The position numbers and the translations under genes are program-made. A DNA stretch of 64,000 nucleotides, taken from Lepidurus packardi. Its lineage: Eukaryota; Arthropoda; Branchiopoda; Notostraca; Triopsidae. Under the pieces are notes generated by a model. The model was not told where the DNA came from, ran no database searches, and saw only the letters and a list, made by a program, of their open reading frames with translations. The stretch's first letter is position 1. Each line of letters opens with the position of its first letter. Shown in pieces: positions 1 through 64,000 of this stretch. The stretch covers positions 9,580,351-9,644,350 of the forward strand of contig JAKZAN010000006.1 in assembly GCA_023053545.1 (NCBI GenBank). Direction: 5' to 3'.

Positions 1-480
1 TATGTATCGCCTGATTCATGGACAATATCAACATGTCTCTTCAAATTCACTTTGCAAAAGAACCGCTTGTCGCAAGCACCGCATGCAAAGAAAGGTTCTT
101 TGCCACACCCATAGCGCTTATGCCTCCAAAGGCCAGTATTCCATTTGTATGACTTGGAGCAACGGAGACACACATACCTTGCGAATTTATGGACAACATC
201 AAGGTGGTTTTTCAAATTATCTTTGCTAAAGAACCGCTTGTCGCAAGCAACGCATGCAAATAAAGGTTCTTTGCCACACTCATAGCGCTTATGCCTCGAA
301 AGGCTAGTATTCCATTTGTACGACTTGGAGCAACGGGGACACACATACCTTTCGAATTTATGGATAACATCAAGGTGGTTCTTCAAATTCTTTTTGCTAC
401 ATAATTGCTTGTCACAAGTAACACATTTAAAAGAAGGATGTTTGCCACGCACAAAATGTAGGGTCTTGCTATGGCGTATA
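1..480 (-). repeat. Tandem in-frame duplication of zinc-finger pairs (171-bp unit)
   Basis: The finger exon contains a unit of 171 bp (57 codons) seen at least twice (compare cgcttatgcct at 115 and 286) and a more diverged third unit to about 460. Each unit encodes one Cys-Cys/His-His finger (FACxACDKRFFxKxNL, HxxxVH) and one HRYxCGKE-type finger. Because 171 is divisible by three, the duplication lengthens the finger array without shifting the frame. Duplicates differ at several codons, so it is not an assembly copy. Confidence 0.8.
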
Positions 481-2099
481 GTTCCAGAGGTTGGCTTACT
501 CTTCTTTGACTGGACGGAAGAAGACGAAGCCGATGCAGCAAGTTCAGCTGTACTACTCTCCGATCTGGATGATCCGGGCAAAGGTCCCGTATTATAAGGT
601 TGAAAAAGGACAGCAGACTTTCGGTTCCTTAAACTGTATCTTGAGGTCGCGTTTGAGACACCTAACCAAAAATATAAGTTCCAAATTAGCACTCACAGTC
701 CAAGACGTGTTAACTAAGCAGCTCACCTTGTCCAGGGGTTTGATTTGCCATTCCACTAAGTTCTGCCGCTTCCAAATCGTTCGCTTCCTTTCGGTTGGTG
801 CCAGAATCTACGTAAAACCGAATATGTAGTACATACGACAAAATTCGAGATGACTACCTACCTCCGAAACTGGCTGCTGAAAGCTCAGGAACCTTAATTG
901 GTTCATGCTGGGAAGTATCTGAAGATGTTTCGTCATCCGGATCTACGCTCAGGTCTGCATTGTTGCCTTTTGCCTCCATGCCAGGTGGAACCTTTGACAC
1001 ATTTCGCTTGCATTGAACTTTGAACTGCTTCTTGGAACAAAGACGACGCATCCGAGAAAAACGAGTAGGTTTTCGGCGACTTTTACCTACCAGCGCTGAT
1101 GAAGAGGGAGAGTTGTTGTCGAATGCGCTACGTATGGGATTGAAATCTTGCGCACCAACACAATCTAGTGCATCTTGTGGCTCTACGCAAAGAAAGAGAA
1201 AACCGAGATGGAATTTAGCACTGAAAGGTATGATAACAAACAGATAAAAAAGGACCTGTTCTGGATCTATTCTGGACCTGTTCGAGATGAACTATCCCTT
1301 CACTGCTTCCGCTGGTGTGGCAGTAATCATGTTCAGAAGCCTGTACAGTAGATTCTGCTTCACTTTGGCCTTTTGGTACTCGTAGCCCGATCCTCGAAGC
1401 TGTCTCTTCAGGCCCTTGGTGCTGCATTAAGTCTCGAATCTTCAGGGATTCCGCAGTATCAAAGAAAGATACGATTTTCCCGGAATCAATCTCGATTTCC
1501 CCCTTGTACATGAAATTAACTAGCATCTGTAACTCCTCGAAGGCTACACCTTGGAGGAACACGATCGTTTGGCTTTCCATGTGCAAGGAGAGAAGTTCCT
1601 GTATGTGTAAACAAAAAAGCGTATATTAATCTATAACTAAATGCACGCGTAAACCTAATAGTTGAAACTTCAAAGAGAATCAAACGTGCTCCCTCGCAAA
1701 TCTTTATTTTCATCTATATTTGTCTACCTAATCTAATCTTAATCTCAAATGTGCAGTCAAATTTCAGTTCCATGACTTGTGTAAAACTACCCTATATAGG
1801 CACCAATAGAAAAACCCGGTGTAACTGTCAGGCACATACAGGAGACGAATAATGACTAATCTATCAGCTCCAGTGTTCTTTAGTTACTAAGTAGATATGC
1901 TTACTTCAAAATAAGGACTATATGCCGAGAGAATCACTCTGTGCGCCGAGAGAAACTTTCCGTCTGCTGCCAATGTGACATCCGTAAAGCGACCATTACT
2001 AAGCAGACTCCTGAAGCTTTTAATTAAATTGTCTTGGTGATTTTCCCACCTTAAGCTAAAAGTCGCATTGATATTCGCAGTGGAGGTCGAATTCATCAC
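1..2099 (-). CDS. lola-like BTB/POZ and C2H2 zinc-finger transcription factor (multi-exon, may run off the left edge)
   Basis: Four coding blocks on the minus strand fit one gene. Exon 1 (1905-2099) starts at ATG 2099 and holds the first half of a BTB/POZ domain (FSLRWENHQDNL, FTDVTLAADG, LSAHRVILSAYSPYF); its donor is GTAAGC at 1904. Exon 2 begins at 1598 after a polypyrimidine-AG and completes the BTB domain (FLQGVAFEELQMLVNFMYKG). Exon 3 (about 862-1220) is a basic/serine-rich linker between a clear acceptor and a GTAGGT donor. The last block (1 to about 600) carries C2H2 fingers in lola-type pairs, with a CGKEP linker between HxxxxC-type and classic fingers. The BTB-plus-ZF design is that of nuclear, DNA-binding, homodimerising regulators in arthropods. 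The exact 3' end of exon 2 and start of the finger exon are not resolved. It could be a lola paralogue rather than the orthologue. Confidence 0.8.
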
Positions 2100-2306
2100 T
2101 ATTTCGTTATTTGTCTCACTTCTTTTCGTTTTAAGAGAGCAACAAATAAGTCAAACACAGAACTGCTTTCAGGCAGATAAACAAGAAAGCAAAGAATATA
2201 AACAACATAGGAAGCTTGTGCCACTACGCCAAACAAGTTCTACACAAGTCAAAGAGTGAGACCAGCGCCATTGCGGTCCATGTCCCGAAGTTCCACAGAA
2301 AAACCC

Positions 2307-3259
2307 TTAGATCATATACACTATAGATAGGGCATGGCTATGCTGCGATGCGTGTAGAGTAAAGGGGGGCGCCAGTAGTAGGTTTTTCCACAAAGATGGC
2401 GATGTTTGTATACACTCTTCAGCGTTTCCATGGTTTCTCTTCAAACTGACCGGCAAAAAGGTAGTGCATTTCGGTGCATTTCTATGTTTTTATAGCCAAG
2501 GTTTAGGATTCTATTAGAAAGAATGGTGCAACAGTGCTACTTCCCAGGCTGTAAGAAAAGACACGAAAAAGGGAAGAATATTACCTTTCATACGTACGTA
2601 TTTTTATATTTCCAAAACTGCATATACTGCAATTGAATTATACTCCGTGATGTGCTATTTCGAACAGGTATCCGTGGAGTAACGCAGATTTGCTTGAGCA
2701 ATGGAAAAATGTTATAGGGAATCCGAATCCCAAACGAACCCAAAGGATTTGTTCAGCACATTTTTATCCATCTGAACTTATTCACGGTAATGTAGTAAAG
2801 CTACATTACTCGGCTGTGCCAAAACCTGCAACTGTTGGTGTGTGAAAAACTTGTGCTTCCATTTGCGATTTTATACTATATCATATCATATGTCTCATTC
2901 AGTTCTAGATCCTTCGATAAGTACTGAAGCGCACGAAAGCGTTCCTTCCACCTGCGACGTAGTTCTGGAAGAACAAGTATAAAGGCGCCTCTTTCTTGTA
3001 TCTTAGTATAATTTGTGTAAATCCGTAATGAATTAGGATTTGGATTTCAACGATAAAAAATATGAGGGAATGAGAGAAGGAGGAGAGACCTTATTAAATT
3101 AAATTTGGTACACTTGTACCGTTACTGTAACTTTTCTGACCCATAAAAGATTCAAAAAACGCGCCAAATTTTCCACACAAATGGCGGCTGAGGTTTGAGT
3201 TATGTCGACAACAGCCGTCCACACAGGCATGCCCTATCTATAGTGTATATGATCTAAGG
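2307..3259 (+). mobile_element. Short (0.95-kb) non-autonomous P-type element
   Basis: The ends are inverted copies: ttagatcatatacactatag at the left and its reverse complement at the right (about 30 bp). The repeat aaaaaccc flanks it at 2299-2306 and 3260-3267, the 8-bp duplication expected of P elements. Inside is only the THAP exon pair; the rest of the transposase is absent. It lies in opposite orientation to the larger P element that starts immediately to its right, and its sequence closely matches that element's THAP end (12.2-12.87 kb). Confidence 0.8.
2523..2845 (+). CDS. THAP zinc-finger remnant of a P-element transposase
   Basis: Exon 2523-2593 (ATG 2523) encodes MVQQCYFPGCKKRHEKGK and a donor GTACGT follows. 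Exon 2668-2845 follows an AG acceptor and gives the rest of the THAP module (YPWSNADLLEQW, RICSAHFYPSEL, AVPKP) and stops at TGA 2843-2845. The spliced ORF is 82 codons. The C2CH pattern (C-x4-C, then C-x2-H), the conserved Trp and the AVPKP box match THAP domains, which bind transposon ends in P elements. With no catalytic part, it could at most encode a DNA-binding fragment, possibly a repressor; that role is inferred. Confidence 0.7.
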
Positions 3260-3274
3260 AAAAACCCTTAGATG

Positions 3275-3288
3275 TACACTAGATAGGG
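3275..3288. repeat. 14-bp target-site duplication of the LINE (left copy)
   Basis: The sequence tacactagataggg at 3275-3288 is repeated at 8951-8964, immediately after the LINE 3' end. It lies within the P-element terminal repeat, which shows that the LINE entered an existing P element. Confidence 0.85.
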
Positions 3289-3484
3289 TAGTGTTCTAGA
3301 GCCACTAGAACGGGAAGGTTGAGAGTATATTGTGTGGAAGATTACCCCATATAAATCCAAGATTGTTCGACAGCACGAATACCCAATTTTTGTTCCTAGC
3401 ACTTGCACCAGGTAATCCTTAATACGGTGGTGGGGTGAATATTGTGGTTGATCACTCGCGTGATCGGGGGGAGCAACGGAATCC

Positions 3485-4924
3485 ATGAACTCATCAAGAG
3501 TGTCAATGGATTCAGACTGGTCGGAGGAAGATCTACTTGAAGGCTTCTTGCAGGAGGGGGCAGGAATGGAGGTCTCGGAGCAAGGGAGCTTGGCAAGGAA
3601 AGGTGGTCTAGTTATAGATAAAGAAGGATTCGAGAAAGTTATATCCAAAAGGGATAAGTTGGCCATGAAGAGGACCGGGAAAGGAACGAATCCAGTAGGG
3701 ACGGAAATCAAAGTACGACCAAGTACGAGTGCGAGTACAAGAACATTCGTGGCAAAGAAAAGGCAACGTGTAGGGTCTGTCCTGTCAACCGGATCAGATC
3801 CGGAACATAACCAGGCAGAGGGAAACAGTGAAAGACCAGTTATTTTTAGAATTAAAGAAGTGGAAGGCCTAACGTTCGCAAAAGTAAACCCAATAAAGTT
3901 AGGAAAGGCACTAGAAGCCTTTCATGTCAAAAATTTAAAGACCAAGATAACCAGGGGAGGTTACCTTTTAGCCTACCCAAAAGATGAGATAGCAAGAGAT
4001 AAAATGTTGAAGGTGGGGAAAATAGGGGAATGGGTGGTAGAAGCTAGGCTGTCTAAGCCTTTAAATATGGTACATGGAATTGTGCGGCTACCAGGAGTGA
4101 CAAAAGAAGAAGTCGAAGGTCAACAATTTGAGGGAGTATGTGCTGTAAGACAACTTTACAAATTCATAGTAAACGAAGCAGGAGAACGGGTGAAGTCTCC
4201 TACGGGAGCTTTTCATTTAATGTTTGATAAGACGGAACTCCCCAGCCACGTAAAAGCGTGGTCTGTCATAATACCGGTAACGGCTTTTGAACCACGCCCA
4301 ATCAGGTGCTACAAATGCCAACGCTTTGGACACATCAGTTTGTCTTGCACGGCTAAGGAACGATGTGGCTTTTGTGCAGAGGATCACCGGACTAGCGGTT
4401 GTACGAAAAAGAATGAAGAGAAAGCACCAAACTGTGCAAACTGCAAGCAGAACCATGAGGCATCAGATAATAAATGTGAATATTTTGAAGCAGCAAAACA
4501 CAAACAACAGAGAAATAAAACACAACAAGAAAAAACCGCACCTGGAGTACAAAGTGCGAAGAAAGACACACGATTAGATAGGAACAAGGAAAACACCACA
4601 GGCCAGAAAACTCCTCTTACTTATAAGGAGGTGACGGCAGGCAAAGGTGTAATACGTCAACAGAAACAAGCTCAGATAGTAAGTACCAAAGTAATACAGC
4701 AGCAACAAGTAAACGGGCATAGAACTAAGAGAGAAAGTGAGTCACAAACCTTGAGCAACGTAATCACACCACTAGTCACAAGTTTAATTGGGAAATGCTT
4801 TCCCATATTGCTTAAAACAGGGAGCTGGGAAGAGAAATGGAGAGAAATAGGAGATGCATGTCGAACAGTACTAATGGACCCGGAAAATATACAGGTTATT
4901 ATTACATGTCTGACAAATTTTTAA
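3485..4924 (+). CDS. LINE ORF1, gag-like nucleocapsid protein with three zinc knuckles
   Basis: A 479-residue ORF from ATG 3485. The C-terminal third holds three cysteine knuckles in a row: CYKCQRFGHISLSC (CX2CX4HX4C), CGFCAEDHRTSGC (CX2CX3HX4C) and CANCKQNHEASDNKC (CX2CX3HX6C). This arrangement is usual for ORF1 of I- and Jockey-type LINEs, where the protein coats the element RNA in a ribonucleoprotein particle. The N-terminal part is acidic then basic and of low complexity. The stop codon overlaps the ORF2 start by 19 nt, so ORF2 is probably translated by re-initiation or termination-coupled entry (inference). Confidence 0.88.
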   Translation: MNSSRVSMDSDWSEEDLLEGFLQEGAGMEVSEQGSLARKGGLVIDKEGFEKVISKRDKLAMKRTGKGTNPVGTEIKVRPSTSASTRTFVAKKRQRVGSVLSTGSDPEHNQAEGNSERPVIFRIKEVEGLTFAKVNPIKLGKALEAFHVKNLKTKITRGGYLLAYPKDEIARDKMLKVGKIGEWVVEARLSKPLNMVHGIVRLPGVTKEEVEGQQFEGVCAVRQLYKFIVNEAGERVKSPTGAFHLMFDKTELPSHVKAWSVIIPVTAFEPRPIRCYKCQRFGHISLSCTAKERCGFCAEDHRTSGCTKKNEEKAPNCANCKQNHEASDNKCEYFEAAKHKQQRNKTQQEKTAPGVQSAKKDTRLDRNKENTTGQKTPLTYKEVTAGKGVIRQQKQAQIVSTKVIQQQQVNGHRTKRESESQTLSNVITPLVTSLIGKCFPILLKTGSWEEKWREIGDACRTVLMDPENIQVIITCLTNF

Positions 4925-7900
4925 AAATCGTAGCTTGGAATGCCCGGAGCATAAAACCACACCTAGCAGGCTTATGCACATATATTAGTGAAATGAATAA
5001 AAAACCTGATATAATATTTGTATGTGAAACATGGCTAAAGACGGAAGAACGTGCTAGTATTAAAGGGTATGATATATATAGGAAGGATAGAAATAGCGGA
5101 TCTAGGGGAGGGGGAATTTTATTTTGGGTTCGTAACACAATAGAAGTAGAGTGGATTCGACTGAGAGAATTCGGGCTCGGGGTATTAGAAATAGGTGGTC
5201 TAAAAATTAAATGGGGGGGTGATAGCATACATTTATTAGGAGTTTACTTACAAGTACAACAAGGGGAAAATAGGAATCAAATAACAAAAGAAGAGTATAA
5301 ATTTTATCTTGATCAGATTGGCGAAAACAGCAAAACGCTTCTCGTTGGGGACTTTAATTCGCATCACCCTCTGTGGGGGAGGAAAAACGCTGACTATAGA
5401 GGGAAAGTATTTGTCAAATTTTTAGAAGAATGGGAAAAATTAATGTTAATAAGCCCGAAAGGGGAAGGTACATGTTTAGCGGGGAGGAACAAACCGTCAA
5501 CACTGGATTTATGCTTTGCTTCTAGTAACATATACGACAAGGCACGAGCTGAAGTAGGTGGACTATTACAAAGCGATCATTTGCCTTTGATTATTAATCT
5601 GGAGGGCGCCCCTAACAATAGGGACAGGGAAACAACTCAACGTTGGCTCTTTAGCAAAGCAAAATGGAAGGATTGGTACGCAGAATTAGAGAGACTGGAT
5701 ATTCAAAACATGACCGAAACGGGGAGGGTAGAAGAAAGATATAAGAATTTCATAGACCAGCTAACTACAGTGAGCAAAAAGCACATTAGACTCTTGGGAG
5801 GGAGTACTAATGGGTCATCGCAGCTTAGAACCAATAAGCTGACAGACAAAATTAGGAAACCTTGGTGGGATGAGAATTGCAGCAAAGAACTAAGCAAAGC
5901 TAGAGTAGCATATAGAACGTTGAGACGTAACCCTAGTTCAGAAAATGTTGATGAATGCAAAAGAGCACAAGCGCGCAGCAAGCAAACCTCCCAAAAGGCA
6001 AAAAGACAATTCTGGAGAAATAAAGTTGAGAGTTTTGGTATCAAGACACCAATGAAAGAAGCGTGGGGATTAATTCGGGCAATGGAAGGTAAGGGTAGAA
6101 CGCGTGTAAGGAAAATCACCAACCCAACGGGTGAGGTAATAGAAAGCGACGAAGAGACGGCAGAAATTTTTGCACGACATTTTGGCAACTTCCAATCGAC
6201 AGCACCGGAACTTATTAACCCAGATGTGGATGATGACGTGATAGAATTAGACATCATCGGATATATGGGAAGAAGTAGTGAAATGAAAGAACTGGACAAC
6301 CCTTTTACTGTATGGGAATTTACAGAAGTCATTCGCAAACTACCAAAAACTAGTCAGGGAAAAGACATGGTCCATTATACAATAATAGAAAGACTTCCCA
6401 ACAATTTTAAACAAGCTTTGTTCAGTATTTATAACTACATTTTGGAGACAGGTGTGATACCCGCTGACTGGAAAAACGCAGTAGTCATTCCCATACCAAA
6501 GCCGAATAAAGACCCCGCGAAGTGTGAGTCATACAGGCCCATATCATTAATATCATGCCTAGCCAAAATTTTCGAAAGGATGATAATCAGAAGGGTAACC
6601 TGGTTTACAGAAAAGAACCCTATAATGTCTCCATGCCAGACGGGGTTCAGAGTAGGCCGTAGTACAGTGGACCAGTTGGTCAGAATGAAAAACGACTGTC
6701 AAACTGCTTACGAGGCAGGAGGTGTAGCAGTCTTAGTACTAATAGATATTAAACAAGCATACGACGGAGTATGGATAGATGGTCTTCTCAGAAAGATGGG
6801 AGAGAGAGGCATTAGAGGGAAACTACTAACCGTAATACGAAGTTTTTTAAAAGACAGAACCCTCCAAGTCAGAGTGGGTGCACACCTGTCGACAGAAATC
6901 CCAATGAAAAAAGGTATTCCACAGGGATCAGTGATGTCCCCTTGGCTATTTAATATAATGATGGCAGACCTGACAAGTGTACTAGGACAGGGAAATATAT
7001 CGATTTTTGCAGATGATATTGCCCTGTGGGTGTCAGGGGCTGAACTGGAGATTGCAATGACAAAGGCCAGTAATATTCTCGGGGATGTTAACTCGTGGTG
7101 TGGAAAAAATGGTCTAAAAATTTCGACTGAAAAATCAAATTTCATGGTAATCACTCGAAAACGAAAATTAGAAAGCAGACGGAAATTGAAGATCAATGGG
7201 AAGGAGCTAGCGAGAGTGGAGACGGCTAAATTTCTGGGTTTGACCTTTAATAAGACTTTGTCTTTCTCAGAACATCTAGAAGACATCAAGAAAAAAGGGA
7301 TGAAAGCAATAGGGTTGATCAGCAGACTAGCAGGGACCAGTTGGGGGAGTAGTCAACAAGTCATGAAGACACTCTATCAAGGGTTAATAAGGTCAAAACT
7401 GGAATATGGCTCCATAATATACAAGGATATAAATGTTAAAAAACTTCAATGCCTTGAGGTGATCCAAAACAGAGCCCTGAGAATTATTCTAGGAGCCACC
7501 AAAACGACACCGATAGCAGTACTATTGTGTGCAACAGGTATCATACCTCTCAAGGACAGAAGGGACCTGTTAGTCTCCAACTACTTTAATAGAATGGTAG
7601 AATGCCACAAACACGATCTAGTAGTTAAAAAGGTTTACAACAACCGTAGTTCATCATTATGGACAGCATACAAACAGATGTACGAGTCTTATGAAATTGC
7701 GCAGGCAAAAGAAGGAGATTTTTTTGAAAACCTAATTCCCCCTTGGGATTTCGAGGCCACAAATATAGTCAAAGTTATACCACAACTAAGCACGAAAAAA
7801 GAATTGATAACTGACTGTAAGCAACTTGTGTACGAGTACTTACACCAAATCTACCCCAATCATACCAAAGTTTATACAGATGGGTCCAGAGATGAAGATG

Positions 7901-8736
7901 GGCATTCGGGGGCAGGGATACACATAGAAACTGAAAATACCTCGGTCGCCTTCGCGCTCCCTCGGTGGTCATCGGTACTGGCAGCAGAACTGTACGCCAT
8001 CAAGGAAGCGCTAGCAATTATCGAGAATTCGGATACAAACAAATACCTTATCCTTTCGGACTCAAGAGCTGCACTCAGTGCTATTGCTTCATATGGAAGG
8101 AGGGCCTACTTCGAAATAGTACAAGATATTCAGAAAAAAATACGGTTGTTACAAACAAACAACTTTGACATAACGTTGCAATGGGTTCCTGCACATATAG
8201 GTATCGCTGGAAATGAAGCAGCAGATTCGGCGGCAAGGATTGGAAAAAACTCAAATCAGACAATTTTAAGAGAACTCACAAGACACGAAATCACAACCGT
8301 AATCAAACAGAAGATAGAACAAAAAGTACTTCAGCGATTAAAAAACAGCTCTTTACAAAATCTTGTTCAATCTGCTACAAACATAAGGCCAGCACCCTGG
8401 TTATTGCACAAAAACAGAAAAATGGCAGTAGTTCTTTTAAGACTGAGATGTGGTCACGGAAGAACAGGAGCATGGCAGCATAGGTTCAAGTTAAAAAGAA
8501 ATAGCGCATGTGATAGATGTGGCGAGAGAGATGATACGGTGGAACATAAGGTTATGAAATGTCTGTATAACTCAATGGAACGTGAATTCCTCAAGAATAA
8601 AATGATTAAAGAAGGAATGGAATTTAAACTCGAGAACATTCTGGGGTTTGGCAAACTTACGGAACATAAGCAATTTTTAGCACAATCATATTTGGCGGAC
8701 TTCATAAGAATAACAGGACTAGTTGATCTCATCTAA
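4906..8736 (+). CDS. LINE ORF2: AP endonuclease, reverse transcriptase and RNase H
   Basis: The frame is open upstream of 4906, but ATG 4906, nineteen bases before the ORF1 stop, is the likely start (1,276 residues). Residues 1-230 are an APE-type endonuclease (VAWNARSIKPH, GDFNSHHPLWG, SDHLPLI). The RT covers about 520-800 (SYRPISLISCLAKIFE, GIPQGSVMSPWLFN, FADD at about 701). RNase H lies at about 985-1110 (VYTDGSRDEDG, SDSRAALSA, WVPAHIGIAGNEAAD). A C-terminal Cys-His cluster sits near residue 1202 (CDRCGERDD, VEHKVMKC). All catalytic motifs are present and no stop interrupts them. The protein nicks target DNA and primes reverse transcription there. Confidence 0.93.
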   Translation: MSDKFLKIVAWNARSIKPHLAGLCTYISEMNKKPDIIFVCETWLKTEERASIKGYDIYRKDRNSGSRGGGILFWVRNTIEVEWIRLREFGLGVLEIGGLKIKWGGDSIHLLGVYLQVQQGENRNQITKEEYKFYLDQIGENSKTLLVGDFNSHHPLWGRKNADYRGKVFVKFLEEWEKLMLISPKGEGTCLAGRNKPSTLDLCFASSNIYDKARAEVGGLLQSDHLPLIINLEGAPNNRDRETTQRWLFSKAKWKDWYAELERLDIQNMTETGRVEERYKNFIDQLTTVSKKHIRLLGGSTNGSSQLRTNKLTDKIRKPWWDENCSKELSKARVAYRTLRRNPSSENVDECKRAQARSKQTSQKAKRQFWRNKVESFGIKTPMKEAWGLIRAMEGKGRTRVRKITNPTGEVIESDEETAEIFARHFGNFQSTAPELINPDVDDDVIELDIIGYMGRSSEMKELDNPFTVWEFTEVIRKLPKTSQGKDMVHYTIIERLPNNFKQALFSIYNYILETGVIPADWKNAVVIPIPKPNKDPAKCESYRPISLISCLAKIFERMIIRRVTWFTEKNPIMSPCQTGFRVGRSTVDQLVRMKNDCQTAYEAGGVAVLVLIDIKQAYDGVWIDGLLRKMGERGIRGKLLTVIRSFLKDRTLQVRVGAHLSTEIPMKKGIPQGSVMSPWLFNIMMADLTSVLGQGNISIFADDIALWVSGAELEIAMTKASNILGDVNSWCGKNGLKISTEKSNFMVITRKRKLESRRKLKINGKELARVETAKFLGLTFNKTLSFSEHLEDIKKKGMKAIGLISRLAGTSWGSSQQVMKTLYQGLIRSKLEYGSIIYKDINVKKLQCLEVIQNRALRIILGATKTTPIAVLLCATGIIPLKDRRDLLVSNYFNRMVECHKHDLVVKKVYNNRSSSLWTAYKQMYESYEIAQAKEGDFFENLIPPWDFEATNIVKVIPQLSTKKELITDCKQLVYEYLHQIYPNHTKVYTDGSRDEDGHSGAGIHIETENTSVAFALPRWSSVLAAELYAIKEALAIIENSDTNKYLILSDSRAALSAIASYGRRAYFEIVQDIQKKIRLLQTNNFDITLQWVPAHIGIAGNEAADSAARIGKNSNQTILRELTRHEITTVIKQKIEQKVLQRLKNSSLQNLVQSATNIRPAPWLLHKNRKMAVVLLRLRCGHGRTGAWQHRFKLKRNSACDRCGERDDTVEHKVMKCLYNSMEREFLKNKMIKEGMEFKLENILGFGKLTEHKQFLAQSYLADFIRITGLVDLI

Positions 8737-9188
8737 GTAATCGGCTCGGTGATGGTCTAAACTCTATCACCTTCCATAACATGCACTTTCTTTGGCACGC
8801 CCATTCCAATTAAACTATGTAAATTCGTGCGTGGACCAGAGAAGACAGAAGGAGTAGACAGCGACACCAAGTGGGAATGCTGCAGACGACGATGCGATGA
8901 CGATTCGCCTGTCGTCTATAACAACACAAAGAAGAAGAAAAAGAGAAGAATACACTAGATAGGGCATGGCTATATGGACGGCTGTGGTCGACATAACTCA
9001 AACTCAGCCGCCATCTTTGTGGGGAAAATAGGCGCGATTTTTGAATCTTTTATGGGTCAGAAACTTTACAGCTACAGTACAAGTGTACAGTATCAACCCT
9101 CTAATTTGTGCAAGTGAAACAATGTAATTTAACAACGGCAACGAGCATCAGCTCACGCTTAAGTTTTTTTTTTTTTAAAGTTACATTT

Positions 9189-12100
9189 TTACTGACCTTT
9201 GAACTGTATTGTCTTGGTCAGTCTATTTCGAATCCTTTGAATTTTCATTTTTTGAATTTGTTCCTTGCAGTGGTGGTAGTATCTCACTTTGATGTAAAAC
9301 TCTATCACTAGTTTGACTAGTTTTAAGACGTGATTATCCAAAGGATCGCATTCAAACAAATGGTTTGTCAGATCCGTAAAAACATTTTCGAAGTCAATAG
9401 CCATGAACGCTTTGTGAGAAATCCTAGTCACAGATTCGTTTTCAGTCCTCGATCTGAAGGATCTTTCCGCCATTTGACAAATTTTAACAACGCTTGAAGA
9501 GGGATACGTAAGTCCACCATTATCCTTAATGAGTGTTAGGTCAGATGACGTGGTGCATTTGAAATCTCTTAGGGCTTCTTTGCATTTCGAGCAAGCTAAT
9601 TTGGTTGAAATACTTCGAACCACATTTCCTAGAATTTGTGTTACTATAAAGTCGTAAACTATTCTACTAACTACTAACTTCTACTAATTACTAACTACTC
9701 CTAAATATAAATTCTAACCTGCAATGTACCCAACAACTTGGGTTGAAAACATTCCCATTTCGATCGCTTGTAAATTCTCTAAGGTTTCTTCCCCAAAACT
9801 ATCTTCCACCGACTGCTTTAAATTTTCCGCATTTACTAGTAAGGCCTTGGAAGTAGCAGAGGTCACCGTAAAAATTGGCATGGTAGAAATAGCATTAGAA
9901 CAGTTCCCGTAATTGCTCCCTTTAATCTCATGGTGCAAAAGCAGTCTTTTCCAGGCCCCTTCGAACTGTCGAGCAGTCGGATTAGTCGAAAAACCGCCCC
10001 TACTTCTAACAGCTGAGAAGAAGACCTCTAGATGATGGTCTTGGCTTAGCTTATATGTTAGTAAATACCTAAATACTGAAAATGTAAACAGAGTATAGTT
10101 TGATCATTACTTGTACATTACTTGAGCTTCTGTGGAATGCAACCAATGTATTCATCATACATTAAACTAACTGCTGTCAGGTCGTTCCAGAAACCAAGAA
10201 AGCCGGTTTTGATAGGACTGTCCAACACGCTGCGTTGTTGACCTTCTATTTTGAGAGATTGAATGTACGAACTAATTTCGTTTATTGTATTTCGCATTTC
10301 CGAAATGTTGGAAGCCATCAATGGCTTTTTGCATACAGGCGCAAGCAAGTTTCGCGAATTCAGAATGTCAAACGCTCTAAAATTCAAAAGCATTAGAAGC
10401 GTACTGCGTACTAAATAGACGAACTTTTACCGTTCAAAAACACGAATAAATTTAATAGTTTCTTCACATCCTTGAAACTGTGGATATGCAGGTGACCCAT
10501 CCTCATTCTTTAAGATACTGCAGAATTCTAAAGCTGATGCAACCGAATTGCTGATGGTTTGAGCTGCCAGTCTTACTTTCATAATTTGCTGCCGAAAATT
10601 AATATGCTGTAAACGTAGTTTGTTGGCTGCATGTAAACCACTTCTTTCTTGCAATGACTGCAGTGCGGTTATGTATTCCCACTTAATTGCCTGGCGAGAT
10701 ATATAATCTGAATTTACTTTGCCATTGCTATAAAGCACATTCTTTTCCAAGTTATTACGGACCAACTTTAACATATGACAAGCATCGTAAATAAGGAAGA
10801 CATGGTCTTCTGTCACCGGATGGAGAAAATAAGGTTGGCATTTACTACAATGTAAGATTGCACCAAGGTGTCTGGCCATCGCTTGGTTATTCGCAGCACC
10901 ATCAAATGTCAGACCAACAATTTTCACATTGGCTTCGTGCAATAAAGAGAGAGTTTCTTTTATAAGATTTGCTTTTTCAGAACCGCTTAAGCCATGGACT
11001 AGGAAATAGGCTAGTGGAATTTTGCTATTCCCGTTCACAGTTACGACCAGAAATACTAGAGCTTCTTTGGCAATTGGAAGAGATGCATTGTCGATTCCCG
11101 TGCCAATGTCAACCCTCCCTATTTCACGTTTTTGGGCAAAGTCGTACTCGCAAGAAGACATAATAGCCATTTCATCAATTACAAGATTGTACATAAGTAC
11201 ACTACCTGGATTTTTCTCAGTGAATTCTGCACTTCTGAAATAAATAATAACAACATTTTGATAAACTATGAGGATATATTGAGCATACTTTATCTTTAGA
11301 ACAGATAGTGCCTCTTGACTGAACCCCGGTTTGCCGTCTATTTTTTGAATCCATTTCCTGAGCGTTCGTGGGTGTGGCAAAGCATTGCCAAAAGTTTTGC
11401 GGACATAGTCATACGCTTTAGACGAGTAGAAGTTTAATGTCATTGAAAATGCGCGAATCTTCGGAGAATAATGCATTCTTACTTTTTTGCCTATAATGAA
11501 TGTGCTGTTTGAAAAAAGTTTGCAAGAATCTTTTACCATGATTATATTATATAGTGCGGGTCAATGAAAATAATAAGTATTTAGAGGTAGTTGCTATTAG
11601 AGAATTCTAAAGTAATGTAATGCATTATTAAGGGCTATAAAATGTCACCCTTACCAATAAGGCTGGTAGAAATGGAGGATTTAAGCACATCGTTAGGGAA
11701 ATTATCTTGCAAAAAGTCAGATGCAGCCGTGCTAAGCAAATCTCTTCGGCGTAAAGTATTCAAAACGGCTTTCAAGTTTAGATTTCTCTTCCGAAGACGA
11801 AAATTGGCATTATGAAGAGCATGCACTTTCTTAACAGAGCTACGATAAGCACACCATACGACACTGGACTTTCGCAAAGCTTTTCTTTCGCTTGGCTTAC
11901 AGGAAGCTGCAAAAAGTCTTTTGCGTGGACTAGATTTTAATTTTTTCAGGCTTCGGTTTGCTGAACTTTCTGTCTCGGTCACCTTTGAAAGGAGTCTAAG
12001 TCGGAATCATGGCATAACAAAATAAAATACTTCTTGAAGGCTGCTATTTTCGACACTTGTTGGTATTAAATCCATAGATTGAGAACACTCTATGGACAAT

Positions 12101-12708
12101 GACATATCACACGCGTCCGAACTACGTTCCTCTTCGACTGGACGCTTCAAATTTAATAAGGTCTCTCCTTCTTCTCTCATTCCTTCATATTTTTGCTCGT
12201 TGAAATCCAAATCCTAATTCAATACGGATTTACACAAATTATACTAAGATACACAAGAAAGAGTAGGTCTTTACTTCTTCCAGAACCATGTCGCTGGTGG
12301 AATAAGGAACTCTTTCGTGCACTTCGGTACTTATCAAATGATCTAGAACTGAATAAGAATATAGAAAAATCGCAAATGCAAGCACAAGTTTTTCACACAC
12401 CAGCAGTTGCAGGTTTTGGCACTGCTGCAAAATGTAGCTTTACTACATTACCGTGAATAAGTTCAGATGGATAAAAATGTGCTGAACAAATCCTTTGGCT
12501 TTTTTTGGGATTCGGATTTCCTACAATTTGTTTCCATTGCTCAAGCAAATCTACGCTACTCCACGGATACCTGTTCGAAATAGCACATCACGGAGCATAA
12601 TTCAATTGCAATTTTGGAAATATAAAAAATTACGTACGTATGAAAGGTAATATTCTTTCCTTTTTCGTAATGTTTCTTACAACCTGGGAAGGAGCAATAT
12701 TGTACCAT
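9189..12708 (-). CDS. P-element (THAP9-like) transposase, multi-exon
   Basis: Exons read right to left. The THAP domain starts at ATG 12708 (exon 12638-12708; next exon from 12570 after an AG acceptor). Acidic linker exons follow near 12260-12330 and 12007-12217, then a basic exon with a leucine-rich coiled segment (11635-11982). The catalytic core is at 10427-11539 (LVIDEMAIMSS, VGLTFDGAANN, YDACHMLKLVRNNL), and C-terminal exons lie at 10118-10393, about 9714-10060 (DHHLEVFFSAVRSRGG, NPTARQF) and 9189-9623. Order and motifs match the P/THAP9 family, which excises and reinserts P elements using a GTP-dependent DDE-type core. An in-frame small intron probably lies near 11237-11305. I saw no certain frameshift, but not every splice junction was resolved. 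Confidence 0.75.
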
Positions 12709-12874
12709 TCTTTCCGATGGAATTCTAAACCTTGGAAAGCCAAACCATTTAAAACAATAAGCGAACGTAAACAAAAACCGCCATCTTTGTGGGGAAATCT
12801 ACTACTGGCGCCCCCCTTTACTCTGCACGCATCGCAGCATAGCCATGCCCTATCTATAGTGTATATGATCTAAG

Positions 12875-13842
12875 CAGTCAACAGACCAAACGGGCCCAGT
12901 CAACAGACCAAACGGGCCCACTATTTTGAAACATTGCAAACACCCTGTTGAGCTGTTTTCCGGACTCAGGGAACAACACACGATATGGGTAAGACACGAC
13001 ATGTAAATATTTGCAAACATATCTATTGTATTGTAACATATGTGTAATGAAGTATTTATCGTTTTTTGTATTATTTTCCACTTAGAATGGCCCAGAAGAA
13101 ATCAACTGGAAGCGGAAGTTTTGCCCAAAACTATATTAAAAAACTAAGTCTAAGAAGTGGCGACTGAAGTATAGTACGACTGTTAGCTGGATTGGGATGG
13201 ACTTTATATAAGACTGGACAAGAGCATACTAAATATTTATAGTAATACTTCTTTGTACGAGTTTTCACATCGACCTGCTGTATTTATCGTTCTTTGTATT
13301 GTTTTCTTTGTAGAATGGTCGAGAAAAAATCCAACTCGAAGAGGAAGTCTTGCCCTATAACTATGCGCCAGTAATGACTATGTAATCCGACAGTATGGCT
13401 GGTTTGGAAATTTTTTGCCCTGTTATGGAGTACTTCCGTATTCTTCATTATTACCATTGAGTACACGTTTGCACTTATATTCTACACCAATCTGTAACAG
13501 AATAAACTATATTTAATGAAAAAGCCTTTGCTCTTTTTAGCGTGTTTCAATAAAGGTTTACTGTTTTGGTGTTTATCATCAGAGTAACTTAAATGTTTGC
13601 TGTATTTCTGAAAAATTTATAACTACCGAATCTTAGACCTTGATTAGGTCAAAACCATTTAATCGGTTTTACAAAATTTTTGCTTTGCAAATCCCCATTT
13701 TTAAGTTGTAGTTTGGTATAATTATATAGTTTCAAAATATGTTTCAAAATAGTGGGCCCGTTTGGTCTGTTGACTGGGCCCGTTTGGTCAATGGATGGGC
13801 CGTTTTGGCACTGGGCCCGTTTGGGACTGGGCCCGTTCGTCC
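12875..13842. mobile_element. Foldback-like repeat element with terminal repeats built of 22-bp units
   Basis: The left end has two copies of cagtcaacagaccaaacgggcc followed by cactattttgaaac (12875-12932). The right end (13741-13798) is the inverse: gtttcaaaatagtg, then ggcccgtttggtctgttgactg, then more diverged ggcccgttt units to about 13842. Inside, a stretch near 13045-13130 is repeated near 13275-13360 (both contain gtatttatcgtt, a possible AG acceptor, and a short ATG ORF of 19-24 codons). No transposase is present. It abuts the right end of the P element directly. Confidence 0.6.
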
Positions 13843-15195
13843 CTTACCCAAGAGCCCCCTCCTCGAAAGGACAAAGAACGTATAAAGAACGTCTGCTTAT
13901 GGACAGCTTTAGTTTGGAAAGAGCGTCTGCACATAGAGTGTTTAAGTTGGCGAAGAGTGTTTGTTAAATAAGTTATATTAAATCAGTTAATTTCCAACGG
14001 GTACGTATTAAAGCATTAATAACTGGCATTGGAATTGAAAAGCTAAATCATTTTCTAACGTTTCAGAGTCAACATCGTGCCGAATGATCTTATCTTTTGA
14101 TCGTAGGGCCTGTTACGAAGCCTCATTGCCTAGATTTCTCATTCTTGGATAAATGAAGCAAGATAAGTGTGACTTAGTTGGGTAACTTAGAGTATATGTC
14201 GGAAAATTTCGCTTATTCGTTTCCTTTTAGGCTTTGCTACTATGATGCAAGGAAACAGAGCACGCCAGAATACTTAGCAAACGGAGAATGCTTTTGAAGA
14301 AGCTGTTGTTTGGATTGTGAAGATTTAACCTCAGGAAAACATTGAGTAGCTCTTGTAGTTGCTCAATGCCTTGGTTAAGTAATCTCCTGCTGGCTTACAA
14401 TAATTATATTTTAAGTTAGGGTGTTGCCAACTTCAAGGGTTTTCTGTTTTGGTCGTGTGAAAAAGTGGAAGTAGCAGGCTTGGATATTAAGGAAGCTCTT
14501 AGGCAGCCTTTACTCAACACGGTTATTCCTACCTTTGAATGTATAGTCTGCTGGTATGTACGAAAAATTTGCTGAAAATAGGGGTATTTATTGTGTTTTC
14601 GTAATTTCAGGCAAGATTGAAGGGTTAAGTGTGGGAGACTAGTTAAAGACTGGGACCTGATGTCGTTCAGAGCATCTTCTGGGAGGGATTAATGCATTTC
14701 TTGGTGGTTTCTTGCCTGACCAGGCCCAGAACATACTGATGTTGTATTTAAGGTGTATTGTAATTAATTTACTGCGTCGAAGGGATCATAATTGGTCCAC
14801 TGAAAGGTGTCCAAAGTTCAGAAGATGGCAACTTACGGACTCCCTGTGTTTTCCGAAGCCAGCGATTAAAAGAAAACTGCCGTGCAAAGCTCTTGGAAAG
14901 CAAACAGGATAGTATATTATCCTAATCCGGCGCTACCGTTCTCCAGTCAGTGTTAGTGTTGGAGCAGAGTACGCAGCTGTTTTTTTTTTCTTAATTTTTA
15001 ACTAGCCCCTTTTCCCCCTTGTATGTCTTCTTTTCCTTCGTTTTTCCAGTTATTTTTTTTATTTTAGCATAATACTGAAAATGCGGGGGCCACGTCTAGC
15101 GAGATGTCCGTTTCTAGAGCTACATTTCTGGCAGTTGCCACGGTATCTACCACCTTCTTCATACTAAGGTAATAGCGGGCTGTAACTGGAGCGTT
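13843..15195. other. Unassigned intergenic stretch
   Basis: I see no gene, RNA gene or terminal repeat here. Open frames are short and unlike known proteins. Confidence 0.4.
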
Positions 15196-15199
15196 CGCC

Positions 15200-15740
15200 G
15201 GTCCATTTTTTTCAGCAATTTAAAAGTTCTGCTGGGAGTGGTTCATCCTCTAGCCGGTGCTCCAAATATTTTTTAGTAGACCTTGGCTGTAAAAAGAAAG
15301 AGGCTAAGGAAGCCAACGGGTCGTAAATTGACGGTACTGCACCCAAGTGTCTGCCATTTGTCTGTAAGGTTGTTGGACAGCGGTGCTGACATGGAACGTG
15401 TCTATTTCGCAGTAACAAAGGAAGCCGGGGGTCCTATCCAGGTCTTAAGTTCAGGAATGGGTCGTTTCGCTGGTTGGTTGGAATTTCACTTAAATTTTTA
15501 ATGGGGGAGGCCATCCGTTCACGTAAGCGAAATCCTCCTTTAGCAATTCGAGTAGCCGTAACGAGATCCTTGTGGGTTTTTGACTTGTTTACCGATTCAA
15601 GGTAATTGTCAACATACAAGGTGTCCTTGACCTTTGCCGCTAATTCAGGAAAGTCGTCTAAATTGTCCTCTGCGGTTCTGTACACGGTGATGAACCACAC
15701 GGCTGGTGAAAATACTATGAGAAAAACGTGCACCATCGTT
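15200..15740 (-). pseudogene. BEL/Pao reverse-transcriptase relic
   Basis: In two frames the minus strand keeps parts of a BEL/Pao RT: a YVDNYLESV catalytic-site motif followed by GGFRLRERMASP (about 15500-15640), then further along SIYDPLASLASFFLQ (about 15260-15320), which matches the xxYDPLGFLAPF segment after the RT. Frameshifts separate them and no LTRs, gag or integrase remain. It was once part of a pol gene copying a retrotransposon RNA. Confidence 0.65.
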
Positions 15741-15749
15741 TCGGGCATT

Positions 15750-16205
15750 TGGACATTACCGGGTCACAAGATTAACCGAAAGGCTGACCGATCCCTTGTG
15801 TGGCCAGCACTTGATTACACATTTTCTCAATGAATCCGAAATACTAGAATCTGTATCGGAATTGATATCAGTATTGAGGCCCAATTTGGAGACACCGCGT
15901 TCTAACGAAGTCTCCAATTTGGGCATCAAACTCACTGAACCCCAAACACTAGCATCTGCATCAGAATCGACACGCGACCCAACTCCGCACGAATTAGTAG
16001 CCATACCGTGCGATCAGTGGCTCTTGAGAACGAATGACGTGTTCTTAGTTGTATGGAGCGTACTCGTCTAATCACCTGCGGGGAGGGGGGAGATTAAATA
16101 AGTGGGAGTTCGTTATCGATACACGGGGTTAGTTTAAGGCAGTTCATATTAACCTGCTGTCATTTCATGTTCATAGCCAATGATCTGCTTATGTTCAGCA
16201 GCAAA
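15750..16205. other. Unassigned stretch between BEL relic and viral fragment
   Basis: Both strands hold short open frames (for example 15796-16071 plus) that resemble nothing I recognise. No repeat ends were seen. Confidence 0.3.
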
Positions 16206-16559
16206 AGCTTATGGTGGTTAAAGTCGGTTTCTTGCTTCGCAACATACTCGTTCAAGCACTTGGCCACCACATCACGCCAAGCTCGGCCTTCGCCCGGCGA
16301 ACCCAATTTTGGACCAAGAACGGGAAGCCGCCGTTAACACGATATCCATATAACGGACGAGCTTCGGAGAAAACGGAGAAACCGCTCAACTGGCTTTGGT
16401 ACACTACTTGGTTGTCACAACTTCCATTCCAAAACCGTTCGTTGCCCGTGGACATGAGCCAAAGCCCAACGTCTGGACTCTTCGCCCCCCAGTTGAGCCA
16501 GTTCCTGGCGCTCCGAAGGATGCTGTCCACCGTGTAGTTGTCCGCTCTAGCTGAATAAT

Positions 16560-16573
16560 GGGGGGGGGGGGGG
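16560..16573. repeat. G14 homopolymer inside the viral fragment
   Basis: Fourteen G in a row (plus strand), read as a proline run on the viral strand. Such runs slip easily in replication and in sequencing. Confidence 0.9.
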
Positions 16574-16849
16574 TCTTTCGAGATGTCGAAGATCTTGCGT
16601 TCTTTTCCCAGGAAAGCCTCAAGGTCGCGAACTTCATCAAGGTAGCTTCTCAGTAGAGAACACTGGGCGTTGGATTGGCACCCAATACAAGTGACTTCAT
16701 TGTCCTTTAGTTCGGAGTGTATAGAAGCCGCGAGATCCACACCCTCGGCGTCGTAGACGAACTTGTCAAAGTACCCCTGCAGCTCCTTCCAAATGAACTC
16801 GCCATTGGCCCCGCAGCTGACTGTTTTTCTCTCGAGATCAATGCCGCAC

Positions 16850-16918
16850 CCGAGGGAATTCGCCCCCACCCCGAGGGAATTCGCCCCCACCCCGAGGGAA
16901 TTCGCCCCCACCCCGAGG
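16850..16918 (-). repeat. 21-bp tandem repeat at the E/NS1 junction of the viral fragment
   Basis: Just over three copies of ccgagggaattcgcccccac plus one base (unit 21 bp, 7 codons). They encode a repeated heptapeptide (GVGANSL) exactly between the last E transmembrane anchor and the NS1 start. The unit is in frame and copies are identical or nearly so. Flaviviruses have no such repeat at the signal-peptidase junction. Confidence 0.9.
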
Positions 16919-18585
16919 GGAAACATGATAAACATAGCCCCAGCGGCCCACAAACAAAGGGTCAGTTCAGTGCTACGGGTCTGCATGCCTAGGAAAAGCA
17001 GGAGCCCCCCAATCCCGAGAAGCGCCAGGCGATTAACGCCCCCAAACAGGACATTGAAAACCCCCCCTACAGTTGAGTGGAGAGTTTTTGTAAGCGACGA
17101 GAAAAAACCCCCCACGCTGTTAAGGTCCCAGTGGTCCGTGCCGGTTATGGCTACCCTTCGGGCATTCTTCCAAACAGTGGAGAAAGCCTCCGCGACGTTT
17201 GACCCGGGCTGGGTCCAGAGGTAGGCGAGGTTCTCGACTTGGATCAAGGCTTCACCAGGATCGACTCGCACCTCAGCCTCAAAATCATCGCCACTGTACA
17301 CCAGATTTGACGTAAGAATGACTCCTCTAGGCTTGAGCTTGTCTCCAGCCGCGGTGACCTTTATCGAAACTCGGCAGTTGTCCTCTTTGCCCTCGTTCTT
17401 AACGGAGAAGACCACCGTATTGTGTTGAGTGCGACTCGGTTCCTTCACCCAGCGGAACTTCTTCCCTTGGCAAAAACCAAGGGTGACTCCTTTAATCCTT
17501 AGGTTTTCCAATTGAAGTCTGCACGTGACGTGGGCAGATTCACTCAGAGCGTATGATAGATCGCTTCCATCGGCAAAGCCGCGAAGGGTTTCAACTCCTT
17601 CGAGAGCTTTCTCGAAGGCCCCACCCTGTTCCTCAGCAACGCTATAGCGGATTGTTACGCCGGAAGCTCCACCCCAATCGATGAATCTCTCCAAGTTTCT
17701 CCACTCACCGTTCCGGTAGCGCCAGGGTTCAGCCAGGTCGTGGATCCAGTTTTTATTGACAAGAAAGACGTTAAAATCTTCCTTCTCCTGGTCTTTAGAG
17801 TTGAAAAAGAATCCCAGAAACGAATTTTCAAAGCTATTGCCCGAGTAGGCTCTGCAGATGTATCCCAGTGTTCCGTAGTCCCCAAGGGAAACAGTCCCGT
17901 CCCCACTTGAGGCATCAAACGAAATCGTGTGGGAGATTTCCTCGAAGGCCAGCTTACGGGCCTTCTCAGTTGCTTCCGTGTCATTTCCTCCTTCCAGGAT
18001 GGTTCTCTCTAGTCTTTTAATGGAGTCATTGCTGACGAGGGCTCCGTGGACGTTGAGCCGTATGGTGTATCGGGTCTTCCCTTGGTCTACCGAATAAACA
18101 GCAAACTTCTTATCATAGGGTTGCACCTTCACGCAGCCGACGACTGAACTTTTTGCAAATAGCCCGCAGCCATTCCGGGCTAGGAGAGGAAAAGCGGTAG
18201 GAGAGGAAAAGCGGACTGAAATACTGGGAGTAGGATTTTTAGTGTTGCCGCCGAAGTGTACTTTGCAGGCGCCTACGTTTTCGATTCCAGCCACTTACTC
18301 CTGTCGTTCCAAAGGTCATTTCCATACAAGCTGGTATATAGTATGTGGGGATGGGGGAGATTGGTGCATGCCACTTCTTAAGTCTTTTAAGTGGAGCAAA
18401 ATAGGAAGTGATTTAGGGATTTCTCCACAAATGCGTTTATTTTACTCATCAAGCCTTCACCTTCAAACCCCACTCGCATCCATGACGAGCACAATTTCGT
18501 AAGATTTTTTGAAAGCTCCAACTGGGCTTCCACTAAAATATTCTGAATCGTCGAATTCCTAAAAAAAAGGAAAGAACATACCAAC

Positions 18586-19134
18586 GTGCGATCGCAAACC
18601 TACGAACTGAATTTGATGCCTTTGACTCCCTACTTCGGGAACGCCACGCTGAGTCCATTTGAGCCTCGTCAGTTACCCAAGATTAAGGAACTTTTGGCTG
18701 ATCTCAACGCCACTGATGATTGGGAGATCTCTGTTGCCAAAATGAAGGAAGCTGTCGCCCAACAGAAGTTACTATTCTTGGACGAAAATTCCGAAATTCA
18801 ACACCATGTTTCTGCCCGACTCAACATCTACCTCGCGGCCGGGGTAGTTTTCTTTATCGTGCAGATCGCCTTGTTCGCCTTTGGTGCATACAAACTATGG
18901 AGTTACTTCAGCCAACGAAACGACTTAGTCCAGACCGACCAGCAACGGGATCTGAACCAACGAACTGCCGACCTTCTAGAGGCCCAGAAGAACTTAACCC
19001 AGGAGCTGAATGCCCTAAAGAGTCGGAATTTAGAGCTGGATCTAGAGGTCGGAAGACTAACCACCATCATGAAGCTGGAGTCCGAAGTAGTTAAAGATCG
19101 ACTACTAGCCTTTGAACAGAAATTGTTTAAATAG
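18586..19134 (+). CDS. Unknown membrane and coiled-coil protein fragment (possibly envelope-like)
   Basis: An open frame of about 182 codons without a convincing ATG at its start; the first internal ATG is at 18616. It contains an N-glycosylation-type site (NATD), one strong transmembrane segment (IYLAAGVVFFIVQIALFAFG, about residues 80-99), then a cytoplasmic-looking heptad-rich coiled coil to the end (LLEAQKNLTQELNALKSR). The layout, an ectodomain, one membrane segment and a C-terminal tail, resembles the end of an errantivirus- or chuvirus-type envelope protein, but no diagnostic motif confirms this. It lies on the opposite strand between two viral fragments, and its stop codon (19132-19134) nearly coincides with the breakpoint of the NS3 piece. 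Confidence 0.4.
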   Translation: MRSQTYELNLMPLTPYFGNATLSPFEPRQLPKIKELLADLNATDDWEISVAKMKEAVAQQKLLFLDENSEIQHHVSARLNIYLAAGVVFFIVQIALFAFGAYKLWSYFSQRNDLVQTDQQRDLNQRTADLLEAQKNLTQELNALKSRNLELDLEVGRLTTIMKLESEVVKDRLLAFEQKLFK

Positions 19135-19139
19135 TTTGG

Positions 19140-20660
19140 CTGTTTTCGTGGTTCTTTTAGGATGCGCTGGTATGTATCGTCAAAGTTCCCGCTGTGAAGC
19201 TCCTGTGCGTTTTCCCCCTCGCGCAAGGCGTCTTGAGCCAAGTCCCTCACCTCGCGGATTGAAGAGCAGAAAACACATACGTTCTCGGGCCCTACTTTGG
19301 CTCTAATCTTCCTGGCTGAGAAATCATTGTCCTTTCCTTGAAAATAAGACTTAGAGATGTCCCGAGGGCTAATCCTTGTTTCCGCAATGGGGTAGTTGCT
19401 TTCGCAGTTTTCACTGCTTCCGGGAGGAGTGGCGGTGCAAAAGAGGGCTGATGTTCTCCCATCCCTGACTTCGTTCGCTATCCAGCCTCGGAGAGCTATA
19501 AAGGAGGGGTCCACGTATTGGGCTTCGTCCATGATGTAGAGGTCAAAGAACCTGTTGCTGCCGCGGAGAACCTCGGCAAAAAACGTGGCATGGCATCCAA
19601 CACTGACGAGGCTCTTCCTTTTTACGCTGTCGGTTGCTCCCAGATCTTTGAGGCCTGCAAGCAGCTGCTCCTTGACCACTCTCGTAGGGGCTAACACCAG
19701 CATTCGTTTTCCATTGGCCCTTCCGAGCTCGACCAGCCTGCGGATGACCCGGGTGGTCTTCCCGCCGCCGGGGTGGAGGGTGTTCCAAGCGAGTCTCCCG
19801 GCCTTGAGAGCGCACTGCTCCTCCTCCGGGGTTAGACCCACGTCTGGACTGAGCACTTGGTCTTCATCCACTTTGGAGACGAGACTGACGTATTCGCCGT
19901 CGTGGCCGTAGATTCCGAAGCCATAAACGCCAATGAACTCGCCGTAGGAGTTGACTATGGGGCTACCTGAAGTACCAGGGGGAAAATCCTTCTTGATCGT
20001 TAACCTGCGTCTCTTCCCGTCCACCAAGTTGATCATGGCTTCCCCTGCGTTGACGGATACCCGCTCGAGGAGGTCTCCAGGAACTAGGGCGCAGAGTTGG
20101 ATGACTGAGGTGTTTCTCCCCCTACCCTGCCAAGCCCCGTTGTAGGTGATTACGTCATTGGTTATGGACTCCTGGAACGGAAGGAGATATCGGTCTTGAG
20201 AACGAGGCGGCTGCCCCCAGTAACGTGCCAACTGGTGTGAAGAACGTTATTGATCACTGTGCCTGCTCCTTTCTGTTTCTTCTTCCCTAGGAAGTTGGTT
20301 TGGAAGATCCTGTAAATGCCTGGTTCAACTACTCCATGGTGAGGCCCCATGCTGGTAACGTTCCCTCTTAGGGTATCTTCAAAGGACCTGAGCTTACCGC
20401 GGCTGAGTACGAAGGCCAGCAGTGCAACAATAGCGCCGCCAGAGAGCCCTCCGAGCATGATGCCGCAAAAAAACGTGCCGACGACCCAGGGGGAACCTTG
20501 TACAGCCCCGAGAGGCTGCGCGAACGATGTAACCTGTATGGAGCCATGTTCGTCAATGGAGGCGTGAAAGTCTTCTTTGTCCGTGAGAACTTCATCGGTG
20601 GGCAGGTAGCTTAGAGAACACACCCGCTCAATCTGCAAGTCCCCGCTGTAACTAAGGCTG
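19140..20660 (-). pseudogene. Endogenous flavivirus-like element: NS2B to NS3 protease-helicase piece
   Basis: Reading right to left: a hydrophobic NS2B-like segment (about 20420-20490), then the start of the NS3 serine protease with the catalytic-His motif HTSWH (near 20240). A frameshift occurs between about 20160 and 20230. The second frame continues with the protease Ser motif GTSGSP (19960-19980), a helicase Walker A (GGGKTT, 19755-19775), motif Ia (LAPTRV), motif II as DEAQ instead of the usual DEAH (near 19525) and motif III TATPPGS (near 19430). It breaks off near 19145, so helicase motifs V and VI are missing. NS3 processes the polyprotein and unwinds RNA; this copy is broken by the frameshift and truncated at both ends. 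Confidence 0.88.
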
Positions 20661-20834
20661 CCGAAGAGGATGGAGTATATGGAGTAGATGGTAGTATATA
20701 TGTACATTAAACTTGCTGATATACCCCTTTGCTTATAGAATTTTTATATCGCAGCAGCATCATCATTAGCATCAATTAACATCAGCATATAGGCAAAAAT
20801 AGCGCACCAATTTCGTCTTTCATGTAAACACCTA

Positions 20835-21952
20835 ATATAGACTTTTGGTAAAAACAGTACCTAATACCCACTGCCCTTCCACTCGATGACCACGATGGTA
20901 TTTGCGCCTACCAAATTTACTTTCATCGATTTCAACTGTGACACCAATGCCACCCAACTTTTCTTTCTTGTCAATAAACGCATTCAATACTACTTCTCGA
21001 CAAAAGCACGCCCAGTCGACGAACGTATGGTTGCTTATGCGAATCATTCTTTTCATCAAACGAAACGAAGCATTCTCTACCCATAGGCAAACGAATTCGA
21101 GTATCTAATTTGTAAAAGAAATGCGATAAAAATGAAATTTAGAGGAAACGTATCAAAAACTAATACCTGTTTTATTTCCAAGTGTGATCTCGCGAAAAAC
21201 GTACCAAATCGATATGACACCTTATGACCACAGGCCTTCCGTTTTTGCTTTCGAACTGACACGCTGTTATTACAGTACCAACTTCTCCCATCGATTGTTT
21301 CCGAATTTACGCACAATTGTAAAAACGAACCACATTTTTTGCATTTATAGCTCCCAACGGAAGGAACCATTCCCCAAACTACTAATTGCTCATGAAGTTT
21401 GTCCTTATCTTCACACAAATTTACTTTCATCGATTTCAACTGTGACACCAATGCCACCCAACTTTTCTTTCTTGTCAATAAACGCATTCAATACTACTTC
21501 TCGACAAAAGCACGCCCAGTCGACGAACGTATGGTTGCTTATGCGAATCATTCTTTTCATCAAACGAAACGAAGCATTCTCTACCCATAGGCAAACGAAT
21601 TCGAGTATCTAATTTGTAAAAGAAATGCGATAAAAATGAAATTTAGAGGAAACGTATCAAAAACTAATACCTGTTTTATTTCCAAGTGTGATCTCGCGAA
21701 AAACGTACCAAATCGATATGACACCTTATGACCACAGGCCTTCCGTTTTTGCTTTCGAACTGACACGCTGTTATTACAGTACCAACTTCTCCCATCGATT
21801 GTTTCCGAATTTACGCACAATTGTAAAAACGAACCACATTTTTTGCATTTATAGCTCCCAACGGAAGGAACCATTCCCCAAACTACTAATTGCTCATGAA
21901 GTTTGTCCTTATCTTCACACAAGTTAGCGATATCGTCGAAATTAAGATCCAT
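20835..21952 (-). pseudogene. Truncated Merlin (IS1016/ISXO2-like) transposase
   Basis: ATG near 21952 (MDLNFDDIANLCEDKDKL) leads into a Cys-rich N-terminal zinc ribbon (YKCKKCGS, later WYCNNS and RKACGH), then an intron-like gap and the segment GVTVEIDESKFGRRKY followed by RGHRVEGQWV (about 20870-20930). VEIDESKFG..K is the hallmark first-Asp region of Merlin/DDE_Tnp_IS1595 transposases. The remaining catalytic part is absent: the frame runs out near 20835 and sequence towards the viral fragment is unrelated. A 504-bp internal tandem duplication repeats the zinc-ribbon exon. This copy cannot make a full transposase. Confidence 0.72.
20913..21922. repeat. Direct tandem duplication, 504-bp period
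   Basis: The block beginning aaatttactttcatcgat at 20913 is repeated from 21417, apparently without differences over about 500 bp; the second copy diverges after cacacaa at about 21922. It duplicates most of the Merlin zinc-ribbon exon and following intron. Confidence 0.9.
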
Positions 21953-22110
21953 GTCTAAAACAATTTTATTCGAACACCGAACATTTCGAACATTTCGAAC
22001 ACCGAACATTCCGCGGTTAATTCGAAACCGCGGGCAAACGCCACCTAGGTATCGGCGGAAGATTCAAATGATGATGGCATGATGATGTTGATGTCGATTT
22101 GGAATAAAAT

Positions 22111-22330
22111 GATTGATTTCTTTGGAATCACCGACCGTTAAAATGCCAGAAAAAGTTGTTTCCATGGAAAAAAAAAAATTCCGGTAAAGTGCAAAAACTC
22201 CGCAAATTTTCATGATGCAGTGTTTTCCGCGCGAAATGATTGCTTTTTTCGGAATCAGCGACCCTTAAAATGCCAGAAAAAGTTGTTTGCAGGCAAAAAC
22301 AAAAAATTCCGGTAAACTGCAAAATACCCC
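22111..22330. repeat. Two direct repeats of about 90 bp, spaced about 125 bp
   Basis: Both copies share ttaaaatgccagaaaaagtt followed by gttt and aattccggtaaa blocks (starts near 22111 and 22236). They are diverged by substitutions. No coding content; possibly a transposon end or satellite remnant. The palindrome ccgcggttaattcgaaacc (22011 on) lies next to it. Confidence 0.55.
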
Positions 22331-22857
22331 AGTACTTTTTATAAATAATTTATCTTGATGAATAAAACTTGCTTTTCTGTTAGCTGTGCTGCATTAGCAA
22401 ATATCATTTGCGCAGATATAGCTTCGAGCATAGCATATCCGCAGCACACACACACTCCGAAAACAATATGGCCGCTTCGATGTTTTCATAATAAATTTTC
22501 GGTTGCAAATTGGTTAAGAACAAATTGTACGCGCTGATCTACTTAAATTAACGGGAATGCCCGTGTGAACTTACCCAAAATACGTCACTTCCACTTAGTG
22601 TGTACATATTACTGTAGCTCTTATTATATTCAGTGTTGCCAGATTTTTTAAAGATCGCCCGCCAAAATCGCTTGTAAAGTAGCCAAACTTCTCGCCAATT
22701 TTTTTTAAAAAGAAGTCGCCAAAGTACTCGCCAAAATACATAGATAATCTCGTCGAAGCCCGATAATACTATAACTATATTTTAAAAATGATGCTTTATA
22801 CAATTAAGTTTACATACACATTAGTCAGGGTCAATACAAAATTTAAAAACAAAATAT

Positions 22858-24945
22858 TTACATAACATAATCAGATAAATCCTCATCGTCATTATTTTCG
22901 TACATATTGCTATTCATTTTCTCCAACATTTCCGGTGATGGCTCAAACAATTGGCAACAAATTCCTTTAATTTTGAGACCATATTTTACATGCAAAATTT
23001 GCCTTAAGGTGGAACTCGACATCCTGTTTCTCAGCTTTGACTTTATAATGTTAACATGACTAAATACTCTCTCGCATGCAGCGTTACTAAAAGGTAGTGA
23101 AAGCAGAGATAAAACAGTTAATGCTAAATCTTGGAAAGGTTTTTCACCGATAGAATCGGTATACGTAAACACTTTGGCCCAAAATTCCGAACTGTCACAC
23201 AGAACATCTTCGCTGACATAATTTTGCCATTTAACACAAAGAAAATTACGCCACTGGTTTTCAAGTGTTGTTATGCATGCAGTCTGGGGCAAAAAAGGCA
23301 AGTCTTTGAATTTCGGAGGGTTATTGCTCAAGATCGCGTGCGGGGAATAAAAACCAAGCTTTCGAAAAAGTTTTAAGTTAGTAGGTAGCCGTAAAAGTAA
23401 CTGCTTGGTTAATTCCACTAAAAAATTAATGCAAATTTTTCTAACTGCGTCTTTCTTTTCCTCACATGTAGCAGCCGATAAAGCCTGTTCAAATGAAAAT
23501 CCTAGATCTATTTCCCCATCCTTCATCATGTTATGGTCAACAATAACGGTTGACGTTATATCACTTTGGATGACTTTCGGGACAATGAAGCGTTTTATCA
23601 AGGTACCTACGTAGATCTCGAGTTCTTGGAATAACATGAAACTATCAATTGAATCTTTCTGAAACTTCGTGTTAAATTTTTCAACTTCTTCTAGTATGGG
23701 TTGCAAAAACATAAAATATAAACGATTTGGCTCGTCGCGATACATATCACGCAAAAGATTTGCTGTGTAACAGCGCTCTTTTGTAACTATAGTTTCAAAG
23801 AAAGCTTTCAAAACATCCCATTGGTCTAAAATTCTAGTAATACAACGTGATATGGACAGCCAACGAGTTGATGCAGGTGAAACAAACGTCAGTGGGGTAT
23901 TAACAGAATCAGAATCACCGGCATCGATAACATCGTAGACCTCCCGATACAATGTTCTGCGCATGGGACTATTTGAAAACCAGTTATACGTTTCTCTAAT
24001 CATGAATTCAATATGTTTTGGAAAAACTAAACTAGCTTTCGAGGCTGCTAAATGTAAAGAGTGGCAAACGCACTTAACCAAAATTAAGCCAGGAACCTGT
24101 TCTCGAAGCTTTGTGTACAATGAATTATTTGCGCCACACATTGCACTTGCACCATCAGTCCCTATCCCGACAAGGTTTTTCAAAGACAAACTCTTCTCGG
24201 ATAAGAAACCTGTTACGGCTGTGTATAGGTCGGCTGCCGTAGTTCCACCTGGCATGTCAATAATACCAAGAAACGTTGTTTTAATAGTGCGTGCAGTTTT
24301 TGAAAAGAATCGCACACATAAACATAACGATTTGGATACAGATACGTCGGTAGACTCGTCAAGAAGCAAAGAAAACATAGAGTCACCGATTTCATTAAAA
24401 AGTTCCTTTTCAAGGCAAGGGGCAACAACCTGCTTAATTATTGCCGTGCATTTGGTGCGTTTTAAGCGTAAATCGTCACCGGTAGGGCTAAGCAAACCGC
24501 TTGCCTTCAGAAGATCGGTAAGGTGGTCCGTAATCCTGATACTGCAGTGGGTGGCCACAAAAACTGCGAGCTTTATTTCCATCGTCTTCAATTCTTTTGA
24601 AGCAACGGAAACCGTGAAACCGGATTGTTCAAGGCGGCTCTGCGAATTTACGTTTGCCCGATCCAAATTTGACTTGTGCTGTTTTGTTTCCGAGTGTTTC
24701 CGTAAGTCGCTTAAGTGGGACCTTATTTGCTTACGGCAAACTCTGCAAAAAGTCTGCGTAGGATCGTCCGCAACTGGAGCAATCCATCCTATAAGGATTC
24801 AGAAGAAGTCCTATAGCTAACTGTGCACGCACGAATCTCACAGAAACTCGCGTTAAAACGGAAGATGAAATATCTTACCTTTAAGATCGGAAAAGGTTTC
24901 CCACTCCTTGCGATAAAGCCTTTTATCGTTCGCGTATTTTCCCAT
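22858..24945 (-). CDS. hAT transposase with BED zinc finger (665 codons, open)
   Basis: Exon 1 (24879-24945, ATG 24945, MGKYANDKRLYRKEW) joins exon 2 (22858-24788) through a 90-bp GT-AG intron; the joined length is exactly divisible by three. Residues about 35-60 form a BED-type finger (CRVCRKQI, HLSDLRKHSETKQH). The RNase H-like core carries LLDESTDVS (about 170) and GTDGASAMCG (about 232), with STRWLSI further on; the C-terminal dimerisation region has NAACERVFSHVNIIKSKLRN (about 600). These are hallmarks of ZBED/SCAND3-like hAT transposases, which cut and paste hAT DNA in the nucleus. No stop or frameshift interrupts it, so this element could be active. Confidence 0.9.
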
Positions 24946-24959
24946 CCTCTAAACTGCTG

Positions 24960-25270
24960 TACTATACCTTCCAAAAAAATTGAGTATAGGGAAACCACAG
25001 TGGTCTAATCCCCTACCCGTGGGATTAATTAAAGACTGCTTAGCGAACCGGTTTGTAGGCCTCCTGTCTAAAAACCAAACCGAAACGTATAGAAAGCGGA
25101 ATCCGTTTTAACCCTGGGCTGTAGAACAGAGAACTAGGATTCTACTTTCCTTAGTTTTGGTTTGGTTTTAGAGAGGAGCGGGTTCGAGCGAGCAAATTTT
25201 AATTAATCCCACGGGTAAGGATTAGCCCACTGTGGTTTCCCTATACTCGATTTTTTTGGAAGGTATAGTA
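24960..25270. mobile_element. MITE with long terminal inverted repeats (311 bp)
   Basis: The left end tactataccttccaaaaaaa continues as gagtatagggaaaccacag and acccgtgggattaatt. The right end is the inverse (aattaatcccacgggtaagg, cactgtggtttccctatact, ttttttggaaggtatagta). Inverted repeats of about 75 bp flank a 150-bp middle with no ORF. It sits 15 bp upstream of the hAT transposase ATG. A diverged half-copy is at about 40296-40385. Confidence 0.85.
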
Positions 25271-26330
25271 CGTAGATTCACGTAATGTTTGAGGTTGGAT
25301 ATTGTAGTAGTCCACTTAAACTTAGCTATTTTTATCTCGTACACAAAACTCATCTCGTGGCTACACGTTCATTCTCTGTATCTTAGAAATCGAACCCTTT
25401 GCCTTTTTATACCTCTTGTGATAAACAACGTACTTTTGGCGAATACTTGGAAAAGTCGTTTTCACTTTCGCGACTAGGCTACGACGAAGCGTTGGGGGAG
25501 ACAAAAAGAAGAAAAAACTACCTGGGAGGCTGTACAAGATCATGAAAATATTTGGATTTCTTCTGGTTGACTATGGCTGACAGTTTTCTCAAGAAGATAT
25601 AGTTCCTCTTGTATGTTATCATGTGTCCTTTTTATAACTGCTCGAAAGATAGGCCCCGACCTTGGGCAGTCGAGGAAGAAAGCACAATTCAGAACTTTTA
25701 GAATAGCGGAAAGTAGACAAAGTTGAAGGATGTAAAAACATAAACTAATTGGAACCGGAGCAGAAGAATGAAATGTGTGGTGCTTTTGCGCTATTTTCGA
25801 TGAATTTTAGGGGTGTCAATATGCCCACCTGGAAAAACCATCGACAGGGCAACTTCGCTATTAAACCGTAATATCCAGAAACAGAAAAATAAGCATATAA
25901 CTATACTGAGACTGGGGAGCAAAAAGTGTGTTTCTACAGGTTTGCATCAATTTCCTAACGTCTCGAAACATACTTATCCATATTGCTATCGTTTTTCGTT
26001 TGAGCCTCATTTTTATATTTCCCGCCATGAGCAAGGCGTTGATCAAACAGGTCTGACCAATGATGTCCTCTCAGAGAACTAGCCTGCAGCTTTCGTAAAG
26101 TGATAACAAAAGGCCCATAAGGAAGGGGCTACATCCTGCATGTTCCCTCTCTATATATCTCTACTCCGTCTCTACTCTACACTATGAACTATTTTGAGAC
26201 CATGGAGCAGAAAATGCGTTTGTACAGGCTTGCTTTACTTTCATTTAATCAAAACAAAAAAGCAAAGATACAGTAAAGTCGCCAAACAAACCGCCATCGC
26301 CAAATGCCCAAAAATTGTCGCCAGTTCATG
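25271..26330. other. Non-coding part of the hAT element
   Basis: No protein-like frame was seen. The last 110 bp contain the right sub-terminal repeats (cgccaaacaaaccgccatcg, gtcgccaattttggcgagaa). Confidence 0.5.
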
Positions 26331-26529
26331 TTTTCAAGTCGCCAATTTTGGCGAGAAATCGCCAAGTCTGGCAACACTGATTATATTTACAGCTTCGAAT
26401 GCTTAAATGACCATTTGATATATCCCCATTCCTGAACCACCACGCAGCGTTGCCGGTTTGCTACAAAATGAAGCTGGAGGTGGGATAATAGGAAAAAAGA
26501 GGCGGGAAAATCAAAAATTCTTTGAAAGT

Positions 26530-26572
26530 TTAGGTTAGGTTAGGTTAGTTTGGGTTATGTTAGGTTTAAGAG
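26530..26572 (+). repeat. Degenerate TTAGG-type tract
   Basis: Runs of ttaggttaggttag with single-base variants, as in interstitial tracts resembling the arthropod telomere repeat. Too short to indicate a telomere. Confidence 0.6.
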
Positions 26573-27206
26573 TAATTAGATAATTAACTAAGATCAAAAC
26601 ACTAAGATCAATGCTAAGAACTCTTCATATAGTTACTCAGTCACTATATATAGTCATCAGATTGCCCATATCAACATGCGGCAACGCTGCTGGGCACTCT
26701 CTCTCCATAAGATTTTCCCTATTCGGATTGTGGTTTTAAAATATGCAACCGGGCCGCGGCGGCTGAGCAAGTGGACTGCGCGTACAGGTATAGGGCACAA
26801 TCAGAAGCTCTCCTTAATGTTACTTTTAGTTTTTCGCGGAAGTTACTATCGAAATAGAGGTGCTCTTGAACTCCGAACCTTTTCGAACTCCGACATTGCT
26901 TCGAAATTTCAAAAATTGAACTTTTTGACTGTTTTGCCCGTAGAGCGGAATTAGACGAGGAGCGCTGGGTCATTCTATATTGTCACGCCAAAAACTCGCA
27001 CACGGTGTTATTTTGCAAGGCGTGTATTTCAGGGATTCCTCGTTTATATAGCGATTGATCTACAAATGGGGGTTACATAACTCCCTGTCGCATCAACGGG
27101 GGGAAAGGGTTCAAGCACGTGGTCGAAGAATAAGTTGCAAAAAGCATTGGTACCATGAGGGGGTTTTAACTATGTCCAAGTCTGTCATTGCCGTTTTCTT
27201 TGATTT

Positions 27207-27386
27207 TTGAAGGAGGCTGGGGAGAATTTGCAGAGGCCGCTGGGGTCGGTGGACATCATGTACCAGTTGCGTCGCAAGTACCCGTTGCCCAAAACCATCT
27301 GGGACGGTGAGAAAATCGTGTATATGTTCAAAGAGAAATCCCGCGCTGCGTTGAATGACTATTACCGTTCCAACCTGTTGTGTTTG
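27207..27386 (+). pseudogene. Fragment of a SIX-family homeobox gene (SIX domain/homeodomain boundary)
   Basis: About 60 codons match the strongly conserved end of the SIX domain and start of the homeodomain: RPLGSVDIMYQLRRKYPLPK, then TIWDGEKIVYMFKEKSRAAL and NDYYRSN. After this the frame reads unrelated residues and stops at 27411-27413, so homeodomain helices 2 and 3 are missing. An AG acceptor may precede it. SIX proteins are nuclear regulators of eye, muscle and gland development. This could be one exon of a real gene, a captured exon, or a decayed copy; substitutions at normally constant positions (VDIMYQ for VDKYR) favour a non-functional copy. Confidence 0.6.
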
Positions 27387-27413
27387 TATTCTGACTGCCC
27401 ACGACTGTATTAG

Positions 27414-28083
27414 TCCCGTCAGCTGGTGGCTTATTTACAGTGCATTACATGTCATGAAGATCTGAACTCCTAATTTGTAGATGGGTTCAATAGTTGTACT
27501 GGCCACTCTATACCTAAAGCTGTTATGTGTCTTTTAACCCTAGCCTAATTTCCTTAGCAAGTTACCTCGTAACTTCAAGACGTTTCCCTTGCAATCCGTA
27601 GGCCTGGTTTCCTTCCCATTGACATTTATGTTACCCCACCTCTCGTATTACTACTAGCGAACGGGCCTCAGTCTGTTTTCCACAAACTGAGGGAATAATC
27701 TATCTAAATAACTGTCCAGCTGTAATACATACTCACCCCTTTAGGCGAGTCTCTTTAAACCTTCTGCCCCCACTCTGTAAACTAAGAAGAAAACCGAACT
27801 GTTCTCGGACATTACTTAATGCTGACAAATCAGTCTCAACTCAGACACAGTTCCGAGTACAACCTAAATTCTAATACAGTGAGACTCCTGATCTTTCTTT
27901 CTTTCTTACGTGTTAACCCAGTGAAGTGCAGGTTGCTTCTGAACAATAAAGATTACTTTAATAGTAATTTCTGTGTTGCGTTTCTTACTTTCTCCCAAAC
28001 TGGTAGCCATCCTGTAGTAAAACAATCAAACACAACGCAGGACTCTTATCACTAAGGTAACTCTTAGTACTTCATTATATTTT
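27414..28083 (+). other. Probable 5' LTR/leader region of BEL-A (boundaries unresolved)
   Basis: The stretch ends directly at a BEL-type primer-binding site. No second copy exists in the window, so LTR ends cannot be set. A TGT start near 27519 is possible. No gene is seen in it. Confidence 0.35.
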
Positions 28084-28101
28084 TGGTGCCGTGACCAGGA
28101 T
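28084..28101 (+). promoter_or_regulatory. BEL/Pao primer-binding site (BEL-A)
   Basis: tggtgccgtgaccaggat is identical to the site just inside the 5' LTR of BEL-C (60669-60686, minus strand) and typical of BEL/Pao elements. It primes minus-strand DNA synthesis from a tRNA 3' end and overlaps the gag ATG at 28100. Confidence 0.8.
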
Positions 28102-29254
28102 GGCTCCAGACTCCAAAGTAAAGAAAATACTTGCTCGGCGTCCTAGACTCCGAAGTCTAGTTACGCAACTATTGAACAGAATTTCCGAAGCTCTGGAATG
28201 TGAAGAAGTTACGGAAGATCGTTTGCACGACCTCGAGTGCTTCCAAACCGATCTAGAGCGACGCCAGAAAGAAGAAGAACAGTTATTCGAACGACTCGTA
28301 GAAGCTGCCAATGATGAAGAATTGGAACAGCTTACCCAAGAAGACGATCAGTACGTTCTTCGCATGGACTCGGTAAGTCACGCATTACAAGTCCAAATTA
28401 CCTCCTCGAGGAAACTCTTAAATCCCAAAACTCTGCCTGTTGCTAATACGCTCCCAGGTAGCACAAATGTCTCAATCGCATCTTCGGACCATGCTCCGTC
28501 AAGTATCAATTGCGTTCCCTCGCCAAATCAATCTCAGCCTCAAGGCTATCATTTCACAAGTTCGAGCAAATTGCCGAAACTTGCACTTACCAAATTTGAT
28601 GGTAATTTATTGAACTGGAGGAAGTTTTGGGAATCCTTCAATACAGAGATTCACTTACACCCCAACCTCAGTTCAATAACGAAGTTAAACTACCTTCGTT
28701 CCCTTCTCACCCCAGAGGTAGCTACGGTCATAGAAGGCTTAGCTACTTCAAGCGATAGTTATCCAAAGGCTCTCACCCTGCTCAAATCTCGCTACGGACA
28801 GGAACCCAAACTTATCGCCTCGTATATGCGCGCTCTAGAAGCCCTGCCTGGACCGTACTTCGACACGTCTTCTGTAAGACGATTCCACGACTCCATTGAG
28901 TCTTATATCGGTAGTCTTGAGACCTTGGGAAAAGATACTGAATCATACGGAGATTTACTCGTCAATACGCTTTTAAATAAGCTACCGCCCCAAATGAAGC
29001 AAACCTTCGCAAGGGAAAATAACGTAACAAACTGGGATTTAGATAAATTCAGATCCGCTCTAAGACGAGAATTGGAAATACGAGAAGAATGTAATCCAGT
29101 CAATACGACTAATTCGGCAAGAAACCCGCAAGATCGTCGTCGTCCCAACCATTTACAAGTCGGTACGCAATTTCCGACAGCATCCGCTCTCTTTGTTTCG
29201 GGACAACCCATAAGAAAGCCCCTTAAGGCTCCCGTATACCTTAGCTCGGTATAG

Positions 29255-30313
29255 GCGCTTAACATGGGGAATTTCGGACCACTTTTTTGAGAAAACCAGA
29301 GCATTTCATGAAAAAATTCTTTTACAAGGCTCTTGAGTTTGCTCACAGGTAGTGCACAACCAAAGCACGAATTTTTCCAATGAGTAGTTAATTAGCAATA
29401 TGCAAATGAAGTTTTCAACTATGAGAAATACGTTACCTAAAAATCTGGTTTTCGGTTGTGCACTAGCTGTTAAGAAAAGAAAATTTTTGCATTAGACAGT
29501 TTTCAAATCTGACAAGCCGTTTTCGAGAAATCTTGGTCCGAAAGGACACAATTTAGTTGGCAAATTGTGCTGCCTGTTCTTGGCCACGGCGGGGGAGAAA
29601 AACTTTACAATCTGGGCGCGCAATACGAAAGAAGCGAGAAGGCAAAAAAAGTAGAGGCTTGCTATGCCGCGCGCCGTTGCCATGGGCTTGCCTGTGGCAT
29701 TTCCTGAATATTATTTTCCGTGGCAAATATTTTCCAGCAAAGGAGCTCGGGAACTGTGAGACCACCAAGGTCCGCCTCCTTCTAGGTGTTGCTTAGGATC
29801 AATACAATAACAATCACATACAAACTCTTGCTTGTGCTCCATACAAATCAAAGTATTTACATAAGGAAAACCGCAATTAGGAGTCAACATTAGTGTTCCA
29901 AATGAGTTATAAACGAAGACTGTACTTTTCTTCAGTGTTGAGAAGTTAGTGCTTAGTGTTCTTGTACATTGGAAGAAGGAATATACTATTATTGAAGGTG
30001 CCTAGTATGCTTATAATATACAATATAGTTTGTGTTCTTTTACATTATATGTTAGGTCGCATTTTACGCGCAAAGCAATATGCAATACTTTGAACAATAA
30101 GTACGTGACAACCTATTTCTGGCATACGAGTAACTTATTGAAGTTTATATAACACATACCACAATCACTGTTGCAAGTATCTAACTTTGACATGCATGAG
30201 ACATTTATTCCAAAGCATATTATTCCACGCAAACAAAAGACACATTCACACAGACTGATTTTGAACCGGTCAGACGTCAAATTCGTTAGACTCTTGTTCT
30301 TTTTATTTCTCAA
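29255..30313. other. Non-coding 3' part of the TTAA element
   Basis: No gene was seen. A stretch near 29560-29760 has moderate GC and short opposing frames without recognisable domains. Confidence 0.4.
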
Positions 30314-33244
30314 CTATTTTTTGGTACCTTTCCCTCCCTTTCTTTGTGAAGATTTCTTTTTGGACGCAATTGCATCTAGTACAAACTGAGGTTCTCGAGG
30401 ATCTAGGTGACGAGCAAGCCTAGAATCAGACAGTTCTGGGAGAAAACTTGACTCAAAGAAGATTTGCAATTTTGGTTGCATCTGTTCCTCCCAGAATTTC
30501 TGATCTCGATCAATCCGCTCAACGTGCATCTCATTAGGGCTCCAAACCACGAAATCGCACCACAGCCGTCCCGTCACCTCAAGCTGTCCTTGCACTTGAT
30601 AAAAGTAATTATGTGTTCGTTTCAAACGAAATGCATTCCCTTTTACGCGTTCCAGACACAGTGAACTTCCTTTGGGGCCATTGAGCAAGTCGTCGAAGGA
30701 CTTGGCATCTTTTGCGACTTCTGGACACTTTATTTCAAGGACACCATCCTCTCCAACTATACCGTCGGGTGATGCACCGAGATAACCGATACTTGGATGC
30801 ACCCATAAACCGGACCGTTTTACAGTTACTCCCTTCATTTCCTCATAAGCTTGCCTAGCATTCCCTTCGTTATCATTCCCCCACTTAGTAGCGGACCCAG
30901 ACCAATGCTTGGGATGCATGATATCTTTTAAAACGTTTGTCCGTGAGGTTGTACTCCGTAATTTGCAAATTTTGCCAAACATCGAGGCAGTAATTCTACT
31001 CCTCCTAGCTTCCTTCCACAAATCGCACTCGGCTTGGTCTCTTGTTTTCTGCTCGAGATCGACAATTTGTTCTTGACTTAGCTGTAACTGTTTTTTGATT
31101 ACGGAACTCTCGGTAGCAAGTTCATTAGTATCAAGATCAGGTCGTCCATAATTTACGTCTGTTCCATTCGCTTCAGGCTCTGGTCGACGACTCTGAACGG
31201 AAACATCATCGCTGTTCTGCATTTCGCGTGAACGAAGATCCCTTTCTCGGCCTCGCAAGATATCTGACGTGTTACTGGCTGCAAACTGGTCAAGTAACGA
31301 CGAGCCATGATTGTACTTTTTGAGTACATGTGCATGAAAGCCACGCCCATAGTTAAAAGCCAGTACGGCACCATAACACCTGTGAGTATAGGACCCTCTT
31401 TGCGAGCGCAAGATTTGCTTCCCACCGACCATTTTGGCTACAGTTGACATGAATCGCTCAGCAGAATTAGTCGTTACCTCTAGCAACAAACTGCTAGCTT
31501 TCTTTGTAACGAAAGACAATGCATAGCACACGTCGGTATAAACAGCGTAGGGCACTGTTGTGCGTAATTTCTGACCCACAAAACTACAACCTTTTTTCCC
31601 AGGCAATGGCGCTCTACACATTGTATGATCTGCTAGTAAACAATGTCTCGGGCCATTTTCCAATGCACTGCGTAAATCCTGTACATTTCCATTCACCAGA
31701 GCGTTTTTCTTTATTGCACCTCTTGCAGCTTTGGTAAGTTTTGCAATCATGACTGGGGTCAGTACTTTCCTATAACTAGGACCCTTCGTTTGCAATTTAT
31801 AAAGCTTGCTAGTATAGTTCTTTACAACGTGGTTCGAACATTCTAGTTTCATTGCAAGTTTTTGAGTCCTTGGCGTATCGGCCAGAATTTGGTTGTACGT
31901 TGATGAATCGCCATCTCCAATGTAATGAGAAAAACGAATGCCATGACGCCTTTCCGATTCCCGAAAACCGGTAGCAATAATATCTGTTTCCATCGCTGTT
32001 GATGGTCCAGTCCAGTTCTTGTAACAGTGGTGCGTAGGTGGAGCGCAATTTGCCTTTGTTGCTTTGGAACACACGGAACAGAACTTATTCCGAACACCAA
32101 CATATAAAACTTTATTGGTCTGAGCGCCAATCAGTACTCCCACACCAGATTTGGCCGTATACCGTGTTCCGTGACTGCGTTGAGACCATCCCCCGTCACC
32201 GACTACAGTAATTTGTGGTGTCCCATCTTGATCTACTTTTCCTAACGTTACAGCTGCTTCCCTTTCCTCCAGAACAGTTTTTAGCATGTCATTACCGGCT
32301 TCAAATTCCCATACCTTTCCAACAATTCCCTCCTGTCGGACGAACGAAGGTCTTGTCATACAAGGAATATCAAGAATGGCAAGAATTTCTTGGAGATGAT
32401 GATGCCCATTGCCCGTGGCCATCATCCCCCAGGCAAGAAGAGTGTTCACCGAAATTTTCTGCTCTTCGTGTGCTGGTACAGCGTTCACGCTTTGCAAAAA
32501 AACTTTACGTTTTGTGGACATTGCTCGAACCCTAGGTTCTGGTTCTGAATTTACTGTGTCTTTCGTACCGCACTTCGGGCAAACAAAAACAACAGAAGTC
32601 CACGCACCATTGCGTATTTCTCGGTGAAAACGCATGATACCTTTCTGTGCGCATTCATCGTGGTGTTTGTTCACAACTTCCAAAGTGCGTCCCATGACAT
32701 ACGCCATGTTGCAAATTCTTCTACCAACTAACCCTTTTCTCAATTCTGGCTGGCAGTAAAGCGTACGCTCTGTAATAAGAGGAGTTTCCTCTATTTCGGC
32801 CTGATCGTTTACCCTACCCACAAACCACAACTCTGGATCAAAACTCCCGTAAGGTACAGAATGACTGTCGTTATTATTCGACATTAGTGCTTCAGCATCG
32901 GAATTTGCGTCTTCTTCTACCAATGTGTCTTCTTCATCTGAACCGACAGCACTAGTAGAGGAGAGACACGACAGGAATGACGTAGGTTTGGGGAAGGACA
33001 AGCCAATTATTTCAGTGGATACTTCCTGAGAAGAACATGCATTGGGATTCGATAACGATACACATGCTTCATTTCTAATATCTTGAAAACTAGTGCCCAG
33101 GGTTTGCTCTGTCGTCAAAGCTAACTCACTGACGTTTTCAAGACATTGTACCTTGAGAAGTTTGTTAGGGACTCCATCAGTGACATTCCCAGACTCGGAT
33201 TTCCTTTTTCTTCTGGGACGAACTCTATTTCTTTTACTTCCCAT
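30314..33244 (-). CDS. Transposase (Mutator/Kolobok-like DDE) fused to a YqaJ-type nuclease
   Basis: A single 976-codon frame from ATG 33244. A basic start (KRNRVRPRRKRK) suggests nuclear import. Residues about 140-660 resemble the animal Mutator-like transposase domain: VGDGGWSQRSHG (about 350), CSVCSKAT, IGDGDSSTYNQI (about 446), LECSNHVVKNYTSKL and NSAERFMST (about 593), giving candidate D-D-E residues. After a charged linker, residues about 730-940 form a YqaJ/lambda-exonuclease-like PD-(D/E)XK domain: RRSRITASMFGKI, GYLGASPDGIV, LEIKCPE and the YQVQGQL box. A Lys-rich tail ends it. YqaJ proteins are exonucleases of phage-type recombination; here the domain may process ends during transposition (inference). 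No break is seen. It is the only gene of the element. Confidence 0.85.
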   Translation of the reverse strand: MGSKRNRVRPRRKRKSESGNVTDGVPNKLLKVQCLENVSELALTTEQTLGTSFQDIRNEACVSLSNPNACSSQEVSTEIIGLSFPKPTSFLSCLSSTSAVGSDEEDTLVEEDANSDAEALMSNNNDSHSVPYGSFDPELWFVGRVNDQAEIEETPLITERTLYCQPELRKGLVGRRICNMAYVMGRTLEVVNKHHDECAQKGIMRFHREIRNGAWTSVVFVCPKCGTKDTVNSEPEPRVRAMSTKRKVFLQSVNAVPAHEEQKISVNTLLAWGMMATGNGHHHLQEILAILDIPCMTRPSFVRQEGIVGKVWEFEAGNDMLKTVLEEREAAVTLGKVDQDGTPQITVVGDGGWSQRSHGTRYTAKSGVGVLIGAQTNKVLYVGVRNKFCSVCSKATKANCAPPTHHCYKNWTGPSTAMETDIIATGFRESERRHGIRFSHYIGDGDSSTYNQILADTPRTQKLAMKLECSNHVVKNYTSKLYKLQTKGPSYRKVLTPVMIAKLTKAARGAIKKNALVNGNVQDLRSALENGPRHCLLADHTMCRAPLPGKKGCSFVGQKLRTTVPYAVYTDVCYALSFVTKKASSLLLEVTTNSAERFMSTVAKMVGGKQILRSQRGSYTHRCYGAVLAFNYGRGFHAHVLKKYNHGSSLLDQFAASNTSDILRGRERDLRSREMQNSDDVSVQSRRPEPEANGTDVNYGRPDLDTNELATESSVIKKQLQLSQEQIVDLEQKTRDQAECDLWKEARRSRITASMFGKICKLRSTTSRTNVLKDIMHPKHWSGSATKWGNDNEGNARQAYEEMKGVTVKRSGLWVHPSIGYLGASPDGIVGEDGVLEIKCPEVAKDAKSFDDLLNGPKGSSLCLERVKGNAFRLKRTHNYFYQVQGQLEVTGRLWCDFVVWSPNEMHVERIDRDQKFWEEQMQPKLQIFFESSFLPELSDSRLARHLDPREPQFVLDAIASKKKSSQRKGGKGTKK

Positions 33245-34055
33245 TAGAACAAAGTCACGCTAAAATACGATATAAGAATACTCTTTCCGTGAACAAAAGT
33301 AACGTTGCGAGTACTTTGCTGTCCAACTTGGAAATAAAGATACAAAGCTGGATTCGAACATGAAATGTGTTTTGTCCTCTGTGACGGATTCTCTGCTCAG
33401 TTTGTAAAATGTGAGGTCGTATGTTGTGAAACTGCAACATTTTTCCGTTGAAAAACGATTGCGGAAAAGCAAGTGTACTGAACTGTTGGGGAAAATGTGG
33501 CAAGAAACTTGTAGTTTGAAGTAATTTTAATTTTCGGTACAAACTCTGTTCATTTGCGATAACAAACCTGAGGAATTCTCAATGTGTCAAACCTCAACAT
33601 CAGTTATATGTCTATTAGCTAGTAAAAAGAACTATGTATAACTTATATGCTGCTTTAGGTTGTCAGTTATATGACACCTTTGATTGTTTCAGCAAGACCA
33701 ATCGTCTTTTTGTATTGTTCTGCTTACTTTTTGCTATATATGACTTACTTTGATAAAGTAAATTAGAGCTATGGAGTTATAGCTTTATTTATTTAGTAAG
33801 CTGAAACGTGGCAATTGAAATAATGAGGTAGTGTAAGTTTTATTTGGTCTGTCTCATTGTGTTACACAGCCCATATATAGGCAAAAGCAGCTTTCAAAGG
33901 TTGGCGCCGTTTGGCCGTGCAGAAGCAAATCGCCGTTCAAAAGTTGCGCTGTTGTGCTATTGCACTGTCATATGCAAGGCTTTCCCAAAAAACAATCCGA
34001 CGCCAACGCCATCCAGTGAGAGTTTAGTATCAATAAGCTAAGGTATACGGGAGCC
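33245..34055. other. 5' flank of the transposase-nuclease gene, within the TTAA element
   Basis: Non-coding; expected to hold the promoter. No clear TATA-initiator pair was assigned. Confidence 0.35.
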
Positions 34056-34390
34056 TTAAATGTCCATTATGCTCCGAGGCTCATTCACCCTTGTACTGTA
34101 CTAAGTACGACACTCCAGAACAACGTCTGACTGTTGTTAAATCTAAGAAGCTTTGCTTCAACTGCCTCTCTCCTTACCATTATCAAGTACAGGAATGCAC
34201 TTCCAAATTCAAATGTAGGAAGTGTGGCAGACGCCACCATACTTGTCTTCACGCGGAAAATTATCATGAACGGCTCTCAACCCTCGCTCACGCGCAAACG
34301 GAAGTTAAACCCGGTGTTACGGCTCGAACGACGTTTCTCACACGTAACACTATAGATTCAAAAGTCGGGGTTTTCGAGGGAATAAAACGA

Positions 34391-34962
34391 TTGTCTATTT
34401 TAATGGTATAAAACAAGTCACTGAGCAATTAAAGGAGGCAAAGGCGTCTAACGTTGGAAGCAGACCAAGATTCGGTCGCTACGTCGTCTAACGTACGGTT
34501 AGTGTTAGAGTCGGACGGCAACTCCCTGAATCCGGAACAGACAGTCAGTTAAATAGTCAAGAGTCTTTGTCTGTTAGTTTCATACGAAACATGGCTTTCG
34601 CACATGTGTTTGCAGTTAGGTTCTTTAGGTAACAAATCTTCTCAAGGGGTTCCATGCAACGGGTACCCCTTGCCTAACTGTCAGTCGAAAGAGTCAATTT
34701 TCGGCCCAGTTTTACGACATAATAGACCATCGCTGGACCTCTGGTTCCAGCCTCCGTGAGAACGGTCAGCAGCCGCTCCCACCTAGGCATACCAGTTCGA
34801 CGGTCAAGCGATGGCCTGTCATAAACAAAGGGTAGGTCGTTCAGTCAAATAATTAGGTTAACTGAGTCACGGGTCAGACAGTATATTGTATCAAATGTTA
34901 AGTTCGTCCATTCCGGAGTGATCCGGAACATCGCCGGCCCTGTTTCCTGGCCAGGAAACACC
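34391..34962. other. Probable 3' end/LTR region of BEL-B
   Basis: Lies directly downstream (minus strand) of the BEL-B pol stop. A purine-rich stretch follows the stop. No second LTR is found, so limits are unknown. Confidence 0.35.
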
Positions 34963-37740
34963 TTACTCCCTGGTCTCTTCCAGCAGACAAAGTTTCACAG
35001 TGGGGCGCGTGTATTCCCCACTTGCTGTCTTGACTATTGCAGCTCTAGTCTGACCATCCGGACCGGGCAGCGGTTTGACGATGCGGCCGAGCGGCCAGTG
35101 ACCACGAGGCGATTGGTGGTCGACGATAAGGACGAGATCTCCTTCTTTGAGGTTGCGTTTAGGAGCCAACCATTTCCTGCGCTCTATTAGGGCCGGCACG
35201 TACTCACGAAGCCACCGTTTCCAGAAACGGTTTGCCAGGGCTTGAGTAGCTCGCCAGCGTTTTCGTGAGCTTATTTCATCTTCACGAAAGATGTCGGGCG
35301 GAAGGTTAAGGTTGGATCTTCCCATCAGGAAATGGTTTGGAGTCAGAGGTTCGGGGTCAGTGTGATCGACACTGACGTGTGTCAGTGGACGGCCGTTGAT
35401 TAAGGACTCCGCTTCGGCGAAAACTGTAACAAGTAATTCGTCCGTTACAACTTGACCCTTCAGGGTCATGTTCAAAGCCCTTTTTGCAGACCGGACCATT
35501 CTCTCCCATACACCGCCAAAGTGTGGGGAGGCCGGTGGCGAAAAGTGCCATTCGATGCCCTTCTGGGCCATACAATCGGTAATGTTATCCTGGTTCCACC
35601 TTCTCAAGGCTTCTCGTAACTCCTTCTCTCCAGCAGCAAGGTTGGTCCCATTGTCACTGAAACATGTCGTAGGGCACCCTCGGCGGCTGACAAAACGGCG
35701 GAAAGCCAGGAGGAAGGAGTCGGTATCCAAAGAGTGGGCCACCTCTAAATGGATAGCTCGGGTGGTGAGACAGGTGAACAGGCAGCCATATCGTTTATGG
35801 GTTCTGCGGTGAATTACCACAAACATTGGGCCAAAGAAGTCCACTCCCGTATGCGTAAATGGCGGCTTGTAGGCTTCGAGTCGCTGTCGTGGCAACGGTG
35901 CCATCATAGGGGCTTGTGGCATGGCCTTAAATCGAATGCAGAAAGGACAGTGGCGGATGAACCTACGGATTGTGGCCCGTCCGCGAAGTATCCAGTATTT
36001 ACTGCGGACTTCAGCGAATGTACGGTCCGTTGACTCGTGTAACACGTGTTCGTGTGCGTCCCCAATCAGCAGTCTAGCTAGGTGGGAGTCTGGATCGAGG
36101 ATTAACGGATGCTTAGTTTCTCGATCCAAATCTGCGTGTTCCAAGCGTCCTCCTACTCGCAGAAGTCCTTCTTCGTCCAGGTAGGGAGTTAACTTCAGAA
36201 GACGAGAGTTGTTGGGAAGTTTGTCCGACTTCCTCAGGGCCACTATTTCTTCACGGAAAGTTTCTTGTTGAGCGATTCGAAGGAGTAGGGCAAGGGACTT
36301 CCTTAGTTCGTGTGCCGATAAAGGACCGCCACTTCTCTCGTCGGGTTTTGCTCGTGCGTTGTTGGTAAAACGCATCATGTAAGTTAATATCCTCTTTGGA
36401 CGACAAAGTCGGGAAGCGTTCATCATTAACGTGATGATGCGGTTATCCTCCTTCGCAACATGGCCAGCCCATTTGCTAGGAAGGACTTCGGGGTCCGGCA
36501 TAGAGCAATCCGGGGTACCTTCCCACTTGGGCCAGTGCGGCCTGGGCCAGGTAAGAAAGTCAGGGCCATTGAACCACCGATGCTGCAGGGTAAGCTGAGA
36601 AGCGGGCACACCTCTGCTGGCATCATCAGCCGGATTTAGCCGTCCGGGGACATGGTTCCATTGCTCTGCTCGCGAGATTTCCAGTATCTCGCCGACCCGG
36701 TTTGCGACGAACGTAGTAAACCGACAGGTCTTTGAGATGATCCATTTTAAAACCGTCGTGGAATCTGTCCAGAATACGGTCTCCTGCAACGTCAATCGCA
36801 GCTCGGTGGTGATGGCTTGTGCCAGCCGAGCACCGACCACGGCTCCTAGCAATTCAAGGCGTGGTATGGTCAGCTGACGTAGCGGAGCTACACGTGCCTT
36901 AGCCATTACAAAGGCCACGTCGACAGCCCCATTGTCGTACTCAAGGCGTATATAAGCCACCGCGCCATATCCCGTTTCGGAGGCGTCGCAGAACACGTGA
37001 AGCTGCACGGAGCGCGGTAAACCAGCGGTTTTAAAGCAGCGTGGAATAGCGAGGTTTTCGATGTACGAAAGTTCGCACAACCAGGATCTCCACGGTTCTA
37101 GTAGACAGCCTGGCAAGGCCTCATCCCAATCCTGGTGGGTCCTCCACACTTCTTGTAGGAGGGTTTTTGCAGTCAAGACGACTGGAGCTAGGAATCCCAG
37201 TGGATCGAATAGACTGGCTACCGTGCTCAGCACCTCTCTTTTCGTACGGGGCTCGTCTCGAACATTTACCTTGAACGAGAAGGCATCGGTTTCTGAATTC
37301 CATAAAATTCCATGAGTTCTCTCCACCGGCAAATCATCGAGATCCACATTCATCCTGGGATCAAGGCGTTCGGTTGGTGGTAGGGAGTTCAGAATTCTTC
37401 GCGAGGAGGAAAGCCATTTCGTTAAACGAAAACCGCCTCGGGCGAGCAATGTGGTAAGCCCCCTGCAGGTATCGAGGGCTTCCTTCTCCGTTTCCACGGA
37501 ATCCAAATAATTGTCGACGTAGAACTGTCGCTCAATCTTGGTTTGAAGTTCGGGGGATTCTGTAGCGAAGTCTCTTGCTACTTGGCGAAGTGCATAGTTG
37601 CACACGGTTGGCGAAGAGATGGCTCCAAATATTTGCACCCGCATTTGATACGTAGCAGGGGCCTCGTTGCTATTCGGTGCCCTCCACAAGAATCGAAGTG
37701 CCGGTTGATCATCCGGACGATCACACGACGACTTGGGAAC
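34963..37740 (-). pseudogene. BEL-B pol (5'-truncated RT, RNase H, integrase)
   Basis: About 925 uninterrupted codons. Similarity begins inside the RT (ALRFLWRAPNS) and includes the active-site box FYVDNYLDSVE. The connection has LFDPLGFLAPVVL, RNase H has HVFCDASETGYGAVAY and PRLELLGAVVGARL, then an integrase: zinc-binding HCPFCIRFK, catalytic GVDFFGP, FSDNGTN and PASPHFGGVWERM. It ends with the C-terminal box GHWPLGRIVKPLPGPDG. The protease and the first RT motifs are missing; sequence right of about 37740 is unrelated in frame. The element lies antisense to BEL-A. Integrase and RT residues look intact, so the loss is mainly the 5' truncation. Confidence 0.88.
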
Positions 37741-37785
37741 GCATTGTGAAGCCTTGACTGTGAAGCCGACCCGAAGCTTGCCCAA

Positions 37786-38340
37786 AGAATTTCGGCGCGG
37801 ATCTCGGGCCGGCCGGACGGCAAGCTATGGCGATCGGGCGATGGCGCGAAGAAAAAAAGTCATTTATTAGGGTGCTTGTATAGGCCTTAAGTAATTGGCT
37901 CTTAGGCCTAGTGTCGTGGGGGCTCCGTGGGCACCGTCGAATCGAGTCGGCCCTATGCTGCCTACCCAAAGCTAAACGTTACAGGTCAAAGTAAAAAAAA
38001 AAAGTAAGTTCACAAGTAAAAAAGTATGTTCAAAATAAGTTCAAAAAGAAAACACCCTCAGAAATGGGCAATATCGAATCAGTTATGCGAAATGTATTAA
38101 AAATGACAGAAATTAAAAATTTAAAAATTACACTGAAAACATTACAAAACATTACAAAATATTCTAATCACTAAATGAACATTACACATAAGAAACATTA
38201 AAAACAATGAAACACAAATGTATACCGCGCTAATCCAATTCAGCCGTTTCGCTATTTGCAAGGCCTAAAGAAAAAATGTACAAGAAGAGAAATTAAACAA
38301 TTAGAAAAAGTGAGTAAAATTTGAAAATTCATTTACGCTT
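37786..38340. other. Unassigned A-rich stretch after BEL-B
   Basis: Contains aaaaagtaagttcacaagta-type short repeats near 37990-38050. No gene seen. Confidence 0.35.
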
Positions 38341-38344
38341 CTCG

Positions 38345-38365
38345 GGAGTGATACGGGAGCCTTAA
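38345..38365. repeat. Solitary end resembling the TTAA element terminus
   Basis: gatacgggagcc followed by ttaa matches the right end of the 29227-34055 element (tatacgggagcc-ttaa). No partner end or coding part is evident, so it may be a truncated or very short non-autonomous copy. Confidence 0.5.
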
Positions 38366-39872
38366 CAATTATTACCCTTTTCTGGGGTTGATAACATCTG
38401 GAAGAACTCACCCCAGACCTTAATTACTTTTAAAGGGTGTGGAAGGGCTGATGGTGAGCTTCCCCCCTCCACGCAGTTACCTAAACCATCAGAACACAGA
38501 CAGTTACATAAACCAGAAGGTTCACCCAATTCTGGAATCCTATACTACCCTAATAAAACGGTCAAGCCAACTAGCCCGAGCTAACACTGCTGGCAAGACC
38601 TATTGCCTTGACAGCTTTATCGCGCATGCAAATCCTAGCGCGACAATATTGCGCCCATTTCTATGAGTGTTTTCCTTTTGAAATGTTTCCTTTTGATGCC
38701 TTTATGCCTTTCGAAAGTCTAAAAAGGAGATATAAGGCGTGTAAATGGAAACTTCAGTAAACGAAAAGGAGTCGCAGAAGATGACAAACGTTCTGAAGGG
38801 GAATCTGATATTGGCCTTTAAGGAATGCAGGTTATAGTGTCTTTAGAAGTTCAGTGGAAAAAATGCATGTTTTAGTTAGACACAGGAGCATTAAGCAAAG
38901 CCTCTAAAAAACTTTACTCTTAAGTTTTGGCCAAAAATAAAATTGAAACCATCCAGCGTAGAATTGCAGACCTACACTGTGGAGAGATAATGTTTCCGTA
39001 CTTGGAGAGTTTATTATATAGTGAGAATTTGTGTCTGTGTCTGAACTGGTGTCAGGCTTGCCGGGATGGCACGTGCGGAATTGGCACAGTTACGCGTCAG
39101 CCTTGGTTTTACACCTTTTTAAAAACCTTGTGGTCAAAGGAATTTGAACTTCCGACACTTTTCCAACTTCGTCATTAGAATTTATTAAGAATAATAATTT
39201 GAATCCCCCGTGCAATGTAAGTTTTATCTTTCCTCTCTGTATATTCGGTTTTAACAATATATGCCGCGGCAATAGGCGAGAGCCTATATACGCCGATACA
39301 AGGGAAAAAAGAAAATTGAATCAATGAGCATTTAAGCTTTTCACAACTTCTCGTATAGATTTTGCCTCATCATATCGCCGGATTATTCAAATTCTTGGTT
39401 ATATCATTAATTCATCTACAGTTTTCCTACATTAAAAAATAAATCACAGTAGCAAATCGCCTAATACGATATCAATGAACTACGAAATGATTAACAATGA
39501 TATATATAAGCATACAATAACGCATATAAAATCAGGGCAATTAAAATTGTGATGAACACTATCAACAACACACAAGTGGCATAATGCACCATGGAAGTAG
39601 GGCCACGGTTTTCTTCTGCTGATGGCTCTTCAAATGCTGTAATTTTAAGGTATAAAGGAATCAATTTTTAGCATATCTGGAACGGCAAATTTTTATTTAT
39701 TAACAGCACATACCCGATGTTGTTGCGTGTGCAGCGGACATCATTGCTTATTGTCTTTCCTGAATTGTTGTCTTTGCAAGTTTCAAAGGGATATTAATGA
39801 CGTGTGGTGGCGCCAAAATGGACCACCGAAAGGGCGCCAAATCGGTAAAGTGCGTAGCCTACACCTAAAATT
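38366..39872. other. Unassigned intergenic stretch
   Basis: Short frames only. The last 100 bp contain tggcgcc blocks and end in ctagctacgccgctg, which looks like the right terminus of a hAT related to the one at 41144-55058. Confidence 0.35.
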
Positions 39873-39949
39873 CCCTAGCTACGCCGCTGGCGCCTATGAC
39901 AGTCTCCGCCACACAGCACTTACTTCAGCATCTCTTTTGCTTATCTGCT
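39873..39949. repeat. 77-bp dispersed repeat, copy 1
   Basis: Begins ccctagctacgccgctggcg and ends tctcttttgcttatctgct. It is identical to 61844-61920. The first 15 bases resemble a hAT end; the rest is shared flank. Confidence 0.85.
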
Positions 39950-39992
39950 ACATGCTTACATGCTTACATGCTTACATGCTTACATGCTACTC
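39948..39992. repeat. Octanucleotide microsatellite (ttacatgc)n
   Basis: About five copies of ttacatgc in a row directly after the 77-bp repeat; absent from the other copy of that repeat. Confidence 0.85.
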
Positions 39993-40295
39993 CCCTACAA
40001 GCTATGTCTAAAATAGAGCTACCCAGAAAGGAACACCGAAATGAGTGTAAGGAGGCATGTAATAATGTGTAGACAAGCAACTATTTAGAAAGCCATTCGT
40101 CGTATTTTCTGCACACTATCGGCGTATTTTCGCGAAAGGCGTTACTGTGAGCGAATTCCCTGCGGAAATGAATTATCAAGAAAGAACTAAAGAACTGCAA
40201 AGGAATTAAAAACTGCAAACGAATTAAAAATGGCACGTATTTGCGTGCTCCATGAAAAAACAGTTACAAAACTGATGCACGAATGTCTGCTGGTT

Positions 40296-40385
40296 CTATA
40301 CCCTCGAAAAAAACGGGTATAGGGAAACCTCAGTGCTCTAATCCTTACCCTTGGGATTAATTAAAGTTTGCTCATTTCGAACATG
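40296..40385. repeat. Half-copy of the 24960-25270 MITE
   Basis: Shares ctatacc, a run of A, gggtatagggaaacc, ctctaatcc and gggattaattaaag with the MITE left arm, with scattered changes. No right arm found. Confidence 0.65.
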
Positions 40386-41135
40386 CTGACTTGTCATTGT
40401 CATGCATGTCAATTTCGGACATATTGACTTCAGCTCAGTTATTGATAAGTTCACTGCGAAAAAAATATCGAAAAATTTCGTAGTGGTTTTATATTACTAT
40501 TTGTCTGTGCAAAGTGCATATATTGATTTCACTCCAAATACAGATATCTCCAGCTTTATTGCCAGTTTATATAGTTTTTTTGCAAGATTTTCCAATTAAG
40601 GGGCCCATTTTGAAACTTGGCCCAGGGGCCCACGGGGGTGTTAAGACGGCCCTGGGTATATGGACCAATTCTGAAAATGCATACACTTTTCTTCTGAGGC
40701 TTTTTTTATATATTTCTTTCTGTTATATTATAAGTATATAACAGAAAAAGTACCCAGCACGTACCCAGCCTTCTTTTTCACTAGGACTAATCCAAACTCA
40801 ACTCGTACCACTTTCCTCCTTTTAAACGTGTCGATGACGGCCTAAAGTTTTTTAAAGAAAGGGAATACACGTGAAGAAGAATACATGTGACGAAGTAAGT
40901 TCACATCCTCTTGCACAGTACGAGTTTGAAGTCAAAACATGGCCTTACATGTGAATATATCTCGCACTATTAAACGGGATGAATACAAACCTGATTTTCT
41001 CTGTCATACGAGAAGGGCGGCAAGAAAGCAATAGCCATAAAGCTAGCTCAGTTTACTGAAAATGCTGGCAATCCAAAGACAATCCATACTCTTCTTTCCA
41101 CCACCATTATTTTTCGAGGATATAAACAAAACGTC
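40386..41135. other. Unassigned AT-rich stretch
   Basis: No gene or repeat ends recognised up to the hAT target duplication at 41136. Confidence 0.35.
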
Positions 41136-44057
41136 ATGGAAGGCAGTGGCGTAACCAGGTTTTTTTTTTGGTACGCACTTTCAGGATTTGGCGCCCCTAG
41201 TTCACTTCCTCCATAAGTAATTTAAACTTAAAACGCATGCTTATAAATGACTCAAACACCGACAACGAAGTACTTGAAAAGTTAGTTTAATATCACTGGG
41301 TTAACAATCACAGGCAGAAATCAATGTGTGATACATGACACAACCAGTTAGCTTTATGATAAATGAAGTGTAATTAGGTTAAGTGAATCACAGACGAATT
41401 AATATGCAGAACAATAAAACATTGAAGTTGAAGATGATTAGTTTAAGGCAAGGAGGATCCGGCGGTCATTCAAAGGATCAAAGTCACGCAGTACTTGCTC
41501 TATGTCAATGTTAACGTCCCTGTGCAAATGCATCAATGCAAGTCCTGCAAACGACTTTCACCCATCGTGTTACGCAGCCATGTTTTCAGTCTTTTCAGAG
41601 TACTGAAAGAACGTTCAGCAGTGGCTACGGACACGGGCATTGTTGCAAAAATTGAGAGAGCAGTGTAGATGTTCGGGAATGTATCTCTTGACATCACAGC
41701 AAGTGTTTCGCATACTGATGCTGGTTTCTCACGGTCAGATGTTGAGCTCCATTTCGATCTCCAGATCTTCATTTCCTTTTCATCATAAACGCAATCTGAA
41801 GTGAAGGCAGCAAATATGTCTTTTTCTAAATCTCGAGAACACTTTGATAGACGACTAGGTATAAGGTACTGTGCAAGGAAACGCGGCTTTGGCTGTATCA
41901 GCTGCTCTTTCAGCTCGACAATCATGTTGTCCACGAAAGGTAGGAAAAGGTTCCGATAATAGTGCTGCCCGGGATCCATGGAATCGGCATTTGCTCTGTG
42001 TATTTGCCGTTTAGTGATCCGAGGAACTTTCTCCTCCACATCGACGTCTGCTGCCAGTTTCTTTGCGCTTATGTACAGCGAGCTGAAATAATCCTCGTTG
42101 CGAATATCTTCCAAACAACGGACAACAGCTTCCGCGTCGTCTACGGCATTTACCAAATCCACGTTTACTTTTTGAAGGGTCTTGTGCAGATTCACAGTGT
42201 AACCCAGAACGTCCTCTACAACAAATAGGGGTACTATAAAGTCGAACTGAAGAATTGAATGCAGTACACTCGTTGCTTTCACGTCAAAATCTGATATTGC
42301 TTCCAGTGCAGACACCACGATGACAAACTTGTCCTTCAGGGATTGAAGGCAACCAGCCTGGCTAATCCACCGTGTGTCGCATGCCAATGGTATTTCGAGG
42401 GTATTGTCATCATCAGGAATAAAATGGGACAATTTCTTCAGTTCTTCTTTATAGATGTTGTGCCGCTTGGCAGAGGACTTTGTCATTCTGATGGCCTCAT
42501 TCGCCTTGGTTAACAGGTTTGAAACACTGGCTATACCACAAGAATGGACAATTGCAGTATTCAGACCATGAGCCAGACAAGCACAGTAAACTGCTTCTGG
42601 CAATTCTTTCCGAATCGCTGCCTGCACTCCTTTGAATTTTCCACTCATATTGGCACCCTTGTCGTACGCTTGAGCCCTCAAATTCTTCTTATCCAAATTC
42701 CAGGCCGAAATTCTTTGAAGAAATTGGTTGGCCAAAGAGACTCCACGAGTATCTTCACTTTGAATGAATTCTAGAAACATCTCTTTTACCTGTGAACTTG
42801 CCGTGAGGTAACGAACAGATAGCGACACTTGTTCGATACGGGAAACATCTGGAGTCTCGTCCGCAATGAGCCCAAACCATTTGGCCTCACGAACCTCAGC
42901 TAAAATGCTGCGCTGGATCTGCTGCCCAATCAACTGAATAAATTCATTTTGGATTTTCGGGCTGATGTATTGAGCATTTCTGGGCGAGGTTTTCAGAAAG
43001 TTGTCCAAAATTGGATCGTGCTCGCGAAGAAGGTGCAATATGGAATGAAAATTGCTCGTTTCTGGTATGTGCCCACGTAAAGGAATATTCACGATATACG
43101 AATACGAATACCTTCACGATTTCACCAAGGAAGTGTCGGTTTCGTGCAATGGTTTCTTGAAAAGCACTTGAAATGCTCTGACATACAGTTTGTTGCTTGC
43201 CCGAAGTTATGGCAGTGAACGAGATACAACTTTGGGCAGCTTTAGAATGATCGACGCTTTCCTGATGTTTTTGCATAACTGCGCTAGTGTTGGACCAATC
43301 AGTAAAAGGTGATGTCACAAACACGCCTTGTGTCGAACTGAATAAAAAACACGCAACGCAGAAACAGCCATCCAGCATATTTGAGTACCGTAACCATTTG
43401 TACGTCGACAAGAAATCGGGGTTGAACTTCCTCTTCTTCTTACCACAGTCTCTTGTCGGAAGATTATGACGGAGAGGAATATCTCCTCTTTCAAGAATGA
43501 GTAGTTTCTCGGCATCGGTCAGCTTCTCACGTTGCAAACTTCCAATGTCGAGCTGTGCTCTAGAAGATTCTGTCGTTGTTGGAGTTTTAAATGCGACGGA
43601 ACGTACTAACGCAGCATTTTCTACACATGTCTTAGTTAAATTTACAGAAGCAGCTTCTGTACTTTGTGAGCTTGTTGGTGTTGTCGCAAAGCAGATTTCT
43701 GAAGTCTCCGATAAAGATACTGAATGACTTCCGTCAAGATCTGCACTTTCATCCGCCATCGGGATATCTGAACACGCGATCGTAGTCTCTAGTTCTGGAC
43801 TCTTTTCAACCGTAAGCGAACTTTCGTGACAGACAGTATTATTGTGTACAGCATCTGAACAAATTGTAGACACGACTGTCGAAGTTGGTTCTTTCCTGGA
43901 AGTATTGCGAAGATAATAACAGTAATATTAACTACACCATAAAAAAGCGGTACTTTTATGTTATACCCCCCCCATCGATTTTTTCGTTTCCTAATCGCTC
44001 TTAAAATGTGAAAACTTCACCAAAATGACAAGTAAAAATTCCTGAACATATTCTAGT

Positions 44058-44252
44058 CTTAACTTAACCTGACTAACCTAACCTAACTAGACCTAACCAA
44101 ACTGGCCTAGTTTTTAAATTGATTTGCCTATGGTTTGCACAGGCACCCCGGGGTTTAATGCGTTAAATTTTTCTTAAAATAAGATAAAATTTTATTTTTC
44201 GTTAGGTTAAGTTAGGTTAGTTTTAGTTAGGTTAGGTTTGGTTAGGTTAAAG
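44058..44252. repeat. Inverted pair of degenerate TTAGG/CCTAA tracts
   Basis: cctaacctaactagacctaa (about 44075-44098) faces ttaggttaagttaggttag (about 44202-44250), about 100 bp apart, so single strands could fold back. Confidence 0.55.
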
Positions 44253-44514
44253 GGCAATAGCCACCAAAAAACAACTTTGTCTTATAAAATGGAGTAGAAA
44301 ATCTAGTTTACAGTTTTATGTGTCTTTTTATCATACGCGAAAATATAACTGCGATATTTCAGAACATGAGAAATCTAAAATTCAAATCGGGCATTTTTGC
44401 CATTGGCCCAACGCGGTCACGTGGCGCCGTGACGTCAATAACGGGAGCCACGGCACCTTGGCGCACCACAGACCTGCGTTTCGTGTATACAAAGTGATAG
44501 ACAAAGCGAGTAAA

Positions 44515-47500
44515 ATGGCTGAAGGTTTCGACGAGAGCGTTTATTTTGATAGAAGCCCCTTTGTAGAGGATGAAGGGACGGAATTGGACCAGGCTTTTGT
44601 CATTCCTGTGCCAATAGTTGCGTGTGCTCAGGCCTACCAGTTTGAGCCATATAGGTAGGGATCCCGGAATCGAGCGCAGCGCCCTCTGTCAATGTGCTAT
44701 AGGAAAACTGTTATGGGACCGCGCTGTAATTAAAGAGTAGTTTCTAGGGCTGCGTGTATCGGACATCTACGTTCAATATCTTATAATTTGCAGGAGACAT
44801 ACGCGCACGTTTTTATGTAGAAATGGTTCGTGTCGTCCTCTGGTCTCGATTTTTTATACCCTAAAACACCAAAAAAACCGCTAAAAAATGTAGTAAACAA
44901 ACCTTACGTTTGGACGACACGTACGAAACTTGCTCACAAGATAGCGCTTGGGTAGCTGAATCCACTGGAAAAGGTTTCAGGCTTGTCGGACACACGCAGC
45001 TATTTCAGGAATTATTTTAGTAAAACAGCTGACGCTCCCTTTAACTTTTCCCACCCACTTCACCACCCCCTGCCGTAGAGCGTGACTCCGCCCCCTGCTA
45101 AGAGGAGGGACTGGAGTATAGAAGAAGAAGAAAAGAAACGGGAAAGAGGGACAAGGGAAAACGGTGAAGTAAACAAACCGTGGCAAGGTCGTTGCTTAGA
45201 AAAGAGTTTTCATTGCAAAGTTCCTGCATTCAGAACTAAACTAACGCACGAGTTTGACTGTTTAAATTATCTAAGTGTGCAGTTTCATAAAGAAGAGGCC
45301 AATAAATCCTTCCGTTTGTTTCTGCGTAAGTAATTTCTCATTTTTCTCCAAAATGGCAAAATGATATGGAAAGTATATGCCGTTAAAAATTTGTAAGGCT
45401 ATTTTTCGTCGTGGATTGCTTTGTTATATGTTACGTTTTCCTGAACTTATTGATTTTAACATATCGAAGCTTCACAGACATATATACATCATGCATATTG
45501 TAGACTATTTAGCGTTACCCAGGTTGCACCACGAGGAGGCAGTCTACGTTGCAACCCAACATATTTAAGTATATTATAACAACAGGTACCATAACTTGTA
45601 TATTATAACATACCTATATATGTTGACACTTGGTCTTGCTTCTAACTTCCATGTAGCTTCAAGAAAGAATTTGCTTACATCGATCTGCCAGGAAAATGTT
45701 TGTCATAGCATATATAATATATATTAAAAATCATTTATGTGCCTTACCTTTGAAAGCGTCATCGCCGGTTTCAGATGGCAGACACAAGTGGAGCTATGTT
45801 ATATTGGAAGCTTACAGAAATCGTACATCTCCTTCGATGTAGTCTTTCAATACGGGAAATTCATATCTTCCATCGTCAAATACCTCATCTTCGTCGTTGC
45901 AGTCTTTAAATTCCTCACCTTCTGGCAAGTAGCAAACGACAAATTTGGTGTCCGTACCTTTGTCACCGCCCTGTCCAAAGCCCACAATCTTCCCGTTGTA
46001 CCATGTTTCCTTGCCGCACTTATGGACGAATAAGTGGGCTATCTTCATCATGATGCATTCGTTTGGGTGTGGCGTGACGATCTTCAAATCGTTCGGGAAG
46101 TCGGAAGCCAAGTCTTCAATTTCAACCAACTCCCGTGGTTTATCATCGTAGCGAATGACTGACTTGACCGCGTTTTTCTTCCGTTTCTCTGCTACGACAG
46201 TGCCATGGAACCATTGGTGAGTTCCTTTCTTCACCTCCCATCGGTGCTTGATTCTTTTACCCAAAAAGGATTGCTCAGAATTTGACGTGAAAGGTGTGGG
46301 CGTGGGCGCAGAAGTTGATGTCGGTCCGGGCCTTGGCGGTCGTACGCGTTTTTCGGCTTTTGAAATACCTGCAATCAGGCGATCTTTCACTTCTTTTAAG
46401 CTACACGCGTCCGCGAGGTGGATAATTTCTTCCTGATCATCAGCAAAACTCTTCGAAGGCACATGGGGTAGCGACTTCAAGTTGTCAACTAAATCATTTA
46501 GCGAAAGTCTTTTGCCGTTCGCAGAGAGGTTTAGTAATTTGTTTTTCATCCCCAGGACCTGTCGGCGGAATTTGAGTTGGGTCGTTATAGCATTGAGATG
46601 GTCTTTCTTGGCAATGGCATTCATTTTGCTGTCAAGCTCTGAAATCTGCCAAAGTCCACCCCAGTTCGCTAGGTCCAAGGTTAATTGCTCCTTGGCAGCT
46701 TGTTTTCGTTCGTCCCTCTTCTGCTTATCAGACTCGCGATTATATTGGATCTCTAACCGTGTCGCAATCATTTGAGCCATTCGTTTTCGCTGAAAATCTC
46801 GAGTTTTTGTCACGCGTTTTCTTGCGAAGGCGAAAAGACGTTCTCGTTTCTCATCTGATTGGAGTTGAAGCCAATTTCCTAAGTATAAAATTTAATTGCT
46901 TCCCTTTCAAATTAATTTTCAGTTTATATTACCTGTTTTGTTCTTATTGAACATGATGATTGCTTCCAGGCAAAAAATTGAGGCATTAGGTTTCTCTCTC
47001 ATTAATCTGTCGAGCATCCCAAAATCCCGCTCCACGCCGACATTCGTAAGAGGGACACTAGATGTTTGGTGCCGTTTGTAGGGTTCCATATTTTCATGGA
47101 TTCCATTTTCCAAATGGTCACCGAGAAGATGTTCAATAGTAGAGACAAATGCAGCAGCGATGCATTCGACGATACTCTTGGTTATTTCGTCGAGATTCTC
47201 AGATGGGGCGAATAGGGCTTCGGAAATCGGATCCTTTTTTTCCTCCCCAAAAAGGAAAAAATCCCCCTTCAAGACTTCACTTGCATCGTTGGCTATGTCT
47301 TTGCATTTCGCAAGAAGTGCTTTGTATTCTGACGCAATGTCAGCAATGTGCTTCGTCTCAACGATCTTCCTCCACAGTGGACCTGTAATCCTTTTATCCA
47401 CAATGCCGAATGCTCGGAAACCTGCCAAAATCTCGGGTACGGACAAGTCCGCTACAATCGTTTCTGTGAGGTTGTTGGTAACGAAAGCACCATTTTTGAA

Positions 47501-50500
47501 AAAGTCTACGAGTACCCCGGTGTGGTACAGGTAGTAAATCCCCGCTCCGTTGTGGAAAACCACATTAAATCGGTTGCCTTGAAATGGTTGAATGGGCAAA
47601 GATGTTATACCGAATGGTTCGCGTGAACAAAATAGGGCGAATGGAGCCGCTTTCCCGCTTTTATCTGAGCCTTTTGCGCGGGGGTGAAGGCACTTTACAA
47701 TGTTAAAAATAGCTTGCACTGTGGCGCTGTTTGTTCCCGATCTATATGAGAAAGGTAACTTTGATGCTCCAAATGGAAGATCATCATAAATTAGCTCCTC
47801 GTAAACTGCAACGCTAAGGTTTGCCTTGTCGGCAAATGCTACCAAAACGTGCAATCCACAGAAGAAGTTGTTCATTTGCGCAAGCGATTCCTTTTCAAGT
47901 GTGTCAAGTTCATTCCAGTGCTCCGTTACCTCTGGCAAAATCTCCTCTCGGTATTTTTGGAACGCAACATTGATGTTTTTTTGAACGATATGTCTATCAC
48001 TCATTGTGTTTTTGATGTTTGCGATAGCTCTCTGCACAAAATCTGGATTACTGGCGTTTTGGCCTGCGTGGGTTTCTCCAATTCGTGCAAGGATAGACTT
48101 GAGCTCTTCGAGGTATGTCTTCGCCGTCCCGTCAGCCGTATCAACCAGTCCTGTTAAAGAAATACGTAAAAAATTAAAATATAATTACTTATTAACTTTG
48201 AAAGATAGTTTAATTCATTACCCAGCATCAAACTCGTCCCCTCGTCTGTGGTGATATCATACGCTGCGTAGTGAACTCCGGATTTCGTGGTCCCATCGCT
48301 GCCCAATGTTGCATGGCTTGAACCCAACACCTCTTCGGCCACCTGGACCTGGGAAATCTCTCTTCCAGCCAGTATTGCATCCGCTGCGAAAGTGGCACCA
48401 GGTAGTCTAGGTGCTGAAATACCTGCGAGATTCTGCAAAACGATCTGTATTACGTTCCGCATTTGCTTCGTGGATACACCTAGGGCGCTCAGCTGTGCGT
48501 ATGTCATAGCCGTCTTGTTCGAGTATGATTTTCCGTCGATTAGAACATTACGTTTTCCTTGAAGGGCTTCTGCAAGATCTTCCTTTGTCCTTTCATTTTC
48601 GACTTCAAGAGATTGCAGTGTGGCTCTAAGTTGAAAATTTTCTTGGCGCAGACGTAACACATTATGGCTGTTATTAGTATCCTTTAGCATTTTAATGGTG
48701 TTACGCATATATAACATTTTGTTGATAATACGCTTATTTTGCGTTTTGTTGGACTTTTGGCTTTCATTTTGGGTTCTTGCGTCGAGCTTCAGCATAGCTT
48801 TTAATTCGCCCAGGGATTTGCGATACCTGCAACATCGCATTCGAAGTTGGGATAAGTTTCTCGAGTAGCATTGGGATGGTTGCGTTCCCAACTGCTTCAC
48901 TAACGAGGCTATCGTGATATCTCTTCTAGTTAATTTCCGATTACATTTCCGATTTTCCGATATTTTTTCTGCTAATAATTTTTGGACTCTTCTTTTCCTA
49001 GTTTCGTCCGCAGCGATATCGTTCAGTTTCCTTTTCGGTGTAGGAGTGGAACACACCGAAGGTGTGAACAGGTTGACAGCTAATGAACTACAACTCGGAT
49101 TTGAGGATGATTTGGGGAGATAAAACGCTTCTTTGGTGAATATCTCAATCCTTTTCGCTGCTAGAATTGGGTCTGGACAGGATCGTTTTGGGTCTGGACA
49201 GGATCGTCTGGACAAGCCTTGCAGTCTTTCGTATTCTCTCTGCTTCCGTGTAATTTTCTGCTTTAGGGCATGCACACTGTTTTCGACAAACGGGACACCA
49301 AATGCGCCATACAGAGCCTTTGTAAAATCTACAAATGTGACCCGGGATAAGGATTGATCTTTGTTAAGCTGCAAAATGAACTCATTTGTCAGCAGAGCGA
49401 GAGGCAAATTATTAGTACGCCCTGCTAAAATATTCTCCAAATTGACGTTCACATTGTCGAGCAATTCAACATGTGCTACGTCCACTTCGCCTAAGAAAAT
49501 TCCAAATTATGTAATTTACGAATGTTTATAAAAGAATATAATTACCAATTGCGAGCTCGGAAGAAGTGGATGCCATACTTAATTCACGATAATCAGAAAT
49601 TCAACAAAATTCAATCGTCCGGGACTTGCTTGCACTGTAACGTGGGTAATGCCCTCATGGGGTGAAGAAGTATTTCGTGCTACCTCCAACATCCTCGGCG
49701 GTTATGTAAACAATATTGCGCCGTTTTCAAATTTTTTAAGCGTGCACAGTTCACGCAAAAAGTTCATTGTTGAGCTATTACAGGTTAAGTTATATCTCCA
49801 TAATACTTAGAATTGGCATTGCGTGGAGCTTTTATGTGTATTCAGAAGACGGTACAAGAATTGGTAAAAAAATCGATTTATTTAAATTATTAAGCCTATC
49901 TGTTCATTGTGCAAGCATGGGCGCCACGTGTATTCATACATGCGCGGTGTTTTCCTTTTTCACTCTCTTTCAGTCAATCCGGTTTCTCCCGAGTTCGCTG
50001 TCCTGGGACCTCCCTTTTCTCCTTCCGCCATATACCGCCTTTCCAACACGACACCCGACCCCCTCATCCCTGCACCCGCTGGGTTGTCTGCGGTCTCATT
50101 CCTCATAACATCGCTTTACACAGTGGCTTATGGGCCTTCAAGACAGACTTTCCCTTATAAGAAACGCAAGGTTTTTATTTTACTGTGACTTAATTATAAA
50201 AGGAAATCGATTGGGGTTTTCAAATATTGTATTCTTTCAAGAAAACACACATTGTGATATTTTTTTTATTTCCATAAGGTGAATTTGAAAAAAATTCCGG
50301 GATCCCTAATATAGGGCTCAAAGGTTGCCAATGCCAAACCCACGTGCCAGTGTTAGTGTTTCAACATCACTTGTAGCTGCAGATTCTGGACCTGGAGATT
50401 CTGGAGAGTCTGAAGTTTCTGACTGGTAACTTATTATAAAACATCACGTGCTTCTAACTGTACAGTATGTTGTAGGTGTGATTGTGGGAAGTGCGTTAGG

Positions 50501-50955
50501 ATGCCTCTTCCTGTCAACAATTTCTGTTGCAGGAGAAATCGTCACTTTTTAGCCAAAATCGACGCTAATAACGAGGACTTTCCACATCAGCAGGCAAAGT
50601 GCTATACAGAAATGGGAGCTATTCCTCATTTGCTGCATCCGGCAGTCCTGGAATATGTATACCTTAGCTGGTGTACTTACGCTAGTGCCCGGAAAAAACA
50701 TTTGCCGTTTGCTGATGATGTAGATCCCAACAGGTATTTCATAAAGTATGGCTAATCAAGCTTTGAAGTAAAATTTTATGTGTTAGGAGGAACAGGTTTA
50801 GCGCCTACCGTGCTGTTACCACGAACGTGTATAAGATACTGGGAGCGAGGACGAGAAAGCCCTTGCCAGCATGTGTTGAACATTTCATCAAAAGCAAGTT
50901 TCCAGATCCAACTGGCCAGTATGTCGGATACTCGGAGTGGATGCCTGACGCCTGA
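44515..50955 (+). CDS. P2RX7 C-terminal-like protein of a transposon, split by an inserted element
   Basis: Pieces 44515-44655, 50316-50425, 50476-50733 and 50787-50955 join to 225 codons plus stop. The first junction is the 5.65-kb insertion; the other two are GT-AG introns of about 50 bp. The protein starts MAEGFDESVYFDRSPF, has a short acidic/Ser part, then the cysteine-rich module of the P2X7 intracellular domain: CDCGKCVRMP, NNFCCRR, AKCYTEM, RFSAYRAVTTNVYKILG, and LPACVEHFIKSKFPDPTG. That domain is found beside transposase genes in many animal genomes; its role there is unknown and it lacks the channel part. Apart from the insertion the frame is unbroken. Confidence 0.8.
44770..45811. 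other. 3' non-coding part of the 44656-50308 element
   Basis: No gene seen; purine/pyrimidine-biased around 45060-45160. It holds the 3' flank of the four-exon gene. Confidence 0.35.
45812..49576 (-). CDS. Putative transposase, four exons, 1,194 codons, unbroken
   Basis: Exons 49546-49576 (ATG 49576), 48222-49490, 46933-48150 and 45812-46878 join with GT-AG introns of 55, 71 and 54 bp; every junction keeps the frame and the sum is divisible by three. The middle of exon 2 is a charged coiled coil (about 220-310, LRQENFQLRATLQSLEVENE). Candidate catalytic acidic residues: LGSDGTTKSG (about 409), NTMSDRHIVQKN (about 482) and NVGVERDFGMLDRL (about 803). Exon 4 encodes two tandem barrel-like modules, each with a W-x-x-G-x-(V/I) core (QWFHGTVV about 1050; TWYNGKIV about 1130), resembling chromo- or tudor-type readers. 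I recognise the family shape from cnidarian and other invertebrate repeats but cannot name the superfamily. Its place inside terminal repeats argues for a transposase. Confidence 0.78.
49585..50300. other. 5' flank of the four-exon gene (right end of the element)
   Basis: Presumed promoter region; plus-strand frames here are pyrimidine-rich and not protein-like. Confidence 0.35.
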
Positions 50956-51146
50956 TAACGATGCGTGACGCCTTTCGACCCTGGCCTTGCCCGAGCCCTT
51001 TTCAGGGCTAAGGTCATATGAAATCAACAAAAAATTCCGTTTCATAAGCTAAGCTTTTCATTTATTTTCAGGGGTAAAAATCATTCGTAAAAATCCCCTC
51101 ATTCTTGGTCAGATGACAAAAAAAAAGAAAGAAACCGTTTCCCAAG

Positions 51147-54022
51147 CTAAGCTTTTTGTTGCTCATTATTTTGCTTCGGTTTTTTGAAGCGAGTAACTTT
51201 TTCTTCTACAGCTTTCCGCTTATCCGGATGATAATACGTGCTGCACATGGGTGGCGGAACTCGCGATCTGCCTTCCAATGCACTAGCATACAAATCGTCA
51301 AGGCTGCACTCTTCCTGCCTTTCAACTGACTCAAATACCCGTTGCATTATCTTTTCCAGATAATCTAAAGGAAAGCAGGGTAAGAACAAAAAAGAGAACT
51401 ATCTTCGAAACAAACCAAATGACGGCTCTTCTTTTATAGGTCGCACGACGTGGCCCCCTTTTTTTCCTTTCGGAAAATGAATGGAATAACGCTCCTCACC
51501 CAAAGCGGTTTTGGCTGTTTCCGATTGGCGTTAGTATTGTAATGCAAGGCCGCAATCTTCACTCTAAACAACTAATGTAAATGCGCACAAATAATACAAA
51601 TAACAGTCTTACCGAGCGTACATCCCCTTGTTCGAAAAATGGTAAGATTTGGGGGCAAACTGGTTGACGAGGCTGTTGAAGCATTCAACAGACGAAGTCT
51701 GGGGCCCCGTCGCCAGCTTCTCAACGTCTTTGAGTAATTTCTCATTCAGGAGCAGTGTTTCTACTCTTTGTGCCACGTCTACAATACAATTGATAACACC
51801 GTGAAACCTAGAATTTTGACAAATCGTACCAATAGAAACCCAGTCTTTCTCCATTCCCTCTGGTCTGTCATCAAGGTCTTCATGAAGACACTTAGGGAAG
51901 AGTGGATTGGGGTGATCCACATGAATGTCGGCAATGTGGTCCACCACCGACATCCATTTAGCTCTGACTAAATCACCTCTATCGTCATCCGTTGAAGAAG
52001 CGGACCAATAGAGGTGGTTTACGATGGATCGAACCCACCCAGAAAGGGATGAATATTTCTTATCCATAGCTAACTTGTGCAGCTTCTTTTGTATACCTAT
52101 AAAAGCCATCAGAGCTACGTAGCTACAGCAGAACCAGATAGATTACCTTTGGCGACGTGCCAAACATCAAAATTATGGGCTACATCGGGCCACTGCTCAC
52201 GCATGAACTTGACTACCTGCGGATGGCGATCAGTCACTAATCGAGCAATGGCTAATCCCTCATTCTGCAGGTAGTTCAAGGAGCGCTCAAGGCCCTTCAG
52301 CTCCATTCTGCAACTATGGCCGACGTCTGGCTCATTACACTAAATTTACAGTTCACATACACAAAGAAAATATGCCTTTCAAATATTACCTGTACAATCT
52401 GGACATCTAAGACCTTGTTTTGCCCCAGATCCATCGAAGTATAGGCCATGTACTTGGCTGAATGGCCAGGACTATCAGCCCTTCCATCACCTCCCAGTAC
52501 AACTTTTGCGTCTTCGATTTTCAGGTTATACAGTATATCCTGCTGTTCTTCGCTCCAAACACCATCAACGGATTGGAAAAGGAATTTCTCTTGGTGTCGA
52601 GTATATGTCCGTAAAGAAATACCGCACAAGCCAATCGATTTCGTCAAGCGAACCACCTTCTTCGGTGACAGACCAGAAGTGAGAATTCCGGCCGACAACA
52701 GAATATTTCCTACTGCATGTCTCTTTATGTAAGGTTGTGACTTCCACGCCCTAATATAGTTCAGCAGGTTACCGTATTTCAAAATTGCTACCATATAGTT
52801 ACCAATTACGGTCGCAATCCAAGCATTTTTGTTCAACCAGGAGACAACTCCCTGTGAGTTTCAAATCGATCCGCGTGTTTTTTGACCGGCAGTAAAAACA
52901 AAGATCAAAGAGAGTTCGCAACTGACTCTCGAAAACCATAAATTTCCGTTCTTTGTTTCTCTGATCAAAAGGTGGAATTGGAGAGCTAGCTTGTTCCCTA
53001 AAAGTAAATGCCTTTATATAGAAGACATTCTTGGATCAATATAATTTACTCTTTCACGGGTGAAATGTCCAATTCCGTGTCCTCGTATTCGTCGTCCGGT
53101 TGAAAATCTACATCGTCGTCAGAGGGATAGTCCTGTTCAGTAAAGGTACTATTCAGGGTTTCTGCGGTAAAGGTACTGCTTCTTGGAAGCGGGTTCTTTT
53201 CCTACATAGTTTCTTCAATTTAGAACATTTGATATGCATTGGTATCCTATTTACCGGCAAAAGTAGCCCGTCTTCAGGAAACTGACAAGAGAAGTCTTGG
53301 GTCGTCATACCGGAGAACTGACAAGAAAAGTCTGCCGTTTCAACTCCGGAAAATTGACAAGAGAAATCTTTCATGGTAGCTTCGGCCAAAGTCTCTTCTT
53401 CTTCATTGTTTTCCAGATTTACTTCGAGAAACGACTCCATATTAATTGCGGGTGTCGACTCAGAAAAAACTAAGTCAAGCACCGAGTCTGACGTACAAGT
53501 GCTTGTGGCAACTGTTGGGACAGAACTTGTACTTTCGCCTTGAAGCAGCAATTCTTGGATAATCTAAAACGTGCATATGTCATTACCCTATTTTGTCTTC
53601 AAACGTTGGAGTATATTTACGTTATGGCGTTGTCTTTTCTCAATAGCTGAGGTTTTCCGAGGTTTGGGTGGACTTCGCAGCCCAGACACAGTAGCCGGCC
53701 TATCAAACTTAGTAGGGATAGCGGTTGGCAACAAACTCCTACCACGCCTTTTAGCCCGAAATCCCATTGCTAACTGTCGATCAACACTACCGTCAAATTG
53801 ATCTTCGGTGAAGTGATCACCACAGAGAGACGCCGATTTACATGTGGCTTCCACAAAATCAGCCCTAGTCCTTTGCACTTGCAACACCCATTGCCGTCTT
53901 CTTTCTGCGTCTTTTGGGAATGTATATATCCCTACACCAGATCTTCCACTGTTATTGCAACCGTAAGCAACACAATAGTTACCACTATGGTTATTTGTCT
54001 TTGATGGCAGATTACTTGCCAT
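51147..54022 (-). pseudogene. THAP-domain DDE transposase, multi-exon, frameshifted near the C-terminus
   Basis: ATG 54022. Exon 1 is a THAP domain (CVAYGCNNSGRSGVGIYTFP, RRRQWVLQVQR, SLCGDHF, AIPTKFDRP). Next come an exon with three DFSCQF repeats (about 53280-53370), an acidic exon (VDFQPDDEYEDTELD), a cysteine exon, then the catalytic exons: VVLGGDGRADSPGHSAKYMA with YTSMDLGQ (about 52440), LVTDRHPQVVKFMREQWPDV (about 52220), WHVAKG, and WVRSIVNHLYWSAS to QTSSVECFNSL (51609-52100). The next exon changes frame within about 51493-51522, so the conserved end (RYSIHFPKGKKGG) is read only in a different frame. Introns are 48-60 bp. Hence the element has lost transposase function unless the base is an assembly error. 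Confidence 0.75.
53275..53375 (-). repeat. Three tandem copies of a 13-codon unit containing DFSCQF
   Basis: DFSCQFSG, DFSCQFSG and DFSCQFPE recur at about 39-bp spacing within the THAP transposase linker exon. A repeated short Phe-Cys motif suggests a binding site array; no family known to me. Confidence 0.7.
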
Positions 54023-54312
54023 TTTTTCCACTAAAAATCACACAGCACAGAGGAAGCCTACACAAAGCCAGTGTATACGAAGCGCCCGTAAGCCACAACT
54101 CTAGCGCTGTTCCCGTTATTGACGTCACGGTTCTAGTGGCGGGAAAATTGCCAAAACTTCGCAAGCCAATAACTCGGAAACGGTTAGTCGGAAAAATTTG
54201 AAACAAATTTTCCCGTTCTTAGAATAATGTGTACAATAAAAATCCATCAAATATCAATACTCTATGTCCGAGGCGATTGCCCTTTAAGATGGGAAAACTA
54301 GGAATCCAGGGC

Positions 54313-54335
54313 GGGGGGGGGGGGGGGGGGGGGGG
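54313..54335. repeat. G23 homopolymer at the right end of the THAP/P2RX7 element
   Basis: Twenty-three G next to tataac; the mirrored left end has C8. Length is likely to be unstable or uncertain in assembly. Confidence 0.9.
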
Positions 54336-55065
54336 TATAACATAACAGTACCAAACTAGAAAAAGCGGCAGCTCATGGCTCTGTACTTTCCGAATTTATA
54401 AAAACATTCAGATAAACATAGGAAACTCCGAAAGAATAAACACCTTTCGTATCACTTACCTAAGAAATGTTAGCATTGTCTCTGAAAGCTTTCTTTCATC
54501 CTTTTCACGTCTGGCCTTTGCTAGTCTGTTCTCATGGCCAGACTTCTTTAATTTCTTACTAGTGCTATGGTGGGTTTCCATGGTTAAAGAAAATAGTTTA
54601 GTGCTGATTCTACGGATAGCAGGACGCAGAAAACATGCAATGCATTCTTTGTTATTGCAGGCAGTGACGACGAGTGCAGTGGGGAGGAGGGATCAACACA
54701 AAACATATTCACAATCAGAGCATACCGAGAGCTGCGCTTGCGCCTGTGCGATTCTGTCTTTGCGTCTTCCTCTTCAAAACTTGCTCAACGCTGTTGCTTG
54801 CCTCTGGCAGTCCCGAGCTCTGCATTTAGCAGGACACGCTTATTGCACTGGAGAGGGAATGACACAAGCTTGGTCTAGCGCCCTATGCTTTTTTATACAA
54901 GATAACTAGACTCTTTTGTGGCTCTAATGTCAATTTTAGTCATATTATGAGTTCCCGCCCTACTACAAATTTAGCGCCCTAAAGTTAGTTTGGCGCCCTT
55001 AATTTGGAAAATTTTGGTACGCACGTGCGTACTGTGCGTAATTCTAGTTACGCCACTGATGGAAG

Positions 55066-55404
55066 TGTATGGAAAAGAGGGTAAAATCCTATCAGTTGTC
55101 CAACACAGAAAACAGAGGGAATAGGCGAATTTAAAAGTTCTTTGTAAAATGTTGTATTGTAAAATACTTGTCAACGGATAAAAGGAGAGACGATAAAAAC
55201 AACTGACAGGACACAAGTTTCTAAAGATACTGGCCTGGATCCAAACGCAGCCTGCCTCAGAATACAATTTTGGGGACTTTTATACCCGTAAAATACGATA
55301 GAAATAGAAGTTTCTAGTTTTCCTTTTCGTCAACCTAACATACATGACAGAAACAGGTCATACAATACAATACACTGTTTTCACTACAAGACTTTTTTCC
55401 GACA
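55066..55404 (-). repeat. BEL-C 3' LTR
   Basis: 339 bp, matching 60693-61031. Downstream of the integrase end on the minus strand. Confidence 0.93.
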
Positions 55405-55427
55405 TTCTCCCGACCGCGAGATTAAGG

Positions 55428-57116
55428 CTAAACAGAGTTGTCCAAAATCTTCTTGATTCTTCTGGCTGCGTCAGTAGCGGCTTTACGGGTAGGACGGGCG
55501 TCTAATGAAGGGATTACTTCTTCCGGTTCTACAAATAATAACTCCAAAGGATAAAGTTTCGTAATAGGACGATTTGTGTAGCCGTTAGCCGTCTTAAGTT
55601 CCACGGCTCGAACTATTCCATCACGCCCGGGTAAAAGTCGAGTAATCCGTCCCATCTACCAAAACAGACGCTTGCCGTCTTCGTGAATGTGAACGATGTC
55701 ACCAACTCGGATGAAGTTAGATGCCGATGATTGTAGGTTCCCATGAGCTTTTCGAAGTGAGGTTAAATATTCCGTCTTCCAACGTTGCCAAAATTTACAC
55801 AGCAAATCTTGAATTCGCTTAACTGCTTTAGGGAAGTCGATGTTTGATTTGTAAGATGGATCTTTGAGAGTTTCATCGGATAGCGCTTCAAGAATAGGAA
55901 GATTCCTTCCATACAGTAGATGAGAAGGGGTAATAGGCTCGTTATCAAAGTCAGAAGTTGGAGCGGTCAAGGGGCGGTTATTCATCAAGGCTTCGATATT
56001 GCCAGAAAGGGTAACCAGTTCTTGTAAAGTGAGAATGGATCGTCCGAGACATTTACGCAGAGTAATTTTGACTAGTCCAATAAGTCGCTCCCAAAAACCG
56101 CCATACCAAGGCGCTCGCTTAGGGATATGCTTCCAAGTGATGTTACGGTGAGACAGAAAAGTTTCGGTTTGGGGACTTTGCTGAAAGGTCGACAAAATCC
56201 TACGGGTAAGGTCAAACGTAGAAGCATTATCTGACAACAATAACTTAGGACAGCCACGTCGATTGATAAATCGCTGAAGGATATGGAGAAAAGTGTCGGT
56301 TCGAAGATTTTCAATGACTTCAAGATGAATGGCTCGCGTTTTAGCGCACGTAAAGAGACACAGATAGACTTTCTGCTCTCCAGTAGATGAAGAGTTCCGT
56401 ACGAAGATAGGGCCAGCAAAATCAACGCCTGTTGCTTCAAATGGATCACCATCGGAAACACGGAAATCAGGAAGCGGGGGCGTAGCTTCAAGTTGGAAAG
56501 GCCGACCTTCTACGCGTTTACAAGTTACACAGTTTCGGACGAGTTTCTTAATTAGAGGCAGTGCAGCTGGAATCCAATACCTTTGACGAAGTAATATTAA
56601 GATATTGCTTGGATTCGCATGTAACGACCGTTCGTGAAAATCTCGAATAATCAAGGCAGGGATTAGACCTCGCTTCGGAAGGAGAATAGGATGCTTAGCG
56701 TCGAAAGGAAGTGTTGAGTTGTGTATACGCCCTTTGCATCGGATCAAGCCTCGAGGGTCCAAGTACAATCCTAATTGCCGGATGACGGGGTAAATAGACA
56801 GCGTTTTCTTATGGAGAGCTTGTTTTTCGTTTGGGAATTCTTGGTCTTGTAATAGACGAAGGACTCGAAAACGAGTGTCTTCAATTTCAGGGGCTGTTAA
56901 AGGACCACGTTTTCTAATACCATCCTTCGAACGGTGGATGAATCGAAAAAACCAAGACATTACGCGAAGAAGACGATTCCAGGAGCCAAAACGTGTGAAA
57001 ATTTCGATGTCAGTTTTTAGGGGATAACGGGGGGTTCTGAAGCGTGCAGAGCAAGAACTTGAATAGATGACAGTTGGTGTCTTTCGCGATAAAGTCCAAT
57101 AGGTCCATGGCGCCAA
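55428..57116 (-). pseudogene. BEL-C integrase part of pol, with one frameshift and one in-frame TAG
   Basis: The frame holds the H2C2 finger (HERSLHANPSN; CVTCKRVEGR), catalytic boxes GVDFAGPIFVR, LLSDNASTF and RAPWYGGFWERL, and the C-terminal core. It connects to the upstream pol frame by a one-base shift in the run gaaccccccgttatcccc (about 57018-57036). A TAG at 55656-55658 separates GKRLFW from MGRITRLLPGRDG; in relatives this box is continuous (W-x-L-G-R-I). After the TAG the same frame runs 75 codons. The integrase would insert BEL cDNA. Two single-base lesions in an element with matching LTRs could be real early decay or sequencing error. Confidence 0.85.
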
Positions 57117-60100
57117 AGGGAGGAATCCCGAAATTTCTTAAAAGTTGTTCCACGAGTAAGCAAGTCCGCTGGGTTATCTTCTGATTTGCAATGCAGGAAG
57201 CTAACAAGATGAGGTTTGACGTTAGTAGCAATTTCCGCTAAACGAGCTTCCACCGCTTTCTTGGGAGGTTTAGAGCCATTGAGCCAGTAAAGGACAATTT
57301 GAGAATCGGTCCAGATAAAAACGGGGGATTGCTCTAGAAAGGGAAGAGTGCCTTTAAGGTAGCTCAATAGTCGTGATCCAACAAGTACGGCCAAAAGTTC
57401 AAGGTGCGGTAACGTGAGTTCCTTAAGTGGGGATACTCTTGTTCGGGAAATCAAGTACGAGGACTCTTTTGAATTGACCAGGTAAGCCGCCGCGCCATAC
57501 GCTCGTAAGCTAGCGTCGCAAAAAATATGTAGTTCAGGAACTTCTGACGAAACGCTGAAATATTTGCGAGCAAGGGACAATTCACCAATTTGGGTTAGGT
57601 CTTTTCCGATGGACTTCCATTGTTTGAAGATATCTGCAGGTAAGGGAGTGTCCCAATCAAGCTTAGTTTTCCAAACGTCTTGCATAAGGATTTTTGCTGA
57701 GATAACTAAGGGGTTCAAATAGCCGATTGGGTCGAAGATCTTGCTTATATTCTTCAATAGTAGACGCTTCGTTAAAGGTCCGTCGGAAAGAGCTTCAAAA
57801 TTGGGATAGGCAAGGGAGTCTTCTTTCGGGTTCCACAAGAGACCTAACGTCTTCACGACAGGGGATTTTGCGTTAGTTTGCTCTTCAATGGTAAGCTGTC
57901 GAAGTCGAAAGTTGTTTGTACTCCAATCACGAAGATTTAGTTTCGCATCGCTAAATAATCGCCGGGATTCGTTGTAATCTTGAATAAGTTGAATCTCGTT
58001 GTCGGTACCCATAATGACGTTGTCTACGTACAGGTTGTTCTTCAAATTCTTCGCGAGTGGGGAATTCGAGGAGGAAAGGTGGAAGTCCAATACGGAAAGT
58101 AAGATGAAGGGTGAACATGTAGCGCCGAAAAGAATTACTTTGAAACGATAGGTTTTCATGGGGGATTTAGGATCTTGCGAGTTTTCTGGCCACAAAAAGC
58201 GCACAAAGTCTCGATCCCGTTCGCCGAGGGAAACGTTAAGGAATGCCTTTTCGATATCACTTGTGTAGGCGTATTGATGAACTCGAAAGCGAAGAATAAT
58301 ACCGCAGAGATCGATTTGTAAGGGAGGGCCGGCTTCCAAACAATCGTTCAGGCTTGGGGAACTATTTGACGCTTTGGCAGAGCAGTCAAACACAATTCGC
58401 AAAGGGGTCGTACTAGATTCCTTTAAAACATACCGATGTGGGAGATAATGAATACCGGATATATCCATATGGGCCGTAGAAGAGATTGGTTCAATAAAAC
58501 CGCGTAGTTCGTAGTCCGTCAGGACAGCTTGATATTGGTTCAAAAGATTTGGGTTGTTTCGTAAGCGTTCAAGGAGTTTAGTAGTCCGGGCCAAAGTGGG
58601 GAAATAATTATCGGGTAAAACAGGGTGGTCCTGCTTCCATGGTAGATTAGCGACATACCGTCTATCGGGTAAACGTGAGATTTGAGTAGCCTGGTAAGTC
58701 TGAAGATAGGTTCGATCATCTTGAGCATTCGAAGTAATTCCAATTGATTCAAGTTTCCAAAAACGTTCGATAGATGGTTCTTCCAGTCCAAGGGTGAGTA
58801 GAGTAGGGTTAACAGAACTATCGGAGTTCTGCCAGGTAGGGCCCGATAGGACATAACCGAGTTTGGTTTTCAAAGCCGTTGGGCCAGGTCCGGTGATAGA
58901 TTCATTTTCCATAAACTGATAGAGAAAATCCGCTCCAATGAGCAGGTCCACTTCGAAATTAGTTTTACCGATGAAGGGGTCGGCCAAAGGGAGTTGTTTA
59001 AGATAGGGAAAATTCTCGACTTTAAAGGGTCGAAAATCCAGAGGGAACACAATTTCCGGGACCACGGAAACCACAATGCGAATCTTCGTATTAGACTTCG
59101 TTACAACGTCAAGGTCAGTAATCCCGATGTAACTGGTACAAGGAGGGGCTCCAAAGGAATTGATAGTTGTGAGAGTCTTAGTTCTTGGTTCGCAATTTAA
59201 TCGTCGTAAGAGCTTGCTAGTCGCGAATGACCTTTGGGCTCCACTGTCGAATAAAATCCGTGCCGAAACAATTTTGTTCTCGACTTGTACCGGAGCGACA
59301 GCCGTTTGCAATAAAACAACGTTAGTCTTGGGACTGGTTGCCAGGGACATACAAGTTTCAGAGATAGGAACTATCGAAGGGTTATCCGCTAGGGGCGCAG
59401 GGATCAGATTAGCTTGAGATGGATGGAGACTAGTATGATGGATTCCACCACATAGTCGACATTTAAATGAGGACTTGCAATCCGATGCTTTAAAATGACC
59501 AGAGTTGGTGAGGCAGTTAAGGCATAAGCCTTTCTTTAAGGCGATTTCTTTACGTCGTTCGGGGGTAGAGTACGTAGGGCATTCGTGGGGTTTGTGCTCT
59601 TCTTTACAAAAGGGACACCTGGGTTTGAAATGCTTGTCTTGTGTGAAGTTTACCAGAGCTGAAGCCGAAGGGTTCCGTTGAGTGAATCGGGGTTTGGATT
59701 TTTCGTCAGGGTCACTACGGAGAGGGGATTTAAAGGAACATTGAAGTACGTCGATTTCCAGTTGAAGGGCTTTCCGAAGGGGTTCTAGTTTCCAATCGGT
59801 GGTACCATGCATTCGATTTAGAGTTCGACGTAATTCCAAGGGTAGCTTATCGAGAAGGGCACAAACTAAAATATCGCCATACGAGTCTGCAGAATGATTT
59901 AAAGCTGCCAAAGATCGGATATGGGTGTCAAGGGCTAAGGAAAAAACGTTCAAACTGCCTGCGGTGTATTCGGGCTTCTTAAGTTCGTAAAGAGCTTTCA
60001 GATGAGCGTTAACGATTCTCTGTGGCTTGCCATATCGTTCTTTCAAAAGGTCGATTGCATGGGCGTAGTTGTCATTAGTTGTAGATAGACCAGCGAGTAC

Positions 60101-60661
60101 GTCTTTGGGTTCGCCTTTAAGCTGACCAAGGAGATAATGGAACTTATGGACTGGTGTCATCCTCGGCTCCGAGTCAATTTGTGCTTCGAATGCGTCCCAA
60201 AAAGATTGCCATTCCAACACGTTACCATCAAAAATAGGGAGTTGAATTTGGGGAAGCTTGACTTTAACAGATACAGGGATTGGGGTTACCGGAGTTGGAT
60301 TAACGTAAGTCGAAGGAGAAGATGTCGAGGGACATTGACTAATTTGGGAAGCGGATGTTGAATTTTGTAAGAGATTAATTCTACGTTGTAGATCGATGTT
60401 AAAGCTCTCAAATGTAACGTGGTAGTCAATTATGGACTCCTCTTCGGCATCTGCGTCATCGCCATCAGGAAAGAGATTAAGGAGTTTGGAGTCAAGATCT
60501 TGAATTTCCTTGTATTTGAAACGAAGTGACGTCAACGCGCTGCCAAGCAAAGCTATCTTCTCAGCCGGGTCCACCATGGTTGTTAGCTCTGCTTCCATCT
60601 TCTTCTGTAATCGAGTAACGGTTGCGCGAAGAGTACCACGGGATCTCTTCAGATCGTTCAT
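57017..60661 (-). CDS. BEL-C gag-protease-RT-RNase H polyprotein
   Basis: ATG 60661 (MNDLKRSRGTLRATVTRLQ) follows the primer-binding site. 1,214 codons: an N-terminal coiled segment; gag core (LPQIQLPIFDGNVLEWQSFW, about 130); zinc knuckles (CPFCKEEHKPHEC about 353; GLCLNCLTN; CRLCGGIHH); an aspartic protease of the BEL type (ILFDSGAQRSF, about 472); RT (LRIVFDCSAKA, YVDNVIMGTD about 878); RNase H (LHIFCDASLRAYGAAAY about 1045; FIWTDSQIVLYWL). All expected domains except integrase lie in one frame. Protein products assemble particles, cut the polyprotein and make cDNA. Confidence 0.93.
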   Translation of the reverse strand: MNDLKRSRGTLRATVTRLQKKMEAELTTMVDPAEKIALLGSALTSLRFKYKEIQDLDSKLLNLFPDGDDADAEEESIIDYHVTFESFNIDLQRRINLLQNSTSASQISQCPSTSSPSTYVNPTPVTPIPVSVKVKLPQIQLPIFDGNVLEWQSFWDAFEAQIDSEPRMTPVHKFHYLLGQLKGEPKDVLAGLSTTNDNYAHAIDLLKERYGKPQRIVNAHLKALYELKKPEYTAGSLNVFSLALDTHIRSLAALNHSADSYGDILVCALLDKLPLELRRTLNRMHGTTDWKLEPLRKALQLEIDVLQCSFKSPLRSDPDEKSKPRFTQRNPSASALVNFTQDKHFKPRCPFCKEEHKPHECPTYSTPERRKEIALKKGLCLNCLTNSGHFKASDCKSSFKCRLCGGIHHTSLHPSQANLIPAPLADNPSIVPISETCMSLATSPKTNVVLLQTAVAPVQVENKIVSARILFDSGAQRSFATSKLLRRLNCEPRTKTLTTINSFGAPPCTSYIGITDLDVVTKSNTKIRIVVSVVPEIVFPLDFRPFKVENFPYLKQLPLADPFIGKTNFEVDLLIGADFLYQFMENESITGPGPTALKTKLGYVLSGPTWQNSDSSVNPTLLTLGLEEPSIERFWKLESIGITSNAQDDRTYLQTYQATQISRLPDRRYVANLPWKQDHPVLPDNYFPTLARTTKLLERLRNNPNLLNQYQAVLTDYELRGFIEPISSTAHMDISGIHYLPHRYVLKESSTTPLRIVFDCSAKASNSSPSLNDCLEAGPPLQIDLCGIILRFRVHQYAYTSDIEKAFLNVSLGERDRDFVRFLWPENSQDPKSPMKTYRFKVILFGATCSPFILLSVLDFHLSSSNSPLAKNLKNNLYVDNVIMGTDNEIQLIQDYNESRRLFSDAKLNLRDWSTNNFRLRQLTIEEQTNAKSPVVKTLGLLWNPKEDSLAYPNFEALSDGPLTKRLLLKNISKIFDPIGYLNPLVISAKILMQDVWKTKLDWDTPLPADIFKQWKSIGKDLTQIGELSLARKYFSVSSEVPELHIFCDASLRAYGAAAYLVNSKESSYLISRTRVSPLKELTLPHLELLAVLVGSRLLSYLKGTLPFLEQSPVFIWTDSQIVLYWLNGSKPPKKAVEARLAEIATNVKPHLVSFLHCKSEDNPADLLTRGTTFKKFRDSSLWRHGPIGLYRERHQLSSIQVLALHASEPPVIP

Positions 60662-60668
60662 CTTGGTT

Positions 60669-60686
60669 ATCCTGGTCACGGCACCA
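60669..60686 (-). promoter_or_regulatory. BEL-C primer-binding site
   Basis: tggtgccgtgaccaggat on the minus strand, six bases inside the 5' LTR and identical to the BEL-A site. Confidence 0.85.
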
Positions 60687-60692
60687 GAAAAA

Positions 60693-61031
60693 TGTATGGA
60701 AAAGAGGGTAAAATCCTATCAGTTGTCCAACACAGAAAACAGAGGGAATAGGCGAATTTAAAAGTTCTTTGTAAAATGTTGTATTGTAAAATACTTGTCA
60801 ACGGATAAAAGGAGAGACGATAAAAACAACTGACAGGACACAAGTTTCTAAAGATACTGGCCTGGATCCAAACGCAGCCTGCCTCAGAATACAATTTTGG
60901 GGACTTTTATACCCGTAAAATACGATAGAAATAGAAGTTTCTAGTTTTCCTTTTCGTCAACCTAACATACATGACAGAAACAGGTCATACAATACAATAC
61001 ACTGTTTTCACTACAAGACTTTTTTCCGACA
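60693..61031 (-). repeat. BEL-C 5' LTR
   Basis: 339 bp, matching 55066-55404. As the upstream LTR on the minus strand it should carry the promoter. Confidence 0.93.
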
Positions 61032-61036
61032 GGAAG

Positions 61037-62020
61037 GCACACATTAACGACAAAGGGCTACGTAAGGGTGAGGAGAAATTATAAATGTTGAGAAACGTGA
61101 GAATCTCTTGCTTCTTAAAAAGTGGTAAATAATATAGCTATGATAAAAGATACAACATGTATCCTATCTGTGCCCGACTGATGATAGTTTTAGCCGCTAA
61201 AGCGAAAACGAAAGAAAAAAAGGAATACTATCCTCGTCTATTTCCATCCAGTTCGATTTCTTGATCACTGGACTTCTCAAATCGTCAAAATAGGTTATCC
61301 GCACAAAAGGAATGAGGACGGATGCTTTGACATTCGCCGGTCGTGCCCCTTTAGTACTGAGACGCGAGCGTTCCCCTGCAGGTGCACTTTTCGCTGTCAC
61401 TATAGGGAAGGGCATATCTGACCAAAAGACTGGACCGCTCCTTATGATTTACAACTGCATGCCAAAAAATATCCATGTTCGCAAATAGCTCTTCAAACAT
61501 CCAAGGACCTACGGTTTTACGCCTAACAAAGACAGGGACAGAGGGCAAACACACTGACCGTCCGCTCTATCAACATTTTTGCTCGCCGTATGCAAGCTCA
61601 GAAAGACCGTGGCCTAGTGTCAATACTGATAGCTTTCAAAACTAAAGGCCCAAAACGGTCATGCAATTGACCTTCTTCTCGGAGGTACGGCCTAATCGTA
61701 TTCCCTCGCTGTCAAGCTGTCGATGTCGTACTCACCACCCATTTTACATGAGGGGATGCCTCCCGCTTCCAAATAAATACAAGGTTTTTTTCGAATGAGT
61801 TTTCTCGATGTTCCCAAAAACAGTTACGGTGCTTATTTACAATCCCTAGCTACGCCGCTGGCGCCTATGACAGTCTCCGCCACACAGCACTTACTTCAGC
61901 ATCTCTTTTGCTTATCTGCTGCGTCACTATATTTAGTAATGTAACGAATCCTTCGCTCCTTTCTTGGAATATTACCTTTTATTTCCTTAAACATGTAAGT
62001 ATATTCTATACTATACTGAT
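61037..62020. other. Unassigned stretch right of the nested elements
   Basis: Holds the second copy of the 77-bp repeat (61844-61920) but no gene I can support. Confidence 0.4.
61844..61920. repeat. 77-bp dispersed repeat, copy 2
   Basis: Identical to 39873-39949, from ccctagctacgccgctgg to cttatctgct. Confidence 0.85.
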
Positions 62021-62130
62021 TGTATTAATATATTATGTTATTATTATATTTATATGTTATTATTATGTTATTAGCATATTTATATGTTATTATGATGTTA
62101 TATGATGTTATATTATGTTATTTTTTATGT
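62017..62130. repeat. AT-rich simple repeat
   Basis: Imperfect copies of atgttattat and relatives, upstream of the Nanos region. Confidence 0.75.
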
Positions 62131-62157
62131 GTGCGGGCGAAAAGACGTGCAAGTTAA

Positions 62158-62601
62158 TTGTTGGTTGATATTATACTATTTTTTTTGAAATTTTTTTTAA
62201 AGACACAAAGGAGCTCTTCTCTTTCTAGGGACGGTCAACACCTAGCCCATATATTAAACTTCAGGCAACTTTTTCCCTCAAACCCTAGCTTGGCGGAAGA
62301 TTTTTTTCGCCTCTTCATGACCCATATCGACTCCAATGCAAGCAAAACAGCAGTTGCTGCCACAACCATTGGTACATTCATAGGCAAGGACATGAAGCCA
62401 ATCTTGAATGCTGCCAGCACCAACATGCTTTGTCCGTTATTAGAAGAATTTCGTAGCTTGGGGCGGGATCCCGAGTATTGCCCCTATTACCTAAACACTA
62501 CACAAAACAACTTAGGACCAGTAGGGCGTCCGATATTCAAAAAGAAGCCCAAGAATGCCCGCCTTCAAATCTTGGTATGTTCCTATTTCAATTGTATATA
62601 G
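62158..62601 (+). CDS. Uncharacterised frame upstream of nanos (candidate 5' exon or decayed paralogue)
   Basis: An open frame of about 147 codons; the plausible protein part is from about 62230 (HLAHILNFRQLFPSNPSLA; FFRLFMTHIDSN). It has no clear domain. Its 3' end (gggcgtccgatattcaaaaa, cccaagaa, aaatcttggtatgttcc) resembles the end of the Nanos exon (62859-62935) at DNA level. The ATCTTG-GTATGT junction could be a splice donor, but joining it to the Nanos exon does not keep the Nanos frame with the obvious acceptor. It may be a first exon, an alternative last exon, or a duplicated relic. Confidence 0.35.
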   Translation: MLVDIILFFLKFFLKTQRSSSLSRDGQHLAHILNFRQLFPSNPSLAEDFFRLFMTHIDSNASKTAVAATTIGTFIGKDMKPILNAASTNMLCPLLEEFRSLGRDPEYCPYYLNTTQNNLGPVGRPIFKKKPKNARLQILVCSYFNCI

Positions 62602-62613
62602 GTTGTAGCAGTT

Positions 62614-62901
62614 ATGAGAAGCAATTTTTTTAGCCCTGTTCTTCCTCAGAAATGCGGTTTCTGTAAGAATAATGGTGAAACAGAGAATGTATATGCCAGC
62701 CATGTGCTCAAGGATTATGAGACCAAGAAAATTTGCTGCCCTATTCTACGCTCATACATGTGCCCGTTGTGCGGTTCAACAGGCGACAACGCCCACACTA
62801 TCAAGTACTGCCCCCTAAACCAAGACGAAATAGATCATGCGCTAATTCGGTGCTTGAATGGGCGTCCGATTAAAAAAAAATCCCAAGAAAGTAAGCGATG
62901 A
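62614..62901 (+). CDS. nanos: Nanos-type zinc-finger protein (exon)
   Basis: The frame MRSNFFSPVLPQKCGFC... holds both Nanos CCHC fingers in exact spacing: C-x2-C-x12-H-x10-C (CGFCKNN; ASHVLKD; ICCPILR) and C-x2-C-x7-H-x4-C (CPLCGSTGDNAHTIKYC). Nanos binds mRNA with Pumilio and recruits CCR4-NOT to repress translation in germ cells. An in-frame TAG lies 15 bp before ATG 62614, so the protein starts here or, more likely, the exon is spliced to an upstream exon (an AG follows tttttt at about 62632). The C-terminal tail is basic (GRPIKKKSQESKR) and short. The domain is complete and its key residues intact. Confidence 0.85.
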   Translation: MRSNFFSPVLPQKCGFCKNNGETENVYASHVLKDYETKKICCPILRSYMCPLCGSTGDNAHTIKYCPLNQDEIDHALIRCLNGRPIKKKSQESKR

Positions 62902-62935
62902 AATCTTGGTGTGTTCCCAATGATTGTAATCAAGA

Positions 62936-64000
62936 ATAAAACTCTGTGCTAATCAAAGAAACTCTTTCTGAGTCCTATATGTGGTTTTGTTGGTTTCCTA
63001 TATGTTGGGGGACTGGGTTCGAAACATGCAGGATTTCTACTACTGGTACTGGCATCGAATCTTCACAAATAGATGAACATTCGACGTACCTGTGCTACTT
63101 GGGATTTGAATCTCTAGTGTTGGAAGATGGCTCGCGTGTGTATGTCTTAAATACCCGTCAACATCCATCGAAGTTTTCTGAGCGTAAACCTATATATATC
63201 CTTGCCTTATATATCTTGCCTATAGGGAACATTTTGTTTATTCCACATATTAAAAACGTCAAAAACGGGATGGAGAGTATATAGAGGCTGTGATCTTCAA
63301 AATGGGCACCAAAACCTAACGCCAGATTTTAAACAGGTCAAAAACGGGATGGAGAGGCTGTGATCTGTAGGATGCTGGGCACCAAAACACGACTATAAAA
63401 TTGGGCCTTTCCAAGGTCATCTGCGTATTAAAAAGGGATGTAGGAAAATTCTGATGTGCTTCAGAAGACGTACTGGAGGGAAACATGTGTCACATTAAAC
63501 CAGCCTTCTTCCTCAATATTCGGCAGCTCCCGTATCTGCTCCAGAGAAAAGTCTGGCAGACCGTTCTTTTGCCTTTACGTGGAAACACCGAACAGCAAGA
63601 ACATTGAGAAGTGTGCAACCGTTTCGTTCGAAAACAAAAACGACAAAGTTGTTGGATATAGTTTCGTGTCCCATTTAATTGAAGAAAAATAAAGTTTGTG
63701 TGCAAAAATGTCTCCTACTTTAGGAGGAACAGTGAAACGTAGGAACCTTTACCATTATAAAGGATCATTTGCCAATATTCCGAGACGTACGCTTTACAAC
63801 ATATTGCATCCAAGTAATTATTTGCAAAACTAATCTTTAAAAATATGTTTTCAAAATGTACATGAAATCAAACCAGTGGCACCTTTATTCCCCAAACTAG
63901 TTGACTTGATTTCTAGCTTGATTTCTAGTCAACTTCTCGGCGTCTTTTGCTTTTTTTAAGACTCACCTATAATTAGTACAGCGCATTGCTTTTTACATAC
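62936..64000. other. Stretch right of nanos, with an 81-bp direct repeat
   Basis: gtcaaaaacgggatggagag occurs at about 63258 and 63339, followed in both by ggctgtgatct and gggcaccaaaac. Short frames (62946-63284, 63456-63692) do not resemble proteins I know, though the second has a plausible composition. This could be 3' UTR, intron or repeat. Confidence 0.4.

What the first reader, a model, noticed from the sequence alone, without database searches (positions are those of the whole stretch)
16206..20660. Flavivirus-like endogenous element in two pieces, in non-viral order
Seen: on the minus strand NS2B-NS3 (20660-19140) precedes E-NS1 (18294-16206), while in flavivirus genomes E-NS1 comes before NS2B-NS3. 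Known: flaviviruses are RNA viruses without a DNA stage, so copies must arise through host reverse transcriptase; this window is full of active-looking LINE and BEL elements. Inference: either two integrations or one integration later rearranged. NS2A is absent from both.
Basis: partly seen in the sequence, partly recalled or inferred. Interest (0 to 1): 0.85.

Follow-up and report, generated by a model that had tools for sequence, protein, structure and literature searches.

The report
Virus fossil in circularly shuffled order
A stretch of an otherwise unseen flavivirus lies in an arthropod chromosome, most likely put in once, with its genes in a circularly shuffled order around a scrap of a mobile element, which suggests that it passed through a ring of DNA before it became heritable.

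Summary
On the minus strand, flavivirus NS2B-NS3 (19150-20675) precedes E-NS1 (16373-18180), far beyond chance. Between them lie 953 bp (18206-19158) from an env-like gene of a dispersed repeat (probably a retroelement), in the opposite sense.

A 98.9% identical inverted copy about 88 kb away has the same order and keeps more virus upstream (NS1 end, NS2A). The two pieces are complementary: about 289 nt of NS1 is missing between them. A copy of the target repeat that is uninterrupted at both breakpoints (C2:852978-856421) shows that the whole block lies in one site, with a 132-133-bp deletion and no target-site duplication. Best reading: one insertion of a circularly permuted virus/mobile-element hybrid, as a DNA ring opened inside NS1 would give. 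The ring is inferred, not seen.

The genome holds 8 flavivirus loci from at least 3 virus lineages (synonymous sites saturated, protein conserved), including two tandem arrays, and NS3-NS4 between LTRs of a BEL/Pao-like element with a 5-bp target duplication. Rearranged, duplicated flavivirus fossils near LTR elements are known in mosquitoes; the permuted single insertion with its empty site is the unusual part.

The parts
19150..20675 (-). Flavivirus piece 1: NS2B and NS3 protease plus first part of helicase; frame broken once in this copy (open in the sister copy)
   Evidence: Pfam Flavi_DEAD 6.2e-32, Peptidase_S7 1.1e-5; PDB NS3 4.3e-42; homology ends 19150 and 20675 against the C2 copy
18206..19158 (+). 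Mobile-element-derived piece between the virus pieces: C-terminal part of an env-like gene, antisense to the virus, truncated at both ends
   Evidence: 97-100% matches to L008 and L041; the 666-aa ORF at L041 matches PDB entries named 'fusion protein', 2.5e-7, but no Pfam family; that the repeat is a retroelement is inference
18302..18573 (.). 272-bp insert inside the env-like piece, absent from the L008 and L041 copies; origin unknown
18181..18214 (.). Two head-to-tail copies of a 17-bp word at the env/E junction (templated-filler-like)
   Evidence: sequence, compared
19148..19160 (.). NS3/env junction with short shared sequence (5 nt certain, up to 9)
   Evidence: against C2, C4, L008 and L041
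16373..18180 (-). Flavivirus piece 2: E from the fusion loop (about residue 103) to NS1 about residue 164; open in this copy, frame broken in the sister copy
   Evidence: Flavi_glycoprot 2.1e-21, Flavi_E_stem 1.7e-19, Flavi_glycop_C 2.2e-8; PDB E 1.8e-58; end set by array 1 homology
16845..16910 (-). 21-bp tandem repeat at the E/NS1 boundary (NSLGVGA units; coordinates approximate); the sister copy differs by a 42-bp indel here
13900..16360 (.). Left part of the host repeat (the target) into which the block was inserted; continuous with the right part at C2:852978-856421
   Evidence: 97.8% to L046 979-3454; empty site; the ORF that spans the breakpoints in L046 has DUF5641, 8.3e-10
13779..20675 (.). 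Extent of the inverted segmental duplication with C5:9689106-9695976
   Evidence: 98.9%, 17 substitutions and 6 indels

Best explanation
The element is a non-retroviral endogenous viral element from an undescribed flavivirus lineage. Proposed course: (1) a host reverse transcriptase copied a viral stretch running from E to NS3 (inferred); (2) the DNA ends were joined through a captured env-like fragment of a mobile element, giving a circular hybrid (inferred from order, junctions and complementary ends); (3) the ring opened inside NS1, losing about 289 nt, and was sealed into a chromosomal break in a dispersed BEL/Pao-like repeat, deleting 132-133 bp and leaving no target-site duplication (site and deletion shown; repair pathway inferred); (4) the locus was duplicated in inverted orientation (shown) and has since changed without detectable constraint (few sites). 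It is unlikely to make a working protein. If it has a role it would be RNA-based (antisense or piRNA source), which is untested.
For: Same order in the sister copy, which keeps NS1 from about residue 260 and NS2A. The pieces are complementary with 289 nt between them; for two random same-strand fragments about 0.025. Outer flanks are continuous in an uninterrupted repeat copy; other copies run through each breakpoint. Virus-env joints carry shared or repeated short words. No unpermuted copy of this lineage among the matches listed (the tool's counts are lower bounds). At C4, virus is joined to BEL/Pao-like sequence and to the inner LTR edge. Circular virus-LTR hybrids are reported in mosquito cells (PMC6797480, abstract and passages).
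Against: No circle was seen, and no RNA, small-RNA or read data are at hand. One insertion of several linear fragments, or tandem duplication followed by two deletions, could give the same order. The env-like fragment is antisense to the virus, which simple template switching from a retroelement mRNA onto viral genomic (+) RNA would not give. The env-like repeat has no Pfam match and no reverse transcriptase or LTR was shown next to it, so 'retroelement' is inferred for it. Complementarity alone is modest evidence (about 2.5%).
Confidence: 0.6

Rival explanations
1. Several linear DNA fragments (two viral, one env-like) were joined and sealed into one chromosomal break at once; the order is accidental.
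For: End-joining signs at the joints; one target site with deletion and no target duplication.
Against: The viral fragments lie in the same orientation and are complementary to within 289 nt: about 0.025 by chance.
Confidence: 0.15
2. One insertion in viral order (E to NS3) was tandemly duplicated head to tail; the outer parts were then deleted, leaving NS1-NS3 of one unit next to E-NS1 of the next.
For: Tandem arrays of virus-derived units are common here: two flavivirus E arrays on C5, a doubled NS3 unit on C4, a rhabdovirus N array on C2.
Against: Needs two deletions, each from the target/virus border into NS1, whose viral ends happen to fall 289 nt apart, plus capture of the env-like piece at the unit joint. 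No remnant of a full unit was seen in either copy.
Confidence: 0.15
3. Two independent integrations at nearly the same place.
For: Repeated endogenisation is real in this genome: at least three virus lineages by E, within 1.6 Mb of C5.
Against: The second event would have to hit the edge of the first, leave no original target sequence between, and supply the complementary part. Both outer flanks are one repeat copy.
Confidence: 0.07
4. Assembly artefact: viral sequence wrongly joined to host contigs, or the sister copy a misplaced haplotype.
For: Window and sister copy lie on the same contig and differ by only 1.1%; no reads were available.
Against: The junctions recur in both copies with private differences, and homology of the copies stops at different host sequences.
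Confidence: 0.03

Closest known systems
Flavivirus-derived nrEVEs of Aedes mosquitoes (PMC7448346, PMC8235865; passages read)
   [quoted passage not shown] one of 6,593 bp
   Different: Virus lineage here is far from those found by search (at most 46% identity in NS5). Here a permuted block with a mapped empty site and a captured env-like piece; long tandem arrays; NS3-NS4 between BEL/Pao-like LTRs
Circular viral DNA-retrotransposon hybrids of mosquito cells (PMC6797480; abstract and passages read)
   Same: Virus joined to retroelement sequence; a circle would give the permuted order seen here
   Different: There episomal and detected in infected cells; here a germline insertion, circle inferred only
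Shrimp circular viral copy DNA (PMC8507497; abstract and passages read)
   Same: Circular viral copy DNA and EVE in a crustacean
   Different: A DNA parvovirus; no permuted germline copy described in the passages read
Ostracod flaviviruses Photeros and sea-firefly (PMC9854234; passages read)
   Same: Among the NS5 relatives found (43% and 41% identity)
   Different: Found as transcripts; not shown to be the sister group
Survey of endogenous flavivirids, Bamford et al. 2022 (recalled title, seen only as a reference in other papers; not held)
   Same: Endogenous flavivirids in animal genomes
   Different: Not read; cannot say whether this host or these loci are included

Membership tests
Flavivirus-derived endogenous viral element | Homology to flavivirus E, NS1 and NS2B-NS3 | tested here: met
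   Flavi_NS1 matches array 1 and the sister copy, and the window NS1 piece aligns to array 1
Flavivirus-derived endogenous viral element | Phylogenetic place within flaviviruses | tested here: inconclusive
   NS3 and NS5 trees of 12 rows each: the copies form a clade (100/100) among flavivirus rows, deeper forks unresolved
Flavivirus-derived endogenous viral element | Integrated in host DNA | tested here: met
   Host repeat on both sides and uninterrupted copy elsewhere
Flavivirus-derived endogenous viral element | Genome order as in the virus (typical, not defining for an EVE) | tested here: not met
   Order NS2B-NS3 then E-NS1 in window and sister copy; colinear in other loci such as C2
Germline copy of a circular virus-retroelement hybrid | Virus joined directly to retroelement sequence | tested here: inconclusive
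   NS3/env and env/E joints are direct, but that the env-like repeat is a retroelement is inferred: no Pfam match, PDB 'fusion protein' only
Germline copy of a circular virus-retroelement hybrid | Pieces complementary, outer ends adjacent in the virus | tested here: met
   289 nt apart, NS1 about 164 and 260
Germline copy of a circular virus-retroelement hybrid | One target site | tested here: met
Germline copy of a circular virus-retroelement hybrid | Episomal circle in infected animals | not testable with these tools
   no read data
LTR-retroelement-borne virus copy (C4 locus, not the window) | LTRs and target-site duplication around the virus | tested here: met
   Three 255-bp direct repeats, paired 5.7-5.9 kb apart in elements elsewhere, 5-bp duplication CAAAC; internal DUF5641 3.1e-22
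LTR-retroelement-borne virus copy (C4 locus, not the window) | Primer-binding site after the 5' LTR | tested here: not met
   Virus abuts the inner LTR edge; the C16 element has further sequence there that looks like a primer-binding site (recalled motif)
EVE-type piRNA cluster | Antisense piRNAs from the locus | not testable with these tools
   no small-RNA data; only clustering on C5 is seen

The most novel reading that the evidence does not exclude
This arthropod repeatedly wrote pieces of RNA viruses (one flavivirus group, and a rhabdovirus nucleoprotein) into its germline through virus/mobile-element hybrid DNA, partly as rings, with the flavivirus pieces mostly in a 1.7-Mb stretch of one chromosome, and amplified some of them into tandem arrays: an inherited, updatable store of virus sequence comparable in logic to immune memory, with the window block as a direct fossil of the circular intermediate.
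Probability: 0.22. Interest if true: 0.85.

Novelty: new variant of a known kind. Interest (0 to 1): 0.62.

Why it matters
How RNA viruses without reverse transcriptase enter germlines is usually inferred from nearby transposons. Here the permuted order, the complementary ends, the mobile-element piece at the joint and a preserved empty site together point to an intermediate like a DNA ring. The same genome holds a copy between LTRs with a target-site duplication. The loci also preserve at least three lineages of an otherwise unseen flavivirus group and give a natural test of whether arthropods outside the mosquitoes keep virus-derived sequence as heritable antiviral memory.

Tried and rejected
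Rejected: two unrelated insertions (flanks and complementarity); NS2A never present (the sister copy keeps it); the middle piece as an ordinary intact transposon inserted later (it starts inside the gene, stops shortly after it, and the viral sequences on its two sides are not adjacent in the virus); a working protein from the window copy (NS3 frame broken; dN/dS between sister copies 0.75-0.93 where defined, on few sites); array 2's 597-bp dispersed segment as an LTR (its aligned ends do not look like LTR ends).

Led nowhere: E-NS1 protein search (0 matches at E <= 0.001; the 7994 candidates sharing most words were scored; I suspect, untested, that the NSLGVGA repeat filled the list); NS5 scan of viral contigs (0 loci); COX1 pseudogene for host identity (258 aa; the best 120 of 7376 matches are listed; the few named ones are one crustacean and several insects, so arthropod only); Pfam for the 652-aa ORF (none). 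The Mononegavirales L family was asked six times and the totivirus RdRp family once; all unanswered because the machine was busy. A rhabdovirus N array was found by another way, but other virus families remain untested. Two recalled papers, the 2022 survey of endogenous flavivirids and one on crustacean flaviviruses, are not held.
Full report
What is there. The window is G000:C5:9580351-9644350 of a 108.6-Mb assembly in 344 contigs. On its minus strand, ORF 20246-18903 carries NS3 protease and DEAD domains (Flavi_DEAD 6.2e-32, Peptidase_S7 1.1e-5), and ORF 18294-16252 carries E and its stem (Flavi_glycoprot 2.1e-21, Flavi_E_stem 1.7e-19, Flavi_glycop_C 2.2e-8). Solved flavivirus NS3 and E are matched at 4.3e-42 and 1.8e-58. 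The order NS2B-NS3 then E-NS1 is real and is not that of a flavivirus genome.

Exact boundaries. Viral homology runs 20675-19150 and from about 18180 to 16373. The segment 18206-19158 matches dispersed repeats: ten places elsewhere hold both of its ends near each other, and L008 and L041 match at 97-100%. In L041 the same sequence ends a 666-aa ORF that matches PDB entries named 'fusion protein' at 2.5e-7 but no Pfam family, so I read it as the C-terminal piece of an env-like gene, on the + strand, antisense to the virus; that the repeat is a retroelement is inference. A 272-bp insert inside it is absent from L008 and L041. At the NS3/env joint virus and env-like gene share GAACC, and up to nine bases if the integrated virus matched there. 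At the env/E joint a 17-bp word stands twice; at the NS1 end an eight-base word is repeated.

Sister copy. Window 13779-20675 is repeated in inverted orientation at C5:9689106-9695976 with 17 substitutions and 6 indels in 6,913 aligned columns. The sister has the same order and continues upstream into NS2A and NS1 from about residue 260, so NS2A was lost only in the window. Over the stretches that both copies keep, each has private frame breaks: NS3 in the window, E-NS1 in the sister. So these stretches were still open when the locus was duplicated. The sister's extra upstream part changes frame once more, near the NS1/NS2A border.

One block, one site. In array 1, which is colinear over E-NS1-NS2A, the end of the E-NS1 piece and the start of the sister's NS1-NS3 piece lie 289 nt apart. 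Two random same-strand fragments of these lengths would be that close, without overlap, with a probability of about 0.025. The flank left of the block (window 13900-16360) and the flank right of it (sister, 9688070 down to 9687238) match one continuous stretch, C2:852978-856421 (L046), at 97.8% and 98.2%, with 132-133 bp between them missing at the virus locus. Of 40 scored rows (of 190 candidates), 2 run through the left breakpoint (the C2 copy and C23), and the C2 copy plus 13 others run through the right one (one more only just), so the uninterrupted state is not peculiar to one copy. An ORF over the breakpoints in L046 has DUF5641 (8.3e-10), a domain that in this window goes with Pao peptidase and integrase, hence 'BEL/Pao-like'. 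I see no target-site duplication. The block is best read as one insertion into an existing repeat by break repair.

Mechanism. A ring made of virus (E to NS3) closed through the env-like fragment, and opened inside NS1 on insertion, gives order, orientation, complementary ends and single site in one step. Circular hybrids of virus and LTR retroelements are reported from infected mosquito cells, by reverse transcription and recombination (PMC6797480; abstract and passages), and circular viral copy DNA from shrimp, for a DNA virus (PMC8507497; abstract and passages). The ring itself is inferred. Against simple copy-choice: the env-like piece is antisense to the virus, which would need the viral minus strand as template or joining at the DNA level.

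Other flavivirus loci. Searches with the window proteins and with Flavi_NS5 and Flavi_NS1 models show six loci besides window and sister copy: about C2:1337466-1344220, NS1 end to NS5 in two overlapping open frames, ending at a hAT element identical over 3,749 bp to window 22631-26379; C5:11316500-11319100, NS5; C4, NS3-NS4 twice; C5:10461330, E with a weak prM match (0.0019, below cut-off); array 1 (C5:10402488-10438357, period 5,338, units 99.6-99.9% alike, 6-7 copies of E parts); array 2 (C5:11139011-11175770, period about 3,721, units mostly 98-99.9% alike, the first down to 94% in its non-viral part, 10 copies). Window, array 1 and array 2 lie within 1.6 Mb of C5: 0.0006 for three random points, 0.006 for 3 of 5; this is a post hoc test that does not allow for repeat-rich regions.

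Virus lineages. Of 21 codon comparisons, 13 between loci have 73-94% of synonymous sites changed but only 5-14% of nonsynonymous sites; window against C4 is intermediate (dS 0.58, dN/dS 0.056); 7 within duplicated copies have at most 2.1% synonymous change and, summed, 12 synonymous and 23 nonsynonymous changes. The 13 most likely diverged as living viruses under strong constraint, so separate lineages were integrated: at least three by E alone. The 7 show no clear constraint, on few sites. In NS5 and NS3 trees of 12 rows each the copies form one clade (100/100), with deeper forks unresolved; P0011-P0013 and the N-terminal half of the C5 NS5 were left out of the NS5 tree, and rows without NS3 out of the other. 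Best identity in NS5 is 46% to an unnamed assembly protein, 44% to Donggang virus. The protein search could not reach polyproteins above about 2,850 aa.

C4: virus between LTRs. At C4 the order is a 255-bp repeat, about 660 bp of BEL/Pao-like sequence (DUF5641 3.1e-22; an integrase end by eye, no Pfam match for that part), 2.3 kb of virus, the repeat, the same again, the repeat. The repeat stands in pairs 5.7-5.9 kb apart elsewhere and alone in at least three places, so it is an LTR. The outermost flanks show a 5-bp duplication (CAAAC), the mark of integrase insertion. Virus abuts the inner LTR edge to within a base, where the C16 element goes on with what looks like a primer-binding site (recalled motif), and meets the internal part around a repeated GGCCACG. 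Virus is again antisense to the element. Capture during reverse transcription and later insertion of virus into a resident element both remain possible; the joint at the LTR edge favours the first.

Beyond flaviviruses. The empty-site repeat lies beside a rhabdovirus nucleoprotein array: L046 ORFs match Rhabdo_ncap at about 2e-66, and C2:856364-870540 holds nine copies about 1,650 bp apart, 98-100% alike. Tandem amplification of virus-derived genes is thus not special to the flavivirus. Because of this I raised the odds of the novel reading from 0.20 to 0.22.

Novelty. Flavivirus EVEs clustered near LTR elements and often rearranged or duplicated are known in Aedes albopictus (PMC7448346; passages). 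The listings of ten full-text searches showed me no paper on a circularly permuted EVE with empty site or on such loci in a host like this; most subscription papers are not held, and the 2022 survey of endogenous flavivirids is not held. Host: arthropod by a COX1 pseudogene read with the invertebrate mitochondrial code; species not identified.

Noticed in passing
C2:856364-870540 (start in L046): Tandem array of nine rhabdovirus nucleoprotein copies (Rhabdo_ncap about 2e-66), about 1,650 bp apart and 98-100% alike with open frames, right beside the uninterrupted copy of the flavivirus target repeat; more distant relatives at C3:2833037 and C6:277678.
   Followed up: partly
C5:10402488-10438357 (L030-L034) and C5:11139011-11175770 (L036-L040): Two separate tandem arrays that both amplify flavivirus envelope-gene parts (periods 5,338 and about 3,721 bp).
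   Followed up: partly
C4:2506810-2513499 (L044, L045): Flavivirus NS3-NS4 twice, between three LTRs of a BEL/Pao-like element, with a 5-bp target-site duplication around the whole.
   Followed up: yes
L031:3751-5706 (-), C1:10626979-10642296, C2:785596-796195, C23:19211-25000: A 652-aa ORF without Pfam match, inside a 2,475-bp element (ends TGTGGAGAA/TTCTCCACA, GATC duplicated) that interrupts E in array 1. 25 matches genome-wide, also in tandem arrays with open frames. Possibly a viral nucleoprotein (recalled impression only).
   Followed up: partly
window 22631-26379 and C2:1344221-1347969: hAT element identical over 3,749 bp in both places, at C2 directly at the end of the NS5 copy: probably a recently active transposon.
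   Followed up: partly
window 20912-21925: 510-bp direct repeat, two copies 504 bp apart, 99.8% alike, in the DNA right of the point where the window loses the virus.
   Followed up: no
window 12884-13789: Stretch of 906 bp with perfect 51-nt terminal inverted repeats at the edge of the inverted duplication.
   Followed up: no
window 30314-33259 (-): Single 981-aa ORF joining a Mutator-like transposase to a YqaJ / viral alkaline exonuclease domain.
   Followed up: no
L041:1904-3526 (+): ORF matching Baculo_F (7.3e-13) upstream of the C5 NS5 copy, on the same strand.
   Followed up: no
window 46919-49506 (-): Two adjacent ORFs of 421 and 450 aa without Pfam match.
   Followed up: no
G000 C52, C214, C43 and C1, C2, C4, C6: COX1 search: three contigs match without mitochondrial codons (probably bacterial contamination); many mitochondrial COX1 pseudogenes in chromosomes.
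   Followed up: partly
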